Shown: positions 1 to 64,000 of the stretch, in pieces
How the letters are laid out: each line of letters opens with the position of its first letter
Numbering within the stretch: the stretch's first letter is position 1
Assembly: GCF_001865575.2 (NCBI RefSeq)
Contig: NZ_CP017565.2
Coordinates: forward strand, 248,001-312,000
Direction: 5' to 3'
From: Paraburkholderia sprentiae WSM5005
GTDB lineage: Bacteria > Pseudomonadota > Gammaproteobacteria > Burkholderiales > Burkholderiaceae
DNA length: 64,000 bases
Program-made: the position numbers and the translations under genes
The notes under the pieces: model-generated
What the model was told of the DNA's origin: nothing
Database searches by the model: none
What the model saw: the letters and a program-made list of their open reading frames with translations, nothing else

Positions 1-24
1 ATAGTCGCGAGTCCAACTTAGGTA

Positions 25-50
25 TAAAAAGACACCCGGATCGCTCGGGA
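25..50 (-). terminator. weak hairpin downstream of porin
   Basis: Read on the minus strand, a short CCCG/CGGG hairpin with a seven-base loop is followed by TGTCTTTTT. It lies about 80 bases past the porin stop, so it could end that transcript. The stem is only four clear pairs, so this is tentative. Confidence 0.3.
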
Positions 51-128
51 TTCCACCGCTTAATTCTTGGTTGATTGAGGTATAAACACATTGTGGTAAG
101 AAGTTCAAGCTACGTCCGAATGGCATGC

Positions 129-1273
129 TCAGAATTTGTGACGAATTGCGACACGAGCGACGACCTGGTTCTGGGCCGACGACACGTCAGCGGCACCTGG
201 CACATAAGCGAAGTCGAGCACAGTTCCGGTTTGGTCGCCGCCAACGTGCTGATAGACGCCCTGAACGTATAGATCGGTGCGTTTGGACAGGTTGTAATCG
301 GCCATCCAACCAACCATTTGGTAGCTTGGGTTAAGCTTGCCCGCGGTACTGTTGAAGTCGGCTCGCGTGTATGTGTACATGGCCCCCGCATAGAACGCCG
401 AGGTGAACTGATACTTGCCGTTTATTTCGAAATTCTGAAAGCGCAGGCTGGAAAGCGTGCCTGCGGCGGGGGTAATGTCACCGACGTATCCGGATGCAGT
501 CGGATTAGCTACGTACGTGTTCGTGTACGCGACGCCAACATTAGCGGACCCGAAGGTGTAGCTCGCGCCTGCGCCGAAAATACGCAATTTGCTTCCTACG
601 AAGTTCTCGTCGCCTCCATTGTTGATCGCACCGCCGGCTGTAGCCGATGGATTGTTGGCCTGCAGATACGCCGCAGCGAGAAGCAGTCCACCGGTAGTGT
701 ACTGCGCACCGAGGCTGTATTGGCGATTGTTGGCAAAGTTCGTATCGTTCGAGAAGCTATACGTGCCGCCAAACTGAAACCCTGCGATCGTCGGACTGGT
801 GTACTTTACGGTATTGTTTACGCGGAAACTGTTGTCCGTGTTGTCATTGTCATAGGGGTGCGAAAAAAGATAGCCCGCCCAGTTGCCGTTCGCGGTGGTC
901 TGCGCCAGGTAGTCGACGACCGAATCATACTGTCGACCCAATGTCACAAAACCGAACTGATTCGAGGAAATTCCGACGTATGCCTGACGGCCGAACATCA
1001 GCCCGCCTTGCCCGAGGCGACCATTGTTGACATTGAAGCCGTTCTCCAGTTTGAAAATCGCGCTCAGCCCGCTGCCAAGATCCTCTGTTCCTCTAAGACC
1101 CCAGCGGCTACCTTGAGCGTAGCCGCTCTGGAGTTCATACACGTTCGAACCTGCGACATTGTTGGTGTAATCGAAGCCTTCATCAATCAGACCGTAAAGC
1201 GTCACAGTAGATTGAGCGAATACCGGAGTTGTGATAGTGGAAATAAAAAGTATAGCAAGTGTGATTTTTTCAT
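129..1273 (-). CDS. Gram-negative porin, signal peptide out of frame by one base
   Basis: General outer-membrane diffusion porin of the Burkholderia OmpC-like class, about 380 residues with signal peptide. The mature part opens VTLYGLIDEG, contains the beta-barrel repeats RWGLRGTEDLG and FGRQAYVGI, and ends in the C-terminal Phe (AIRHKF) recognised by the BAM machinery. The natural start is ATG at 1273: restoring one A to the A6 tract just after it gives a good signal peptide (MKKITLAILF...VFA/QS). As written, the frame shifts within that tract and only a leaderless GTG-start ORF (129-1205) remains. The gene is next to an amino-acid importer and probably lets its substrate into the periplasm. 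Sequencing error or slipped-strand variation could explain the missing base. Confidence 0.85.
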
Positions 1274-1415
1274 TAAAGTCTCCGAATATTAAAATATAAC
1301 TACATGAAAACGTCTTTATCGACGGGCCGGATTAACCACGTATGATTCGTACCCGATCTATCAGTATTACTGATGAAATAGCAGATGTCGCCGGCAGTTT
1401 GCTCACGGTCGCGGG

Positions 1416-2210
1416 CTACTTCAGGCTACCAGAGAGAAACTGCCTGAGTCGTTCGCTGCATGGCTTACTCAATACTTCCTCGGGAAGCCCCTCTTCCTCC
1501 GTGCATCCTTGATGAAGAAACACCACATGATTCGATACATTGCGGGCGAACCCCATTTCATGCGTAACCACGATCATTGTGCGTCCTTCGTCTGCGAGCT
1601 TTTGCATTACCTTGAGAACTTCACCTACCAGCTCCGGGTCGAGTGCAGATGTTGGTTCATCGAACAGCATCACGTCAGGATTCATCGCCAACGCGCGCGC
1701 AATCGCGACACGTTGCTGCTGCCCTCCCGAGAGATGCGATGGATACTGCTTCTCCACGCGCGGCGCGAGTCCGACTTTCTCCAGGTATTCACGCGCGCGC
1801 TCTTCCGCCTCGCGACGTGGCAGCCCGAGCACATGTACCGGCGCTTCAACAATGTTCTCGAGAACGTTCATGTGCGCCCAAAGATTGAAATGCTGGAACA
1901 CCATCGAGAGTTTCGTCCGGATACGCTGCAGCTGCTTCGGGTCCGCGACGTCGAGATCGCCGGATTTATCGGCCTTCGTCTTTACGGCTTCGCCATCGAC
2001 CGCGATGTACCCGGAGTTCGGCCGCTCAAGAAAGTTGATGCAACGAAGAAACGTACTCTTTCCCGAGCCACTTGCCCCGATGATGCTGATAACGTCACCC
2101 TTGTTTGCGTTCAGGGACACGCCCTTGAGCACCTCATGGTCTCCGAAGCGCTTGTGAATATCGTGAACTTCTAACTTGCAAGCTTCTGTCTGAGTCGTGT
2201 CCCTCAACAT
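1416..2210 (-). CDS. ABC transporter ATPase, polar amino acid/opine type
   Basis: Cytoplasmic ATPase of a HisP/OccP-type importer, 264 residues, full length. Walker [10 protein letters not shown] is at residues 45-53, the signature LSGGQQQR and Walker [13 protein letters not shown] follow, and the switch His is in VVTHEMGFA. It is the last gene of a minus-strand operon: binding protein, two permeases, ATPase. The family imports histidine, arginine, octopine and nopaline. The neighbouring three-subunit dehydrogenase favours an opine-like or other secondary-amine substrate, but the ATPase itself does not show specificity. Confidence 0.9.
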
Positions 2211-2295
2211 TCTGATCCCTTATCGTTAGTTTTAAAGCACCGGTGTGTTGGACACCCTGGCTGGACACCGACGTGCAGGCTTAATGAGCACGCGG

Positions 2296-2994
2296 TCAAA
2301 GGTAGCCGAGCCAGTGGCGTTCAGCACGCCGGAAGACAGCGACCATGGCGAAGGAGATGGTCATGTAAAGCAGCGCGGCAATGCCAAATGCCTGGAACGA
2401 CTGGTAGGTTGCAGAGTTGGCATCGCGGGCGACCTTCAGGATATCGGGCACGGTCGCCGTGAAAGCAACTGAGGTGGCATGCAGCATAAGGATCACCTCG
2501 TTGCCGTAGAGAGGCAGGGAACTTCGCAACGAGGAAGGGATGATGATGCGTCTGTAAAGGGTGAACCAGTTCATTCCGTACGCGCGTGCCGCCTCAACTT
2601 CACCGTGAGACATCGAGCGCATTGCGCCAGCGAATATTTCGGTCGTGTAGGCGCAGGTATTAAGCGAAAACGCAGCAATTGCGCAGTGGTAACCGCTTCG
2701 AAAAAAGGCATCGGTAAGCTCATGCGACCGAATAAACTCGAAGCTATAAATACCCGTATAGATCAGAAGCAATTGCACGTACAACGGCGTGCCCCGGAAG
2801 ACATACGTGTAGAAACGCACGGGCATGCTTATGCAGCGATTCGTGGAGACACGAGCCACCGCGAGGGGCACCGCCATCAGGAAGCCGACTACGAGAGATG
2901 CCACCAGCAGCCAGAGGGTGACGGCGAGGCCGGAGACGCGCTGCCCGTCCCAATACAGAAAAGCGCGCCAGAACTGGGTAAGGGTATCGATCAT
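2296..2994 (-). CDS. ABC transporter permease (OccM/HisM-like)
   Basis: Integral membrane subunit, 232 residues, about five membrane segments. The EAA loop that docks on the ATPase is visible as EVEAARAYGMNWFTLYRRIIIP. It starts only four bases after the end of the preceding permease gene, so the two are likely translationally coupled and form the heterodimeric channel typical of HisQM/OccQM systems. Length and order match the family. Confidence 0.88.
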   Translation of the reverse strand: MIDTLTQFWRAFLYWDGQRVSGLAVTLWLLVASLVVGFLMAVPLAVARVSTNRCISMPVRFYTYVFRGTPLYVQLLLIYTGIYSFEFIRSHELTDAFFRSGYHCAIAAFSLNTCAYTTEIFAGAMRSMSHGEVEAARAYGMNWFTLYRRIIIPSSLRSSLPLYGNEVILMLHATSVAFTATVPDILKVARDANSATYQSFQAFGIAALLYMTISFAMVAVFRRAERHWLGYL

Positions 2995-2998
2995 AAGC

Positions 2999-3688
2999 CT
3001 AGAGTTCCGCGTGACGAACGCCAGCCGAGAATCGTTTCTCGAGCCTGAACAGCACGAAATTGGAGATGGTTGTCATCGCGAGATAGATGAGCCCGGCACA
3101 CATGACAAAGAAGAACATTTTGAACGTGCTCTTACCCGCATCCTGTGTGGCCTTTACGACGTCTGCCAGGCCGATAATGGAAACAAGCGCAGTCGCCTTG
3201 ACCAGAACCTGCCAGTTGTTGCCGATGCCCGGAAGTGCGAAGCGCATCATTTGAGGAAACAGGATGCGCCGGAAAACAAGAGCCCCATTCATTCCGTAGG
3301 CGGCGCCCGCTTCCAGTTGCCCGCGCGGCACTGCAAGGAATGCGCCCCGAAAAGTTTCCGTGAAGTAGGCTCCATAGACGAAGCCGAGTGTCAGGACGCC
3401 TGCCGCGAACGGGTTGATGTCAAATTGCGCGAGACCCAAGGCGTCGGTAAGATTGTTGACCGCAATCTGGATGCTGTAAAAGACAAGGAGCATCAGGACA
3501 AGGTCCGGTACCGATCGTATCAAAGTTGTGTACGCTGAGCCGATTGCGCGAAAACCACGATTTAGCGAGAGCTTCGCGACGGCGCCCATGAGGCCAAGGA
3601 CAACCGCGGCCGCAAGCGACAGCACCGACAATTCAATTGTCCGCACAGTGCCGGCCAGCAACTGCGGACCAAATCCGATTAGAAACAC
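2999..3688 (-). CDS. ABC transporter permease (OccQ/HisQ-like)
   Basis: Second channel subunit, about 229 residues from the chosen GTG start at 3688, which has GGAG seven bases upstream and gives the usual family N-terminus (FLIGFGPQLLAGTVRTIEL). The frame stays open upstream to 3742, but that extension looks non-coding. The EAA loop is GQLEAGAAYGMNGALVFRRI. About 317 bases separate it from the binding-protein gene; that spacer contains GC-rich partial hairpins but no obvious gene. Such a gap often lets the binding protein be made in excess. Confidence 0.87.
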   Translation of the reverse strand: MFLIGFGPQLLAGTVRTIELSVLSLAAAVVLGLMGAVAKLSLNRGFRAIGSAYTTLIRSVPDLVLMLLVFYSIQIAVNNLTDALGLAQFDINPFAAGVLTLGFVYGAYFTETFRGAFLAVPRGQLEAGAAYGMNGALVFRRILFPQMMRFALPGIGNNWQVLVKATALVSIIGLADVVKATQDAGKSTFKMFFFVMCAGLIYLAMTTISNFVLFRLEKRFSAGVRHAEL

Positions 3689-4005
3689 ATGCGTCTCCGT
3701 GCTTGTTATAGATGGAAAACGGCGAGCCGAAAGTCCCCGCATCTCTGCTATGCGGCAACCGTTCAGTCACCCAGGCGGCAAGGAAAATCGCGGCGGCCCG
3801 GAAGGGGACTCACCGGGCGCGCAGGAGCGTCCTGTCCCACATCTCCTTCAACAAAGGCGTGGGAGAACAGAATAGGTAACGGCCCCTTTTCCGATGGCCA
3901 TTGGTTAGCCTGACGGTCTCCAAATGCCGGACCTTTGGCCGCTGGCGATTGGCACCAAACTCGGCCGCCGTTTTCGCAAGTTCTCTCTGGATAGTTGCAG
4001 GCACG

Positions 4006-4788
4006 TCAGCCGCCATAGATGTCGAAGCTGAAGTATTTCTTTGAAATCCTGTCGTAGGTGCCGTCTTTCCGGATGCTATCGATAGCGCCGTTGACTGCGT
4101 CAAGCAGGGCCTTGTCGCCTTTCCTGATACCGATGCTTACGCCGGGGCCGAAGATGCTTTCGTCCTTGATGGCCGGTCCTCGGGCGAATCCATAATCACG
4201 TCCTTGTGGTGTCTTCAGGAACCCCACGTCGGCCTGTGGCGCAAAGGCCAAAGCCGCGTCAATGCGACCCGTCACGAGGTCGTTCCAAACCTGGTCCTGG
4301 GTCTGGTAAGGAACCACCTCAACGCCGTTGTTGCCCCAGTACTTGCGTGCATAGGCTTCCTGAGTACTGCCCTGCTGTACGCCGACACGTTTTCCCTTGA
4401 GAGACTCCGCGGTTGGCACAAGCGGCGAGCCGCCTTTGACGACAAGCGCCTCGACGGGTGCATAGAGCTTCTTGCTGAAATTGATAACCTTGGAGCGCTG
4501 CTCGCTCTTGGTCATGGACGAATTGATTGCGTCGAATTTGCGCGCCTCAAGAGCCGGAATCATCCCGTCGAACGAATTCTCGATCCACACACATTTTGCG
4601 TTGAGCTTCGCGCAGATGGCGTTGCCCAAGTCTATGTCGAAACCCACAAGCTCCCCGTTTGCAGCTTTCGCCTCGAACGGTGGGTATGAGGTGTCCACAC
4701 CGAACCGGATCGTTTTAACGGTGTCGGCAGATGCCGTGAGCGGAAGGCAGGCTGCGGACAGCGCACTAAGAATTATCCAGAGTTTCAT
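4006..4788 (-). CDS. periplasmic amino-acid/opine binding protein
   Basis: Family 3 solute-binding protein, 260 residues, first gene of the importer operon. A signal peptide ends near ASA/D at residue 21. The ligand pocket signature YPPFEAKAANGELVGFDIDL and the motifs KFDAINSSM and GVQQGSTQEAYA are those of HisJ/ArgT/OccT proteins. It delivers the ligand to the two permeases just downstream. A paralogue lies at 10577. The exact ligand cannot be read from sequence. Confidence 0.9.
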   Translation of the reverse strand: MKLWIILSALSAACLPLTASADTVKTIRFGVDTSYPPFEAKAANGELVGFDIDLGNAICAKLNAKCVWIENSFDGMIPALEARKFDAINSSMTKSEQRSKVINFSKKLYAPVEALVVKGGSPLVPTAESLKGKRVGVQQGSTQEAYARKYWGNNGVEVVPYQTQDQVWNDLVTGRIDAALAFAPQADVGFLKTPQGRDYGFARGPAIKDESIFGPGVSIGIRKGDKALLDAVNGAIDSIRKDGTYDRISKKYFSFDIYGG

Positions 4789-5307
4789 TGATATGATCCC
4801 TTTTGCGGTCAGAGAAGGAGGCTGCTACAGCGAAATGGCTTGTCGAGCCACCAGGCTTTCCAGAAAGGACAGCGCCCAAGTGTTTCCACTGACTTGCCAC
4901 AGGCCCGACGAGAATCATGAGTGGGAAGCGATAACGGCGTCCAATTCAGAAAGAAAGGGAACCTATGCAAAATTGAGATAGCGGCACAACTGGAACACGA
5001 CGTATGGTCCCCGTCCCAATGGAGGAAGCTGCTTGACGCAACGATTCGAGCGTGCAGTCGACGGGTCGTCTGTCCTGCGATGGTCGCCATCTGGGGGAGG
5101 CGGTGTACTTTCCGGCTAGTTAAACGAGGGCCGAAAGACAAGGTAGGCCGGGCTCCATCGGCGAATCGGAGGGATTGGATGCAGTTTTGCCGATGGAGCA
5201 GCCAGTCTGGGGGCGCCGGCGCGGCAATCACGGTTGTGTCTGGCCCTCAAAGGTGCAAACGATCGCGTGCGGCAGAAAACCGTCCGGCGTTCTACGCCTA
5301 GGGATTT
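4789..5307. promoter_or_regulatory. intergenic region upstream of importer operon, with TGCATAGGT box
   Basis: No convincing gene is seen in these 519 bases between the binding-protein and LysR genes. On the minus strand TGCATAGGT occurs at 4969-4961, about 175 bases upstream of the binding-protein start. The same nine bases recur in the LysR/oxidoreductase promoter at 6256-6264, so this is a candidate LysR site controlling the importer. Confidence 0.4.
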
Positions 5308-6207
5308 TTACTGCCAGCTTACGATTTCCCGTTCAAACTGGTCTCGCAACAGCGCAGCAAACTCCTCCGCCAACTGCGAGGCTGCTCCATGTGGAGGGTA
5401 AAGAAGAAAGTTCGGGTAGTTGATGGATGGCGAAAACGGCAGTACCTTGATTCCCTGGCCTACATAATCCGTAGCTACGAGGGGATGGGCCAATGTCACG
5501 CCGAGCCCCAGCTTTACCATCTCACAACACGTGGCACTGTATTGCGCTTCGAACGACAGCACACGTTCCACCCCCTCCTGATCAAAGACACGATCGGTTT
5601 CTTCTCTTGAGCCGTCTCCATGCACAAGCGAGATGTATTGCTCGCCGCGAAGGTCGGTAGCCTTCATTCTGCTTTTTCCAGCGAGACGATGGCCTTTCGG
5701 CAGAAGGCAAACGACCTCGGCGTCCGGTAGCGCAATCGCTTGGCAGGTAGCGGCGGCAGATACGAACGCGACGATTCCGACGTCGCAGAACTGTGACGAT
5801 ACCCATTCCTCTACCGTGTTGGACGTATTGGTATGGATCGATACGGTCACATCGGGGCGGGACTGCCTGAAGCGCTGCACGACTCTGGGAAGGAAGCTCA
5901 TCCCGATGCCGGGGATTGACGCAATGCGCAGGCGGCCGCTGCCGAGATTGCGAATGCTGTCGGCCGCGTACGCGAGGCTTTTCAGCCCGACGAAGACGCG
6001 CTCAACCTCGCGAAACAGAGCTTTTGCCTCCGGCTTTGGACTGAGACGTCCACCGGAGCGCTCGAAGAGAACGAGCCGCGTATCCGCCTCGAGTTGAGTA
6101 ATGAGCCTGCTCACGTTGGACTGAGAAGTATGCAGTTCTTCGGCAGCGCCGGTGGTTGAACCGGCTTGCATCACTGCGCGGAAGGCCTCGATTTGACGTA
6201 GCTTCAT
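5308..6207 (-). CDS. LysR-family transcriptional regulator (OccR/NocR-like)
   Basis: About 299 residues from ATG at 6207 (MKLRQIEAFRAVMQAG), the usual LysR beginning; the longer frame to 6363 is not needed. The winged helix-turn-helix covers residues 1-60 (TTGAAEELHTSQSNVSRLITQLE) and the inducer-binding domain follows, with typical CEMVKLGLGVTL. It is divergent from the dehydrogenase genes and upstream of the importer operon on the same strand, the classic arrangement for an opine-type regulator that senses the imported compound. Confidence 0.88.
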   Translation of the reverse strand: MKLRQIEAFRAVMQAGSTTGAAEELHTSQSNVSRLITQLEADTRLVLFERSGGRLSPKPEAKALFREVERVFVGLKSLAYAADSIRNLGSGRLRIASIPGIGMSFLPRVVQRFRQSRPDVTVSIHTNTSNTVEEWVSSQFCDVGIVAFVSAAATCQAIALPDAEVVCLLPKGHRLAGKSRMKATDLRGEQYISLVHGDGSREETDRVFDQEGVERVLSFEAQYSATCCEMVKLGLGVTLAHPLVATDYVGQGIKVLPFSPSINYPNFLLYPPHGAASQLAEEFAALLRDQFEREIVSWQ

Positions 6208-6415
6208 CTTGAGTATCTCGTTTCGGCATAGGATTGCATTATATTGGCATTTGACTGCATAGGTAGGGGCCGTCAACATCCGTGCTACTACGCACGTGGC
6301 TCGTTGGTAGCGAAGACGCTTCAGGCAAAGCCGATGCTTTTTTCTCTGCTGTGCAAGGCGCATACAGGAGGGGCGAGCTACGGCACGAAATCATTATCTT
6401 CGGCAAGGACGCAGT
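6208..6415. promoter_or_regulatory. divergent promoter with repeated GCATAGG boxes
   Basis: GCATAGG occurs twice in direct orientation (6226-6232 and 6257-6263), 31 bases or three helical turns apart, flanking an AT-rich TTGCATTATATTGGCA segment that fits the LysR T-N11-A pattern. A ribosome-binding sequence (AAGGACG) precedes the oxidoreductase ATG. The role is inferred from position. Confidence 0.4.
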
Positions 6416-7561
6416 ATGAAGACACACCATTTGACGGGCTTCTACGATGCGATTGTCGTCGGCGGTGGGCTGGTCGGGTCTGCTGTCGCCTATGGCATCG
6501 CCCGCGAGGGCGCTCAAGTCCTCGTTATTGACGAGGGGAACGACACGTTCGGCGCGTCGGTGGGCAACTTCGGCCTGGTCTGGGTGCAGGGCAAAGGTAT
6601 CGGACAACCCGCGTACACTGCATGGACCCGGGAATCCGCGGCGCTCTGGCCATCATTCGCCGACGCCTTGCGCGATGAAACCGGCGTGGACGTGCAGTTG
6701 CTGCAGCCGGGCGGTTTCGATTTGTGTTTTTCAGATGGCGAGCTCGAGGAGCGTGTAAAGCAACTGCTGCGGCTATCGAACGACGCCGGTGGCGACTATC
6801 CTTTCGAGGTTTTCGGCCGCGCGGACCTGAAGGCCCGGATACCGGAAATTGGCGGGTCCATCGCCGGCGCAACGTATACGCCAATGGACGGGCACGTGAA
6901 TCCGCTAAAGCTACTGCTCGGCTTACGAAGAGGCTTGACCAACCGCAAAGCACACCTCGTTAACTCCGAGAGGGTGGTGCGCATTGACTCCCAACCCGGC
7001 GGATTCGTTGTACACGGACAGCGGGGGCACTGGTGCTCTGCACGGGTAGTGCTCGCAGCGGGTCTGGGCAACAAGGACCTTGCGGCCATGGTCGGGTTAC
7101 AGGCTCCCGTCGTGCCCATACGCGGTCAACTCCTCATAAGCGAGCGCGTCGCGACGTTCCTTCGCTTCCCCACCGCCACAGTGCGGCAGACGATTGAAGG
7201 CACTGTCCAGTTGGGCGACTCACTTGAGAACGTCGGCTTCGATAGCGGTGTCACAACGGACGTGCTCTCGGAAATAGCAATGCGCGGGGTGAAAGCTTTT
7301 CCACTGCTTCGTGACGTTCGGCTAGTGCGGGCATGGGGGGCTCTCCGCGTGATGACTCCGGATGGATTCCCGATCTATGAGGAGTCCGCGAGCTGTCCCG
7401 GGGCCTTCAATATCAGCTGCCATAGCGGGGTAACACTTGCCGCGGCGCACGCGCTGCGGCTTGCGGGTTGGATAACCGGCGAACGGCGAGTTCCGAATTT
7501 CCAGTCGTTTGCCGCGGATCGCTTCCGAAAACCCTATGAATCTTTTTCCCATGTCGACTGA
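6416..7561 (+). CDS. FAD-dependent oxidoreductase, DAO family (opine/D-hydroxyproline dehydrogenase beta-type subunit)
   Basis: 381 residues. The N-terminal dinucleotide-binding motif is AIVVGGGLVGSAVAYGIA (about 13-30), followed by the substrate-side motif SVGNFGLVW and a C-terminal FAD contact around SCHSGVTLAAA. In this class the DAO-like subunit oxidises the C-N bond of a secondary amine and passes electrons to the [2Fe-2S] and second FAD subunits encoded next. Both octopine/nopaline oxidases (OoxB) and D-hydroxyproline dehydrogenase (LhpE/HypO) look like this. The start at 6416 follows a good ribosome site. Confidence 0.88.
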   Translation: MKTHHLTGFYDAIVVGGGLVGSAVAYGIAREGAQVLVIDEGNDTFGASVGNFGLVWVQGKGIGQPAYTAWTRESAALWPSFADALRDETGVDVQLLQPGGFDLCFSDGELEERVKQLLRLSNDAGGDYPFEVFGRADLKARIPEIGGSIAGATYTPMDGHVNPLKLLLGLRRGLTNRKAHLVNSERVVRIDSQPGGFVVHGQRGHWCSARVVLAAGLGNKDLAAMVGLQAPVVPIRGQLLISERVATFLRFPTATVRQTIEGTVQLGDSLENVGFDSGVTTDVLSEIAMRGVKAFPLLRDVRLVRAWGALRVMTPDGFPIYEESASCPGAFNISCHSGVTLAAAHALRLAGWITGERRVPNFQSFAADRFRKPYESFSHVD

Positions 7562-7913
7562 ACCGCTCTTCGAGCAACTGCCGGTTGCGCAAGGTCCAAA
7601 GGTGCGCATTACCTTCAACAATGTACCTTATGAGGTGCCTGACGGAATGAACCTGGCTGCCGCGCTCCTTGCTGCGGGTGTCCGACGTTTCCGCAGTACG
7701 CCTGTGTGCCGATCCCCGCGGGCACCCTATTGCATGATGGGTGTTTGCTTCGAGTGTCTGGTCGAGATCGACGGGACTCCGAACTGCCAGAGCTGTCTCG
7801 AAAGCGCGCGTGACGGCATGGCCGTTCGGTCACAAGAAGGCGTGCGGCAGGTGCTGGCCGAATTCACCGCTGAGTCAGCAAGCACGATTGGTGGAAAGGG
7901 GCAGCGTCAATGA
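7551..7913 (+). CDS. small [2Fe-2S] subunit of heterotrimeric amine dehydrogenase
   Basis: About 120 residues from ATG at 7551, overlapping the preceding stop. Earlier in-frame ATGs at 7509 and 7536 are possible. The Cys pattern (TPVC, YCMMGVCFECLVEIDG, CQSC) is that of the ferredoxin-like gamma subunit in OoxX, LhpF and HcnA-type complexes. It should bridge electrons between the two flavoproteins. The four-base overlap with the next gene indicates a coupled trimer. Confidence 0.82.
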   Translation: MSTEPLFEQLPVAQGPKVRITFNNVPYEVPDGMNLAAALLAAGVRRFRSTPVCRSPRAPYCMMGVCFECLVEIDGTPNCQSCLESARDGMAVRSQEGVRQVLAEFTAESASTIGGKGQRQ

Positions 7914-9301
7914 TGCCAGAATCAGTTGATGTCGTAGTTATCGGTGCAGGACCAGCAGGCATGAGTGCCGCGACCACCGCCGCGCAGGCGGGACTTAAGG
8001 TTGTGCTGCTTGATGAACAAATGGCAGTCGGCGGCCAGATCTATCGGTCTATTACCCGCGCCGACGACAAACGTATTGACTTGCTCGGGCCGGACTACGC
8101 GTCTGGAAGCACTATTGCTGTGGCTTTGTCCGCAAGTAATGTTCGCCATGTAACCGGTGCCCAAGTATGGTTTGTGAGCAGAGAGCATGCGGTACATTAC
8201 ACGCAGCAAGGGCAGAGCAAGTCCTTGGTGGCGCGTCACGTTGTGCTCGCCACGGGCGCCATGGAAAGACCATTTCCGATTGTCGGCTGGACTACACCTG
8301 GAGTAATGACCGCCGGTGCCGCGCAGATTCTGCTGAAAGCATCTGGTACGGTACCTAGGCAGCCGGTCGTGCTCGCAGGCTGTGGACCACTACTCTATCT
8401 GCTTGCCTGGCAGTACTTGCGTGCGGGCGTGCCCATCCGGGCCTTCGTCGAGACGACTGGTCTTGCAGACAAATTCAGAGCGGCGAAACATTGGTCGAGC
8501 GCCCTGTTGGGGTGGCGCGACTTGACGAAAGGCCTCAACTTGTTGCGAGCGCTCAGAAGGGCACGCGTACCAGTCTACCGAGGCGCAGCAGAGCTGCAGG
8601 TTGAAGGCGAGCCGGTTGCCACAGCACTGACCTTCATAGCGAGCAGGAAGCGTCAACGCATTGATGCTCCACTGATACTTCTGCATCAGGGGATCGTGCC
8701 AAATACGCAAATCACTTGGTCGCTTCAGGCATCGCATCATTGGGACACGAACCAGCTGTGCTGGGTTCCGGACCGCAACGATGTCTTCGAGCTGGACGTG
8801 CCAGACGTTTTCGTTGCAGGCGATGGTGGCGGCATCGCGGGCGCGAAGGCGGCGGCGACGCAAGGACAAATCTGTGGGCTGGAGATAGGCCGCCGTCACG
8901 GCAGGATCGAAAGACGTGAGTTTGATAAGCGGCTCGACAGCTTGCGCTCGGAGCATGCCGGGCATCTTAGCGTACGGCCGTTTCTCGATGCGCTATATCG
9001 ACCTAGCGACGGAACACGAATTCCGGCAGATGACGTGTTGGTCTGTAGATGCGAGGAGGTCACGGCAGCCGAGATTCGGCAATCGGTAGCGCTTGGATGC
9101 GTTGGTCCCAACCAAACCAAGGCGTTCAATCGATGTGGTATGGGCCCCTGCCAGGGCCGACTATGCGGGCTGACCGTCACGGAGATCATCGCGCGAGAGC
9201 GTCGTGTCTCCCCGGAAGTCGTCGGCTACTACCGGATCAGACCACCCATAAAACCTCTTACACTTGGGCAGTTGGCGTCAATTAGCGACCATGCCGAGTA
9301 A
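7910..9301 (+). CDS. FAD/NAD(P)-binding oxidoreductase with BFD-like [2Fe-2S] domain (alpha-type subunit)
   Basis: 463 residues, starting in an ATGA overlap with the ferredoxin-like gene. The FAD motif VVVIGAGPAGMSAA is near residues 8-21, a second Rossmann segment VVLAGCGPLLYLLA lies near the middle, and VFVAGDGGGIAG marks the FAD C-terminal contact. The tail carries VCRCEE ... CGMGPCQGRLC, a BFD-like [2Fe-2S] site. This is the OoxA/LhpB/HcnB-type subunit that passes electrons onward. Its full set of cofactor motifs argues the complex is functional. Confidence 0.88.
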   Translation: MMPESVDVVVIGAGPAGMSAATTAAQAGLKVVLLDEQMAVGGQIYRSITRADDKRIDLLGPDYASGSTIAVALSASNVRHVTGAQVWFVSREHAVHYTQQGQSKSLVARHVVLATGAMERPFPIVGWTTPGVMTAGAAQILLKASGTVPRQPVVLAGCGPLLYLLAWQYLRAGVPIRAFVETTGLADKFRAAKHWSSALLGWRDLTKGLNLLRALRRARVPVYRGAAELQVEGEPVATALTFIASRKRQRIDAPLILLHQGIVPNTQITWSLQASHHWDTNQLCWVPDRNDVFELDVPDVFVAGDGGGIAGAKAAATQGQICGLEIGRRHGRIERREFDKRLDSLRSEHAGHLSVRPFLDALYRPSDGTRIPADDVLVCRCEEVTAAEIRQSVALGCVGPNQTKAFNRCGMGPCQGRLCGLTVTEIIARERRVSPEVVGYYRIRPPIKPLTLGQLASISDHAE

Positions 9302-9446
9302 CACGTGCAACGTTGAAACAGGACGCCGCGATCAGCAATGCGATCGCTACGAACCACAAGGACAGCAGTTACGACAAACCCGGGAAGATGCGCTTCATCT
9401 ACGAGGTTCACGGCGACTGAATCCTGATTTTTAAAAAGGGAATTTT

Positions 9447-9791
9447 ATGATAATCCGTCAAGGAATTACTGGAAGGCTGAGCAAAGCTTTGGTGGTGAAT
9501 GGCTTTGCGTTTCTATCGGGTCTGACCGCCCGAGACACTACCGGGGGTGTCAGGGAGCAAACAGAAGACATCCTTGCCCAGATCGACAGTCATCTGAAGG
9601 CCGTCGGAACGGACAAGTCCCGCATCGCGGTTGCGAACATCTGGCTGCGGGACATTCGTACCTTCGACGAGATGAATGAAGCATGGGAGGCATGGGTCGA
9701 CAAGGAGAGTCCGCCCGCACGGGCGACGGTCGAATCGCGTTTGGCGGGTGAAGCCATTCTGGTTGAGATCCAGGTTCAGGCGGTCGCGTGA
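9447..9791 (+). CDS. RidA-family enamine/imine deaminase
   Basis: 114 residues with AAGGGA before the ATG. The family Arg is in PPARATVESRLA near residue 92. RidA proteins hydrolyse reactive imines or enamines, which is what an amine dehydrogenase acting on a secondary amine would produce, so a clean-up role beside the dehydrogenase is natural. In the 145-base gap before it an open frame ends KPGKMRFIYEVHGD (stop at 9420). It looks protein-like but is not recognised and may be a remnant. Confidence 0.87.
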   Translation: MIIRQGITGRLSKALVVNGFAFLSGLTARDTTGGVREQTEDILAQIDSHLKAVGTDKSRIAVANIWLRDIRTFDEMNEAWEAWVDKESPPARATVESRLAGEAILVEIQVQAVA

Positions 9792-10576
9792 TGGACGCGC
9801 TCCCACACGGACTGTCCTGTACTTATATGACCTGATCTTGGAGGTTGCAGTTACTCGTGACCGTGAAGGTTTTGAGGAGCTTGGACAGCCCCTAGGCTCG
9901 AGGACTGGCGTCCGGGTAGCGAGTCGAACCGATTGAGCCGTCTTCGTACGGCCTAATGCGAGCGGTAAAGACCTCGATTGGGGCACGCCTGAGAACGTCA
10001 TGCACTTCCAGTTGCTATCTCGCACTTTTTAAAGGCTGCACGTGGGTGACCTGCGCTCTGCTTTTCTCCCTCAGCCGGTAACGCTGGATGGTGACTTGAC
10101 GGAAGTGACGGTGATCCCACAGTCGGTCGAGCGAGGAGTCCGGCGGACTTCGGCCAGGTGAGCGTTAACGGCCGCCGCCCGCCCATCGCTGGCCTATCTC
10201 AAATTCGCATAGTTGGCCCATTTATCCGCATTCCGAACCCATCTAACGAAGTGTACGATTTATGTGTAGGCGCTGGAGACCACGCGAGAGCCTGATAGAT
10301 TAGGGCAAACGCGTCATTCTCTCGGCAGTTATTTTCGTTGCTTGCATTCAACTCCAGGGCATCTTCGCGATTGTTCCCATAGTTCGGATGGACGTCTGCT
10401 TCCGCTCCGGGTGTTGTAATCGGGGTGCCTTATCGGATTGGCGGGGAGGAGGCTTCTTGACCTTCGTTACGTCGCCGGGCGGCTAACACTGAGCCAAAAG
10501 TACTACCGAAAAGCCGTATGTTTTAAATGAATAGCTTAACCAATCACAAATTCGATCTATAAAGGAAGGGGCGGAG
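9792..10576. other. 785-base stretch without recognised gene
   Basis: No reading frame here resembles a known protein. The last 70 bases are AT-rich and probably hold the promoter of the second binding protein. A GCATAGT sequence near 10208 partly matches the boxes at 6226 and 6257. Confidence 0.5.
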
Positions 10577-11344
10577 ATGAGACAACTGGTAGCCTCCACT
10601 GTGCTTTGCTTGCTGGCGTCTTCTGCGTGCGCCGCAGATACTCTGCGCTTCGGCGTTGAGGCAGACTATCCGCCGTTTGAATATAAGCTGTCCAGCGGAG
10701 AATTGGCAGGTTTCGATATTGACCTTGGCAATGCCGTTTGCGCGAGACTGCAGGTCAAATGCAAATGGATTGAAAATTCGTTCGATGGCCTCATTCCCGC
10801 TCTTGAGGCGCGGAAATTTGACGCCATCAATTCGGCCATGTGGGACACAGAACAGCGCGAAAAAGCAATTGATTTCACATCCGTCATTTATGCGTCCCCG
10901 ATCCGCCTGGTGGCGCGCTCGGAGAGTCACATCTTACCGGATGCAGAATCGCTCAAAGGTAAGCGCGTCGGTGTGCAACAAGGTGGAACGCAGCAATACT
11001 ACGCGGAACAGAAGTGGGCGCCGGCTGGCGCTGTGGTCGTCACATATCCAAGTCAAAGCCAGGTATTCGCGGACTTGGCTGCCGGTCGAATTGATGCTGC
11101 CTTGCAATCGCAGCAAAGCGCGGAGGACAGTTTTCTGAAGAAGCCCGAAGGCAAAGGGTTTGCGCTGGTTGGCCCGCCACTGACCGATGAGAAGATATTC
11201 GGCCGCGGAGTTGCTTTCGGCGTCCGCAAGCAGGATCCGGAGCTCAAAGCTCGTCTTAACGAGGCTATCGCCTCCTTGAAACAGGATGGCACGCTTAGCA
11301 AGATTGCCAAAAAGTATTTTCAGTATCAGATCGTGACTCCCTGA
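10577..11344 (+). CDS. second periplasmic amino-acid/opine binding protein
   Basis: 255 residues, family 3 solute-binding protein, clearly paralogous to the one at 4006 (shared YPPFE, GFDIDLGNA, WIENSFDG, KFDAIN, SLKGKRVGVQQG). The signal peptide ends ACA/AD near residue 20, and AAGGAAGGGG is a strong ribosome site. No permease or ATPase accompanies it, so it probably feeds the importer at 1.4-4.8 kb and widens its ligand range. It is transcribed apart from that operon, towards the MmgE/PrpD gene. Confidence 0.9.
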   Translation: MRQLVASTVLCLLASSACAADTLRFGVEADYPPFEYKLSSGELAGFDIDLGNAVCARLQVKCKWIENSFDGLIPALEARKFDAINSAMWDTEQREKAIDFTSVIYASPIRLVARSESHILPDAESLKGKRVGVQQGGTQQYYAEQKWAPAGAVVVTYPSQSQVFADLAAGRIDAALQSQQSAEDSFLKKPEGKGFALVGPPLTDEKIFGRGVAFGVRKQDPELKARLNEAIASLKQDGTLSKIAKKYFQYQIVTP

Positions 11345-11557
11345 AATTTCCCGCAAATTCCAACGTGGAGTTTCGCGTGCTTGGGACCAAAAGCGACTAT
11401 TTATCGAGATTACTGCACACCCGCGCAACTTCTGCGGAGAGATCTCGCACAATGGAAGCAGGAACGATCTCATTGAGCAAAGCGAAGAAGGTTCGGGAGA
11501 GAAATCTCTAAGAGCCGTCCATGATACGAGGAAGGACCCTATGAAGAGGAAGCAGCT

Positions 11558-12961
11558 ATGAAGTCGCCGGTGGCATGTCGGGACCCGCACACTACAGTCG
11601 TCGACCTGTTCGCATCCTATGTCGAAGAGGCTCGAGACAGGCCTGTTCCGCAACACGTTTCGGATGTCGCCATAATGCGTATTTTTGATCTCATGAGTGC
11701 GGCTGGAGCAGGCATCTATGAGCAGATCGCGGTCGTCACCCGCGACTTAGCTCTGGAAACCTTTCCGCCAGGGCGCGCACCGATCTGGTTCGCAGGCGCC
11801 GCCAGTTCCGTCATTGGAGCCGCTTGGGCGAACAGCGCAGCCGCTTCGGCGCTCGATCTTGACGACGGGGATGCAGTGGCGCGCGGCCATCTCGGAGCGG
11901 CGGTTATTCCCACCGCTTTCGCCGTGGCCCATGAAGTCGGCGCGACATTCGACGAAATCGTGCGAGCCATCGTTATCGGCTACCAAGTCGGTGCGACGAT
12001 CGCTTCCGCGCGCACATCGTATGGTACGACCGGAACTTGGGCCCCCTATGCTGTAGTCGCGACAGCGGGCGCGCTCCGTGACATCGGCAGACGTGTATTG
12101 GCGCACGCACTTGCAATTGCGGGGGAAGCGGCGCCGAACTGCGCGTTTTTGAGTGCTCCTGCGCCCCATGACCCGCCCCCCGAAGGCAGTGACGTAAAGG
12201 AGGGGATTCCTTGGTCTGTCGTAACTGGCCTAAATGCCTTGGAGGCGGCTCAGAAGGGAATGACCGGACCACGAAATATTCTCGATAGTGTTCGTCATTA
12301 CAAGTTTCCAGTTGATCTCGACGAAGTTATTCGTTCCGGTCCACGCATCAGGGATAGCTATTTCAAATTCTATTCCTGTTGCCGACACATCCATGGTCCG
12401 CTGGATGCGCTGCAGGAGTTAATGGCAAAGAACAAAATCAAAGCGCCAGATATTCAAGAAATTAAGGTCGAAATTTACGACGACGCAATGCGTCTTGAAA
12501 ACAGGTGTGAGCCCCAAAATCTACCGGACATCCAATACAGCATCCCCTACTGTCTCGCACTCGTAGCTTTTTTCGGGCCGCAGGCCTTGCTGCCACTCAG
12601 TGGGGGGGCTCTGAACCGCGACGAGATATCTGCTCTCGCTCGAAAAGTTTTGCTGTCGTGTAGCGCAGATATTGAAGCGTTATATCCGCAGCAAACGCTA
12701 TCGCGCGTGGCTATCACGTGTGGTAGCGGAACGTTTACCTCTGGAGATACTGCTCCGAAGGGCAAGGGCGAGCATGTCACCTGGCAGGAGCTCGAGTCGA
12801 AGTTCAAGACGGCGACACGCCTTGTCGCCCTTCCGGCACAGCAGAACAAGATCGTTGAGGCCGTACACCAAGCCCGGGCGGGGAATGCGTCAAGCTTGAT
12901 GACCTGTCTCGCGGAGGTGAGATTTGACGAAGTGGACCAACGCACGAGCAACGAAACCTAG
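11558..12961 (+). CDS. MmgE/PrpD-family protein
   Basis: 467 residues. The family N-terminal helical domain shows GAAWANSAAASALDLDDGD and HLGAAVIPTAFAVA, and a later segment FYSCCRHIHGPLDAL matches the PrpD pattern Y-x-C-C-x-x-x-H. The family includes 2-methylcitrate dehydratase, cis-aconitate decarboxylase and the iminodisuccinate epimerase of Agrobacterium. In a secondary-amine catabolic locus an epimerase or lyase on an imino-dicarboxylate is an attractive guess. The reaction is not proven by sequence. Confidence 0.82.
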   Translation: MKSPVACRDPHTTVVDLFASYVEEARDRPVPQHVSDVAIMRIFDLMSAAGAGIYEQIAVVTRDLALETFPPGRAPIWFAGAASSVIGAAWANSAAASALDLDDGDAVARGHLGAAVIPTAFAVAHEVGATFDEIVRAIVIGYQVGATIASARTSYGTTGTWAPYAVVATAGALRDIGRRVLAHALAIAGEAAPNCAFLSAPAPHDPPPEGSDVKEGIPWSVVTGLNALEAAQKGMTGPRNILDSVRHYKFPVDLDEVIRSGPRIRDSYFKFYSCCRHIHGPLDALQELMAKNKIKAPDIQEIKVEIYDDAMRLENRCEPQNLPDIQYSIPYCLALVAFFGPQALLPLSGGALNRDEISALARKVLLSCSADIEALYPQQTLSRVAITCGSGTFTSGDTAPKGKGEHVTWQELESKFKTATRLVALPAQQNKIVEAVHQARAGNASSLMTCLAEVRFDEVDQRTSNET

Positions 12962-13328
12962 TTATCTCTAGTAGGAGAAGTATGAAGCCATCTACACCGG
13001 AAGATTAATGATGGGTTGGCGGATGTGGTTTGACCCGTTGAAACGACGTAGGATTTGGTTGCTTAGGCCGATTCGAATCATTTCCGGGAGATCAAATCGA
13101 CCATGAAGTGGATCCAAAGCTTCCCGTACTGGGAATAATCACCTTTGCTGATATTTCGCAAAAGGCGATTGGCGCGGGCCACCCCACTTTCATGCGTGCT
13201 TTGGGCATCTGCCAATGAAACCGGCACTTCTACCAGGTGCTAAGCGCAGTAATTAAATATGATAGAAGAAACAGCGCCTGCGGATCTGCAGATGACTAAT
13301 CTTCTGTCTGTGACCTTTTCCAGGAAAT
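12962..13328. other. 367-base spacer, no gene recognised
   Basis: Only short frames are present and none resembles a known protein. The segment may carry the promoter of the enolase-superfamily gene. Confidence 0.5.
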
Positions 13329-14492
13329 GTGATGCGAGATGGATCCGACGTTAATGCGATGGCACGGGTCGTCGCAGCCGAGGTGTTCGAAATTGAGGCG
13401 GCGCTTGTTACCCCATACAAGCTGTCCGAAGGAACACTGGTGTCAACACGCGCCGTATTGCTCAAACTGACGGACGCCGATGGCGTTGAGGGCTGGGGCG
13501 AGGCCAATCCTTACGATACCTTTACTGGAGGCACGGCCAGCGATGCTGCACGTGCCCTAAAGGAAACACTGCTGCCTGCAGTCATGGGATCTTCGGCTCC
13601 CACCCCCGGTTGCATCGACGAGGAACTCGATACACGGCTCGCCGGACACCTCAGCGCCAAAGGGGCCGTGACGATGGCTCTGCTCGATATACTCGGCAAG
13701 CGGCTCCGTGTCCCCGTTGCAACGCTACTGGGCGGGGCGCTGCGGGAGTCACTTCCAGTGCTTTGGCCGCTCAGCAATGGTACGCCCGAGGAAGACATCC
13801 GCGTGATCGACCAGCGGATTGAGCAAGGATTCTCAAGCTTCATGTTAAAGATGGGTACGTCGCCAATACGTAGCGAGATACAACGGGTGGCAGACCTAGA
13901 GGCGCGTTACGGGAGCCGTATAACGCTGATCGCCGACGCTAACGAAGGCTGGAACCGCGAGGAAGCTCGTGAGTTCCTGAAAGGAGTTAGTGGCTCCCGG
14001 CTTGCGTTCGTCGAACAGCCGTTGGAGAAGTCTGATCTGGAGGGAGCGGCGTCGTTGGCGAGGGACAGCAGGCTTGCGATCTCAGCGGACGAAGCGGTAG
14101 CTGGACTCTCGCATGCGGCGCGGATCGGAAGCGTCGGTGCCGCTAGTGTCTTTAGTGTTAAGAGCAGCAAAAATGGAGGCCCTTTGCGTGCTCAGCGCAT
14201 TGCGGCAGTGGCCCAGGCGTTTGGGATTCGCTGCTACATGAATTCGATGATTGAATTCGGCGTCACGCAAGCCGCGTCACTGCAGCACGCCGTAACCATA
14301 GGGAATCTCGTCGACGTCGGCCATGCCTTTATGTCAACGTTACGCCTCGCCGAGGACCCGACCGATTTTTCTTCACTTGTGCGAAAGGGGGTAGTGCATC
14401 TTCCGGAAAGAGCGGGATTGGGCGTGGAGGTAGACGAGTCGCATGTGCGTCGGATGGCGGTAAGCGGATTTCATCTTCGCTCACCACAGTGA
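13329..14492 (+). CDS. mandelate racemase/muconate lactonizing enzyme family (enolase superfamily)
   Basis: 387 residues. The capping domain is followed by the barrel residues typical of the muconate-lactonizing/dipeptide-epimerase branch: a Lys in FMLKMG, metal ligands in ADANEGW, VEQPL and SADEAV, and the opposite Lys in VFSVKSSKNGG. Two Lys across the active site suit 1,1-proton transfer (racemase or epimerase) or a lactonization. Together with the MmgE/PrpD neighbour it could convert stereoisomers of the amine substrate before oxidation. The exact start is uncertain (13329, 13332 or an internal Met). Confidence 0.82.
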   Translation: MMRDGSDVNAMARVVAAEVFEIEAALVTPYKLSEGTLVSTRAVLLKLTDADGVEGWGEANPYDTFTGGTASDAARALKETLLPAVMGSSAPTPGCIDEELDTRLAGHLSAKGAVTMALLDILGKRLRVPVATLLGGALRESLPVLWPLSNGTPEEDIRVIDQRIEQGFSSFMLKMGTSPIRSEIQRVADLEARYGSRITLIADANEGWNREEAREFLKGVSGSRLAFVEQPLEKSDLEGAASLARDSRLAISADEAVAGLSHAARIGSVGAASVFSVKSSKNGGPLRAQRIAAVAQAFGIRCYMNSMIEFGVTQAASLQHAVTIGNLVDVGHAFMSTLRLAEDPTDFSSLVRKGVVHLPERAGLGVEVDESHVRRMAVSGFHLRSPQ

Positions 14493-14839
14493 ACTGCTAC
14501 GGTCGCAGGTCGGCTGAAAAGCATGACGGAATGCGAGACCCAGGCCCGACTCCGGCCAGGCAGTATTCTGATTGAGGATAAAGCTACGGCTCATGCGAGA
14601 GGCTCGCGTGAGCGCGCCCCTTAATTCTGTGCCTGAGTGCAGTGCGGATTGCACGTCATGCGCTTTTAGGGCTTTTTATCACCGCCGCTACTCCTATCCG
14701 GCGAGCGTTATTCGCGTGAAACAGATTCGTGTTTGGCCCCGGTGCGCAGATCTTCGCCGCGGACCGGGTGCTGTCAGTCGGCGACTAAACAGAGTGCACT
14801 GAAGGGGCCTACAGCGCGTAACCAATCACAATGCTGTTC
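14493..14839. other. 347-base spacer, no gene recognised
   Basis: No protein-like frame was seen. It separates the enolase-superfamily gene from a convergent porin remnant. Confidence 0.45.
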
Positions 14840-15440
14840 GGCAATCTTGCCGATGTATCCTGACGAGAGCGGGTCGGCTACATAGATATTCGAATATGAA
14901 ATGCCAACGTTAGCCGAACCGAACGTGTAGGTTGCCCCGCGCCGAAGATACGAAGCCTGCCACCTAGAAAGGTTTCATCGGCGGCGGGATTGTTGCCGAT
15001 TGCGTCGCCCGCAGTCAACGACTGGTTGTTTGCGTGTAGATACGCAGCCTCAGGGAGCAACCCACCGGCAACGATAATATGGGCAATACGTCGTTGTCGT
15101 ACGGATGGGAGAAGATGCCGCCACCCGACGTATCATTTGACGTCGTTTCAGCAAGATAGCTGACGACAGAATCGTACTGTCGAGCGAGAGTAACTGTACC
15201 GAATCGGGTCTGATGCAATGCCGATCCACTCCTTAAGACCAAACATCAGGCCACCCGGATCGAGCTTGCCGTTGTTGGAATTGAAGCTGTAACTGGATAC
15301 AGCCTTGAATCCGCCACCGAGATCCTCCGCTCCCATGAGGCCCCAGTGACACCCCTGAATGGTACCGCTCTGAAGCTCGAATATCTTACTACTACCGACA
15401 CTATTTGAGAAATTGAAGCCTTCATCGATCAGGCTGAGAC
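14840..15440 (-). pseudogene. porin remnant, homologous to the porin at 129-1273
   Basis: Pieces of a second porin are visible in different minus-strand frames: SLIDEGFNFSN, GGLMFGLKEWIGIA, TVTLARQYDSVVSYLAE, IFSHPYDND, then after an internal deletion AYLHANNQSLTAGDAI and FLGGRLRIFGAG, ending in SGYIGKIA. The signal peptide, part of the middle and the whole C-terminal third are missing. With the intact porin at the other end, it brackets the catabolic island. Confidence 0.85.
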
Positions 15441-15462
15441 CTTTACAGTGGATGAGGAAGTT

Positions 15463-15741
15463 ATGACGATTGTGGGAATGTCGTTGAGAAATATGGTGGA
15501 GGATTGGTTGGCGCCCGACCCGAAGAGAGGGTTTCGGGTCAGCCACTACGGACGATCCAGCAGGGGGCGATATGTGTGCGTCGTCGCAGACAATGGAAGC
15601 GGGTCGAAGGCGATGTTCTTTTTTCGACACCGAAACGGAAAATGGTGCATTTTCCCACCCGATACAGAGAGGCCTGCCATGCGCATCGCTGAAGTTTCGT
15701 ATGCCCGAGGCGTGCAGCGAAAAGTACGTGTGGATGTTTAG
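15463..15741 (+). CDS. small hypothetical protein upstream of EAL gene
   Basis: 92 residues from ATG at 15463 (an in-frame ATG also lies at 15448), ending 15 bases before the EAL protein start. It is not recognised. The composition is protein-like, with a central beta-rich segment (RYVCVVADNGSGSKAMFFF) and WCIFPP, and no signal or membrane segment. Tight spacing suggests co-transcription with the next gene. Confidence 0.5.
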   Translation: MTIVGMSLRNMVEDWLAPDPKRGFRVSHYGRSSRGRYVCVVADNGSGSKAMFFFRHRNGKWCIFPPDTERPAMRIAEVSYARGVQRKVRVDV

Positions 15742-15756
15742 CATACCGAGGTGGTT

Positions 15757-17097
15757 ATGGAGCCGTCCGAAAATCCTGCTCATGAGCTGCCCAGATCCGC
15801 ATCGATTCTGCCTGCCGGGCGGGAAGACGGTGATAGTAAGTGCGGCGCGCGGAAGGAGAGGTTCGATGATCAGCGACAGACGGAAGATCGTCCACGTTCT
15901 TACCAGTGGTCGATGCCCGCTCGAACCGACGCGCAGGCGGCGCCTGCCGGATTGGTCGGGGAGCTCTGCGTCGTCGCCACGATCGTAAACCTGCGCGAGA
16001 TCGAGCAGGTTTATGGCGAGTCGACTGCGCTTGCCGTGCGGCATGCCGTCTATGAGCGGGCCCGGGCGCTCTCACGATCAGGGAGGGCTACCGTTGCAAC
16101 AACCGGTGCGCATATCGTTTTTATCTTCGACCTTTCCTGCCTGTCCTACAAGGGCAACGCGTCGGAGGAGTTATGCGGGCCCATCATCGAGCACCGGGTA
16201 GGCAAGGTACTTGGCGCGCACGCCGTGCCACTGGGAGACGCGGTTATCATGCCTGTAGTACGCGCGTCAGCGATGCGCTCCGGGTATCAACCATTTCAGG
16301 ATTTCATCGATGCGGCAAACCTGGCAACTGCGGGCCATCACTGGTGTGAGCGGTACAGGGCCGATATGGTGGTCGCAGCTGCCGTCTTCGCGGCACTCGA
16401 GGAGAAAAGGCTCGATTTCGATCGGGAACCCGTCCGCGCCGCCGGCGATTCGCAAGATGTGATGTATTACGAGCTACTGCTTTGCGAGATGAGGAACGGC
16501 CAGCGCATCCGTATCGGTAGTCTCGTGGGGGCTGTTGAGCGCCTGGGGATGGTGAGGCGACTCGACGAATGGGTCGTCGACTCGACGATCGCCGCATTGC
16601 GCCGCAATCCTGCGCTCCGACTCGGATGTAATGTGTCCGCGCATAGCGCCACACTCGATGCGTGGTGGACACCTATCGCTTCACAGTTGCATGCAGACAG
16701 ATGCCTTGCTTCGAGGCTGACGATCGAGATTACGGAAACAGCCGCAATGACTTCGACGACAGAGGCGCGGAACTTCGTCAGGACGTTCCAGGCTCTCGGC
16801 TGCCAGATGGCACTGGATGACCTGGGGAAAGCCCACAACAATCTGATCGCCTTGATCGAGCTTGGCGTCGATATCGTCAAGATCGATCTGCGTTGCCTGA
16901 GACAGGGAGGCGGCACCCGAAATCCCCTGGGTCTGCGTCCGCTTATCCAGTTCGCGAAGACTTACGCGGCGAGCGTCATCGTCGAAGGCATCGAGACTGA
17001 GGACGACGCGCAACAGGCGCGGGAGTGCGGGGCGACGTGCCTCCAAGGCTATCTCTATTCAGGTCCCTCCGCACCAGACATTGTTGCGGAACGTTGA
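15757..17097 (+). CDS. degenerate GGDEF-EAL domain protein
   Basis: About 446 residues from ATG at 15757. The first half has a GGDEF-like fold pattern (VVATIVNLREIEQVYGESTA) but no GGDEF motif. The second half is an EAL domain with ELL in place of EAL (YYELLLCEM), then NVSA, EITET, DDLG, VDIVKID, VEGIET and LQGYLYSGP. Many metal-binding acidic residues remain, so weak cyclic-di-GMP hydrolysis or simple binding is possible. No sensor or membrane segment is seen. Confidence 0.75.
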   Translation: MEPSENPAHELPRSASILPAGREDGDSKCGARKERFDDQRQTEDRPRSYQWSMPARTDAQAAPAGLVGELCVVATIVNLREIEQVYGESTALAVRHAVYERARALSRSGRATVATTGAHIVFIFDLSCLSYKGNASEELCGPIIEHRVGKVLGAHAVPLGDAVIMPVVRASAMRSGYQPFQDFIDAANLATAGHHWCERYRADMVVAAAVFAALEEKRLDFDREPVRAAGDSQDVMYYELLLCEMRNGQRIRIGSLVGAVERLGMVRRLDEWVVDSTIAALRRNPALRLGCNVSAHSATLDAWWTPIASQLHADRCLASRLTIEITETAAMTSTTEARNFVRTFQALGCQMALDDLGKAHNNLIALIELGVDIVKIDLRCLRQGGGTRNPLGLRPLIQFAKTYAASVIVEGIETEDDAQQARECGATCLQGYLYSGPSAPDIVAER

Positions 17098-17111
17098 CGA
17101 AACGCGCTTTC

Positions 17112-18041
17112 ATGAAAGTGGGCGCGATGTTGAACATGATCGAGCTGGAGACGTTTGCCGCAGTGGTCGAACATCGCAGTTTCACGCAGGCGGCGGTCGC
17201 GCTGAATATCTCCTCTGCTGCAGCGACGCGCCGCGTGAAGCGGCTCGAACAGTCGATCGGGGCGCTGCTCCTGGTCCGCGAACCGACGGTGATGCCGACG
17301 AAAGCGGGCGAAGACGTGTTTCGTCATTTCATGGCGGTCCGGCTGCAGGAAGATGACCTGCTGCGGCGTGTCACGCCGGGGAGGGCGTTGACAACAGCGC
17401 TGGCCCTTGCCGTCAATGCCGATTCGCTTGCCACCTGGTTCGAGCCAGTCACGCGTGAGCTGGCGCAACACCATGTGGCGCTTGAGATCGTCGTGGACGA
17501 TCAGGACCATACGCTCGAGGCACTGGCGCGCGGCGACGTCAAGGGCTTCCTGTCCACGCAACCGGAACCGGTTGTCGATCGTTTCGTGGCGGAGCCGGGC
17601 GGACAGATGCGCTATCAGTGTGTCGCCACACCCGGATTCGCCCGCGAACATTTCGCCGGTGGCCTGACCTTGCCGGGCGTGCTCGAGGCCAAAGCCATCC
17701 TGTTTGACCGGAAGGATGCCCTGCACGATGTGTTTTTCGGGTTGCATTTCGGGGTGACGATCGGCCGGTACCCCCGACACTATTTTCCTTCGCCAGCGGC
17801 GTTGCTCAATGCGATCCTGGACGACCTCGGTTACGGGCTGGTTCCCGCCATGCAGGCCGAACCGCTGATCAGTGGCGGCAGACTGGTTGCACTCGCCCCC
17901 GGGCATGACCTGATGATCGATCTTTACTGGCATCACTGGGAGCAGGAGCACGAGCCGCTCGCGACGATCAGCGCACTGGTCATGGCAGCGGCGCGGCGAA
18001 GCCTGGTTCAGCCGGTCTCGAGGGATGCGCGCGCGAGTTGA
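17112..18041 (+). CDS. LysR-family regulator, ArgP/IciA-like
   Basis: About 309 residues from ATG at 17112; ATGs at 17127 and 17136 are equally plausible starts. The DNA-binding region is LETFAAVVEHRSFTQAAVAL followed by ISSAAATRRVKRLEQSIG. The overall layout (YQCVATPGFA, HHWEQEHEPL) matches ArgP-type regulators, which usually control a neighbouring amino-acid exporter. Here the neighbour is a permease/desaturase pair on the opposite strand, convergent with it, so the target is unclear. Confidence 0.82.
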   Translation: MKVGAMLNMIELETFAAVVEHRSFTQAAVALNISSAAATRRVKRLEQSIGALLLVREPTVMPTKAGEDVFRHFMAVRLQEDDLLRRVTPGRALTTALALAVNADSLATWFEPVTRELAQHHVALEIVVDDQDHTLEALARGDVKGFLSTQPEPVVDRFVAEPGGQMRYQCVATPGFAREHFAGGLTLPGVLEAKAILFDRKDALHDVFFGLHFGVTIGRYPRHYFPSPAALLNAILDDLGYGLVPAMQAEPLISGGRLVALAPGHDLMIDLYWHHWEQEHEPLATISALVMAAARRSLVQPVSRDARAS

Positions 18042-18336
18042 CGGAGCATTGCGACGCGCCGACGCGATGCTTTGCGTCGACGCTTCCGGTCGCCGTTATC
18101 CTACCGCTCGTCGCCGGCATTTTTTAGGAGGCAGTAGACGCGATCAGGATGGTCGCGGCGCTGCCTGCGACTCGCGTGATCCAGGCAGTGATCGCGTCAC
18201 TGTGAAAACTGCGATCACCCGCCACGTTGTGGGCCTCGGCTTGGCAGGCTTGTCGACCGTTTGATGGTGCCGGTTGGCCGCTACTTGGCTAACACGCAGA
18301 AGCACGATCGGGGCGGGTTCGGGTCGCCAGGCGATT

Positions 18337-19575
18337 CTATGGCCGCACGCGCCGGAGAAACGACGCGAACTGCCATGCGACCGGCACACAGGCGGAGGCG
18401 AGCAGCCCCGCCGGAAGCGGGAGCCAACCGGGCAGATTGCCGATACCGGTCCAGTTCATTGCCGAAACGAGCAGGGAAACGATGGCGCCAGACAGCAACA
18501 TCGCTGATGCGCAGCGCGGGGGGACCTGTCGACCACTCTCGTGCAAGAGGAACAGCAACCCGACGGCCGCAACGTAGACGATGTTCAGCGAAACGATGGT
18601 CGACAGAATCGCCTGACCATCCGTCGCGATTGCGCAGCCAATGGCGACGATCAGCAGGCGCGACGCATAGCCGTAACGACCGTCACAGGCATGCAGGCCC
18701 TCAAGCGCCGATGACATCGCGCGCGTGATCGCGGTCCCTGATCCGAGAGCAGAAAGCAGGATGACGCCGATGCAAACCGATCCCATCGCCCCACTCGTTT
18801 GCAGCATGATCCACGGGATCGCGCTCGCGGTGTCCGTCAGGCCGGACAGCTTGCCGGCATGAAACGCTGCGACGACTGTTGCGGCCGGGAGAAACCCGGT
18901 CACCATGAGGAAGAGGCTCGCAAGTACGCAGCCGAGCCACCCGTCTCGCGGTCGGCGCGCTGAGACGACAAACTGTTGATAGTCCGATCCCGTGACGACC
19001 AGAAAGCCGACTGCCGCGATGGTCACCAGTGTTTCAGCGCCTGGCGCGGCGCGTGTCTCCTGGATGAAGGACGTCCACGCGTGAACGTACACGGTCAGGC
19101 CGTGCGATGCGACAAGCGCATGCAGGAGCGCGATGTTCATAGCCAGCAGGCAGCACGCGAAGAGCGCTGCGGCCATGCCGAGTTCGATGGAGGACATGAC
19201 CAGCAGCGCCGCGGCGATCACCGCCAGTGCATGGGTTGCCGGCAGTCCCGTCGCGACTAGCACGGCGATACCGCCATGAATCTGGGCGGCCAGCACGCCA
19301 GACATCCAGACGAGCGAGAGCAGCGCGACGAGCTTGCGCACGACGGGACCGTAACGCTCGCCCAACACGTCCCAGATGAGTTCGCGTCCCCGCCAGAGCG
19401 TGGGTGCGGCCAGCGCGAGCGCGAGCATGCCCAGTGCGGTGACGATCGCATACAGACTGCCCGCCATACCGGCATGGAGTGCCATTTCGCCGGAGCCGAG
19501 CAGGAATGCAACACCGTAGCTTGCCGAGACCAGCAGTGCAGCCACGTGAACCGCCCCGAGATTACGCTGCAACAT
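18337..19575 (-). CDS. multi-pass permease, sodium:solute-symporter-like
   Basis: About 412 residues from ATG at 19575, preceded by GGAGGCGAC. It has roughly 11-12 hydrophobic segments. The N-terminal stretch SYGVAFLLGSGEMALHAGMA resembles SSS/APC-type symporters. The start lies inside the end of the desaturase gene (14-base overlap), so translation of the two is coupled. The substrate is unknown. Confidence 0.65.
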   Translation of the reverse strand: MLQRNLGAVHVAALLVSASYGVAFLLGSGEMALHAGMAGSLYAIVTALGMLALALAAPTLWRGRELIWDVLGERYGPVVRKLVALLSLVWMSGVLAAQIHGGIAVLVATGLPATHALAVIAAALLVMSSIELGMAAALFACCLLAMNIALLHALVASHGLTVYVHAWTSFIQETRAAPGAETLVTIAAVGFLVVTGSDYQQFVVSARRPRDGWLGCVLASLFLMVTGFLPAATVVAAFHAGKLSGLTDTASAIPWIMLQTSGAMGSVCIGVILLSALGSGTAITRAMSSALEGLHACDGRYGYASRLLIVAIGCAIATDGQAILSTIVSLNIVYVAAVGLLFLLHESGRQVPPRCASAMLLSGAIVSLLVSAMNWTGIGNLPGWLPLPAGLLASACVPVAWQFASFLRRVRP

Positions 19576-20509
19576 TGTCGCCTCCATGGACTTCCCATTC
19601 ACGCACGGCTGCATCAGCGCCGGAAAAATACGCGTGGCAGACTCTGGCCGCGCCGGCGAAGACAGGCAATGCCAGCAGCTCGCGTTGCGCGTGTGCGAGG
19701 CGGTGATAGGGAATCGACGGCATCAGGTGATGCGTGAGGTGGTAGCCGTTGTTGCGCGGGTGAATGATCCGTCGCCATAGGCTGCGGGAAGAAACGTCGC
19801 GTGTGTAACCGAAGATCCCACCTTGCTCCAGACCAAAGTGGTCGCACAACTCACGAAACGTCGTGATCGCGTGAAAGACGGTGGCTCTCGCCAGCATCCA
19901 TATGCCGAAGAAAAGGGCCGCCGCATGAACGCCCCATACAAGCGCCACGGCACCCAGTACGGCGGCCCACCATCCGACCATGCCGAAGCGCTGCATCCAG
20001 CTGAGCCTCGACAGATGCAGGTGTCCGAACGTCGAGCTCAACCAGGCCGCTGGCGCGAGCAGAACCTTGAAAAACGGTTGCCACCAGCGGTCGGCCGGAT
20101 TCGGACGAACGGCGATGTAGTCAGGATCGCGCGCCGGGTCGCCCAGCCACGCATGATGGCGGGCGTGGAGCTCACGATACAGCGCAAGACTGTTGAAGAG
20201 CGCCGGTTCGATGAAGAGGCGTGCGAGGGCATCATTGAGGCGACATGAGCGGGCAAGATTGCGGTGCGCGGCGTCGTGCAGCAGGTTGCCGAGCGCACGC
20301 TGCCGGTTACCGACCCATGCAACGATCGCGGGCGACGACCACCATCCAAGGCGATGCAGGATCAGCATGGCGGCGGTGATACTCATCCAGTCGAATACGA
20401 TATCGACGACGACATGGATTACGTCGGGCGATGTCATGGCATGGTGAATCGTGTCCCAATCTGGAAACGCGGAGCGATGACCTGATCCTCGAACGTCTGT
20501 CACGGACAT
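19562..20509 (-). CDS. membrane fatty-acid desaturase family protein
   Basis: 315 residues with the three histidine boxes of membrane di-iron desaturases: HDAAH (78-82), HARHH (114-118) and HLTHH near residue 252, separated by hydrophobic hairpins. The enzyme should insert a double bond or hydroxyl into a lipid-type substrate in the inner membrane. Its end overlaps the start of a permease gene, an unusual partnership. The annotated ATG (20509) may be slightly early; the Met at residue 25 is another option. Confidence 0.82.
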   Translation of the reverse strand: MSVTDVRGSGHRSAFPDWDTIHHAMTSPDVIHVVVDIVFDWMSITAAMLILHRLGWWSSPAIVAWVGNRQRALGNLLHDAAHRNLARSCRLNDALARLFIEPALFNSLALYRELHARHHAWLGDPARDPDYIAVRPNPADRWWQPFFKVLLAPAAWLSSTFGHLHLSRLSWMQRFGMVGWWAAVLGAVALVWGVHAAALFFGIWMLARATVFHAITTFRELCDHFGLEQGGIFGYTRDVSSRSLWRRIIHPRNNGYHLTHHLMPSIPYHRLAHAQRELLALPVFAGAARVCHAYFSGADAAVREWEVHGGDNVAA

Positions 20510-20858
20510 TCGGTCACCTGTTCATCCGCGACTTCCGCTGGATTGCTCGCGCATCACACGCGCAGCGAAGTGGTGTCGCCTTTCAGGGTATCCGGGCAAG
20601 CGGCCCGGCACTGGGGAAAGGCGGTAGACGGCGTTAGCCGGCCCACTTGGAAAGTGTGGCATGTTCGGCCGTGTCCTCTTTAAAGGGAATTTGAATCGCC
20701 GCGTTGGATGCCCGCTTTTCTAACGTGCGACTACAGGGTCGAGTAGGGCCGATCGCATACGGCAGCAGTCGGCCATCAAGGGACACTCGACGGCATTGCC
20801 TACATCGTCGACAATCTCGAGGGATTTCTTCAAATGACATCTGCCGGGAGTGTTAAAG
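20510..20858. other. 349-base divergent spacer, no gene recognised
   Basis: It lies between the desaturase (minus) and methyltransferase (plus) start sites. No coding sequence was recognised. It presumably holds both promoters. Confidence 0.45.
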
Positions 20859-21524
20859 ATGCAGTCTGCATGGACTCGTGTTGATGAATACATTGTCGAT
20901 CGGCTTGTGCCTTCTGATTCTGCTTTGAAGAACGTCCTTTCCGCGAACACCGCTGCGAATCTGCCGCCGCATGATGTCGCGCCCAACCAAGGGAAACTGC
21001 TGCATATCTTCGCGCGAATGATTAGCGCGCGTCGCGTGCTCGAAATCGGGACCCTCGGTGGATATAGCACCATCTGGCTCGCTCGTGCATTGCCTGATGA
21101 CGGCAAAGTCGTCACGCTTGAGGCAGATGCAGCACACGCCAAAATGGCGCGATCAAATATCGAAATGGCCGGGCTTGCCAGCGTCGTGGAACTGCATGTT
21201 GCTCCGGCACTGGAGAGTCTCGCAAAGCTTCCTGCTGAAGACCCCTTTGATCTCATTTTTCTTGACGCGGACAAACAGAATAATCCTGCATATCTTGGAT
21301 GGGCACTCAGGCTGTCGCATTCCGGGACGGTCATCATCGGTGACAATGTTGTACGAGACGGAGCTATTACAGATGCTGACAGCATGGACCCGCGGGTGCA
21401 GGGTGTTCGCGGCTTCTTCGATATGATCGCCGATGAACCTCGCCTGACCGCCACTGCTCTGCAAACGGTTGGTAGCAAAGGGTGGGACGGCTTCACGATT
21501 GCGATCGTGAACGACCAATTCTGA
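20859..21524 (+). CDS. O-methyltransferase family 3 (SAM-dependent)
   Basis: About 221 residues from ATG at 20859, with GGGAG eight bases upstream. The SAM motif is VLEIGTLGGYSTIWLARALP; the metal/catalytic motif is FDLIFLDADKQNNPAYL, followed by GDNVVRDG. This is the CCoAMT/catechol-O-methyltransferase class that methylates hydroxyls of catechol-like acceptors. The gene stands alone on the plus strand. Confidence 0.87.
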   Translation: MQSAWTRVDEYIVDRLVPSDSALKNVLSANTAANLPPHDVAPNQGKLLHIFARMISARRVLEIGTLGGYSTIWLARALPDDGKVVTLEADAAHAKMARSNIEMAGLASVVELHVAPALESLAKLPAEDPFDLIFLDADKQNNPAYLGWALRLSHSGTVIIGDNVVRDGAITDADSMDPRVQGVRGFFDMIADEPRLTATALQTVGSKGWDGFTIAIVNDQF

Positions 21525-21647
21525 GGCATCTAGATAAGCGCGGCCGGGCAATTTATGCCGACCGCGTCAGGCTCTGTCCGGCCACTTTCAGGCGTTCACA
21601 CTCGTCCCTCAGTTAGACTATTCACCCACCAAAACCCGTGATTGAGC

Positions 21648-22340
21648 ATGTCGCTGCCGATGATTTTCCTGCCCGCCATGCCCTGCGACGGAAGACTTTA
21701 CGCCGATCAGCTTGACGGGCTAAAAGATCTCGTTTCACCCTCTGTCCAGGTGCTAGACCGGAAGACTTTCGGCGACAGTGCCGAAGCATTGTTAGCTTCC
21801 ACATCCGGGAGCTTCATACTGGCGGGGACGGCCTATGGTGGATGCCTTGCAATGGAGGTACTGGCAAGGGCGCCTGAGCGAGTTAGCGGACTCTGGCTGA
21901 TGAACTGTCAGCCAGGTACTCACCCGAACCCAAGCGTAGTCCGAGAGACCAGCCTCAGGATTCGTCGCGGCGAACACGAAGATGTCATCGCGGAGTTTGC
22001 AAATAACGCGATCCCTGCTGACGACATAGCTTCACGAGCGGCCTTCATCCGCATGGCGCGTGATACTGGCGCCGACACGTTCGCACGGCAGTCTGACGCA
22101 ACGCTGACTCGCGCCGATCATTGGCAAACGCTGTCTACTGCCAGCAAGGTTCCAACGCTGCTGATATGGGGCGAGGCGGACCAGTTCGTTCCTGTCGAGG
22201 TCGGGACTCGCATCGCCAGGCTGATGCCACATGCCCGCTTTGAGTCGTTTCAGGGTTGCGGATACTTCCCGACACTAGAACGCCCAACTTTATGCACAAA
22301 GATAGCGCGCGATTGGCTGATGAGCTCGGTTATTTCTTGA
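21648..22340 (+). CDS. alpha/beta-hydrolase fold protein lacking catalytic Ser and His
   Basis: About 230 residues from ATG at 21648. The fold is clear (FLPAMPCDGRLY, nucleophile elbow GTAYGG, ERVSGLWLMNCQPG, IWGEADQFVP, GCGYFPTLERP). At the elbow the nucleophile Ser is Ala (residue 62), and the usual catalytic His of GCGHxPTLE is Tyr (about 206); the Asp in EADQFVP remains. It is therefore probably not a hydrolase in the ordinary sense, rather a pseudoenzyme or binding protein, or a decaying gene. Confidence 0.78.
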   Translation: MSLPMIFLPAMPCDGRLYADQLDGLKDLVSPSVQVLDRKTFGDSAEALLASTSGSFILAGTAYGGCLAMEVLARAPERVSGLWLMNCQPGTHPNPSVVRETSLRIRRGEHEDVIAEFANNAIPADDIASRAAFIRMARDTGADTFARQSDATLTRADHWQTLSTASKVPTLLIWGEADQFVPVEVGTRIARLMPHARFESFQGCGYFPTLERPTLCTKIARDWLMSSVIS

Positions 22341-22433
22341 GACCTGTTGGGACCCGGTAGACCACGTTCGTCGCGGCGAGACGTTTGAGACGGTCGTTCA
22401 ATTTTTTGAGGCCAACAGGAACGGGTCGACGGC

Positions 22434-22979
22434 TCACATTTCGCCGGCGCAGAGATGCGGCTGTGAAAGGGCGAGCCACTCCCCGAGCGGTGTGAGACTT
22501 ATTCCGGGTGAGACCGGACCACCGAAGGATTCGGAGACAAACGGCGCATCGTCCTCCGGGCGACGAACGACCTGAACAATGTGCGTGATGCCTCGTGGAC
22601 GAGGATGGTTACTCGCCCAGGCAGGCTCTCCCATTTTCAGCCCAATGGCGGCGCAACGCGGGAGGCTGATGGCAGTGATCTCTTGCCCTTCAAGAATGAA
22701 CTCCGTCCGGATCTCAATCTCGTGGATGATCCGTTCTGACCACGTCTGCACAGCCTGCATGTCGGCGGCCCCGAACACTGCGCGGCCAGCTGCGTCGTTT
22801 TCCGCTTGCATTGCTTTCGTGAGAAGCAATCCTGTCCATCCCGAGCAGTCGATGACCGGAGGGCTCGCCGATAGTCCTTCGGCTTTCACGCCTCGCTGGT
22901 ATCCGGCGCGACCTGTATAAAGCTGTACCAGTCGCCACATCGTCGTTTCGGCCGTTTCGAATATCATGGGCGAATTCAT
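22434..22979 (-). CDS. hypothetical protein with NlpC/P60-like DCSGW motif
   Basis: 181 residues, not securely recognised. VIDCSGWTGLLLTKAM near residue 43 resembles the catalytic Cys site of NlpC/P60 cysteine peptidases, and ITHIVQVV later could supply the His. No signal peptide is seen, so the target may be cytosolic. It is convergent with the hydrolase gene, 93 bases away. Confidence 0.5.
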   Translation of the reverse strand: MNSPMIFETAETTMWRLVQLYTGRAGYQRGVKAEGLSASPPVIDCSGWTGLLLTKAMQAENDAAGRAVFGAADMQAVQTWSERIIHEIEIRTEFILEGQEITAISLPRCAAIGLKMGEPAWASNHPRPRGITHIVQVVRRPEDDAPFVSESFGGPVSPGISLTPLGEWLALSQPHLCAGEM

Positions 22980-23168
22980 TCCTGTCTCAGGATCAGTTAT
23001 CCGTGGGAATTATGCACCGGCCGCCGCATGTGCATCGATTGATCGCTATGGCTCAACTGGCACCGATCGCGATAGGCAAGGTGCGGCCAGTTTGGGACAT
23101 TCAATTGAGTCGCTTAGATCGTCGACAATTGCTGGGCCGTAGCGAAGCGCTCCTTTTCGTTTCGACGT

Positions 23169-23799
23169 TCACTTCCGGCTCGCGACAGCAAGTCTCGCCG
23201 CCAATCCGGCAAAAACTGGCGCAAGCAGGTATTGCGGGACTCGGGACTGGCGGCGTCGGCGTGCCCACCGCTCGCTAAGTTGACTTGCAGAAAGTATGAC
23301 GACACCGTTCACAATCAGACCGATGAGGTTAAGCACGGTCGCAAGCGTCAAGATCTGAAAGGCGACTGCCCCATCTTGGGGTCGCACAAATTGCGGGAAC
23401 AGCGCAAGGACGAACAACGCCATCTTCGGATTCAGCAAATTGGTCAGCAAGCCCTCACTGAAAATCTTTCGAATGGGAAAACGAGCTTCGCTTGCGGCGG
23501 GTGAAGTCGGTATGGGGAACGCGCGAAGGGTTTTCCAAGCAAGGTAGAGTAGGTAGGTGGCTCCGGCGAAACGGACGACATCTAGGCTATCGGAACTGCG
23601 AGAAACAACCGGGACAAGCCAAACGCTGCAAGCATTGCGTGACAATAGGTTCCAGCCAAAATTCCGGCAAGCGACGCAAAGCCAGCAGATCGCCCCTGAG
23701 CAACGCTTCTAGATGCTATGAGTAGCATATCCGGACCGGAGTCATCGTAAGCGCGATACAGGCCCCTGAAAAGAGTCCGAGAGTGGGAAGGCTAGGCAT
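23169..23799 (-). pseudogene. LysE-family exporter, two frameshifts
   Basis: The start (MPSLPTLGLFSGACIALTMT) is at 23799. One missing base just after MTP shifts the frame; the second frame gives DMLLIASRSVAQGRSAGFA and LAGTYCHAMLAAFGLS, and a second missing base near 23590 returns it to DVVRFAGATYLLYLAW and the C-terminal half (LTNLLNPKMALFVLALFPQF). With both bases restored it would be a normal amino-acid exporter of about 210 residues. Confidence 0.85.
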
Positions 23800-24299
23800 G
23801 AAGGGTCCCCTTTATGCGCATGGCGCAAAAGGGATCTCAGTTTATTGAACGCTTTTTATGGGTCAACCAATTTTGACCGGAGGGTTTCGGCGATGCTGTT
23901 GATCGGACTGCAACTGACCCGCAGCGCATGGATGTCCGTTCTGGAGAAATGCGGAGGACCGCTCCAGGTCGACTGCGGAAGCTCGGCACCACGGGAGGAC
24001 CGCGGGTCACCGACCGACGACGAACTTCCGGGTTCGGCCACAAGCCGTCACTCGACAGTGGCTCTCGAAAGCGGCCGCTCACTGACATTGACCTACGGAG
24101 CGGCAGGCTCTAACATGCCTTTCATGCTCGCTTACGACCATTCCTCCTTCCGCGTTGTCCACGCATGCTGTCACGGCCTGCCAGGGGGAGCTTGCGTCTA
24201 GCGCGCCAATCTGCGTCACGTCCAAGCCTCAACTGGCCACCCGTTGCGAAACCGGTGGCCTTTTTGTTTTTCCGATCGCTCCACTACGCGAAAATTCCG
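23800..24299. other. 500-base spacer, no gene recognised
   Basis: Open frames occur on both strands, but none resembles a known protein. It marks the transition from the chromosomal-looking part to the integrase/IS region. Confidence 0.45.
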
Positions 24300-25708
24300 A
24301 TGCCACTTTTCCTGTATGACACCTGGTCGCGCGCCGTGCGCCCCTTCAAGCCGATACAACCCGATCACGTCGGCCTGTATTGCTGCGGGCCTACGGTGTA
24401 CGACCACGCGCATATCGGCAATCTGCGGACCTACATGTTCGAAGACGTGCTCCGGCGCGTCCTGATGCTAAACGGCTACGCCGTGCAGCACGTCGTCAAT
24501 ATCACCGATGTTGGCCATCTGGTCTCCGATGCCGATGACGGCGAAGACAAGATGGAGAAAGGAAGCCGGCGAACGGGAGAGTCGGCATGGGCGATCGCCG
24601 AGCGTTATACAGAGGCTTTCCTGGCCGACTGGCGAGCGCTCAACTTGCTGGAGCCTTCGGTCTGGTGCCGCGCAACCGACCATATCGCGGATCAGGTTGC
24701 CTTCATTGTCACCCTTGAACGCGCCGGTTACACCTACCAGACCGCAGATGGCCTGTACTTCGACACCAGCAAGCAGGACGATTACGGCTTTCTGGCTCGC
24801 CTCGACCATGAGGGCCTGCAAGCCGGCAAGCGGGTTGCACTAGGCGAGAAAAAGCGCGCCACGGATTTCGCGCTATGGAAACTCAGCCCGGCTGATTCCC
24901 GGCGGCAGATGGAATGGGACAGCCCTTGGGGACGCGGCTTTCCCGGCTGGCACATCGAGTGCTCGGCGATGTCGGCCAGGTATCTGGGGTCCTGGTTCGA
25001 TATCCACTGCGGAGGTGAAGACCACATCGCCGTGCATCACAGCAACGAAATCGCGCAGACGCAAGCCGCGCACGGTACCCGGCTCGCCAACTTCTGGATG
25101 CACGGCCATTTCCTTACACTGGACGCTACGAAAATGTCCAAGGCGGGCGGTGACTTCCTCCGCCTGCAGACACTGGTCGACCGCGGAGTCGATCCGCTGG
25201 CGTATCGCTACCTGTGCTTGACGGCGCACTATCGAAGCTCCCTGCGTTTCAACTGGGAAGCGCTTGAAGCCGCAAAGGTCGCGCTCGACCGGCTACGCAA
25301 CGTCTATTCGAGTTGGCCCACCGGTGGTACGGCGGATGAGCGTTTTGTCGCCCGGTTCAACGCTGAGGTCAATCAGGATCTGAATCTGCCGCGCGCACTA
25401 GCCGTGCTGTGGGATCTGGTGAGGAGCGATTGCCCCCGGCCACGCGACGGGCCACCGTTGACAGCTTCGATTCGGTACTTGGGTTACGACTGCCCGATTG
25501 GCAGCCGGACAAGCTGGATATCCCGGCAGACATTGCTGCCTTGGCCGAGCAGCGCGAGAAGGCGCGCGCCAACAGGGATTGGGACCAAGCCGACCACCTA
25601 CGTGACACATTGAGAGCCTTGGGATGGCAAATCGAAGACGGTGAGCGCGGGCTACGACTAACCCGGACTGTCAAAGAAATGACGAGACTTGGGGATGGCT
25701 GCCGGTGA
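24300..25708 (+). pseudogene. cysS: extra cysteinyl-tRNA synthetase, one frameshift
   Basis: From ATG at 24300 the protein shows the class I signatures: zinc Cys in [19 protein letters not shown] (HIGH as HIGN), the second zinc site [10 protein letters not shown] with [14 protein letters not shown], and KMSK in [14 protein letters not shown]. The frame breaks near 25427 after WDLVRSD; one extra base would restore [14 protein letters not shown] and a C-terminal helical tail ending 25708. Total would be about 470 residues. Its place beside the integrase region suggests a second, acquired copy. Confidence 0.85.
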
Positions 25709-26389
25709 TGCTCGAAAGACTGGCGGCTGTGCGTCCTATGCGCTATGCGGGGCGCACAACCGCAGGCGAGATGGCACCGGCCCGGCGCGACCGGTTGAAC
25801 GTCTGCTTCGCGTGCGATCGACGGGCAGCTTGGGGTCGGGAAGACTCGTTCATTGACAGGGAAAAGTGCCATTCGCCGACGCCGGCTTGCGAATGGCCGC
25901 AAACCTGTGGCCGACGCACCTCCGCCTGTCGCCGAAGGTCAGGTATGGCCGACAAGCAACGCTCTGCATCGCGAATCGAATGGCCGTTTCCAAGGTATCG
26001 GCAACAGCTGGCTCAGAGTCGACTTCAACCGATCTTCCCACGCGAAACGAAAACCAATCCGGCCTCCTTCATCCCGCGCGATTATCCAGGCCCTGGTGGC
26101 TTGACCAACTGATCGGGTTTCGAATTACCGCGTGCAACTCGCGTCCCGCAAAGGCTCACCTTGAGGACTTGAGTCAAACATATGGATGCAACTAACAGTC
26201 CGGCTTCATCACATCCATACCGAAATCCAAACCAAAACCTTGCCTCCAAAGGCAACGGGGCCGAGTGTACGCGACGGTTTATCTACGTGGCGGAAATCAG
26301 CGGCGCATCCGTCTTCCGTCTGTTCTGTAAAATTGAAGACAGGCGACGGCAGCTTAAAGGCCCCTGATTGAACTCACGAGGTGTAAAAA
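25709..26389. other. 681-base spacer before the integrase module
   Basis: No protein-like frame was recognised and no tRNA could be folded by eye, so the expected attachment site of the integrase was not found here. Confidence 0.45.
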
Positions 26390-26663
26390 ATGGACACCAT
26401 TGACCTGATGCCAGATGTCGCGGCGGCCCGACATGAAATCTCGTTTCGCCTGGCCGGGCAATGCAGTGAGGTCGCCTGTGTGATCACGCGGGAAGCGCTC
26501 GAAGCGCAATTCTGGTTGCCCGGAGACGCTGATCAGGTCCGCATGCTCAAGGCATTTGCTGACGGACGGCGTCGCATTATCGCGGTCGCCGAACGAAAAA
26601 ATCCGCCTGCGTCCGGGCAGACCGGTCAGGCTCACTACTCAGGATTTCGAGGCCGGAGATTAG
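26390..26663 (+). CDS. DUF1488-like small protein, probable one-base frameshift
   Basis: The N-terminal 70 residues (VACVITREALEAQFWLPG, MLKAFADGRRRIIAVAERK) resemble DUF1488 proteins. At an A6 run (26596-26601) the written frame continues without a sensible end into the integrase region; with five As it would read IRLRPGRPVRLTTQDFEAGD and stop at 26663. It is convergent with the integrase. Function unknown. Confidence 0.5.
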
Positions 26664-26681
26664 TCCTCCGGTTGCCGCCCG

Positions 26682-27860
26682 TCACCAGTCAATGCGGTGT
26701 TTTTCATCAGTGTCGCGGTGCCGGCGATCATCGTCCACGTGCAGATACTGACTGGTTGTCGTCAGGGACGCATGTCCGAGGTTATCGCGCACGAGTCGCA
26801 GATCCAGTTGCTGGTCTGCCATATGTGAGCCTGCGCTGTGACGTAGCCAGTGCGCCGACGCCTGTTCGAGGCGGTCGGCGCGCAACGCATGGTCGTCGCC
26901 ACGCGCGCGCAACGATCCTGCGGCGTCGCTGAAGACCTCCTTCACGATCCGGTGCAATGCGGCGCGCGTGAGTGGCCTGAGTGACTGGCCGATCGGCAGC
27001 ACCAGCGGCGTTTCCTCGCCGGGTGAGGGGAGCGCTGGCAGTCCGCGGGCTCGCCGGTATGTGCCGAGTTCCATCATCATTTCCGCGGTGGCGGGCACCA
27101 GCCGCTCCTTGCCACCTTTGCCCATTACTTCGAGCCACCAGCGCTCCTTGCCGTTTTCGTCGCCCCGACGGAAAAACTGGCCCATCGTATTCGAGCCCAC
27201 TTCCGTGATCCGCAGGCCACCCAGGTAGAGCAGGGTGAAAAGCCAGCGCACGCGCGCGTGATGTTCGCGCTCGCGACTGGTTTCCCTGGGCATGCCCTGA
27301 ATGTACGTTTTGACTTCAAGCCACAGTTCGGGCGACAGATAGCGGACGATGCGCGGCCTGGCCCGGCGCGCGCGCTGGCGTGAGAGCGACAGGGGATTGC
27401 CGGCGAGATAGCCGGCCTGCACCAGCCACGCGAACATGACGTTGAGGATCGCCATCGCCTGCCGCTGGCTCGATGCCGACAGGGGGCCGTAGAACGGTCG
27501 CCAGCGCGGATCGTCGCGAGGCTGCTTGTTGCGTCCGCCATCAGCGGTCCACCGTGCCGCGGGTTGCGGATCGGCGAGAAAGTGCTGGTAGACCAGCAGG
27601 TCTTCGTGCGTGAGCGAGGAGAGCGGTTTGCCCATCTGCAGGACGGACCACAGCAGCAGCCGTTCGGCTTCCTTGCGGTAGTTGTCGAACGTCGTTTTCG
27701 TATCGACGAGGCGGGCGAGCCACGCGCGGATCGCATCGGAATCGGTCACCGCGGCGACCTGCATGTGGCCGGTTCCGCGGTTCGTGCCGTGGTGGCCGTC
27801 GAGACCGGCGGGCAGTTCGAGCGCGTCGATCGGGCGCGGGGCGGGGACGGCGGTTTTCAT
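26682..27860 (-). CDS. tyrosine-type site-specific integrase/recombinase
   Basis: 392 residues. The N-terminal SAM-like core-binding domain (TKTTFDNYRKEAERLLLWS) is followed by the catalytic domain with GGLRITEVGS (Arg), ASAHWLRHSAGSHM (His-x-x-Arg), LGHASLTTTSQYLHV (His and nucleophile Tyr near 372). All catalytic residues are present, so it is likely active. Such integrases sit on Burkholderiales islands and megaplasmids next to KfrA-like genes, as here. Confidence 0.9.
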   Translation of the reverse strand: MKTAVPAPRPIDALELPAGLDGHHGTNRGTGHMQVAAVTDSDAIRAWLARLVDTKTTFDNYRKEAERLLLWSVLQMGKPLSSLTHEDLLVYQHFLADPQPAARWTADGGRNKQPRDDPRWRPFYGPLSASSQRQAMAILNVMFAWLVQAGYLAGNPLSLSRQRARRARPRIVRYLSPELWLEVKTYIQGMPRETSREREHHARVRWLFTLLYLGGLRITEVGSNTMGQFFRRGDENGKERWWLEVMGKGGKERLVPATAEMMMELGTYRRARGLPALPSPGEETPLVLPIGQSLRPLTRAALHRIVKEVFSDAAGSLRARGDDHALRADRLEQASAHWLRHSAGSHMADQQLDLRLVRDNLGHASLTTTSQYLHVDDDRRHRDTDEKHRIDW

Positions 27861-27898
27861 GGTCGCAGACGCGGCGGAGGTCGAGGTGTGACGTGGTT

Positions 27899-28901
27899 AT
27901 GCCCGATCGCCGTTCGGGAAGCGCCTCAAGGCGACGTTCCCGAAGACCCGCGAACTGTACGGCGAGGTCTGCGCGCTGGTGTTCTTCCGCTTCGGCATCA
28001 CACCGACCGCGAACCGCCTCTACCAGCTCGTGAAGCGCGGCAGCATGGGCACGCCGACCGAGGTGCTCGCGGAGTTCTGGACCGCCCTGCGTGACAAGAG
28101 CCGCTTACGGCTCGAACGGCCGGATCTCCCGCCGGACCTCCAGGCCGCCGCCGGCGACCTGATCGCGGCGCTCTGGGACAGGTCGACAGCCGCCGCGTAC
28201 GCTGCGCTCGAAGAACTGCGCCTCGAGCTGGGCGCCGAGCGCGAGGCGGCCCAGGCAGCGATCGGCGTGGCGCGGGATGCAGCGGGCCGAGCCGAGGCCG
28301 CGCTCGACGAACGCAACGCTGCACTGCTCACCGCGCAGACGGAAATCCGTGAACTCGGGCAGGCGTTGGCGGTGGCTGACGCGGCGCGGCTCACGCTGGA
28401 GGCCGATATCGCCCGCCTGCAGCGGGAAAACCGTGACAGCGACGCCGCCTTGGCACAAGTCCGCGCGGACTTTGCGCGCGAGCTGGACAAGCTGCGTGAG
28501 GACGGCAGCGCTCGGAGGAGCGTCTGCGGGCCGCGGAAAGGCGCGCGCTACTCGAGATTGAGCGCGAACGCGCGCTGGCCACGCGACTGCACAAAGATCT
28601 GGAGGCTGCGGGGCGGCGGGCCGAGCAGCATGACGAGCGTCATCGCGCTGAATCGGAAACCTTGCGAGGCCAGCTGGGCGACGCCAGGCATCAGGCCGGG
28701 CTGATGCGGGGTCGGCTCGACGCGCTCGAGGCAACCAACGCTGCGTATATGGACGAGCTTGAGACTCTTCGACAAAACTTTTCCACTGTGCCGGCTTCTG
28801 GCGTGGGGATCGCAGGGCGCTCAGCGCGGCGCACCGGCGCGGCGAGGAAGCCTGTGCTGACCGTTCGCAAGGATCGCGGAGTAAAGGAGTCTACCGAGTG
28901 A
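27899..28901 (+). pseudogene. KfrA-like DNA-binding protein with coiled coil, frameshifted
   Basis: The conserved KfrA N-terminal domain is visible (ELYGEVCALVFFRFGITPTA, LVKRGSMGTPTEVLAEFW) and then a long Ala/Glu/Arg-rich coiled coil from about 28140. Two single-base losses seem to break it: near 27918, between the ATG (27899) and the in-frame KRLKATFPKTREL, and near 28504, after which the frame continues as SEERLRAAERRALLEIERER to the stop at 28901. KfrA proteins bind plasmid DNA and help partitioning. An alternative is a short functional protein from GTG 27979. Confidence 0.72.
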
Positions 28902-29113
28902 AAAAGGTGCCCCGGCGGCGGCGTCGCCCAGCGTGTCCACCGATCGGAGCGCTGATGCGATACGGAACCCGGATCGTACGCGTGATTGCCGAAGTCAGTG
29001 GTCAGCGGGTGGTGATCGAATCAGTCAGCGAGGATGGCCGGGTGTTTCGCACCTCGGTCAAATGGACCAGTCTTTCGGAACTGGAAAATGGGCTGTTTCA
29101 GGAGGCCGGATAA
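28898..29113 (+). CDS. small hypothetical protein coupled to kfrA-like gene
   Basis: 71 residues from GTG at 28898, overlapping the kfrA-like stop by four bases. The N-terminus is basic (KKVPRRRRRP), followed by a beta-rich domain (IVRVIAEVSGQRVVIESVS). Not recognised. A degenerate copy of its middle part is detectable at about 30395-30490, so the unit was once duplicated. Confidence 0.55.
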   Translation: MKKVPRRRRRPACPPIGALMRYGTRIVRVIAEVSGQRVVIESVSEDGRVFRTSVKWTSLSELENGLFQEAG

Positions 29114-29197
29114 ACCTCGTATTGCGGTTGGGAGGGTTGGGAGAGATTGCTGGATATGGCACTGGCGGCCGCCGTCAACGGGAAGCAAAAAGCGGCG

Positions 29198-29242
29198 TGG
29201 CAGTCGGACGGCAAAATGCCTATAATGAATGGGCAAATTGCC
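29198..29242 (+). promoter_or_regulatory. toxin-antitoxin promoter with two palindromic operators
   Basis: TGGCAG (29198-29203) and TATAAT (29221-29226) are spaced by 17 bases, a good sigma-70 promoter. The -10 box is flanked by two palindromes, GGCAAAATGCC (29210-29220) and GGCAAATTGCC (29232-29242), 22 bases apart. This fits autorepression by the antitoxin. Confidence 0.6.
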
Positions 29243-29255
29243 GAATGGAGCCGCG

Positions 29256-29711
29256 ATGATCACTGTCTCTTTCAAGCCAAGCGGAGCGGGCAACCCGCGC
29301 CGGGAAGAGTTCGCCCTGTTGCAGCGGCTGCTTGATGCGCCCGTGCGCAGCGGTTCCGACCTTGCAGAGCTCGCGACCGAACGGGTCGGCGTCGCCGTGA
29401 TCGACCGTCTTGCAGAGCACGGACTGAAGGCCGACGAACTGTCTTTCATCATCCCCCGGCGGACGCTGACACACCGTCGGCAACAGCACGAGCGACTCTC
29501 GACGGAGGAGTCAGACAAAGCGATTCGTCTCGCCAAGATCGTCGCCCAGGCTACCTCAGCCTTTGGCAATGCCGGGAAGGCAATGCTGTGGCTGCGAAAT
29601 TCCCAGAAGCGGTTCGGTGGGAGGACCGCGCTCGATATGGCGAGCACCGAGCACGGCGCCCGGTTGGTCGAGGAGGCGCTCGTCCAGCTTGACGAAGGGT
29701 ACTTTGCCTGA
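29256..29711 (+). CDS. MbcA/ParS/Xre-type antitoxin
   Basis: About 151 residues from ATG at 29256 (GGAG seven bases upstream). The central Xre-like part (IDRLAEHGLKADELSFIIPR, HERLSTEESDKAIRLAKIV) is followed by the C-terminal MbcA/ParS domain (KAMLWLRNSQKRFGGRTALD and a short tail), which normally plugs the NAD pocket of a RES toxin. Its stop overlaps the toxin ATG (TGATG). Confidence 0.85.
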   Translation: MITVSFKPSGAGNPRREEFALLQRLLDAPVRSGSDLAELATERVGVAVIDRLAEHGLKADELSFIIPRRTLTHRRQQHERLSTEESDKAIRLAKIVAQATSAFGNAGKAMLWLRNSQKRFGGRTALDMASTEHGARLVEEALVQLDEGYFA

Positions 29712-30178
29712 TGGTCCTGTGGAGAATCAGTAACTACGCTGATCTGAAAGGCATTGGTGGCCTGCGGGCAGCGGGCCGATGGCATTTCGCCGGCCAGCCG
29801 GTAGTGTATCTGGCCGAACACCCCGCGGCCGCCCTTCTCGAGATTCTGGTACATCTGGAAATCGGCAGCCCCGCTGATCTACCCGATACGTACCAGCTGC
29901 TCAGGGTTGAAGTGACAGACGACGTAACGATTGCGGAGATGACCGACGACGGCATCCCCGCCAACTGGCGGGACGATATGGCGTGGTCCCAGGATGCCGG
30001 GACTGAATGGCTGGGTGCCGGCGGCAGCGTGCTGCTTAAGGTGCCAAGCGCAGTCGTTCCTTACGCGCACAACTACCTGATGAATCCCGAACACGAAGAT
30101 GCGGATCACCTCACGATCAGCATGGCAATCCAGGTCCGGCACGATCCCCGTATTCTGAAATTGCTGTCGAAAGCGTAG
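29711..30178 (+). CDS. RES-domain toxin (NAD-targeting)
   Basis: 155 residues, full length. RES-family residues are present: WRISNYADLKGIGG (Arg), VYLAEHPAAALLEILVHLE (Tyr and Glu) and KVPSAVVPYAHNYLMNP (Ser). Characterised members (MbcT, ParT, Res) degrade or use NAD. The one-base overlap with the antitoxin ensures coupled synthesis. The pair appears intact within an otherwise decayed region, as expected for an addiction module. Confidence 0.88.
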   Translation: MVLWRISNYADLKGIGGLRAAGRWHFAGQPVVYLAEHPAAALLEILVHLEIGSPADLPDTYQLLRVEVTDDVTIAEMTDDGIPANWRDDMAWSQDAGTEWLGAGGSVLLKVPSAVVPYAHNYLMNPEHEDADHLTISMAIQVRHDPRILKLLSKA

Positions 30179-30629
30179 GGAAACGCTGACGAAATATTGC
30201 GTGAGCTACGAGCACAGCTTGTCGACCGCAGGTCGTCGCGGATCTTCCGGCAAACGTGCCGCGCGCGCTGCTGCCCGAATTCATCGCCGGGCTCATCTTG
30301 CAGCGTTCACCCTGCATCGGGCGGATCCGCAACCTGCGTATTCTCTGATCGGGTGCTCCGTGCGCGCGAGCTGTCACTTAGCCGTAGACCGGCCGGATGA
30401 TCGCCGAAGCGAGGCGGTTAGTTGCGAGTGGTCGAGTCAGTTCGGGAGGATGGCCGGATGTTTCGCAGCGCGGCCAGCTTTTCATGGTGTTGCCAGCTGC
30501 TGCTACTTTTACTTCCGTAACGCTGCTACTTTGGTTCATCGCACGCCGCTCCACCGGCGGTGGCTATGTGCTTTGCTTCGTCGCGGTGACGGCCGTAGCT
30601 GTCGAAGGCGGCATTCGAAGCGTCTGTTG
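30179..30629. other. degenerate DNA, includes decayed copy of the 28898 small gene
   Basis: Around 30395-30490 the sequence resembles the interior of the small gene at 28898-29113 but in broken frames. The rest has only unrecognised frames. Confidence 0.4.
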
Positions 30630-30757
30630 GAAAGGTGTGGGGTCGGGTGCACGATCTGCTGCTCGACAAGTTGCGCGAGGCCGGGCAGATCGATCAGCTG
30701 GGATACGCGCGAGCCCTGAACATAGGTGGAGGATTGCAAGCGGCGCGAGCCGCTTAG
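30630..30757 (+). pseudogene. IS5-family transposase fragment
   Basis: The frame VWGRVHDLLLDKLREAGQID up to the stop at 30757 matches the N-terminal third of IS427-group IS5 transposases (usually VW-x-x-LHE-LLAELxAAGxID). No ends or remaining DDE residues are present. Confidence 0.6.
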
Positions 30758-30799
30758 GTCCGCTCATCTCTCTGGAGCGGACGGTGAAACCAACGCGCG

Positions 30800-31406
30800 C
30801 AACGCTTCCCGTTTTGTGTGGGCTATCCGTTTCGTCGACGTACGCGTACCGCGCGCCAACGTGTTCGGCGGCGAGGGCAACGGTTTCAAGCTCGGCATGT
30901 CGCGTATCAACGTGAACCGCCTGCTGCACTTTCCGACGATGCTCGGGCTCGCTACCGCCGCCTATGAGGCATCGCTCGACTATGCGCGTACGCGCCGGCA
31001 AGTCGGCGGCCCGATCGCGCGCTTTCAGGCGATCCACCGCATGCTCGCCGACATGGCCGCCGCACTGCGGGCGTGCGAAAGCATGATCGAGCAAACCGCC
31101 GCGCTCGCCGACGCGGGCGCCGATCCGCGGATGAAGGCCGCGGCCTGCAAGTTGTTCGTGTCGGAACGTTGCTTCGAGATCTCGGATAAGGCTGTGCAGA
31201 TTCACGGCAATGTCGGCGTGACGCGTCATCATCCGGTCGAGCAGACGTTCCGGAAGCTGCGTATGTTCGGCGTTTTCACGGGCACGAGCTAAATCCAGCG
31301 CAATACGATCGCCCGTGTCACTCGACTCCGCTGGCTCGCCGGCCCGAAAGAGCGGGCAACATGCGCACGAATGCTGGAAGCCTCTAAAAGGAAGCGATGC
31401 CGATGA
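30800..31406 (+). pseudogene. acyl-CoA dehydrogenase C-terminal fragment with nonsense codon
   Basis: The C-terminal helical domain is clear (RFVDVRVPRANVFGGEGNGF, RTRRQVGGPIARFQAIHRML, KAVQIHGNVGVTRHHPVEQT). The N-terminal FAD-binding half is absent, cut where the IS5 fragment ends. A TAA at 31290 replaces the Glu of the conserved TGTSEIQRN, and the frame then continues IQRNTIARVTRL. It overlaps the following CoA-transferase remnant and was probably in the same operon. Confidence 0.83.
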
Positions 31407-32372
31407 AACCTGAATGTTCCTGCCTGAACGGCATCAAGATTAACGACCTGAGTCAGTTGCTGCCCGATCCGCATGCCACGTCGATGCTGACGCATCTAGG
31501 CGCGGACGTGCTACAGGTCGAACCGGCGGGCACCGGCGATCCGGCGGCAACTCGGACGCGAGGTGTTCGCCCAACTCAACCGCGGCAAGCGGTCCGTCGC
31601 GCTCGACCTGAAAAGTCCCGCCGGCACGGCGACCATGCTCGAGCCGGGCGCGATGCGGGCGCAGTCGTCGAGGGTTTCCGGCCAGGCGTCGCGAAACGAC
31701 TTGGACTCGACTATCCGACGCTCGCCGAAGTGAATCCGCGCATCGTGATGTGTTCGGTTTCCGGATTCGGCCAGACCAGCCCGTACGCGGCCCGGGCTGG
31801 CGACGATCTCAATTACCTGGCGCTCGGCGGCTTCTGGTCGATTTTTGTTCAGGTCGACGACCGGGTCACGTGCCCGCGTGTGCGGCTTGCGGACTACCCC
31901 GCGTCGAGTCACGCCGCGATCGCGCTGGCGCTTGCAGTTATGAGCGCGCGTCAGAACGGTCGCGGCCAGCATTTTGACGTGTCGATTCACGACTGTGTGT
32001 TGGCGTGGACTGCATCGGCCGCGTGCACCTCGCACGAGTATGCGGACCGCCCGCTGGCATCGCCCGACGTCATGCCCGAGAACGATCTTTTCGCGACGCG
32101 AGACGGCCGGCATCTTGCGTTGGCGATTCTGGAGAACAAGTTCCGGTTGAACCTGTGGGAAGCGCTCGGAGCCGGCTATTCCGCGTTGACTGACGATCGT
32201 TTCGCGTCACGCCAGGGCAGGGCAGGCAGTAGTTCAAGCGTGAGGTCAACTCGCTGCTCGCGCAGATGTTCTTGCAGCGCACGCTTGGCGAATGGCTCGA
32301 CACGCTCGCGTCTTTCGATCTGCCGGTGTCGCCGCCGCTCGATGCGCAGCAGCTGTTTCACGATCCGACATG
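31397..32372 (+). pseudogene. CaiB/BaiF family CoA-transferase, multiple frameshifts
   Basis: The family start DLSQLLPDPHATSMLTHLGA and ADVLQVEPAGTGDP is followed by a frame change near 31545 (the alternative frame reads REVFAQLNRGKRSVALDLKS), a return near 31660 (GAVVEGFRPGVAKRLGLDY), the conserved SGFGQTSPYAARAGDDLNYL, and another shift near 32230 to a sensible end (LGEWLDTLASFDLPVSPPLD, stop at 32372). CoA-transferases of this kind activate carboxylic acids, fitting the acyl-CoA dehydrogenase fragment upstream. The 335 bases after it hold no recognised gene. Confidence 0.8.
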
Positions 32373-32707
32373 ATCGGCGAACTCGCTAACGGCGCGACTA
32401 TAGCGGTGCGCATTCCCGTGAAGTTTTAAGCGGGCTTGCCCGACGCCGACGACGCCGTTCCATCGCTCGGCGAGCACAACAGCTGAAGCCGCTTGCTAGC
32501 AAGGACGCAAAAGACGTCCCCGCCATAGCGGAGACAACCCGAATGACAATCGAACAAAACCGATATCGACGTGGACTACATGATCGGTCGCGCCGAACCC
32601 GACGAGGCGGTCGCCGACTGGCATCTTTGAAGTGATGCCCGCTCAAGCTTAAAGTCTGATTCTGTTGTACTCTGGCTGCTTTCAAACTCAGATGTGAAGG
32701 CAATGTA

Positions 32708-33346
32708 ATGACGGCTGTCAATGAAAGACTGGCATGGCGCTATGCAACCAAGAAGTTCGATGTGACGAAAGGCGTGCCGGCCGAAAAGCTCGAACGTATC
32801 GTTGAAGCTGTGCGGCTGGCACCGACCTCAAGCGGGCTCCAACCGTTTGAGCTGTTCATCGTGAGCAATGCCGATATCCGCGCAAACATTCGAACCGTGG
32901 CTTGGGACCAGGCGCAAATTACCGACTGTTCGCATCTGCTGGTATTTGCTGCGTGGGACGACATCACGGCCGATCGCGTCAATATGATGTTCGACCTGAC
33001 CAACGAGGTCCGAGGCTTCAAAAACGAGGGTTGGGAAAACTATCGCCAAATGTTGCTTGGAATTGTCGCCGATCGAGGAACGGAGGCGAACTATCAGGCC
33101 GCAGCGCGGCAGGCTTACATCGGGCTGGGCGCTGCCTTGATTGCTGCGGCTTTTGAAGCGGTCGACGCTACGCCGATGGAAGGATTCGACCCGTCAGCGG
33201 TCGATGAAATCCTCGATTTGAAATCGAAAAACTTGCGCAGCGTTGTCATGCTGGCTCTCGGTTATCGGGAGGCCGAAGGTGATTGGCTTGTGAACTTGAA
33301 GAAAGTTCGTCGCAGCCGCGATAACTTCGTCACTGAAGTACAGTGA
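32708..33346 (+). CDS. NAD(P)H-dependent nitroreductase family protein
   Basis: 212 residues, apparently intact, an island among pseudogenes. FMN contacts: RYATKKFDVTKGVPAEKL near the N-terminus, APTSSGLQPFELFIV, AYIGLGAALIAAAFEAVDAT, and a C-terminal ALGYREAEGDW. NfsB-like enzymes reduce quinones, nitro compounds or enones in the cytoplasm using FMN. It stands alone with its own short upstream region. Confidence 0.87.
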   Translation: MTAVNERLAWRYATKKFDVTKGVPAEKLERIVEAVRLAPTSSGLQPFELFIVSNADIRANIRTVAWDQAQITDCSHLLVFAAWDDITADRVNMMFDLTNEVRGFKNEGWENYRQMLLGIVADRGTEANYQAAARQAYIGLGAALIAAAFEAVDATPMEGFDPSAVDEILDLKSKNLRSVVMLALGYREAEGDWLVNLKKVRRSRDNFVTEVQ

Positions 33347-33586
33347 ATCGGACATTGTCCACGTCTACACATTGGCGTTGTTCAGGAGTGACCTTAAGGC
33401 CGAACGCCTGCCTCACGAAACAAAGTAGGAACGGCCGTTGTACTTCGGAAGCGGTTGTCAGCGTCGGACCGCTTTCGTCGAAGTAAACCCCCCGGATTTC
33501 ATTAGTGCGGTGCGCGGCAAGGATGCCGGCGCCGCACCGACTGGTCACCCGCCATATCGCCCTTGAGATCCGTCCTGGGGGTGTCG

Positions 33587-33700
33587 GTGGTCGAGCTGGG
33601 AGAAGTGATGACGATTCTGGAACTGCACCGGCAGGGGCTGAGTATTTCTGCCATCGCCGCTCGACTGAACATGGATCGCAAGACGATTCGCAAACCGGGA
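33587..33700 (+). pseudogene. IS21-family istA N-terminal fragment
   Basis: ILELHRQGLSISAIAARLNM followed by DRKTIRK is the helix-turn-helix start of IstA transposases. It breaks off after RK and runs, in the same frame, into the benzoylformate decarboxylase fragment. Confidence 0.65.
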
Positions 33701-33733
33701 TCTTCTACTGGCAATTACGACGAGATGCAGTTT

Positions 33734-33961
33734 ATGAACACCCAGACATCGACCGCCGAAGACCGGATTACTGTGCGCGATGCGGTCATTGACCCGATGC
33801 GCCGCCTCGGCATACAGAAGCTTTTTGGCAATCCCGGTTCGACCGAGTTGCCGATGCTCCGGGATTTCCCGTCGGATTTTCAATACGTCCTCGGCCTCAG
33901 GGAAGCTGTGGTGGTGGGTATGGCCGACGGTTACGCGCAGGCGACCGGCAATGCGGCGTGA
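33734..33961 (+). pseudogene. benzoylformate decarboxylase N-terminal fragment
   Basis: From ATG 33734: TVRDAVIDPMRRLGIQKLFG, NPGSTELPML, REAVVVGMADGYAQATGNAA. This is the thiamine-diphosphate-binding N-terminus of MdlC-type enzymes, including the Glu and GYAQATGNAA stretch, cut after about 75 residues where an integrase fragment begins. Confidence 0.78.
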
Positions 33962-34094
33962 ACAGAAGGTGGATATCCGTGTGATCCAGGCGCTGATCGG
34001 GCGCACCAAGCTTGAGAACACCGCGCTCTACGTCCAGTTGGCCACCGACCTGCTGCGCGAGGTCACCAGTCCGCGGGACGGCCTGCCCGTGTGA
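33960..34094 (+). pseudogene. tyrosine recombinase C-terminal fragment
   Basis: DIRVIQALIGRTKLENTALY followed by VQLATDLLREVTSPRDGLPV and a stop is the last 45 residues of a tyrosine integrase, including the nucleophile Tyr. The rest is absent. Confidence 0.7.
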
Positions 34095-34192
34095 GTGAGC
34101 CCGCGCGCTGTAGCGCGGATATCTTCTGCAGGCCACGGGCCAGCGTGGCGAGCAACCGCACACCCGAGCCTGGGTAGCTGAAGGCACAGCCG

Positions 34193-34366
34193 GGTCGGCA
34201 GATGGTTCCATCGCATCCCTGTCTTCAGCACGAGCAGGATGCCATTGAGTGCTGCACGGTCCGAGACCGGCAGCCGTCCAAAGAACTGCTTGCGTCGCGG
34301 TTTGGGCGGTGGAAGTAGCGGTTCGATCAGTGCCCACAGTTCGTCATCGATGATAGGTGCCGGCAT
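34193..34366 (-). pseudogene. IS5-family transposase N-terminal fragment
   Basis: DDELWALIEPLLPPPKPRRK then LPVSDRAALNGILLVLKTGM is the standard start of IS427-type transposases, beginning at ATG 34366 and losing similarity after LPTRLC. Confidence 0.75.
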
Positions 34367-34806
34367 TCCTTGATCCGTTGTTCAGGTATCCAAGGTTAAG
34401 AAAAGTCGGACATTGTTCGTTAAGTCGCTTCGGGCGCGAGCGTGAGGTGGATAAGCGAGAGGGAAAGGGGAGCGGGAGGGGAGAAGGAGGTCCTGGTAAG
34501 GGGCAGTTGATAGACCGAAGGTACTGCGCTCTGGCAATGACACGGGCAAAAAGCCCGATGCCGGCTGGATGTTCGCACAAACCGGTTCGGGACGAAATGA
34601 TATGGGCCGAGAACCGCCGAGCGTTATCTGCAGTTGCTGAATCGGATGCGAGCGCGGGCTTCGCGTTGCCGAATGGCGTGCTGGACACCAGCGTCGAAGA
34701 AAAGCGATCCCGGCTCCGGGTGGATGTTATCTCAACCAAGATTACTATTACTATCACTGCAACTCTCTTAACCGGTATCGCCGGGCTCTTCAAAAGGAAC
34801 TCAATC
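34367..34806. other. 440-base region upstream of cynS, no gene recognised
   Basis: A purine-rich tract around 34440-34500 and short frames only. Presumed to contain the cynS promoter. Confidence 0.4.
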
Positions 34807-35250
34807 ATGGAACGAAATGAAGTCACGAAGAAAATCGTCGCCGCGAAGGTTGCCGGCAAACTGACGTGGGCCGAGATCGCCGCGAAGATCGGCCAGAGCA
34901 AGGAGTGGACGACCGCCGCGCTGCTCGGTCAGATGACGCTCGATGCGAAACAGGCGGGAGTCGCCCGCGAACTGTTCGACCTCACCGACGAAGAAACCGC
35001 GTGGCTGCAAATTGTCCCGTACAAAGGTTCGCTGCCGACCGCGGTGCCGACCGACCCGCTGATCTATCGCTGGTACGAGATCGTCAATGTGTACGGCACC
35101 ACGATCAAGGAGTTGATCCACGAGGAGTTCGGCGACGGCATCATGAGCGCAATCGACTTTTCGATGGATATCCAGCGCGAGCCGAATGCGAATGGCGACC
35201 GGGTCCAGGTGGTGCTCAGCGGCAAATTCCTGCCCTACAAGTCGTACTGA
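34807..35250 (+). CDS. cynS: cyanate hydratase (cyanase)
   Basis: 147 residues, the usual length. The N-terminal helical domain (LTWAEIAAKIGQSKEWTTAA) is followed by the catalytic domain with YRWYEIVNVYGTTIKELIHE (catalytic Arg and Glu) and FGDGIMSAIDF (Ser). It converts cyanate and bicarbonate to ammonia and carbon dioxide as a decamer in the cytoplasm. The ribosome site AAAGGAAC precedes ATG. No cynT (carbonic anhydrase) or cynR is near, and mobile elements flank it. Confidence 0.93.
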   Translation: MERNEVTKKIVAAKVAGKLTWAEIAAKIGQSKEWTTAALLGQMTLDAKQAGVARELFDLTDEETAWLQIVPYKGSLPTAVPTDPLIYRWYEIVNVYGTTIKELIHEEFGDGIMSAIDFSMDIQREPNANGDRVQVVLSGKFLPYKSY

Positions 35251-35385
35251 TAGCGTCATCCGGCCAGGGCAAGCGACACGCCCGGCGCGCCGCTTGCGAT
35301 CGCGAAGCAGCTCGTCGATCCTACGCTTTCTGAGATTGCTCTTCCTGCCGTTCTTATGACCCAGCCTCGACAAGTTGACAATGCC

Positions 35386-35953
35386 AGCACATGACATCGG
35401 GACGAGATGTTCGTGACGCTGCGCGGCGAGCCGTACCTGTTGTGGCGAGCGGTAGACGAGCATGGTGTCGAACTCGACGTGCTGGTGCAAAAGCGGCGCG
35501 ACAAGGCCGCGGCCAAGCGCTTCTTTCGGCGGGTGCCGCGATCCAATCCGGTGCCGCGCAAGATCGTTACCGACCAGTTGCGCAGTTATCCGGCGGCGAA
35601 GGCAGATATTCCTGAGCTCGCCCAAGTGAAGCACGTCTTCGTCAAATCGGCTGCGCGCGTGAACAACCGCGCCGAGAATAGTCACCAGCAAACCCGCAGG
35701 CGCGAACGCCAGATGTGCGGCTTTCGCGATGCCCGTCGCACGCAGGCGTTTCTCTCATGCTTCGGCCCGAGCCGGCAGCACTTCGCGTTGCCCAGACATC
35801 GGATGAGCGCGGCATGTCATCGCGCCATGTTGCAAGAACGGCTCGCTACATGGCATGACTGGACCGCCTCACTGGCAGCCAACCGGGCTATCTGATAAGG
35901 ATAACTATTCTTGAGGCCGGCACGTAGCCTGTGCTCCTCAACTTGACAGTGCC
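35386..35953 (+). mobile_element. IS6-family element, C-terminal half of transposase and right end
   Basis: From 35407 the frame reads FVTLRGEPYLLWRAVDEHGV, VLVQKRRDKAAAKRFFRRV, KIVTDQLRSYPAAKADIPEL, VNNRAENSHQQTRRRERQM: the DDE domain of an IS6-family transposase, ending at 35895. The right end CTCAACTTGACAGTGCC finishes at 35953. The N-terminal half is missing; a matching N-terminal half lies just to the right on the opposite strand. Left of the octamer AGCACATG (35386-35393) is another end-like sequence, GTTGACAATGCC. Confidence 0.82.
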
Positions 35954-35954
35954 C
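35656..35954 (+). repeat. 299-bp direct repeat, copy 1 (IS6-type 3-prime end)
   Basis: Matches 42877-43175 base for base as far as I can compare. It ends with the IS right end plus one shared C. Confidence 0.85.
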
Positions 35955-36194
35955 ATGTGCTGCCCGGCTTGCGCCGCGCCGCTTTGGCGCAACGGGCGAA
36001 TCCAGCGCCGAATTTGTCGCACCAGCAACGGATCGTTTCGTACGTGACCACGACACCACGCTCGAGCAACAACTCTTCAATGTCGCGCAGGCGAAGCTGA
36101 TGACGACGGCAGGGAAGCGGTAACCGTGATAAAGCGATTTGGGTTTCTTCATCACTTCATTGTACCGCCGTCTTCCGCAGCAAGCTGACAGAGC
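35954..36194 (-). mobile_element. IS6-family element, N-terminal half of transposase and left end
   Basis: On the minus strand the left end GGCTCTGTCAGCTTGC begins at 36194, the start codon lies at about 36155, and YHGYRFP, LRDIEELLLERGVVVTYETI and RKPGSTW follow in two frames (one single-base shift). It ends in AGCACATG (35961-35954) directly against the right end of the neighbouring half element. Confidence 0.75.
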
Positions 36195-36425
36195 CCTCTG
36201 CCACCATCCGTTCGAAGCCCGTGCGCGTTTGCGTTCCGGCCGCAGAGCGCCCCAGATCCTCGTCGATCACTTCGATCTCGTTCCAGCCCAACTGATGCAG
36301 ACGATCCTGCATCGCATACTGAGCTTCTGGCTCTCCAGATTGTGGCTGACCTGGTAGGCCGACGACTGGCGCACGTACAACATGGCCTTGCGCGCCAAAT
36401 GCTGCGACCGAATTTTGTCACTCAT
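36195..36425 (-). pseudogene. serine recombinase N-terminal fragment
   Basis: From ATG 36425: SDKIRSQHLARKAMLYVRQS, SAYQVSHNLES, then after one missing base YAMQDRLHQLGWNEIEVIDE and GRSAAGTQTRTGFERMVAE. This is the catalytic start of a large serine recombinase (nucleophile Ser in YVRQSS). It is cut by the IS6-type end. Confidence 0.78.
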
Positions 36426-36910
36426 CGCGCACCTCCGGCTCGTGGACGACGGCGAACAGCCCGCGACGGTGTTGCGCCAGCAAACGCACGGTCTGCTGCC
36501 GGACCTCTTGCGGCAGGTGCGCGCACTGCGGTGCCTTCGGAAAAGGACGGAACAGGTCGAGTTGACCGCCCGGTTATAGATTTGTCTGGCGTGGCATCAG
36601 CACCTCCTGTAAGGGACAAAGGATGGTGCTCGGCTTGTACCACACCGTCCTGCCCGGCACGAGTTCCCTGCGCCAGCAAGCGCTTCGGTTCCCGCAACGC
36701 TTACAGTTGACGGCGGCAGACGTTGCCGAAGTAATGCGAAAGCAGGCAACTGGATCGAACATCCACTGCGGCACTTCCAGCAAACGCGCCGTCTCGAACG
36801 GTTCCAGCGCGCAGCGCAAAACCGTCTCTGCATTCTTCCTCTCGACCGTCCACACACCGTGTGCCCGCACCACGGGTGCCAGCGGTAGAGAACTTCCTTT
36901 GATTCGCTAA
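36426..36910 (-). pseudogene. decayed accessory ORFs of the serine-recombinase cassette
   Basis: Two short frames precede the recombinase: one ending CAHLPQEVRQQTVRLLAQHR ... VRDE that overlaps the recombinase ATG, and one with LYRWHPWCGHTV, ETVLRCALEPFETARLLEVP and QWMFDPVAC that resembles DUF5372/Y4bD-like proteins found in such cassettes. Both are interrupted. Identification is tentative. Confidence 0.45.
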
Positions 36911-37059
36911 TATGGGTGTTGTGTTGTCGGCTTGTACAACCAGAAACGGCCCCATTCAAGTCTGTCCGATCAGACGCCGGATGAGGCATACTTCGGAACG
37001 CTGCCAGCGATCAAATCGGCAGCTTGATGACCCCGGCGCTTCAACTTGTAAGGTCGATC

Positions 37060-37288
37060 TGACTGTCCGAACCAACGGCGCCACCTCTCCAGCCGGAACG
37101 CCCAAGTCCATCAGAACGAGGCCGAGCGCGAGATTCAAACTTGCGACGCCTCCATCTGAAAGCCCGAATTCGTGCTCAATTGGCTGGACCAACGTTGAGA
37201 AAATGAAGCGGTCAGCGACGTTTGAAGTGTAGATCGCGGTTGCAAGCCTGTGCACCGACGCCGGGCGGCGTAGACTGCTCGGATTCAA
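37060..37288 (-). pseudogene. MFS transporter N-terminal fragment
   Basis: VADRFIFSTLVQPIEHEFGL and SDGGVASLN ... LGVPAG match the first two membrane segments of MFS permeases of the spinster/aromatic-acid type. Nothing beyond is recognisable. Confidence 0.6.
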
Positions 37289-37357
37289 CTCTCTCGCTCT
37301 GTGGATTCGACGACGTCATCCGGAACGTTTTTTCGACTCGACGGTCGGATTGATTGC

Positions 37358-37386
37358 TTTTGACTCGTTGTGTCAACGAGTCAAAA
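37358..37386. promoter_or_regulatory. 29-bp perfect palindrome, likely TetR operator
   Basis: TTTTGACTCGTTG, a 3-base spacer TGT, and CAACGAGTCAAAA form perfect 13-base arms. It lies about 70 bases upstream of the MFS remnant (minus strand) and 234 bases before the TetR gene (plus strand), the place expected for the operator of a divergent regulator/transporter pair. Confidence 0.6.
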
Positions 37387-37619
37387 TGTTTTTGGGGGAG
37401 TATTTGTACCTACTTCGCATGCCGCGTCGGAACGTTGACGCTGGCCGGTTACATGATTAGACTGGGTGGAAGAATTTTTGACCGTACGTCTGCCCAGTTC
37501 TCGCTGTCGCTTTGACCTGCCTAAAAAGTTGGGTGGTGACAGAACAGAGAACCAGTGTTTTTCCCCATCACTTCGGGCAAACGTCCTCTCGCGATTGCTC
37601 GACCGCACAGCTCCGAATG

Positions 37620-38288
37620 CCTCGACTCGTTAAAAACACAGCACAAGAAGCGGCCACAGAGACTTCCGCGCCGCCAGCCTCTAAAAAGGGCAACGTTAGA
37701 TCGCTTAAGCGGTTGCTCGTGCGCGAGGAAATCATCAAAAGTGCCGCGACTTTGTTTGCCGAACGGGGTGTACGGGCCGTAGCGCTTGATGAAGTCGCCA
37801 GCACGCTTGGATACACAAAATCGAGTGTGTACTACTACTTCGAGAGTAAGGATGAGTTGCTGTGGGCGGTGTTCAACTACATCTCCGGGCACTTTGTGGG
37901 GGAAGCCGAACGCATTGCTGAGTCAGTCCCCGACCCCGTCGATCGCTTGACGAGCTTGATCCGTATGCACGTACGCTTCCTTGCAGAGCACCGTGAGTGG
38001 GCCACCGTCTTTTACCGCGACATTCAGGCCTTATCTGAGCAGCGACAAAAAGAGGTTCGCGGCATCATCGTTAAATATGACGCAATTTTCAGGCAGGCAG
38101 TATCGGAAGGTGTAACGAATGGGGGCATGCATCCGCTCGCGCCTGATATCGTGGCCAATGCTGTGCTCGGAGCCTGCAACTGGATGGTGAACTGGATCTC
38201 GCCTAGGCATCAGCAGAATATTGAAAAAATCGCCGACACCTATGTTTCACTTTTTATGAATGGCATTGTTAAACGGCCGCAGGCATAA
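37620..38288 (+). CDS. TetR-family transcriptional regulator
   Basis: 222 residues from ATG 37620; the frame is open upstream but without a good start. The N-terminal HTH is SAATLFAERGVRAVALDEVA followed by STLGYTKSSVYYYFESKDEL, and the C-terminal ligand domain (HREWATVFYRDIQALSEQRQ, VLGACNWMVNWIS) resembles the acyl-CoA-linked KstR2/PaaR-like group. Its natural target is probably the palindrome at 37358 and the now-truncated transporter. Confidence 0.87.
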   Translation, partial: PRLVKNTAQEAATETSAPPASKKGNVRSLKRLLVREEIIKSAATLFAERGVRAVALDEVASTLGYTKSSVYYYFESKDELLWAVFNYISGHFVGEAERIAESVPDPVDRLTSLIRMHVRFLAEHREWATVFYRDIQALSEQRQKEVRGIIVKYDAIFRQAVSEGVTNGGMHPLAPDIVANAVLGACNWMVNWISPRHQQNIEKIADTYVSLFMNGIVKRPQA

Positions 38289-38533
38289 AGCGATCAACTC
38301 CAAGAGAAGGAGGCCAGGCGCCAGCGCAGGATCGCGCTAGAGCATAAGCCGCCGATACCGATAGTCCGCTCGGGTTGTGGGCCGCCCCGGCGAAAACCGG
38401 ACACGAGGTAACGGTTAAACTTTGAGGTAGAACTTCAATGGGTTCCACGGTAGAGCTGGGCTTAAAAGCAGGTCTGCTGAGACGATGACCAGCATGACTT
38501 TAGACGCCAAATTATTCAAGCGTTTGAACGAGC

Positions 38534-39109
38534 ATGTTCACCCCTTTTTCCGCCGAATCCATGCCTTGTCGTATACGCCATACCAAGATCCGCGATGTGA
38601 AAATCGTCGAACCGCACATCGTTAATGATGCGCGCGGACTGTTTTTTGAGAGCTTCGACCAGGAGTGGTTTGAAGAGAATGTAGCCCGGGGGTACAACTT
38701 CGTTCAGGACCAGCATATGGTCTTTTCCCATAACGTATTGACCGGCCTCCACTATCAATTACAGCAGCCTCGAGGTCTGTTGCTGCGAGTGGTGAGCGGG
38801 GATGTATTCGCCGTTGCGGTCGATGTTCGACGGTGGTCAGTCACCTTCGGGCGCTGGGTTGGGGAGCGTGTCTCCTCGGCAAACAACTGGCAGATGTGGA
38901 TTCCACCCGGGTTCGCCTATGGATTCCATGTGCGCTCCGACGTTGCAGAGATACTTGTCAAAGCGACGTCGAACCGAAACGCAACCTTTGAGCGCACTGT
39001 GTGTTGGAACGATCCCGAGATCAATATCGCGTGGGGCATGAAATCGGAACCTCTGGTGACAGCGGCATCTGCAAACGGCGTGGCCTTCCCCGCTATTGAA
39101 GTTTATTAA
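38534..39109 (+). CDS. RmlC-family dTDP-sugar epimerase homologue, altered active site
   Basis: 191 residues; start at 38534, or 38561 (MPCRIRHTKIRDVKIVEPHI). Cupin fold of RmlC: ARGLFFESF, TGLHYQLQQPRGLLLRVVSG, WIPPGFAYGFHV, VCWNDPEINIAW. The catalytic His (GLHYQ) and Asp region (WNDP) are kept, but the usual Lys (QxKLVR) is Leu and the usual Tyr (FLYKxT) is Val (EILVKAT). Full 3,5-epimerase activity is doubtful; a different sugar or single-site epimerisation is possible. No other rml genes are here. Confidence 0.78.
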   Translation: MFTPFSAESMPCRIRHTKIRDVKIVEPHIVNDARGLFFESFDQEWFEENVARGYNFVQDQHMVFSHNVLTGLHYQLQQPRGLLLRVVSGDVFAVAVDVRRWSVTFGRWVGERVSSANNWQMWIPPGFAYGFHVRSDVAEILVKATSNRNATFERTVCWNDPEINIAWGMKSEPLVTAASANGVAFPAIEVY

Positions 39110-39306
39110 CTCGCGCGCTTCGAGCGACGAGTGTTGAGTGGATCTGAGAGACCTGTTAGACGGAAGGTAGACAATGCGCGAATGAACCCAGTAGGGTGGC
39201 GTCCGGTGTCGAAGGTCGGGTTCCCTCGGTCCAGACTTCCTTCACGGCCCTTGCTGCCACAACCCCCGTCCGTGGCCGGCTTGCTTCGGCCCTTCGTGCT
39301 CCCAAG

Positions 39307-39337
39307 AAGGACCGCTTTTTTTGTATTGACGGTCCTT
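39307..39337. other. 8-bp inverted repeat with T-rich loop
   Basis: AAGGACCG and CGGTCCTT enclose a 15-base loop with seven Ts. It sits between rmlC-like and galU. It could be part of an attenuator or an old element end; there is no T-run after it, so a simple terminator is unlikely. Confidence 0.3.
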
Positions 39338-39405
39338 AGCTCTCCCCACGCGGAGTGACATGTTCGACCGCTTGCGGAGCCGTTCACGAACAATACTAAT
39401 CAAAC

Positions 39406-40301
39406 ATGCTGAAAGTCACTAAGGCTGTCTTCGCAGTTGCAGGTCTTGGGACCCGCTTCCTTCCTGCCACAAAGCCAGCCCGAAGGAGATGCTACCCATC
39501 GTCGACAAGCCGCTAATCCAGTATGCGGTGGAAGAAGCGATTGCGGTGGGCATTACCGAGATGATTTTCGTGACGGGCCGAAGCAAGCGCGAGATTGAAG
39601 ACCATTTCGACAAGGCGTATGAGATCGAAGCTGAACTCGAGGCACGAGGCAAGACGAAACTGGTCGAGCTCGTGCGCAGCATTAGGCCGAGCCATGAGGA
39701 CTGCTTCTACGTCCGCCAGCCTGAAGCGCCGGGCTCAGGCCATGCAATGTTGTGCGCGGAAAAACTTGTCGGAGACAACCCGTTCGCGGTGATTCTCGCG
39801 GACGACCTGCTGCACGGCACCCCGCCGGTCATGAAGCAGATGATCGACGTCCTTGACCACTATCACAGCTCCCTTATCGGCGTTGAAAAAATCTCGCCTC
39901 AGGACTCGAAGTCGTACTGAGTTATTGACGACAAGCTCTGGGCAGACTCAATCGTTAAGATGTCCAACATCGTCGAAAAGCCGTCTGCCGAAGTCGCTCC
40001 GTCAAATCTCGGCGTGGTTGGCCGATATGTGCTCAAGCCACGCATCTTCGACCATCTCCGCACCCTCAAGCCGAGCGAAAGCGGCGAACTGCAGCTGACA
40101 GATGCGATCCAGTCGCTGCTCGGTGACGAACAGGTTCTGGCGTACAAGTATCGCGGCACGCGCTTCTATTGCGGCAGCAAGCTCGGGTATCTGAAGGCGA
40201 CGGTTGAGTTCGTGTTGAGCCACCCGGAAGTACCCGCGGATTTCCGGAAGTACCTTCTGGAGCAGTTCGGGCCGTCATATGCAGACTCACCGGCACCTTA
40301 G
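39406..40301 (+). pseudogene. galU: UTP-glucose-1-phosphate uridylyltransferase, frameshift plus stop
   Basis: KAVFAVAGLGTRFLPATK is the nucleotide-binding start; one missing G near 39470 breaks it before SPKEMLPIVDKPLIQYAVEE. The frame then runs well (VRQPEAPGSGHAMLCAEKLV, FAVILADDLL) until TGA at 39918, which replaces Gly in KSYGVIDDK, and continues from VIDDKLWADSIVKMSNIVEK to LEQFGPSY. Two independent lesions, one a substitution, suggest true inactivation. Confidence 0.87.
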
Positions 40302-40454
40302 GGAAATCGGCGCCGTGTTTGTGACGGCGTGGCGATGCTGTGTTATGCCAGCGACTTTTTGCGAGGTCCAATCGACCTCTAAACCGTTTAGTTGTCCGGG
40401 GGCCGTGGCCAGCTAACGCCGGCCCGTTTCTTCACCCGAACTCCAGAATTATGA

Positions 40455-40845
40455 CCTGGCATGGGTGGTAGATGAAGCAGCATCGTGAATCGGGTGGTAC
40501 GTTCAACCAAAGTGCCAATCGCAGAGCTGTTCAAGCCGATGATCAGATCTTTTCCCAATGGCCTGGAAAAGCGCGATCGGGAACTTCGGCCGGACGCTCA
40601 CTGATCAGCACCTCCGAGGTGATAAATCTTTTACCTCGTTGCTGCGTTCTGGCACGTGGCACGCGCAGTACCCGGCCGGTACGCAGACACGCAGAGAGTT
40701 CGCGTCGCAATGCACCGCAGCCCTGAATGTAGAGCGCTTGATAGATGGCTTCGTGCGAGGTCCGCATAGACTCGTCGTCGCCGCCAGCAGGGCATCGAAA
40801 TATTATGTGAATCATTCTCTGGACTCGGCGTTCAGCGTTGTTGAC
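40455..40845 (-). pseudogene. IS30-family transposase fragment
   Basis: DDESMRTSHEAIYQALYIQG, LRRELSACLRTGRVLRVPRA, ITSEVLISERPAEVPDRAFP and GHWE, then in another frame GLNSSAIGTLVERTTRF-like sequence. This is the central part of an IS30 transposase with its N-terminal HTH and C-terminus missing. Confidence 0.8.
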
Positions 40846-40985
40846 GCGTCCTGAGTTCTCCGCGCGGTTCTCGTGCGCGCTTGCCGTCGCGGCGACATCG
40901 AAGCTGAATTTCCTGCCGCCGGCGTGCGCAAGACGCCCGGCCGCCATTTCCTCTGCGCGCAAACATTCAACGCTCGGCCATCGCG

Positions 40986-41159
40986 GTGGCGCTTTCGGAA
41001 CAGGTCATGAGTCTGGCCTATCCAAACTTCAAAAACAGCATCAAAGATTCCGCGCTTCATGCTGCGGCCGCAGAAATTTTGGCTGTGCTGGCAGAGCTTC
41101 AAAAGCATGAACGCTATCGCAAGACGCCACAAGGATTCGGTAAGCATCCGATTCGCTGA
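40986..41159 (+). CDS. small ORF, probably 3-prime remnant
   Basis: A frame open from 40908 ends at 41159; 40986 (GTG) or 41007 (ATG) could start it. It reads SLAYPNFKNSIKDSALHAAA, AEILAVLAELQKHERYRKTP. Mostly alpha-helical and protein-like, not recognised, possibly truncated upstream by the IS30 fragment. Confidence 0.4.
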   Translation: MALSEQVMSLAYPNFKNSIKDSALHAAAAEILAVLAELQKHERYRKTPQGFGKHPIR

Positions 41160-41231
41160 TCAATGGAAATGCTTAACGACCGAAACGGCTAATGATCGGC
41201 GGGTTTAGCAGTCCTCCTAAGGAGATACTCA

Positions 41232-41441
41232 ATGAATGTGAGCCAGGCAAAGGCACGCGTTGTCGCGACTGGCAACTTGACGGCTATCGTGACCGGTCTG
41301 GATCGCGGCGTGTACGCATTCCGCAACTTCACCTGCAGCACCGAAGTGCGCGCCGATGTTGGCTACTTCGATTCTAATGCCGGCATCCACTGCTACGGCG
41401 ATGGGAGCAGTGAGGCGCAGGATCGTCCGGAAGTAGCGTGA
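41232..41441 (+). CDS. small hypothetical protein
   Basis: 69 residues with a strong ribosome site (AAGGAGAT) six bases before ATG. Sequence NVSQAKARVVATGNLTAIVT then GLDRGVYAFRNFTCSTEVRA. No known domain. Its stop overlaps the next gene by four bases (GTGA), evidence for a real coupled pair. Confidence 0.55.
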   Translation: MNVSQAKARVVATGNLTAIVTGLDRGVYAFRNFTCSTEVRADVGYFDSNAGIHCYGDGSSEAQDRPEVA

Positions 41442-41635
41442 ACAAAGACGGTGACGCGGCAGCCAAGGCGCTGATGGATGCGGTGGAACTGATCGACGTT
41501 CATCGACCCAGCATCGAATCAAAATATCTGCTGGCTGCGTGCATCGCGTGTTGCGAATACGAACTGGATGCCGCCCGCACGACCGCAAAGAACGCCCTTG
41601 CTTACGCAAAGCAACGCAGTCGCCCGGCTCACTGA
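41438..41635 (+). CDS. small hypothetical protein
   Basis: 65 residues from GTG at 41438, coupled to the preceding ORF. Helical, with VELIDVHRPSIESKYLLAAC and CEYELDAARTTAKNALAYAK. Not recognised. The frame between it and the next small gene also looks protein-like (AALNTSKYEAVPMLEYFQER) but has no clear start. Confidence 0.5.
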   Translation: MNKDGDAAAKALMDAVELIDVHRPSIESKYLLAACIACCEYELDAARTTAKNALAYAKQRSRPAH

Positions 41636-41816
41636 TTTTCAAGCAGAGTCTGGCGCGTACGGCAAGCCGGATAATCGGACAGAAAGAGACGGGGCGAGTT
41701 ATCTGCGAGACATTCAATGATCGCGCAGTGGCGGCCCTGAACACATCGAAGTATGAGGCGGTTCCTATGCTGGAATATTTTCAGGAGCGAATCACAAGCT
41801 TCGAAGCGAGGCCGAA

Positions 41817-42016
41817 TGTCAACCCGAGACCTGATTGATAGGGCCCGCGCGCTGGAGCGAGCAAAGACTCCAACATCCGCCCTTATTCATGCCGTTGCAG
41901 ACTCTGCTGCGCGATGTCTGGCGGCCGCCACGGGCGGCCGCGTTGATATAATTTTGCAGGGCGTCGTTGCTATCTCGCGAGCCCCTGAAGGCGCGCGAAC
42001 CAAGCAAAAAAAGTAA
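41817..42016 (+). CDS. small hypothetical protein
   Basis: 66 residues from ATG 41817: STRDLIDRARALERAKTPTS, AARCLAAATGGRVDIILQGV, ending basic (ARTKQKK). Helical, no known domain. It continues the array of tiny plus-strand genes. Confidence 0.45.
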
Positions 42017-42017
42017 C

Positions 42018-42119
42018 GTGAACGAACAAGCAAGAAGTTTCGAAGCGGCAACACTTTGCGAGATTCAAGCGGCCGATATCGCTCGCCGCGTGACCGCCGC
42101 GAAGATCGTGTCGCTTTAG
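42018..42119 (+). CDS. very small ORF at end of the array
   Basis: 33 residues from GTG 42018, one base after the previous stop: NEQARSFEAATLCEIQAADI then ARRVTAAKIVSL. Too short to judge alone; tight spacing and the terminator downstream support it belonging to the same transcript. Confidence 0.35.
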   Translation: MNEQARSFEAATLCEIQAADIARRVTAAKIVSL

Positions 42120-42308
42120 TTCATGCAACCGCCCTCTGCACCCTTCGCAAATCGAGGGACGTGCTACGCATCGACATGTCGCATGGAAAATCGAGCTCAG
42201 TCTGCGGGCTGGTGTGGGCGGTCGGGGCATTCCCGGACCCCTCATGGTCCGAGCACTTCGGCGCTCTGGCAGCGCAGACCTGAGCCGGCAGCAATCCGGT
42301 CGCAGTAC

Positions 42309-42350
42309 AGCGCCCGCACCGACGCCCGTCGGTTGCGGGCGCTGTTGTTT
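42309..42350 (+). terminator. strong hairpin terminator
   Basis: AGCGCCCGCACCGAC pairs with GTCGGTTGCGGGCGCT (15 pairs with one bulged base) around a GCCC loop, followed by GTTGTTT. It would end the transcript of the small-gene array about 190 bases upstream. Confidence 0.65.
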
Positions 42351-42876
42351 CCGGCCGCCGGGGATGCCCTGATTCGGACAATTGCGCGAGGCGCAGAAAG
42401 TCGGTTAAAGTTCTTCTCGAAGGGTAGACCCGCAGGAGCGGCATCTGCCTTTTTCTGTTTACGCTTCTCGAAACCGAACCAGGAAACAGTGAGCTGCTAC
42501 TTTTTTGACATGGACGCCGTCATGGGCCACAGGACGACCTGCCAACGCGAGCGCTGAGCGGGTCATCGGGGGCGGCAGCGCGCTGGCACCCGTCCGCATG
42601 CCGCGCACGCAACGTCGCACGTCGGTGCGCAAACCGGCGAGCGCGGACGGTGAGCCCGCGCCTCGCTCACACGTCCACTGCTATACGCGCCGTTTCGAAA
42701 ATCAATCGGACGAAACCACCCGTGTCCGCCCCGCAGAGCGGCGCATCCCGCCTAGCCGTGCACGCCATCGCCGGACATCTGGGGAGCCGCACCGGCGCGT
42801 AAACTGCAGCGGGTACATCCGGTAGATTGACCGCGTCCGCTGTAAAATCACGGGGCTTGCAAGTCAACCATCGAGC
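42351..42876. other. 526-base stretch without recognised gene
   Basis: Only random-looking frames. It ends where the second IS6-type fragment begins. Confidence 0.45.
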
Positions 42877-43174
42877 CGCGTGAACAACCGCGCCGAGAAT
42901 AGTCACCAGCAAACCCGCAGGCGCGAACGCCAGATGTGCGGCTTTCGCGATGCCCGTCGCACGCAGGCGTTTCTCTCATGCTTCGGCCCGAGCCGGCAGC
43001 ACTTCGCGTTGCCCAGACATCGGATGAGCGCGGCATGTCATCGCGCCATGTTGCAAGAACGGCTCGCTACATGGCATGACTGGACCGCCTCACTGGCAGC
43101 CAACCGGGCTATCTGATAAGGATAACTATTCTTGAGGCCGGCACGTAGCCTGTGCTCCTCAACTTGACAGTGCC
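42877..43174 (+). mobile_element. IS6-family 3-prime fragment, second copy
   Basis: Bases 42877-43175 match 35656-35954 without a visible difference. It carries the last 78 residues of the transposase (VNNRAENSHQQTRRRERQMC onwards, stop at 43116) and the right end, which interrupts an IS3 orfB at 43175. Confidence 0.85.
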
Positions 43175-43692
43175 CGAATCCCCAGTTACGGTGGTTGTCG
43201 GTCAGCTTCAGTAACCAGTCAGCGATCTGATCGTTCTCCGCATTGTGCTTTCGCTCATAGCGGTAACACGTCGGGCTTACGCCAAATGCCTCGCATGCAA
43301 GCCGGATCGACACCCCCTCGGCGTGCTACTGCGTCCCTGGCCATCTCGCGGCGAGAAGATGGCCTCAGTCTTTTTTTTGCCAGCGCCTCCGCGACGATCT
43401 CGGCCTTGAACTTCTCTTTAACGTACATCTTGCAGCCGTGCGTTCTCGGTCTCCAGCTCCTTCATCCGCGCCATCAGCGATACGTCCATGCCGCCGTACT
43501 TGCCGCGCCAGTTGTAGAAGGTCGCCGTGCTGATACCGAGCTCCCGGCAAATCTCCGGTACCGCCAGCCCGGACTCCGCCCGCCTCAGCGCATCCATGAT
43601 CTGGCTATCTGTTAACCTCGACTTCTTCATTGCGTAGAACTCCCTTTGCTGGAAATTCTACTTCTGATCCCGCTTACTGGACGGGAGGATTA
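43175..43692 (-). mobile_element. IS3-family element, truncated
   Basis: orfA (43418-43630) encodes KKSRLTDSQIMDALRRAESG, GISTATFYNWRGKYGGM and LKELE-like leucine-zipper residues; it shifts frame at RLQ, after which MYVKEKFKAEIVAEALAKK is visible. The orfB start survives as SIRLACEAFGVSPTCYRYER and LLKLTDNHRNWGFG, where the IS6-type end cuts it. The other end lies at about 43692, inside a binding-protein gene. Confidence 0.8.
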
Positions 43693-44175
43693 CCCACCAA
43701 CCCCGGCCTCGGCGGCTTGTGTCGCGAAGGGCTGCCCCAGCAGCGTGGCATCGCCACGGCCGTCTAGCAGGGCCTGATATTGTTCTGTCACGCCGCCAGC
43801 GGGGGTAAAACCGCAGCCGTTTTCGTCGATGCCAGCTTCGCGCGACATGGCTTGCAGGGCGATGACAAAACCATTGTCAACCGCGTCGACGAGCAGGTTG
43901 GCGCCGCGCAGGTCGGCCACGCTCTTGCGGTCAGGCGCGGCGACCAGCGCCAGGGGCGTGGTCGGCTCGACTTGCGCCACCACCCGAAAATCCTTGGGGC
44001 CAAGCCGACGGTTCCAGCCGATGACGTTGTCTATCGCCGAAACGACGGCGTCGACTTCGCCCGCGACCAATGCTTTGAACTGCGCGTCGGAAGAAGGATT
44101 TCGGCTGGCCTGGATGGCGGTTGCCCCTGGCGCTTGCCCTGCCAGCACAGCCAGGGGCAGTGCCACGAACCACAT
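43690..44175 (-). pseudogene. substrate-binding protein, C-terminus lost to IS3
   Basis: From ATG 44175 (or TTG 44193, overlapping the MMPL stop by four bases): signal-like MWFVALPLAVLAGQAPGATA, then FKALVAGEVDAVVSAIDNVI, VADLRGANLLVDAVDNGFVI. It resembles NitT/TauT-type periplasmic binding proteins. The last codons before the IS are EAGVGG and the stop comes from the element. About 160 residues remain of perhaps 300. Confidence 0.7.
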
Positions 44176-44189
44176 TACGTTGATGTGAT

Positions 44190-46589
44190 TCAAAATGCGT
44201 TTTTTGCTTCCCGGTACGACGCGCCGCGCGCAGGTCTCAGAAGGAAGTGCGCCAGTGCGGGCAGCAGGATCAGCGCGCCAAGCATGTTCCACAGGAACAT
44301 GAAGGCCAGCAGCAGACCCATGTCGGCCTGAAACTTGATCGGGCTGGCAACCCAGGTGACGACGCCGACGGCCAGTGTGACGCCGGTGAACATCACGACT
44401 TTGCCGGTGAAGAGCAGGGCGCGATAGTAGGCTTCTGACATGCTCTTGCCCTCGCGCAGCTGCGCCAGTGTTACCGACAGAATGTAGAGCGCGTAGTCGA
44501 TGCCGATGCCCACGCCCAGAGCGATCACCGGTAACGTGGCGACCTTCACACCCATGCCCAGTGCCACCATCAGCGCCTCGGCAAGCACGGAAGTCAGCAT
44601 CAGCGGCAGCACCGCCACCGCTACCGCGCGCCAAGAGCGGAAAGTGATGAAGGACAGCACCACCACCGCGCCATACACGAGGTACAGCATCTTGCGCCAG
44701 GCGTCCTTGACCGCGATGTTGGTCGCCGCCTCGATGCCGGCGGCGCCGGCGGCCAGCAGGAACTGCACATCCTTTGTGTTGTTCTCGCGGGCGAATGCCT
44801 CGACGTGCTCCACCACGCGGTTCAGCGTGTCGGCCTTGTGGTCGCGTAGGTAGACGTACAGGGTGAGGAGGCCGCAGCTATCGTTGTAGAGGCCGCGCGG
44901 CGCGCCGGCCGTGACGGTGTTGAGCATGTCCTGGTTGGGCAGGAACTCGTACCACTTTGGATTGCCTTCGGTCAGGCCGACCAGCATGCGGCGGTTCAGG
45001 AGCGCAAGCGAATTGGTGTCTTCCACGCCGTCAAGTTGGCGCAGTTGCCATTCCAGCGCGTCGATCTTGTTGAGCGTGTCGTATTGGGAGCAGGCGCCTT
45101 CCGGCGTTTTGATCATGACCGCGAGCACGTCGCTGGAGGCACCGTAGCTCCGGTTCATGAAGCTGACATCGCGGTTGTAGCGACTGTCGGCGCGCAGCTC
45201 GGGCGCGCCCGGATCGAGGTCGCCGATCTTGAGATGGGCGCCAACGGCCAGGCCCGCGATGCTCATGACTACCGCCGTGGCTACCGCGATGGATGCCCAC
45301 TTGCGCTGGGTGAAGTGGTCCAGGAAGGCCCATAACGCGTGCTTGTCCTCGCCAGCGGCGTCGGCGGTTTCGGCGCGCAGGCTGCGCGCTGCGGCCTTGG
45401 CGCTCACGCCGGTGTAGGACAGCATGATGGGCAGCAGGATCAGGTTGGTGAAGATCAGCGCGGCCACGCCGAGCGAGGCGGCGATGGCCAGTTCACGGAT
45501 GACCTGGATGTCGATGACCAGCAGCACGGCGAAGCCCACCGCGTCGGCCAGCAGCGCCGTCAAGCCCGCCAAGAAGAGGCGGCGGAAAGTGAAGCGTGCC
45601 GCCACCAGCTTGTCCATGCCGCGCCCGACGTCCTGCATGATGCCATTCATCTTTTGCGCGCCGTGGCTCATGCCGATGGCGAACACGAGGAAGGGTACGA
45701 GGATGGAATAGGGGTCGAGCGTGTAGCCGAGCGTTGGCAGCAAGCCGAGCTGCCACACCACGGCGACCAGCGAAGCCGCAACGACCAGCAGGGTAGAGCG
45801 GATGCAGCGCGTGTACCAGAAGACCATGGCCGCCGCGATCGCGACCGCCAACGCGAAGAACATCAGCACCGCGCGCACGCCGTTGATGAGGTCGCCCACG
45901 AGCTTGGCAAAGCCGGTGATGTGCACCTTCAGGCCCTGCTGCTCGTATTTCACACGCAGGGCGTCGAGTTTTTCCGAGAAGGCGGCGTAGCTGAACGGCT
46001 GGCCGTCGGGCGTGCGGGCCAGTAGCGGCACGAAGATGACGGTGGACCGCGAATCGAGGGAAACGATCTGGCCGATCTCGCCCGAGCGGGCGATGTTGGC
46101 GTCGAGCGCCATCAGGTTTTTCGCCGTCCCGGTGTAGCCGTCGGGTATTACGGGGCCGCCTTCGAGGCCATCCTCTGTCACGCCGACCCAGCGGGTCGAG
46201 GGGGTCCACAGCGATTTCATCTTCATTCGGTCGACGCCGGGCAGCAGGAAGATCTCGTCGGAAAGACCGCGCAGCGCGCGCAGATAGTTGGCGTCGTAGA
46301 TGGTGCCCTTGGGGTTCTCCACGGCGATGCGCACCGCGTTGCCGAGACCGGAGAGTTCGTTCTGGTAGCGCAGGTAGTTCTGGATATAGGGGTGGTGGGA
46401 CGGGATGGTTTTTTCGAAGCTGGCGTTTAGGTGCAGCTTGGTGGCCTGCCAGCCCAGTAGCGCGGTGACGATGGCGCACAGTACCACCACGACCAGACGG
46501 TGGTTGAACAACGCTCGTTCCACGAGCGAGCCGGAGCGCGGATCGAAGGTGCCGACTTTGTCCATGTGGATGACGGGAACAGACTTCAT
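44190..46589 (-). CDS. MMPL-family RND transporter
   Basis: 799 residues, about 12 membrane segments in two repeats each preceded by a large periplasmic loop (NASFEKTIPSHHPYIQNYLR; GDLDPGAPELRADSRYNRD). Motifs of the family are GMSHGAQKMNGIMQD in the middle and ALGVGIGIDYALYILSVTLA near the end. It exports lipids or hydrophobic compounds, or mediates their uptake. It starts in an ATGA overlap with the YCF48-like gene and is part of the DUF1302-DUF1329-YCF48-MMPL set seen in degraders of sterols, terpenoids and aromatics. Confidence 0.88.
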   Translation of the reverse strand: MKSVPVIHMDKVGTFDPRSGSLVERALFNHRLVVVVLCAIVTALLGWQATKLHLNASFEKTIPSHHPYIQNYLRYQNELSGLGNAVRIAVENPKGTIYDANYLRALRGLSDEIFLLPGVDRMKMKSLWTPSTRWVGVTEDGLEGGPVIPDGYTGTAKNLMALDANIARSGEIGQIVSLDSRSTVIFVPLLARTPDGQPFSYAAFSEKLDALRVKYEQQGLKVHITGFAKLVGDLINGVRAVLMFFALAVAIAAAMVFWYTRCIRSTLLVVAASLVAVVWQLGLLPTLGYTLDPYSILVPFLVFAIGMSHGAQKMNGIMQDVGRGMDKLVAARFTFRRLFLAGLTALLADAVGFAVLLVIDIQVIRELAIAASLGVAALIFTNLILLPIMLSYTGVSAKAAARSLRAETADAAGEDKHALWAFLDHFTQRKWASIAVATAVVMSIAGLAVGAHLKIGDLDPGAPELRADSRYNRDVSFMNRSYGASSDVLAVMIKTPEGACSQYDTLNKIDALEWQLRQLDGVEDTNSLALLNRRMLVGLTEGNPKWYEFLPNQDMLNTVTAGAPRGLYNDSCGLLTLYVYLRDHKADTLNRVVEHVEAFARENNTKDVQFLLAAGAAGIEAATNIAVKDAWRKMLYLVYGAVVVLSFITFRSWRAVAVAVLPLMLTSVLAEALMVALGMGVKVATLPVIALGVGIGIDYALYILSVTLAQLREGKSMSEAYYRALLFTGKVVMFTGVTLAVGVVTWVASPIKFQADMGLLLAFMFLWNMLGALILLPALAHFLLRPARGASYREAKNAF

Positions 46590-47653
46590 TTCTGGCCTCC
46601 GTTGGGCGCAGACAGAACGCCCCGAACGCTGAGCGTGAGCAGCGAACCGTCGCGCCTAGGGAAAACGCCGGTCAGGGATGGCAACCGGGTGCTGTTCAGC
46701 GTAGCGAAAGCGCCTTCGCTTTCACTGAGCACCATGCCCGCCTGGTCCACCAGCACCAGCGAGCCGTCGGCGCGCACGGCCGAGCCTGTGATGGATGCGG
46801 CGTCTGGCGTCGTGATTTGCTTCCAGTTCGCGCCGGCATCGAGCGAGCGCAGCACGTTGCCGCGCAGCCCGGCCACCACGATTTCGTTGTCGGAGGGAAG
46901 CTCGGCGGTGAAGAAGCTGCCGCTATAGGGGGTCTTGATTGCCGTGAAGGTCTGGCCGCCGTCTTCTGACAGCCGCACCAGTCCCTGTTCGCCGCACACG
47001 AGAATGCGTTCGCCGTGACGCCGGATCGCATACAGGTGCAGGCCACGAGGGTTGTCCAGGCGATCCGCCCAGGAGCTCCACTTCTGCCCGCCGTCCGTGG
47101 TGTAGTAGGCCATGCCGTAGGCGCCGACGACGATCACGCGCCGTGCGTCGAGCACCAGCAGGTCGAGCAGGGGCTTGTCGGGGCCGTCGGCCACAAGGCG
47201 CTCGGCGTCGTGGAGGGCCGTAGCATTGCCATTGGCCTGGGCGGCAGCAAGGGAAATCTGCGCGGCCTGACGGCCGTCGAGCACGCGTGTCCAGGTCTCG
47301 CCGCCATCGACGGTGGCGAGCACGGTGCCGCTGTGGCCGACCGCATAGCCATGTTTGTCATCGGCGAAGCGAATTGCCGTCAGTGTCACGCTGACGGGCG
47401 CCGAGACCTGGCGCCATGTAGCGGCATTGTCGTCCGATACCACCACGATGCCGCGCTCGCCCACTGCAATCAGACGCTTGCCCGCCTGCTCGATACCGAG
47501 TAGTACCGATTGCGCTGCCCGCTGCGAGATGACGGCAGGGCGATCCCGCGCGGGACCGACGGGCGCGGCGGACCAGGCTGTGCCCACGCCGAATGCACCG
47601 ATGCAGGCGGCAAGCAGAGCTCGCGCGTGCCACCGGGTGGGGTGATAAAGCAT
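46586..47653 (-). CDS. YCF48/BNR-repeat beta-propeller protein
   Basis: About 355 residues from ATG 47653 (GGAGACAATGTC upstream); the signal peptide ends at WSAA. Repeats with the propeller signature SDDNAATWRQV, TVDGGETWTRV, TTDGGQKWSSW, SEDGGQTFTAI, SLDAGANWKQI. Homologues occur beside RND pumps of degraders and are thought to be periplasmic assembly or binding partners. Coupled to the MMPL gene. Confidence 0.83.
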   Translation of the reverse strand: MLYHPTRWHARALLAACIGAFGVGTAWSAAPVGPARDRPAVISQRAAQSVLLGIEQAGKRLIAVGERGIVVVSDDNAATWRQVSAPVSVTLTAIRFADDKHGYAVGHSGTVLATVDGGETWTRVLDGRQAAQISLAAAQANGNATALHDAERLVADGPDKPLLDLLVLDARRVIVVGAYGMAYYTTDGGQKWSSWADRLDNPRGLHLYAIRRHGERILVCGEQGLVRLSEDGGQTFTAIKTPYSGSFFTAELPSDNEIVVAGLRGNVLRSLDAGANWKQITTPDAASITGSAVRADGSLVLVDQAGMVLSESEGAFATLNSTRLPSLTGVFPRRDGSLLTLSVRGVLSAPNGGQK

Positions 47654-48309
47654 GACATTGTCTCCTGCCTGCTGGCTCTTGGTTATATACAACCGATACG
47701 ATCCGTATTAGGACGCAGATGTACCGTGCACACGTCAAACACATGGATCGTTCCGGCTTTGTTCGGAAGGGTCCGGGTCTCCATACTACGGACGCAACTA
47801 TCCATTTTTGAAAGGAATGGGCCTGGCAAACGAGTTCCACCGGTTAAGAATGTTCGCGATACTCACGCCCTCGCGTTCCTGCGACCCGATTTTTCGTGTC
47901 AGCAAGGTCGAGCCGATGCATCGCTTGCCGGTAATTTGCCGCATCCCCCAGGTAGCCCCACTACCTCTCGGCAGCGGGGCCCCCGAAGAACTGTACGTGC
48001 AAGATTCCCTGCATACAGCTCGAGCGCAGCATTAAGCGCCGTATTGACGCCGGTCTTGCCATTGCAACGCAAGCCCTTCGGAAACGTCACATCGTTGATT
48101 CGCCTCAGTCGAGGGGCGCGTTGTCTCTGAAGCTTCATACCCAACCGTTACCAGTTACGCATGCCAGATAGGCAACTGCTGGTCGTACAGCAGATCACGG
48201 CGCGACGATCCGTTTAAATTTCGCCGTGCGTGACAAGGCAAAAACGAGCTTTACCGCCTGCTACATGCCGCTTGGCGCGCGGCAGACGGCGACACGTGTC
48301 GCACTAGAT
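47654..48309. other. 656-base stretch, no gene recognised
   Basis: No convincing frame. It separates YCF48 from DUF1329, normally neighbours, and together with the IS fragment next to it looks like an insertion scar. Confidence 0.45.
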
Positions 48310-48536
48310 CAGTTCAACGTAAGCCGCGGTGTACGACGGCAGTCGTCCGGAGACCCCGCGCACATACACCGGCGCGTTGATGAACTGCGCCTTGAGATCG
48401 CCCTCGGGAAAATAGAGGCTGATTTTCCCGCGTTTCTTCAGGCTCTGGTTATATTCACGACAGTTCGTTACCACCGGTAGCCGGGCTTCTCGCGCTTACG
48501 CTCCTGACCTGCTTTGAGTCTGGCTTTGTACGGCAT
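48310..48536 (-). pseudogene. IS5-type transposase fragment, frameshifted
   Basis: PYKARLKAGQERKREKPGYR followed, after a frame change, by TNCREYNQSLKKRGKISLYF, PEGDLKAQFINAPVYVRGVS and a stop after YVELI. This is the beginning of an IS5-type transposase (N-W-x-x-Y-N-x-x-L-x-x-RG pattern). Confidence 0.68.
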
Positions 48537-48624
48537 CCGCTTTGATCCACGCGCCCCTTGATCTTACGGTTTTATAACAATCGCGCCCCTTCCGAACAAA
48601 GCCATACTCATGTTGATGTGAGGG

Positions 48625-49995
48625 TTAGCGCACGCTTTCGCCAGCCATGTTTTCGGGTGCGAAGAACGATTCCGGATAGGGGGTCGCGTTGATCTTGTAT
48701 TGCATCTTCTCCTCGGCGCCGAGTCCCATGGCGTCATAGCTGCCGGCTGACAGGTCGTAGGCGCCGAAGCCGAAGGGGATCTCGCCGGGGACGTCGGGCA
48801 TGGCGACCGGGATCGAGTAAGTCATGCGCCAGAGCTTGTCGTTGGCGTCGTAGCGGTCGGCCAGCACAGCCAGCCAGGAGTCCTCATCGACGTAGTAGAG
48901 CGATTTCTTCGAGGTGTGGCGCTCGCCCGGTTTCAGTGTGGCTTCCACCACCCAGACGCGGTGCAGTTCCCAGCGGATGTAATCGGGGTTGAGGTGATGC
49001 GGGCCGAGGATGTCGCTGTCCTTGGTGGCCGCCAGCCAACGGTTGCAGTTGTAAGGGATGTACATCTCCTTCTTGCCGATCAGTTTCCAGTCGAAGCGAT
49101 CCATGCGACTGGCGAAGGTTTGGATCTCGTCGAACGACATAACGCCCGCGGCGGCTGGGGTCGGCGTGTCGCAGCAGGCGTTGGGCAGCTTGCGCACGCG
49201 TCGCTGGCCTACCAAGTACACCCACGTGTTGGTGTGGGATTCGTCGATGGTCTGGTGGCCGACGATCGCTTCGCCTGCGCGGATGGCCGGGCCGTGGGTG
49301 TCGACGCGGACCATCGAGTAATCGTCGCGGAGATTGTCGGAAGATCCGTCCTTGAAGTAATAGGGCGAGTTGCTTTGCTCGGTGACGTCCGAAAGCAGCA
49401 CGGCCTTGCCGTCGGCCGTGACCTGCCAGTTGTGCGCGCTCTCGACAAAGGACTCGCCGCCCCAGTGCAGTTTGTGATTGAGCATGACTTCCGCCCCATT
49501 CTTGGGGATAGGGAAGGGAATGCCGCCAATGGCACCCTTGGACATTGCCCCCGAGCTGGATTCGACCAGCGTGGCGCGCGTGGCGTTCTGGAAGGTATTG
49601 TCGTAGACGTATTGCGGCGCGGCGGCCGAGCGGTGTGTCGGGTAGACGTCGAGGCGATAGGTGTCGGGGTACTTCTTCAGCAGCGCCTTGACGCCCTCGG
49701 CCAGCTTGTCGGCATACTGATCCATGTTCTTCGCCGTGATCTGCAGTATGGGCTTTTCATTGGCGAAGGGGTCAGGGCGGCGGCCGCCGTTCTTGAAGCC
49801 GGGAGTGGGCGTTATCAGGCCGCCGGTCCAGGCGGGAATGGTGCCTTCCTTGTTGCCGGCCTTTTCGGCGCCGAACGGTGTCAGGTCGCTTTTCAGGTGG
49901 GCGGCTTCGTCGGCAGTAACGGCGGCGTGGGTGGAGGCCATTACGGCCAGGGCGGAAAGCACCGTGGCGGCGCGGGCGAGTGTCTGGAATTTCAT
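48625..49995 (-). CDS. DUF1329 family outer-membrane-associated protein
   Basis: 456 residues with signal peptide (VLSALAVMASTHA/AV near 25). The family shows AVTADEAAHLKSDLTPFGAE, AGNKEGTIPAWTGGL and the later RWELHRVWVVEATLKPGERH. DUF1329 proteins have a LolA/LppX-like shell and are thought to move hydrophobic molecules between membranes. GAGGAGCAATTC precedes ATG, 25 bases after the DUF1302 gene. Confidence 0.88.
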   Translation of the reverse strand: MKFQTLARAATVLSALAVMASTHAAVTADEAAHLKSDLTPFGAEKAGNKEGTIPAWTGGLITPTPGFKNGGRRPDPFANEKPILQITAKNMDQYADKLAEGVKALLKKYPDTYRLDVYPTHRSAAAPQYVYDNTFQNATRATLVESSSGAMSKGAIGGIPFPIPKNGAEVMLNHKLHWGGESFVESAHNWQVTADGKAVLLSDVTEQSNSPYYFKDGSSDNLRDDYSMVRVDTHGPAIRAGEAIVGHQTIDESHTNTWVYLVGQRRVRKLPNACCDTPTPAAAGVMSFDEIQTFASRMDRFDWKLIGKKEMYIPYNCNRWLAATKDSDILGPHHLNPDYIRWELHRVWVVEATLKPGERHTSKKSLYYVDEDSWLAVLADRYDANDKLWRMTYSIPVAMPDVPGEIPFGFGAYDLSAGSYDAMGLGAEEKMQYKINATPYPESFFAPENMAGESVR

Positions 49996-50020
49996 GAATT
50001 GCTCCTCTCTTGCCTTTGGA

Positions 50021-51667
50021 TCAGAAAGTAGTGCTTACGGACAGCGCGACGAAGTCACGATCTTTCATGTACTGCCCGTAGGTGAGGCTCGCGGGGGCGC
50101 CGGCTAATATCGGAGCACTTGGGCCGTAGAAGTGCGTGTAGGCCAAACTGAAGTACCACTGGTCGAGGTAGGTGCCCTTCACGCCGATGCTCATGTCGCC
50201 GCCGTTTGTTGCGGGCAGCGAGGGGCCCAGGGCTTGCGAACGTGAGCCGGCGGGACTCCAGCCGATGCCGAGGGGCACGCTGATGTCCAGGCCCGGCAGC
50301 ACCTGGCGGTAGGTCGGCTCCAGCACCATGCGGAATGCCCAGGCGTCGCGCGTGGAGTTGGGATCGAGCGCCTGGGGGTTCTTCTGCACCGACAGCACGC
50401 GGTTCCACATGACTTCGGCGGTCAGCGAGGCTTCGCGGGCCAAGGGCGACGAAGGCAGGGTCCAGAGCGTGCTGGCGTTCATGTGGGCGGTGCGTCCCAC
50501 GGCATAGGCGGGATTGCCGCTGTTGTTGTTGGCCGCCGTGCCGGTCAGCGCCGACACGTCACTGGCGCGGGGGGAGGCCAGATCCTGGTTGTTGCGGATC
50601 GATGCCTCGATTGCCAGCTGGATGTCGCCGAAGGTGTGCGAGGCGCTGGCGCCCAAAGCGGTGATGCCCTCCTGGTAGACCAGGTGGTAGTTGGTCGGCA
50701 CGCCGGCGGCCCCGATGTCAGTGACTACCTGCGGGTTCTTGTCGTTGAAGCGTACAGCGTACAGGCCGAAGTCGGTATCAAGCGCCGAGAAGCGCAGTTC
50801 CAGACCGCCCTGGCCACTGTTTTTCGCGTCCTGGTTCCGGCCCCGAAACAAAGGGTTGGGATCGCCGGGGATGTACAGGCCTTCGCCGCCTGCGGGCTCG
50901 AAATCCAGGCCGGAGAAATAGCTGCCGGCTGGGGGCAGGCGGTTGGCCTCCCAGGTGAACTGGTAGAAGGCGCCCACCGAAACGGCGGGGGTCAGTTGCC
51001 ATTGCGCCGACAGTTGCGGTACCGGCAGTATGGCTTCCTTGAACTGTGTGCTGGGCACGGAGGCCAGCTTGACGACGTCCGAGGGGGCCATGGCGCCGGC
51101 GATGGCGTTGCTGCCGAAGAACAGACTTTCGCCCCACAGCACCGAGTGCTGGCCGGCTCGCACGTTCAGACGCGTGCTGCCGATGTCGAATCCGCCGAAC
51201 ATGAAGGCATCCAACAGCTCAGCATCGCGGCCCTCGAGGGTGCGGGTCGTGGGGTTGAAGGTGTTATAGGCGCCGGAGAAGCGGTTGGCGGTACCCGGAG
51301 AGTTGTTGTCGTTATATGTGTTGTAGACGCTGTCGTACCAGGCCGCCCCACTGACACGAAAGCCATAGCGCTGCTTATAGACCACGTCGAGCTCGCTCAG
51401 CCAGTCCACGCGGTTGGAGATCAGGCCCGGTTTGAAGTTGCGATCGCCATCATCCGTGTTGGCGGAGAAGGCGTTGCCAGTGAGCAGCGAGTTGCTCTGA
51501 CCATTCACCCTGAACGCATTGCTGTATTTCAGCGTGTTGTCCCAGCGGACGGAAAGATCGTCATTGCCCGTGCCGATATTGAAAGCATGCGCCTGGGGAG
51601 TGGCGCAGGCCGCCGCCGCCAATGCGAGCATGCCCAAGCGATGATTGGGTTTCTTGCAGTGTTCCAC
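50021..51667 (-). CDS. DUF1302 family outer-membrane barrel protein
   Basis: 548 residues from GTG 51667 (GAGGAGACAAAG upstream). The signal peptide ends ATPQAHA/FNIG. Many alternating beta-strands (LSVRWDNTLKYSNAFRVNG, RVSGAAWYDSVYNTYND) and a C-terminal Phe (FVALSVSTTF) indicate a beta-barrel. Paired with DUF1329, it is likely the outer-membrane port for a hydrophobic substrate. A simple-sequence repeat lies 24-55 bases upstream. Confidence 0.87.
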   Translation of the reverse strand: MEHCKKPNHRLGMLALAAAACATPQAHAFNIGTGNDDLSVRWDNTLKYSNAFRVNGQSNSLLTGNAFSANTDDGDRNFKPGLISNRVDWLSELDVVYKQRYGFRVSGAAWYDSVYNTYNDNNSPGTANRFSGAYNTFNPTTRTLEGRDAELLDAFMFGGFDIGSTRLNVRAGQHSVLWGESLFFGSNAIAGAMAPSDVVKLASVPSTQFKEAILPVPQLSAQWQLTPAVSVGAFYQFTWEANRLPPAGSYFSGLDFEPAGGEGLYIPGDPNPLFRGRNQDAKNSGQGGLELRFSALDTDFGLYAVRFNDKNPQVVTDIGAAGVPTNYHLVYQEGITALGASASHTFGDIQLAIEASIRNNQDLASPRASDVSALTGTAANNNSGNPAYAVGRTAHMNASTLWTLPSSPLAREASLTAEVMWNRVLSVQKNPQALDPNSTRDAWAFRMVLEPTYRQVLPGLDISVPLGIGWSPAGSRSQALGPSLPATNGGDMSIGVKGTYLDQWYFSLAYTHFYGPSAPILAGAPASLTYGQYMKDRDFVALSVSTTF

Positions 51668-51690
51668 CTTTGTCTCCTCTCGCGCGTCGT

Positions 51691-51722
51691 GTTGTGTTGT
51701 GTTGTGTTGTGTTGGGGGGGGG
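51691..51722. repeat. GTTGT pentanucleotide repeat plus G9 run
   Basis: Four and nearly five GTTGT units (51691-51713) run into nine Gs (51714-51722). On the DUF1302 strand this lies just upstream of the ribosome site, where changes in length would alter promoter spacing or mRNA structure. Confidence 0.8.
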
Positions 51723-51738
51723 CTGTCTGGTAGGAATC

Positions 51739-51978
51739 CTAAATTGGCTCGCCGAGGAATTTGTAGCAGTCCAGCAGCAACGCGGCGGTTCTTTGCGCGT
51801 TGCCGACCGGGTCTTCGCGTTCCCATCGGGAAATCTGGAACGACGCCTCCCAGACGCGTTTGACGCGCGGAATGCGGCGGCTGCTGTAGGCCTCCAGCGC
51901 CTGCGCGGCCTTGCCCGGGGCGGCCAGGCACTCGGCCAGCACCACGGCGTCTTCGATAGCCCTGCCGCCGCCCGAGGT
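51739..51978 (-). pseudogene. flavoprotein monooxygenase C-terminal fragment fused to thiolase
   Basis: From 51978 the thiolase frame passes into GGGRAIEDAVVLAECLAAPG, KAAQALEAYSSRRIPRVKRV, WEASFQISRWEREDPVG, the C-terminal helices of salicylate/3-hydroxybenzoate-type FAD monooxygenases (GG-x-x-AIEDA binds the FAD ribityl). The catalytic bulk is missing, replaced by the thiolase duplication. Confidence 0.8.
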
Positions 51979-53115
51979 CATCGATACGACTACATACCGG
52001 ACCTTTCGTCGCCGTCCTTCGAGCAACGCGTGTCCGACGAGCCGTGCACCGGTCATGCCGTAGGGATGCCCGACGGAAATGCCTCCGCCGTGAACGTTGT
52101 AGCTGAGCGGGTCAATACCAAGCCGGTCGCGGCAGTAGAGAGCCTGGCACGCAAACGCCTCGTTCAATTCCCACAGGCCCACGTCCTGAACTCGCAGACC
52201 GTGATGGGCCAGAAGTTTCGGGATGGCATAGACTGGGCCAATGCCCATTTCCTCCGGCGCACAACCAGCCACGGCCATGCCAAGGTAGGTACCGAGAATG
52301 TCTAGTCCACGCCTCTCCGCGAGCTGGCTGTCCATCAAGACGCACGCGGACGCCCCATCTGAGAGCTGACTTGCATTGCCCGCCGTCACCCGCCCTCCCT
52401 CCAGAACCGGTTGCAATTTCTGGAGATTGTCCAACGTCGTGTCGGGTCGATTGCCCTCATCGCGCGCAAGTTCGACCTCCTTGAATGAGATCGTCTGAGT
52501 AGCGTTGTCGACCACCTTCATCGTTGTGCGGATGGGAACGATCTCATCGTCAAACACGCCGGCCCGTTGCGCCGCCGCCGTTCGCAACTGCGATTCGAGT
52601 GCGTACTCGTCTTGCGCGATCCGGCTGAGGCCGTACTTTTCCGACACGAATTCTGCGGTCTGCAACATCGGCATGTAGGCATGCGCGGCAGAAGCGACGA
52701 CTGCGGGATCCTGCTCGTCCGCTGTCCAAGCCATGTACCGCTCCTGCAAGGCGGAAATGTTCTCCTGACCGCCTGCGACAACGATTTGCATTCCATCAAC
52801 CATGATCTGCTTGGCGGCAGTCGCGATCGCCATCAAACCTGACGAGCACTGGCGGTCAAGAGTTTGACCGGACACGGTCTCAGGTAGGCCTGCGGCCAGT
52901 GCCGCAAAACGTGCCAGATTCCCTCCTGCCGTTCCTGCACCAAGCACGGTGCCTACAACAACGTCGTCAACTTCGGATCCCTCAGCTGATGCTCGCCGCA
53001 CCGCGTGACGGATGGCATGCCCCATCAGGGTTGGAGATTTCGTGCAATTCAGCGACCCGCGGAACGCTTTGCCGATGGGCGTTCGCGCCGTCGAAACAAT
53101 GACCGCTCTTCGCAA
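51739..53115 (-). CDS. thiolase-monooxygenase chimera (thiolase lacking its last catalytic Cys)
   Basis: 458 residues from TTG 53115. Residues 1 to about 379 are the same thiolase as at 57287: ARTPIGKAFRG, nucleophile DRQCSSGLMA, NEAFACQ, GHPYGMTGAR. The terminal CVGGGMG with the second catalytic Cys is replaced by TSGGGRAIEDA and a monooxygenase tail. It should fold partly but not be a working thiolase. It is contained in the 1.36-kb inverted repeat. Confidence 0.82.
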   Translation of the reverse strand: MRRAVIVSTARTPIGKAFRGSLNCTKSPTLMGHAIRHAVRRASAEGSEVDDVVVGTVLGAGTAGGNLARFAALAAGLPETVSGQTLDRQCSSGLMAIATAAKQIMVDGMQIVVAGGQENISALQERYMAWTADEQDPAVVASAAHAYMPMLQTAEFVSEKYGLSRIAQDEYALESQLRTAAAQRAGVFDDEIVPIRTTMKVVDNATQTISFKEVELARDEGNRPDTTLDNLQKLQPVLEGGRVTAGNASQLSDGASACVLMDSQLAERRGLDILGTYLGMAVAGCAPEEMGIGPVYAIPKLLAHHGLRVQDVGLWELNEAFACQALYCRDRLGIDPLSYNVHGGGISVGHPYGMTGARLVGHALLEGRRRKVRYVVVSMTSGGGRAIEDAVVLAECLAAPGKAAQALEAYSSRRIPRVKRVWEASFQISRWEREDPVGNAQRTAALLLDCYKFLGEPI

Positions 53116-53337
53116 TTTCGTTCCCCTATAGCACTTTTAGCAGGCCTCACTGTAAATCGAACACCAAGCAAATGCTTGTTTAAACATGCCGTGAAATGCC
53201 TGCGCACCGCTAGGGGAAACACTACTGATCGAAGCATGACAACCTAGCATATGCTTGGTCTCATGCCTTACATCACATCGCAGACAGCCAAGGACACGTC
53301 ACCGGGTCGCGCACAGCGCAAGGCGACCGCACGCTGG
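51979..53337 (-). repeat. 1.36-kb inverted repeat, left copy (thiolase and promoter)
   Basis: Matches 57065-58423 in opposite orientation over 1359 bases with no length difference. The coding part appears identical (translations agree in several frames); by my count 12 substitutions lie between 53138 and 53283. Confidence 0.88.
53163..53259. promoter_or_regulatory. two palindromic operators (left copy)
   Basis: ACCAAGCAAATGCTTGTT (53163-53180) and ACCTAGCATATGCTTGGT (53242-53259) share the core CAAGCA-N2-TGCTTG (one base off in the second). The same two sites occur in the right copy. Confidence 0.6.
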
Positions 53338-53340
53338 TGA
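53263..53340 (+). pseudogene. AraC regulator N-terminal stub
   Basis: PYITSQTAKDTSPGRAQRKA then TARW and a stop: the first 25 codons of the AraC gene at 56276-57139, left over from the duplication. Confidence 0.75.
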
Positions 53341-53904
53341 GTGCGAGCACGCGTAAGTCGATGGGGCATTGAGCAAGATAAATGATGTTCGAGGGACGAA
53401 GTAAAACGGCGGCAATGGAGCCCCGCTTTCCGATGCCTCGTGATTAACCCGATTGATGTCAACGCGCCGTACTGGAAGTGGGCTTGGCTTAACCCAGCCA
53501 TCCAGGACTGCGGCGAACATGGCGATCCTCTCGAAACGGTCCGCCATCGTTGTTGCGCCAGGCGGGCAACATGCAGGGTGATCAAATCGGTCAGCCGCCA
53601 TCGCATAAATGCGGCCGAACGGCAATGGCGGAGCCTGCTAGCGCAATTAGTCGTCCTACTAGCAGAATTAATCAACCTCAACAACTGTAAAGTAATCCGG
53701 ATCCAGCAGGAGACCGCCGAGGCAACGCCTTGGCCCCTGCGGGCTGCTGCCACCGAATAGTAAGGCGATGCAGGCGTTGCCGATCTTCCGCTCAATAAGG
53801 ATGGGGTAAATCTGCTCGTATCTGGTAGCTATGCGGCTCCGCCAACCATTGAGTTGCGGCCCTATGTGCGCAATCTCGATGTTCGTCAGCTTCGAGATTT
53901 CTGA
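53341..53904. other. 564-base stretch without secure gene
   Basis: A minus-strand frame beginning ADRFERIAMFAAVLDGW near 53547 is protein-like at its start but soon degenerates. CTGCTAG and CTAGCAG at about 53635-53670 form a short inverted repeat. Nothing else is recognised. Confidence 0.4.
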
Positions 53905-55215
53905 TCAGTCGAGGTGTTTATCCCCCTTCGGTTTTTTCATGAACCGCCCAACAAGCCCCATGAACAAGGGCGAACGCGTTAGTCTGAGGATGATCGGCTC
54001 TATTGGCGCTTTCACAAGCCGGTTCAGCGGCGCCAGTTCCCCAGGCTTACGACTTTCACGGCCCATTCTTGGATTCACCGAACAACGCACCGGCATGGCC
54101 AAAGCCATGCGCCGCGCGCACAGCATGTCGCGATCGCAACGGACGATGTCGTTGGTCCGTCCTTCGATGGCTTTCTGCGCATAGTCAGGATCGGCGAGCA
54201 TCTGGCGAGCTTCCAGGACCAGATCGCCATGCCCGTCGGCGATGGCTCGCGCCGCTCGTAACGGGTCGTGGAGCGTGCTGAGCATCACCGGCACCGACAG
54301 CTCACGCTTGAACACACGCGCGTCACCATTGTCAACCAGGTTCTCGCCGTCTCGGTCCGGCATCCGATTCATAGATTCATAGCAACCGTACACGAGCGCA
54401 ACATAGTCGATGCCTGCCTTTTCCACTTCCTTCGCGATGGCGACAAAGCCCTCGGGTCCTTGCCCGTCCGGCATGTAGTCGTTGGCTGTGATACGCAGGC
54501 CGATGACGAAGTGGGGGCCTACGCGCTCACGAATCCCCTTCACAATGTCTACGAGCATGCGCGCGCGATTTTCAACAGAACCGCCATACTGGTCCGTCCG
54601 CCAATTCGTCCGCGGCGACACGAAGGACGCGAGGAAATAGCTCATGATTGCCGGGATTTCGACGCCGTCCCAACCAGCGCGGTGAAGCCGGTCAGCGGTA
54701 GCGACCATCTCGGTCTGAAGGCCCTCGATCTCTGCGACGGTCGCTTCTCTCGGTACGGGTGTCGCCATCTCGCCCCCGGGGATGGGCATGCCCAATACAG
54801 CGCCGCGCATAACAACGTTGATCGGGCTTGCGGAGATTACGTCGCGTCCGGGACCTGGTCGTCCCATCCGGCCCATACTAGGCGATATCTCGCCGATGAT
54901 CGGAGTGCCGTGCGCATGGACCGCCGTGGCAAGTTTTGCAAGGTCAGGGAAGAATTCCTCGATGTCGGCTCTGATGCCGCCCGCAAAGGGAGTTTCCGCG
55001 ATGGCGCGCGCCGCACCGCTGCAACTGACGATGATCATTCCAACGCCGCCCCGGGCCCGGGCCTTGAAAAAGGCGATGGTCTGTGCTGTCGGCTTACCCT
55101 CTCTGGATGCGCCGGTTGCCGCCATAGGTCCCATGACCAGACGGTTCTTGAGGGTGAGCCTGTTGATATTGATGGGCTGGGAAAGAACTGCGGCTGCTTC
55201 TTTTGGCGTGGTCAC
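53905..55215 (-). CDS. Old Yellow Enzyme family NADH:flavin oxidoreductase
   Basis: 436 residues. TIM-barrel FMN signatures: TLKNRLVMGPMAATGASREG, RGGVGMIIVS, VSPRTNWRTDQYGGSVENRA, LVLEARQMLADPDYAQKA. The C-terminal CDRDMLC ... RCSVNP looks like a partial version of the [4Fe-4S] site of 2,4-dienoyl-CoA reductases, but only three Cys are seen and the C-terminal NAD(P) domain is absent. It probably reduces an enone or dienoyl-CoA intermediate of the pathway encoded to the right. Confidence 0.85.
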   Translation of the reverse strand: MTTPKEAAAVLSQPININRLTLKNRLVMGPMAATGASREGKPTAQTIAFFKARARGGVGMIIVSCSGAARAIAETPFAGGIRADIEEFFPDLAKLATAVHAHGTPIIGEISPSMGRMGRPGPGRDVISASPINVVMRGAVLGMPIPGGEMATPVPREATVAEIEGLQTEMVATADRLHRAGWDGVEIPAIMSYFLASFVSPRTNWRTDQYGGSVENRARMLVDIVKGIRERVGPHFVIGLRITANDYMPDGQGPEGFVAIAKEVEKAGIDYVALVYGCYESMNRMPDRDGENLVDNGDARVFKRELSVPVMLSTLHDPLRAARAIADGHGDLVLEARQMLADPDYAQKAIEGRTNDIVRCDRDMLCARRMALAMPVRCSVNPRMGRESRKPGELAPLNRLVKAPIEPIILRLTRSPLFMGLVGRFMKKPKGDKHLD

Positions 55216-55661
55216 TGGTATCCTCTCTGCGATGTTGTCGTTACAACGATGCTTGCCGCGTCTGTGAGTACATCCGTGATGCCTGAATTCGCGGCTGCAC
55301 AGAAGGGCAACTCCATTTCACCAAAGTGAGTACTGTCTACTCGGCCAACTTCACGAACCTGCTGCGAAGTCTTTGCGGCCTTCGATACAATTTGTCGAAA
55401 CAGACCGCCGCAACGTGGCATTCTGTACGATTGGAACAGGCAGCGCCGCCTGCCTGCGGCCCTTCGCTGTCCATTCCCGGATTCTCCGCGAAGCGGAAAA
55501 GATGCCCAACGCGAATCGTTTCACTGGAGACCCGTGCGATGCATGTCGGATGATCCCGTCGGGGCTGCGAGTCGAATGTGAGTGGTGGCACAGGCACGTG
55601 CGTAACTGTGGGTCGCGTCTTGCGTATCGACGAACTAGCCGGACTGTGCCATCCAAGACCA
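55216..55661. other. 446-base spacer between TetR and OYE genes
   Basis: No recognised gene. It may hold the promoter of the oxidoreductase gene. No CAAGCA-N2-TGCTTG box was found here. Confidence 0.4.
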
Positions 55662-56279
55662 CTATTGTTCTTCCAGAACGAGCCGGACCAGTGCATCGCC
55701 AAAGTCCTCAGTCGTATATTTTCCGCCTGGTTTAAGCCAGGTCATGGCATGCCGCAGCGATCCGAAGATAACCTGTTCAGCGATCACAGGGTCGCAACGC
55801 AGCAGGCCAGATTCGTGACAGGCGTGAAGAGTCCGAATCCAGCTGTCGCGGTAGCGTGCCCGATATCGCTTCAGCTCCTGCAACGCAGACGGCGGGGCAT
55901 CGCGCCAATCGAAATAGAGAACCATATGAAAGTCCTTCCGCTCATCATGAATGACTGCATCCAATTCCAGACGAATCAACTCACGTAACTGACGATATGG
56001 GTCCTGATCTGCCGCAAGGACTTTGTCGAATCCAATAGAAACGGTGAGAAACGCTTCTCGCATGATCTCGACAAGCATTTCTTCCTTCGACGCGAAATGA
56101 TGAAAGAGACTTCCAGACAAAAGGCCGACGGAATCGGCAATGTCCCTCACCGTTGTACCTTTGTATCCCCGCGAGCGGAATAGCGCCGCGGCGGCACGGA
56201 GGATTTTGTCGCGCGGCACTTCTTCGTTGGAGCGGCGCGCACGTCTTCTCGCTGGAACCGACATATCAGTCATCTTCAT
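55662..56279 (-). CDS. TetR-family transcriptional regulator
   Basis: 205 residues from ATG 56279, overlapping the AraC stop by four bases. HTH region: AAAALFRSRGYKGTTVRDIA then DSVGLLSGSLFHHFASKEEM. The C-terminal domain (HDERKDFHMVLYFDWRDAPP, SLRHAMTWLKPGGKYTTEDF) is of the type that senses acyl-CoAs. It is a good candidate to bind the palindromes in the araC/thiolase promoter. Confidence 0.86.
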   Translation of the reverse strand: MKMTDMSVPARRRARRSNEEVPRDKILRAAAALFRSRGYKGTTVRDIADSVGLLSGSLFHHFASKEEMLVEIMREAFLTVSIGFDKVLAADQDPYRQLRELIRLELDAVIHDERKDFHMVLYFDWRDAPPSALQELKRYRARYRDSWIRTLHACHESGLLRCDPVIAEQVIFGSLRHAMTWLKPGGKYTTEDFGDALVRLVLEEQ

Positions 56280-57139
56280 TTGGTTTCGCTGTTGCAAGTG
56301 ATGTCCGCTGTATTCGCGCACATCAAGTCTCTGGGTGTAATGCCGCAGAAACGACGCACTGAGTGGCTTAAGTGTGTCAGGTCCGCATGGCCGGTCTCGA
56401 GCGCCAGCTCGGTGATGGATTCGTCTGCGTCTAAACTCTCGAGGAAGTTTCTAACACGCTTCCATGCGCGCAGTTTGCGAAGCGGGATACCGACTTCCGA
56501 TTTGAACAGGTGTAGCAAGCGCGAAAGTGAAACATTGACGATGCCGGCGAGATCAATTGCGCTGTCTTGCGCGGACGGTTCCTCACGAATTCTATCCAGC
56601 ACGCGTTCGATCCGCGGATCGAGGTCGCGACGGGTGAGAGTCGCGCCGAAGATCTTCCACTCGGCATCGAGAGCGCTGAGCCTCTGCGGAGCAGCGGTCT
56701 GCTGCAAATCTCTAACGAGATGCAGCACCCGCTGCCTTAGCAGGTCCAATTGAGGCTGTCCGGCTATGTTCGGCAACTCCTTTTGGAGGTCGAATACTTC
56801 AGGCTCGAGCAGGACCATGTGCACTTCACCTTTACTGTCGCCGACCTCGAAGCGGTGAGGGGTGTGGTCGGGCACAACCGTGACGCAGCAGTTTTGCCAA
56901 TGTTCTTCGCCCACCTGGATGCAGAATCCACAGTCTGATTCAGACACATAGACGACGGCAGCCCCCAAGCCGTGAACGGCGTCGGCAATTGGCATGCTGC
57001 GCAAGAGCAACATTTCTGCAGAAGCCACAAGCAATGCTGGGCCGCACTTGCAGTGCGTGGGCTGCCAGCGTGCGGTCGCCTTGCGCTGTGCGCGACCCGG
57101 TGACGTGTCCTTGGCTGTGTGCGATGTGATGTAAGGCAT
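56276..57139 (-). CDS. AraC-family transcriptional regulator
   Basis: About 287 residues from ATG 57139 (ATG 57151 would put the start inside an operator). An N-terminal cupin-like sensor (CCVTVVPDHTPHRFEVGDSK) precedes the two HTH motifs: SAIDLAGIVNVSLSRLLHLF and ESITELALETGHADLTHLSH followed by RRFCGITPRDL. Divergent from the thiolase operon and co-transcribed with tetR. The function is likely activation of the degradation operon by its inducer. Confidence 0.85.
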   Translation of the reverse strand: MPYITSHTAKDTSPGRAQRKATARWQPTHCKCGPALLVASAEMLLLRSMPIADAVHGLGAAVVYVSESDCGFCIQVGEEHWQNCCVTVVPDHTPHRFEVGDSKGEVHMVLLEPEVFDLQKELPNIAGQPQLDLLRQRVLHLVRDLQQTAAPQRLSALDAEWKIFGATLTRRDLDPRIERVLDRIREEPSAQDSAIDLAGIVNVSLSRLLHLFKSEVGIPLRKLRAWKRVRNFLESLDADESITELALETGHADLTHLSHSVRRFCGITPRDLMCANTADITCNSETK

Positions 57140-58423
57140 AAAACCAAGCATATGCTAGGTTGTCCTGCTTCGATCAGTAGTGTTTCCCCTAGCGATGCTC
57201 GGGCGTTTCACGGCATGTTTAAACAAGCATTTGCTTGGTATTGGATTTACAGTGAGACCTGCCAAAAGTGCTATAGGGGAACGAAATTGCGAAGAGCGGT
57301 CATTGTTTCGACGGCGCGAACGCCCATCGGCAAAGCGTTCCGCGGGTCGCTGAATTGCACGAAATCTCCAACCCTGATGGGGCATGCCATCCGTCACGCG
57401 GTGCGGCGAGCATCAGCTGAGGGATCCGAAGTTGACGACGTTGTTGTAGGCACCGTGCTTGGTGCAGGAACGGCAGGAGGGAATCTGGCACGTTTTGCGG
57501 CACTGGCCGCAGGCCTACCTGAGACCGTGTCCGGTCAAACTCTTGACCGCCAGTGCTCGTCAGGTTTGATGGCGATCGCGACTGCCGCCAAGCAGATCAT
57601 GGTTGATGGAATGCAAATCGTTGTCGCAGGCGGTCAGGAGAACATTTCCGCCTTGCAGGAGCGGTACATGGCTTGGACAGCGGACGAGCAGGATCCCGCA
57701 GTCGTCGCTTCTGCCGCGCATGCCTACATGCCGATGTTGCAGACCGCAGAATTCGTGTCGGAAAAGTACGGCCTCAGCCGGATCGCGCAAGACGAGTACG
57801 CACTCGAATCGCAGTTGCGAACGGCGGCGGCGCAACGGGCCGGCGTGTTTGACGATGAGATCGTTCCCATCCGCACAACGATGAAGGTGGTCGACAACGC
57901 TACTCAGACGATCTCATTCAAGGAGGTCGAACTTGCGCGCGATGAGGGCAATCGACCCGACACGACGTTGGACAATCTCCAGAAATTGCAACCGGTTCTG
58001 GAGGGAGGGCGGGTGACGGCGGGCAATGCAAGTCAGCTCTCAGATGGGGCGTCCGCGTGCGTCTTGATGGACAGCCAGCTCGCGGAGAGGCGTGGACTAG
58101 ACATTCTCGGTACCTACCTTGGCATGGCCGTGGCTGGTTGTGCGCCGGAGGAAATGGGCATTGGCCCAGTCTATGCCATCCCGAAACTTCTGGCCCATCA
58201 CGGTCTGCGAGTTCAGGACGTGGGCCTGTGGGAATTGAACGAGGCGTTTGCGTGCCAGGCTCTCTACTGCCGCGACCGGCTTGGTATTGACCCGCTCAGC
58301 TACAACGTTCACGGCGGAGGCATTTCCGTCGGGCATCCCTACGGCATGACCGGTGCACGGCTCGTCGGACACGCGTTGCTCGAAGGACGGCGACGAAAGG
58401 TCCGGTATGTAGTCGTATCGATG
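57065..58423 (+). repeat. 1.36-kb inverted repeat, right copy
   Basis: Counterpart of 51979-53337. It begins within the AraC gene and ends just before the final CVGGGMG of the thiolase, so this copy belongs to the intact operon and is probably the source. Confidence 0.88.
57143..57239. promoter_or_regulatory. two palindromic operators in araC-thiolase promoter
   Basis: ACCAAGCATATGCTAGGT (57143-57160) overlaps the upstream araC start region; AACAAGCATTTGCTTGGT (57222-57239) lies about 50 bases before the thiolase start. Centres are 79 bases apart. Near-perfect dyads of this length suit a TetR dimer. Confidence 0.62.
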
Positions 58424-58474
58424 TGCGTGGGTGGTGGCATGGGTGCTGCAGCTCTTTTTGAGGTTGCCATGTGA
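57287..58474 (+). CDS. acetyl-CoA acetyltransferase/3-ketoacyl-CoA thiolase
   Basis: 395 residues from TTG 57287 with GGGGA six bases upstream. All catalytic parts are present: nucleophile Cys in DRQCSSGLMAIA, NEAFACQ, His in GHPYGMTGA, second Cys in MCVGGGMGAA. It cleaves a 3-ketoacyl-CoA with CoA. First gene of a coupled operon with ligase, hydratase-dehydrogenase and hydratase genes, so it performs the last beta-oxidation step on the ligase product. Confidence 0.92.
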   Translation: MRRAVIVSTARTPIGKAFRGSLNCTKSPTLMGHAIRHAVRRASAEGSEVDDVVVGTVLGAGTAGGNLARFAALAAGLPETVSGQTLDRQCSSGLMAIATAAKQIMVDGMQIVVAGGQENISALQERYMAWTADEQDPAVVASAAHAYMPMLQTAEFVSEKYGLSRIAQDEYALESQLRTAAAQRAGVFDDEIVPIRTTMKVVDNATQTISFKEVELARDEGNRPDTTLDNLQKLQPVLEGGRVTAGNASQLSDGASACVLMDSQLAERRGLDILGTYLGMAVAGCAPEEMGIGPVYAIPKLLAHHGLRVQDVGLWELNEAFACQALYCRDRLGIDPLSYNVHGGGISVGHPYGMTGARLVGHALLEGRRRKVRYVVVSMCVGGGMGAAALFEVAM

Positions 58475-60120
58475 TGCGAAATGAGAAGTCAATCTCCCGT
58501 CGTATCTGGACGCGATACTACAGCGATCCGGAAGCACAATTCGCGCTGCGGAAGGACAACGGCCTGGCCATTTTCCGCGAGGCAGTTCGAAGGAACTCCG
58601 GCGGCGCAGCCATTCACTATTTCGACGCGACGATCAGCTACGGGGAGCTCGACGAGCTCTCGGGAAAGTTTGCGGCGTGGCTGCACTCGCGCGGAGTGGG
58701 CGTGGGTGATCGCGTAGCGCTGTACCTGCAAAACGTCCCGCAGTTTCTCATCTGTCTTCTGGGCGCATGGAAGGTGGGCGCAGTCGGCGTCAGTATCAAC
58801 CCGATGAATCGCTCCCGGGAGCTATCGCTCCTGCTTGCTGATTCGGGATCGAAGGTGCTGGTTCTGCATCCGGAGCTTTTCGAGGAGACAGCTTGCGAAG
58901 TGCTTCGGAGCTTCCCCGATGTCACTACTGTGACGACGTCGGCACGCGATTTTCAGGCGCGCAACGACGAAAGGATTTTTACTGAGGGCGGAATTGATTG
59001 CTGTGAAGGCACGCTGAATCTCAAAAGCGTGCTGGCTTGTTCGGGGCATGCCCTCCATTCAGTGGGTGTTTCGCCAGAGTCGAGCGCAATGCTGGTCTAC
59101 ACCTCCGGCACGACGGGTGTGCCGAAGGCCGCCGTCGTCTCGCATTTGAACTTCGCGTACGGTGCGGAAATCTGGCATCGCTGGATCAGCTTGCCGGATG
59201 GAGCTCCCGTGCTCGGTATGGCGCCGCTGTTCCACATCACGGGGCTGATGGCGCATCTTGGCCTGTGCTGGGCCGCAGCCTCTCCGGTCATTCTTTGTAT
59301 GCGCTTTCATCCGCAAGTGGCGGCCGATGCAGCCACGGAGTGGAGCGCGCGGTTTGTCGTCGGGGCTATCACTGCCTTCATCGCAATGCTGAACCATCCA
59401 GACATCACCCGCGAGCACCTGGCGTCGCTAACGAATGTGTACACCGGTGGGGCGCCTGTGCCAGCGACAGTGGTAGACGACTTCGAGCGCAAATTCGGTC
59501 AGAGGATCAGGAACTGTTACGGCCTAACCGAGAGCACCTCGCTGGCAATCGGGATTCCGCCGACGGCGACCGCTCCCATCGGTGCGCTTGGTTCGATCTC
59601 TATAGGCGTTCCCGTTTGGGACACAGACGTATGCATCGTCGGAGATGACGGTGACCCTGTGCCCCATGAAGAGGTTGGTGAGATACGGATCAGGGGTCCC
59701 CAAATCGTCTCGGGCTATTGGCAACGCGAACAGGAGACGGGCGAGACCTTCCGTGGCGGCTGGCTCTGCACCGGTGATGTCGGGTATATGGATTCGAATG
59801 GCTGGGTCTTCGTTGTTGACAGAAAGAAGGATGTGATCATCGCTTCCGGTTACAAGGTATGGCCGAAAGAAGTCGAGGATGTCATCTACGGACATCCGGC
59901 GATCCGGGAGGTGGCTGTGGTCGGTGCGCAGGACCCGTACCGGGGCGAGACGGTGAAGGCCGTCGTCAGCCTGAAACCCGGATTCTCCCTTGAACCGGAG
60001 GAACTCATCGCCTACTGCAAGGAGCGCATGGCGGCTTACAAGTATCCTCGTATCGTCGAGGTCATCTCCGATCTGCCGAAGACGGTAACTGGCAAGATCC
60101 TGCGGAGGGAATTGCGATGA
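58474..60120 (+). CDS. acyl-CoA ligase (AMP-forming)
   Basis: 548 residues from ATG 58474, one base into the thiolase stop. ANL-family motifs: P-loop VYTSGTTGVPKAAVVSHLNF, NCYGLTESTS, WLCTGDVGYMDSNGWVFVVD, and the catalytic Lys in PKTVTGKILRRELR. It activates a carboxylic acid to its CoA ester with ATP. The substrate is unknown; the context suggests the acid from a hydrophobic or cyclic compound. Confidence 0.92.
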   Translation: MRNEKSISRRIWTRYYSDPEAQFALRKDNGLAIFREAVRRNSGGAAIHYFDATISYGELDELSGKFAAWLHSRGVGVGDRVALYLQNVPQFLICLLGAWKVGAVGVSINPMNRSRELSLLLADSGSKVLVLHPELFEETACEVLRSFPDVTTVTTSARDFQARNDERIFTEGGIDCCEGTLNLKSVLACSGHALHSVGVSPESSAMLVYTSGTTGVPKAAVVSHLNFAYGAEIWHRWISLPDGAPVLGMAPLFHITGLMAHLGLCWAAASPVILCMRFHPQVAADAATEWSARFVVGAITAFIAMLNHPDITREHLASLTNVYTGGAPVPATVVDDFERKFGQRIRNCYGLTESTSLAIGIPPTATAPIGALGSISIGVPVWDTDVCIVGDDGDPVPHEEVGEIRIRGPQIVSGYWQREQETGETFRGGWLCTGDVGYMDSNGWVFVVDRKKDVIIASGYKVWPKEVEDVIYGHPAIREVAVVGAQDPYRGETVKAVVSLKPGFSLEPEELIAYCKERMAAYKYPRIVEVISDLPKTVTGKILRRELR

Positions 60121-62276
60121 ACTCAACCCAAAAAAGGCCGTCCGACGTCGTACGTTTTGAGGCGCGCGAAACACTAGGCGTGGTGCTGATCGATTCTCCG
60201 CCCTTGAATGTGCTCACCGGGCAGGTCATCGCTGGACTTGCCGATGCCTTGGATGCCTTCGAGCGCGACCGATCACTTCGGGCACTTGTTGTCTGTTGCG
60301 CGGGGCGGACATTTGTCGTAGGCGGCGACCTGCACGCGCTGGATTCGGCGGAGTTCACGTCCGCACCTTATAACCACATCCTTGCCCGCCTGGAGTCCTG
60401 TGATCGGCCTGTGTTCTGTGCCCTGCATGGCAATGTACTGGGCGGGGGACTCGAGCTTGCGCTGGCGTGTCACTACAGAGTCGCGCTGGTCGATACCCGT
60501 TTGGGCCTGCCGGAGATCAAGATCGGTGTGCTCCCTGGCTCTTTGGGAACTCAGAGGTTGCCCCGGCTTATTCCGGCTCAGGACGCTATCTCGATGATGT
60601 TAAGCGGTCAAGCTATCGACGCGAGGGCGGCATTCAAGAGCGGCCTGATCGATTTGATTGACGAGGTACATCCCAACGCTCTGGAATCCGGCGTGCGGTT
60701 TGCGGAAGCGCAGCTTTCCAGGGGCGCGGGCGCTCGCCCTACGCGGGCTCTCCCGGTCAAGGCGGAAGGTCTTCCGCGCGACTACTTCACAAAAAAACTG
60801 GCAGAAGCGGAGAAGTCCCCGGTTCCCGCCGCGCGCGCGATCGTTGAGTGCGTCCAGGTGGCGGTGGAAGATAGCTTCGATGTCGGGGAGCAACTCGAGG
60901 CGTTGCGCTTCGACCAATGCCGCAGGTCGAAGCAGTCTACCGCGATGCGACATGTGTTCTTTGCCGAGCGTGAGGCGCGGCAGGTTCCAGGAATTGGAGC
61001 AGGCACCGACCAGAGGGTGCTCCGCAAGATAGGAGTGGTTGGGGCCGGTACCATGGGAGCCGGCATTGCGATGAACTTCATGAACATCGGCATACCAACA
61101 GTCCTCCTCGAAACACGACAGGAATTGCTGGACAAGGGTCTCGCAAACATTCGCGCCACCTACAATTCCGGCGTAAAGAAAGGTCGGCTCGATGAAACGA
61201 CCGCCCGCCGACGCCTTGAGTGTTTGGAGGGCACGTTGCAAGAGGGCGATCTGGCGGACTGCGATCTTGTCATTGAGGCCGTGTTCGAGGATCTTGAGCT
61301 CAAGCAATCGCTCATGCGGCGGCTGGGCCGCATCTGCAGGCAAGGGGCGATCCTCGCCACAAATACTTCCACACTTGATGTCGACGCGATCGCACTGGCA
61401 AGCGGAAGAGCGTCTGACGTCGTTGGATTGCACTTCTTCAGTCCCGCACATGTCATGCGGCTGCTAGAGGTAGTACGGGGTGCCCGCACATCGCCTGACG
61501 TACTCGCCACCACCGTGGCGCTTGCCGGGCGGCTCGGAAAGGTACCGGTGGTTAGCGGTGTCTGCTACGGATTCGTTGGTAACCGCATGGCAGAGCCCTA
61601 CATGCGTGAAGCCGAGTTCCTGCTTTTGGAAGGCGCCACGCCGCAACAGATCGACGACGCGGTGCAAGATGTTTTGCGGCTTGGCATGGCAATGGGGCCG
61701 TGTCGCATGCTTGACCTGGCGGGCATTGATGTTGGTGCGAAGACGCTGATCGAACTGGGCAAACAAGGCGGGCTCCCGCCGGACCCATCCTATAGGGTTG
61801 TTTGCCAGCAGCTCTTTCGCGACGGGCGTTGGGGGCAGAAGACAGGCAGCGGCTACTACCGCTATGTGGGGCGCGCTCGTGAGCCCGAACCGCTCACTTC
61901 TGACGTATGTGAGATATTGGCAAATGAGTTCGATATCCGCCGTGGGCGCACAATCAGCGATGGGGAAATCTGTGAGCGCCTGATGCTGCCACTGATAAAC
62001 GAGGGGTTCAGGATCCTGGAAGAGGAAATTGCAATGCGCCCGGGTGACATTGACGTGGTCTGGACCGCGGGCTACGGGTTCCCGGCTCACCGTGGTGGTC
62101 CGATGTGGATGGCAAACGCATGGGGCCTGCCTAACGTGCTTGATCGTATCCAGCACTATCAACGCACATTAGGAAATCGCTTCGGATATTGGACACCGGC
62201 GAAACTTCTCGTGGAGCTTGCACAGCAGGGTGCCACGATCAATCGTCTCGCGGCCTCCAAAGCGGGGGTGGCATGA
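60117..62276 (+). CDS. FadB/FadJ-like enoyl-CoA hydratase/3-hydroxyacyl-CoA dehydrogenase fusion
   Basis: 719 residues, ATGA overlap with the ligase. N-terminal crotonase domain: GRTFVVGGDLHAL, GNVLGGGLELALACHYRVAL and GLPEIKIGVLPGSLGTQRLP, with both catalytic Glu. C-terminal dehydrogenase: NAD motif KIGVVGAGTMGAGIAMNFMN, catalytic His in VVGLHFFSPAHVMRLLEVV, PVVSGVCYGFVGNRM. It hydrates the enoyl-CoA and oxidises the hydroxyl. Confidence 0.92.
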   Translation: MNSTQKRPSDVVRFEARETLGVVLIDSPPLNVLTGQVIAGLADALDAFERDRSLRALVVCCAGRTFVVGGDLHALDSAEFTSAPYNHILARLESCDRPVFCALHGNVLGGGLELALACHYRVALVDTRLGLPEIKIGVLPGSLGTQRLPRLIPAQDAISMMLSGQAIDARAAFKSGLIDLIDEVHPNALESGVRFAEAQLSRGAGARPTRALPVKAEGLPRDYFTKKLAEAEKSPVPAARAIVECVQVAVEDSFDVGEQLEALRFDQCRRSKQSTAMRHVFFAEREARQVPGIGAGTDQRVLRKIGVVGAGTMGAGIAMNFMNIGIPTVLLETRQELLDKGLANIRATYNSGVKKGRLDETTARRRLECLEGTLQEGDLADCDLVIEAVFEDLELKQSLMRRLGRICRQGAILATNTSTLDVDAIALASGRASDVVGLHFFSPAHVMRLLEVVRGARTSPDVLATTVALAGRLGKVPVVSGVCYGFVGNRMAEPYMREAEFLLLEGATPQQIDDAVQDVLRLGMAMGPCRMLDLAGIDVGAKTLIELGKQGGLPPDPSYRVVCQQLFRDGRWGQKTGSGYYRYVGRAREPEPLTSDVCEILANEFDIRRGRTISDGEICERLMLPLINEGFRILEEEIAMRPGDIDVVWTAGYGFPAHRGGPMWMANAWGLPNVLDRIQHYQRTLGNRFGYWTPAKLLVELAQQGATINRLAASKAGVA

Positions 62277-63046
62277 GCGAAGCCAATGCCGCGGTCAGGC
62301 TGGATATCGACGGTCCGGTTTTGATCATTACACTGTCCAGGCCAAAGGTTTTGAACGCAGTCAACACTGAAATGTCGAAAGAGCTCTCGGCTGCGATCCG
62401 GGAACTGGACCATCGGTCGGATTTGAGGGTGGGGGTCATTACAGGAGCGGGGGGAAATTTCTGCGCCGGGATGGACTTGAAGGCGTTCGCTCAGGGCGAG
62501 CGGCCGTTCCTGGAGGAAGGAGGGTTTGCCGGACTGGTAGAAAAGCTTCCGACCAAGCCCCTCATTGCTGCGGTCGAAGGCTACGCCCTCGCGGGCGGCT
62601 TCGAAATCGTGTTGTCCTGCGACATGCTGGTTGCTTCGCGTAATGCGCAGTTTGGCCTGCCAGAAGTTCGGCGTGGATTGATCGCGGCTGCGGGGGGGCT
62701 GTTGCGTTTGCCACGCCTTATCGCTCGGAATCTTGCGATGGAGCTCGCGCTCACGGGGCGCAACCTGACTGCAGAAGAGGCATGGGAAGCGGGACTTTTG
62801 AATCGGCTGGTAGATGTCGGAGGGGCGCTTCCCGCGGCGCTCGACGTTGCGCGTATTGTCGCATCGGGTGCGCCGATGTCGGTCGCGACCAGCAAGAACC
62901 TGATATTGCACGGAAGGACGTGGGCCGAGTCGGATATGTTCGATCGCCAGAAGCCTGCAGCCGATGCAGTACTCGCATCGCAGGACGCGATCGAGGGTGC
63001 CCGTGCATTCGTGCAGAAGCGCGAACCTGTGTGGGTTGGACGTTAG
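62273..63046 (+). CDS. enoyl-CoA hydratase/isomerase family protein
   Basis: 257 residues, ATGA overlap with the preceding gene. Crotonase motifs: GNFCAGMDLKAFAQG (oxyanion hole), AAVEGYALAGGFEIVLSCD, FGLPEVRRGLIAAAGGLLRL. A second hydratase besides the fused one points to an isomerase or ring-handling step special to the substrate. Confidence 0.9.
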   Translation: MSEANAAVRLDIDGPVLIITLSRPKVLNAVNTEMSKELSAAIRELDHRSDLRVGVITGAGGNFCAGMDLKAFAQGERPFLEEGGFAGLVEKLPTKPLIAAVEGYALAGGFEIVLSCDMLVASRNAQFGLPEVRRGLIAAAGGLLRLPRLIARNLAMELALTGRNLTAEEAWEAGLLNRLVDVGGALPAALDVARIVASGAPMSVATSKNLILHGRTWAESDMFDRQKPAADAVLASQDAIEGARAFVQKREPVWVGR

Positions 63047-63651
63047 CAGCTGACAGCCGACACCAGGAACCGGTGCGTAATGTGCATTTCGCTCGGGTCT
63101 TCTACGTCGGTTCGTTGTTGCAATCGAGCCTTTTCGGTGCCTCGATATGGTGCTGATCTTCAGCGACAGCACCTGACCGTGGGGACGACGTTCCGCCGGT
63201 CCCCGGTGCGTCCGCTGCGTCCCGGGACCGCCGCACGCTGTTGCGGCAGGCACTACGGCGAGACGGCAGCTACGCCTCGCTCGTCATAGGCTGGCCTTCG
63301 GGTGTCAGCGTCAGCAACAACTTTAGGGCTTCCCCATGCTGGTGTTTGGGCGGCCTCGATCCTTCCCATACCCGTGCGGCGAAAGCCCGGCCATGGGCAT
63401 CAGGGGCGCGCCGTTTGCAACCGGCTGAGGCCCGGTGTGTTATCCGGTGGTGCTCGACCTGGTCAGCAGGCCTATCGTCGATAAGCGACGTCAGTCCATC
63501 CGTATATGAACTGACACTATGCGCATTGGGTATCGTGTAGCTGTAGCGGCGCAACGAGGGCGTGATCCAAGCGGGTCGTCCGCAACTGGCGTTCCCGCAG
63601 ACATTGCTCGATGCGATAGTAACTCGTGCGCATCGTCGCGGTGACGACTGA
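63047..63651. other. 605-base stretch without recognised gene
   Basis: Long but poorly protein-like frames on both strands. It may contain an old IS remnant that could not be identified. Confidence 0.4.
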
Positions 63652-64000
63652 TCAGAGAGCATTTTCGAGTGAAGTGAATCGCCCCGCGTGAAACACCAAT
63701 GGTGCACCATCCCGGCTTGCCGTGCGCACAACTCGACCAACGAAGAGCAGGTGATCGCCTGCGTCCCGGCAGTCATCATGCGCACAGACGAGCGTTGCGA
63801 TCGCCCCATCAATAACTGGGACGCATTCGGGTGCTTCGATTAATGCCACGTCGATAAACTTGTCTGCAACGCCGGAGCTGGCAAAACGACGCGCCAAATG
63901 CTCGTGGTCGCACGAAAGAAAATTAATCGCAAAATGGGAGCAGTGGCGAAACGCTGCAAGATTCGGCGAATGGTTGTCGAGGCTCCAGAGAATGAGTGGT
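63652..64000 (-). CDS. flavin reductase domain protein, N-terminus beyond window
   Basis: The last 115 residues are here: LILWSLDNHSPNLAAFRHCS, HFAINFLSCDHEHLARRFAS, then DHLLFVGRVVRTASRDGAPL and VFHAGRFTSL. This is the FMN-binding split barrel of the small reductase component of two-component monooxygenases. The oxygenase partner is probably outside the window. The gene converges on the thiolase operon. Confidence 0.85.
   Translation of the reverse strand, partial: PLILWSLDNHSPNLAAFRHCSHFAINFLSCDHEHLARRFASSGVADKFIDVALIEAPECVPVIDGAIATLVCAHDDCRDAGDHLLFVGRVVRTASRDGAPLVFHAGRFTSLENAL

Follow-up and report, generated by a model that had tools for sequence, protein, structure and literature searches.

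The island and its setting

The island lies on the nodulation plasmid (contig C5), together with nif and nod genes. In the window, which is the whole stretch of 64,000 nucleotides that was analysed, ORF calling and a Pfam search confirmed thirteen island genes at or very near their earlier coordinates. The gene content claimed by the sequence-only reading (porin, importer, LysR regulator, three-subunit dehydrogenase, RidA, second binding protein, MmgE/PrpD and enolase) is present, and the set is too large to have arisen as a chance pattern. The features are as follows.

129..1205, minus strand: outer-membrane porin (Porin_4; Pfam, 153.9 bits)
1416..2210, minus strand: HisP-type ABC ATPase of the importer (Pfam ABC_tran)
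2296..2994, minus strand: HisM-type permease (Pfam; HisM model)
2999..3742, minus strand: second permease, HisQ-type (Pfam BPD_transp_1)
4006..4788, minus strand: binding protein 1 (pbp1), LAO/HisJ family (Pfam; LAO, 272 bits)
5308..6363, minus strand: LysR regulator (Pfam)
6416..7561, plus strand: OdhB-type beta subunit (DAO) of the flavin opine dehydrogenase (Pfam DAO; beta tree)
7509..7913, plus strand: OdhC-type [2Fe-2S] gamma subunit (Pfam Fer2_4; Cys spacing by eye)
7910..9301, plus strand: OdhA-type FAD/BFD alpha subunit (Pfam Pyr_redox_2, SO_alpha_A3, Fer2_BFD)
9447..9791, plus strand: RidA-type imine/enamine deaminase (Pfam)
10577..11344, plus strand: binding protein 2 (pbp2), LAO/HisJ family (Pfam; LAO, 252 bits)
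11558..12961, plus strand: MmgE/PrpD-family protein, candidate epimerase (Pfam; clade test; structure model)
13329..14492, plus strand: enolase-superfamily protein, candidate opine epimerase (Pfam; orthologues in opine loci; catalytic residues)
18195..19607, strand not given: right copy of a 1413-bp direct repeat (self-blastn)

The HTH match of the LysR protein begins at residue 55, and its start is therefore probably near 6207. The protein shares 54% identity with the LysR encoded at L103, a Paraburkholderia locus that also has a related dehydrogenase. The 1413-bp direct repeats bracket the island, and their copies are 98.4% identical in self-blastn; the left copy (contig C5 246407-247818) is outside the window. 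The region carries repeats, transposases and the reverse transcriptase of a group II intron, which indicate that it has been shuffled. The gap between RidA and pbp2 was searched for an inverted repeat, and none was found. Beyond the island, the next Pfam-matching ORFs belong to the EAL, LysR and fatty-acid desaturase families.

Dehydrogenase and importer

The beta (DAO), gamma ([2Fe-2S]) and alpha (FAD, BFD) genes are adjacent in the order B-C-A, which is the OpnDH arrangement (PMC4575208). The OpnDH motifs (Cys-X4-Cys-X2-Cys-X11/12-Cys in gamma, Gly-X-Gly-X2-Gly in beta and alpha, and Arg-X-Trp in beta; PMC4575208) are all present in the translations, as judged by eye. The island alpha subunit reads by eye Cys-X-Cys-X27-Cys-X4-Cys, against the printed spacing Cys-X-Cys-X15/20-Cys-X4-Cys (PMC4575208). 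OdhB-C-A of P. putida and OdhB1-C-A-B2 of B. japonicum (PMC4575208) have the same subunit families and order, with an importer nearby. The island adds the MmgE and enolase-family genes; the main text of that paper mentions neither an epimerase nor an enolase. In a tree of 64 beta-type subunits, from which four weak DAO rows had been removed by hand and which is without NoxB, PpOdhB or characterised D-HypDH sequences, the island beta subunit shares a 19-row group with the OoxB clade (SH-aLRT 85), yet sits in a different clade (98).

The octopine occ operon of Agrobacterium pAtCFBP4996a (L115) shares the LysR gene, the four-gene basic amino acid importer, ooxB-Fer2-ooxA and RidA, the last of which also follows ooxA in the annotated octopine operon. 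It has arginase and ornithine cyclodeaminase, neither of which is among the 20 Pfam-searched ORFs of the window. Additions in the island are the porin, a further binding protein and the genes for MmgE and the enolase-family protein. The island also differs from it in the binding proteins. According to PMC5740067, the octopine-binding signature is Ser91, Asn111, Ala164 and Asn202 of OccJ. Compared with OccJ at these residues, pbp1 has Thr/Glu/Gln/Phe and pbp2 has Trp/Ile/Gln/Ser; the signature as given there is absent from both.

The ABC ATPase scores 431.5 bits with the HisP model (under the cut-off of 466), and the permease at 2296..2994 scores 407.6 bits with the HisM model (over the cut-off). 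Ser72 and Asp161 of LAO are missing from pbp1, and pbp2 has Trp72 and Ser161 (LAO numbering). Loss of this alpha-amine clamp was considered as an opine sign and dropped. Among five other family members of the genome, one has both residues, two have one and two have neither; the loss is thus not distinctive and is not counted as evidence. What looked like an Arg in the keto-acid pocket disappeared when the register was set on LAO.

The downstream enzymes of the octopine/nopaline and hydroxyproline pathways had been reported as missing, and this holds: no ornithine cyclodeaminase, proline/hydroxyproline epimerase, dihydrodipicolinate-synthase-like protein or arginase is found among the 20 Pfam-searched ORFs of window positions 1-20.5 kb. 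PF02423 has four matches over the cut-off in the rest of the genome.

Opines, familiar above all from crown-gall tumours, are conjugates of an amino acid with a keto acid, and the usual picture of their catabolism is import, oxidation and amino-acid breakdown. Judged by its genes, the island very probably serves the uptake and degradation of opine-type compounds. The earlier proposal of an opine-like catabolic island thus stands as to the type of compound, and the island is not a textbook octopine or nopaline operon. The undescribed substrate that was also proposed is possible, but the data are explained equally well by a known opine in another stereoisomeric form or by a compound closely related to one.

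The two candidate epimerases

Asp203, Glu229, Asp254, Lys174 and Lys278 are invariant in all six aligned enolase-family proteins. We take the first three to be metal ligands, and Lys174 and Lys278 to be the catalytic lysines on strands 2 and 6. The fold family, the metal ligands and a Lys on both sides of the site are common to muconate cycloisomerases and the racemases of the superfamily. The island protein differs from them in falling under the NCBIfam cut-offs, and the first Lys of the KxK motif on strand 2 is replaced in its family by Met (five of six) or Ala (one of six). It scores best with muconate cycloisomerases, but its 221.4 bits with TIGR02534 are under the cut-off of 334.95, and this identity was rejected. 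With the cis-3-hydroxy-L-proline dehydratase model NF043002 it reaches 101.8 bits, far under the cut-off of 500, and this identity was rejected too. The DxD motif is the mark of dipeptide epimerases; it was not seen in the sequence, and that reading was therefore dropped. By its residues and its neighbours, the protein is a candidate opine epimerase.

Phyllobacterium and Ensifer likewise combine the enolase-family gene with a His/LAO-type importer, the three-gene dehydrogenase and RidA, and a further genome (G459) combines the enolase-family gene, importer and dehydrogenase. Co-occurrence elsewhere, which had been named as the check on the island, is thus observed. In both Phyllobacterium and Ensifer the enolase-family gene stands with ornithine cyclodeaminase, so it looks like an added step; this contradicts the suggestion that two isomerases replace the downstream enzymes. 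No close MmgE is found in the Phyllobacterium record or in G459.

Could the dehydrogenase work in the manner of D-hydroxyproline dehydrogenase, on a proline that is N-methylated or hydroxylated or on a related betaine? A Pseudomonas plasmid locus would agree with this: its beta subunit is 53% identical to that of the island, and beside the gene are one for a BCCT transporter and two of the mandelate racemase/muconate lactonizing family. However, the genome has its own proline-racemase gene beside a separate DAO/Fer2/FAD set on contig C2, which makes the hydroxyproline route unlikely for the island. The beta subunit of that set is outside the island's group in the beta tree. The D-hydroxyproline dehydrogenase pathway proper was rejected, as the island has no hydroxyproline/proline epimerase and such a pair is on contig C2. 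The low NF043002 score and the presence of enolase-family orthologues in octopine-type operons also speak against a proline or betaine, which is improbable as the substrate.

By the clade test, the island MmgE is a member of a clade linked to opine dehydrogenases. The broken Ensifer MmgE was excluded from this test, L015 (at a contig end) is in the tree unscored, and five of the 22 'other' loci (L034, L037, L038, L051 and L054) have flanks of <4 kb. Six plasmid loci (L062-L065, L101 and L102) were added from 281 plasmid records with an MmgE match, chosen by MmgE rank and not by dehydrogenase. MmgE stays with the dehydrogenase across loci whose importers belong to different families. The sac/lec (succinamopine/leucinopine) regions of pTiEU6 likewise have OpnDH-type genes and mmgE in the same region, with importer families different from that of the island; in the part of PMC6733357 examined, mmgE is given a propionate role and no enolase-family gene is named.

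In the structure model the MmgE/PrpD fold is present, and the nearest PDB relative by sequence and predicted fold is iminodisuccinate epimerase (2hp0/2hp3), although at ~20% identity and with two active-site residues apparently not kept. The family active-site residues, as listed for bsIRG1 in PMC7347537, are D91, R100, H102, H151, K200, K266 and C271. Asp100, Arg109, His111, Lys270 and Cys275 correspond to D91, R100, H102, K266 and C271 in a mapping based on spacing; counterparts of H151 and K200 are not seen at the corresponding positions, in stretches that are aligned with uncertainty. The island MmgE can be considered a candidate epimerase.

This relationship would also fit the degradation of an aminopolycarboxylate (such as iminodisuccinate or a natural iminodicarboxylate), with MmgE as a true iminodisuccinate epimerase. 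The low identity, an importer of the basic amino acid family and the lack of any C-N lyase family among the Pfam-searched island genes argue against it, and it is hardly probable.

A union of two units whose substrates need not be the same, one with the opine dehydrogenase and the other a cassette of pbp2, MmgE and the enolase-family gene, would suit a shuffled region. In the close relative BL21I4N1 (G300) the cassette was found without the dehydrogenase. Neither a three-subunit dehydrogenase nor an opine dehydrogenase match was found in BL21I4N1, where contig ends fall just there; its porin, 73% identical to that of the island, is on another contig. Elsewhere, however, both MmgE and the enolase-family gene are found linked to opine genes, and such a union would be surprising.

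Proposed pathway and a possible role in nodules

Gene content, conserved linkage, fold and residue equipment were computed. We infer from them an opine substrate, an epimerase role of both proteins and the following order of steps. The porin and the His/LAO-type ABC importer with its two binding proteins would take up an N-substituted, probably basic, amino acid (opine). The MmgE/PrpD and enolase-superfamily proteins would act before the dehydrogenase, each removing the alpha-carbon proton beside the secondary amine and returning it on the opposite face. Stereoisomers unusable by the dehydrogenase, such as L,L-opines, would thereby become usable. The OdhB-C-A type dehydrogenase would then oxidise the secondary amine to an imine, whose breakdown, aided by RidA, would release an amino acid and a keto acid. 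The probability of this whole proposal is roughly 0.5. Several findings speak against it: the octopine signature missing from both binding proteins, the low identity of MmgE to iminodisuccinate epimerase and its two unseen active-site residues, the Met or Ala in the KxK motif, the negative results in BL21I4N1, the lack of a close MmgE in the Phyllobacterium record and G459, and an island with neither ornithine cyclodeaminase nor arginase.

On the same opine route, the MmgE and enolase-family proteins may instead be a hydratase, dehydratase or lyase acting on a product, or a cycloisomerase acting on an opine lactam or lactone. The MmgE/PrpD family is known to contain 2-methylcitrate dehydratases as well as cis-aconitate decarboxylases, and the top scores of the enolase-family protein and the propionate assignment in pTiEU6 would fit as well. 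The linkage of MmgE to the dehydrogenase despite differing importer families is more in keeping with action on the opine itself than on any one product, and the predicted fold ranking favours iminodisuccinate epimerase. Such roles are possible, though doubtful.

Candidate genes for opine synthesis and catabolism share the replicon with nif and nod genes. The NAD-type opine dehydrogenase on the plasmid may work in synthesis. It can be speculated, with considerable reserve, that this enzyme and a MatE exporter make and export an opine in nodules, and that kin import and eat it, the two epimerases being a stereochemical key for carriers only. Rhizopine mos/moc of S. meliloti (PMC8416774) likewise has candidate synthesis and catabolism genes on a symbiosis replicon; in the present case the compound exchanged would be a true opine.

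With the usual sigma-54 motif (<=1 mismatch), no site is near the opine dehydrogenase in C5 216-312 kb, a further difference from mos/moc as described there; the sole site (C5 272948) is far from both this gene and the island. Ensifer locus L082 has two sigma-54-like sites, both raw pattern matches, of which the one at 1438-1453 (plus strand) precedes the second enolase-family gene by ~150 bases. Matches to loose nod-box patterns are scattered; two of them, at C5 232970 and 232992, are ~0.9 kb upstream of nodC, and none was judged real at the opine dehydrogenase. The 107-kb Ensifer contig has no nif or nod match.

The literature search covered few subscription papers and was not exhaustive, since the query for opine, MmgE and PrpD missed the pTiEU6 paper, in which mmgE is named and PrpD is not. 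Within it, no paper joined these three terms; opine with enolase superfamily returned, in the text reached, nothing but sugar-alcohol work; and no literature was found for 'opine catabolism' with epimerase, 'opine epimerase' and similar phrases, for rhizopine with 'opine dehydrogenase', or, in the text reached, for such a loop under opine, Paraburkholderia and symbiotic plasmid.

If two unrelated families serve as epimerases, stereochemistry joins the private-resource logic of opines. A clade annotated as MmgE/PrpD family would gain a testable function, and the enolase-family protein would add a new activity to a superfamily on which function prediction often draws. The nodule loop, if true, would realise the rhizopine idea in a beta-proteobacterial symbiont via opine chemistry of the Agrobacterium type, and some of its parts would be common to alpha-rhizobia. 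With nif, nod and opine-dehydrogenase genes as neighbours, the use of true opines as nodule currency by legume symbionts is directly testable.

Gene order and the flavin dehydrogenase

The source genome is 7.84 Mb in five contigs, and the window is C5 248001–312000. The sequence-only reading placed thirteen genes in the island, and ORF calls and Pfam matches confirmed 13 of 13. The leftward series consists of the porin, importer, binding protein and LysR genes, and the rightward series of OdhB-C-A, RidA, binding protein 2, MmgE and the enolase-family gene. Directly after the last is a porin-like stretch (window 14866–15432; 35% identity to the island porin over 235 residues). The window also contains an inverted 1378-bp repeat pair (98.6%; 51960–53337 and 57065–58442) and identical copies of a 299-bp direct repeat (35656–35954 and 42877–43175).

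According to Watanabe and colleagues (PMC4575208), OdhB-C-A genes encode nopaline dehydrogenase in P. putida, and B1-C-A-B2 genes encode octopine dehydrogenases in B. japonicum. The window dehydrogenase is built from these families too, with its genes arranged B-C-A. In a quick IQ-TREE phylogeny of 64 beta-type subunits (SH-aLRT support only; NoxB, PpOdhB and characterised D-hydroxyproline dehydrogenase not included), the window subunit falls in a 10-row clade (SH-aLRT 98). A 19-row group (SH-aLRT 85) unites this clade with an 8-row OoxB clade, whose members include the annotated OoxB of Agrobacterium plasmid pAtCFBP4996a and the beta subunits of Phyllobacterium, Ensifer and genome G459. The proline-racemase-linked dehydrogenase set of the source genome lies outside the 19-row group on a long branch.

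The annotated operon of pAtCFBP4996a is LysR-occQMPT-ooxB-Fer2-ooxA-RidA-arginase-ocd-traR, the first permease being annotated without a gene name. Because RidA follows ooxA there, RidA in the island is not odd. The octopine signature tabulated in PMC5740067 is absent from both binding proteins, and their clamp residues are uninformative. On a plasmid of Pseudomonas sp. MPC6 (L104:3816–13030), a related dehydrogenase set, RidA and a binding protein are accompanied by a BCCT transporter and two mandelate racemase/muconate lactonizing family genes; this set is perhaps a betaine route.

Candidate epimerases

Orthologues of the enolase-family gene (eno) are rare among the genome families and plasmid records sampled. 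In non-exhaustive samples of families, they were seen at E 1e-60 in 1 of 299 genomes of the window's family (its own genome), and at E 1e-90 in 2 of 394 of the Ensifer genome's family (Ensifer itself and G459). One plasmid record has an eno match of at least 60%, among 1138 with any match. The loci compared contain six copies from five genomes; beyond these, the next relative shares 29% identity.

Phyllobacterium zundukense, a nodule isolate, has GntR-importer-eno-DAO-Fer2-FAD-RidA-ornithine cyclodeaminase-CtlX-ADI family; its DAO subunit and the OoxB encoded on Agrobacterium plasmids share 79% identity. Ensifer sp. IC4062 has GntR-importer-eno-DAO-Fer2-FAD-RidA-ornithine cyclodeaminase, and its DAO subunit matches the Phyllobacterium counterpart at 88% identity. 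Two alpha-proteobacterial versions thus carry ornithine cyclodeaminase. The G459 locus is importer-eno-DAO-Fer2-FAD with LysR, and RidA was not found there. Downstream of the second Ensifer copy are genes for an NAD-type opine dehydrogenase (PF02317), GntR and an ATP-grasp protein; a sigma-54-like site (L082:1438–1453) lies about 150 bases ahead of this eno copy. Paraburkholderia sp. BL21I4N1 has pbp2-MmgE-eno at a contig end; neither the dehydrogenase nor an opine dehydrogenase was matched in this genome, whose contigs end where the dehydrogenase is expected.

In the orthologue alignment, Lys174, Asp203, Glu229, Asp254, Lys278 and Glu309 of the enolase-family protein are invariant, and the first Lys of KxK is replaced by Met or Ala. 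It scores below the curated cut-off of the muconate cycloisomerase model and below that of the hydroxyproline dehydratase model. The MmgE alignment is unsure at the H151 and K200 positions. On Agrobacterium pusense pAt1 (L101:7409–11353), ornithine cyclodeaminase is encoded between two MmgE/PrpD genes, with TauD dioxygenase, RraA, LuxR and AHL synthase genes nearby.

Based on the linkage to two unrelated kinds of opine dehydrogenase, the fold, and residues suited to taking a proton from a carbon next to a carboxylate, MmgE and the enolase-family protein are candidate epimerases. There is a chemical reason for such a role: both D,L and L,L epimers of tumour opines occur (PMC6733357), and PMC10410297 describes a compound that is likely an isomer of L,L-leucinopine. 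The pair could serve one alpha-carbon each, or one substrate each of the two binding proteins. In the proposed pathway, the substrate would be imported, MmgE and/or the enolase-family protein would invert an alpha-carbon where needed, OdhABC would oxidise the product, and an amino acid and a keto acid would be released with RidA. We give this composite explanation a probability of about one half, reduced on account of the uncertain alignment at H151/K200 and of a beta tree lacking NoxB and D-hydroxyproline references.

The symbiosis replicon and an NAD-type opine dehydrogenase

Left of the window, C5 216001–235500 contains nifD, nifK, nifE, nifN, nodJ, nodI and nodC, each above its curated cut-off; C5 is therefore a symbiosis replicon. 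Between these genes and the island lies a gene pair (C5 236567–239600, equal to L014:1567–4600).

Genes of the pair between nif/nod and the island
C5 238263–239600, minus strand, NAD-type opine dehydrogenase (PF02317 and ApbA; likely start Met80)
C5 236567–237955, co-directional and downstream of the opine dehydrogenase, MatE gene

This opine dehydrogenase shares 70% identity with the enzyme encoded behind the second Ensifer eno, where a 61-residue MATE fragment comes right after the dehydrogenase (L082:4456–4638). A further opine dehydrogenase, on an Agrobacterium fabrum plasmid, is 57% identical to it and has genes for a MATE exporter and for an aminotransferase as neighbours; MatE of the window genome had no blastp match to that MATE at E 1e-5.

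By self-blastn, a 1413-bp direct repeat (98.4%) flanks the island (window 18195–19607 and C5 246407–247818), each copy with a transporter-like gene of about 421–425 aa lacking a Pfam match. Short copies of the end of the island lysR (C5 240720–241082; 363 bp, 99%) and of mmge (C5 246216–246362; 147 bp, 97%, inverted) lie between the island and the opine dehydrogenase, amid transposase and group II intron genes. The bracketing repeat and these intervening copies suggest that the two regions were formerly one cluster, since duplicated in part and fragmented.

Synthesis by the opine dehydrogenase and its expression in nodules would have to be assumed, as would the product; no sigma-54 site was found near this gene (C5 216–312 kb, up to one mismatch), and no nif/nod genes were found on the 107-kb Ensifer contig. 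For these reasons we consider it improbable, though suggested by the possible former single cluster and the neighbouring opine dehydrogenase, MatE and nif/nod genes, that the nodulation plasmid encodes both the making and the eating of an opine. A comparable case would be the opine-like compound of S. meliloti (Murphy 1987, as cited in PMC8416774).
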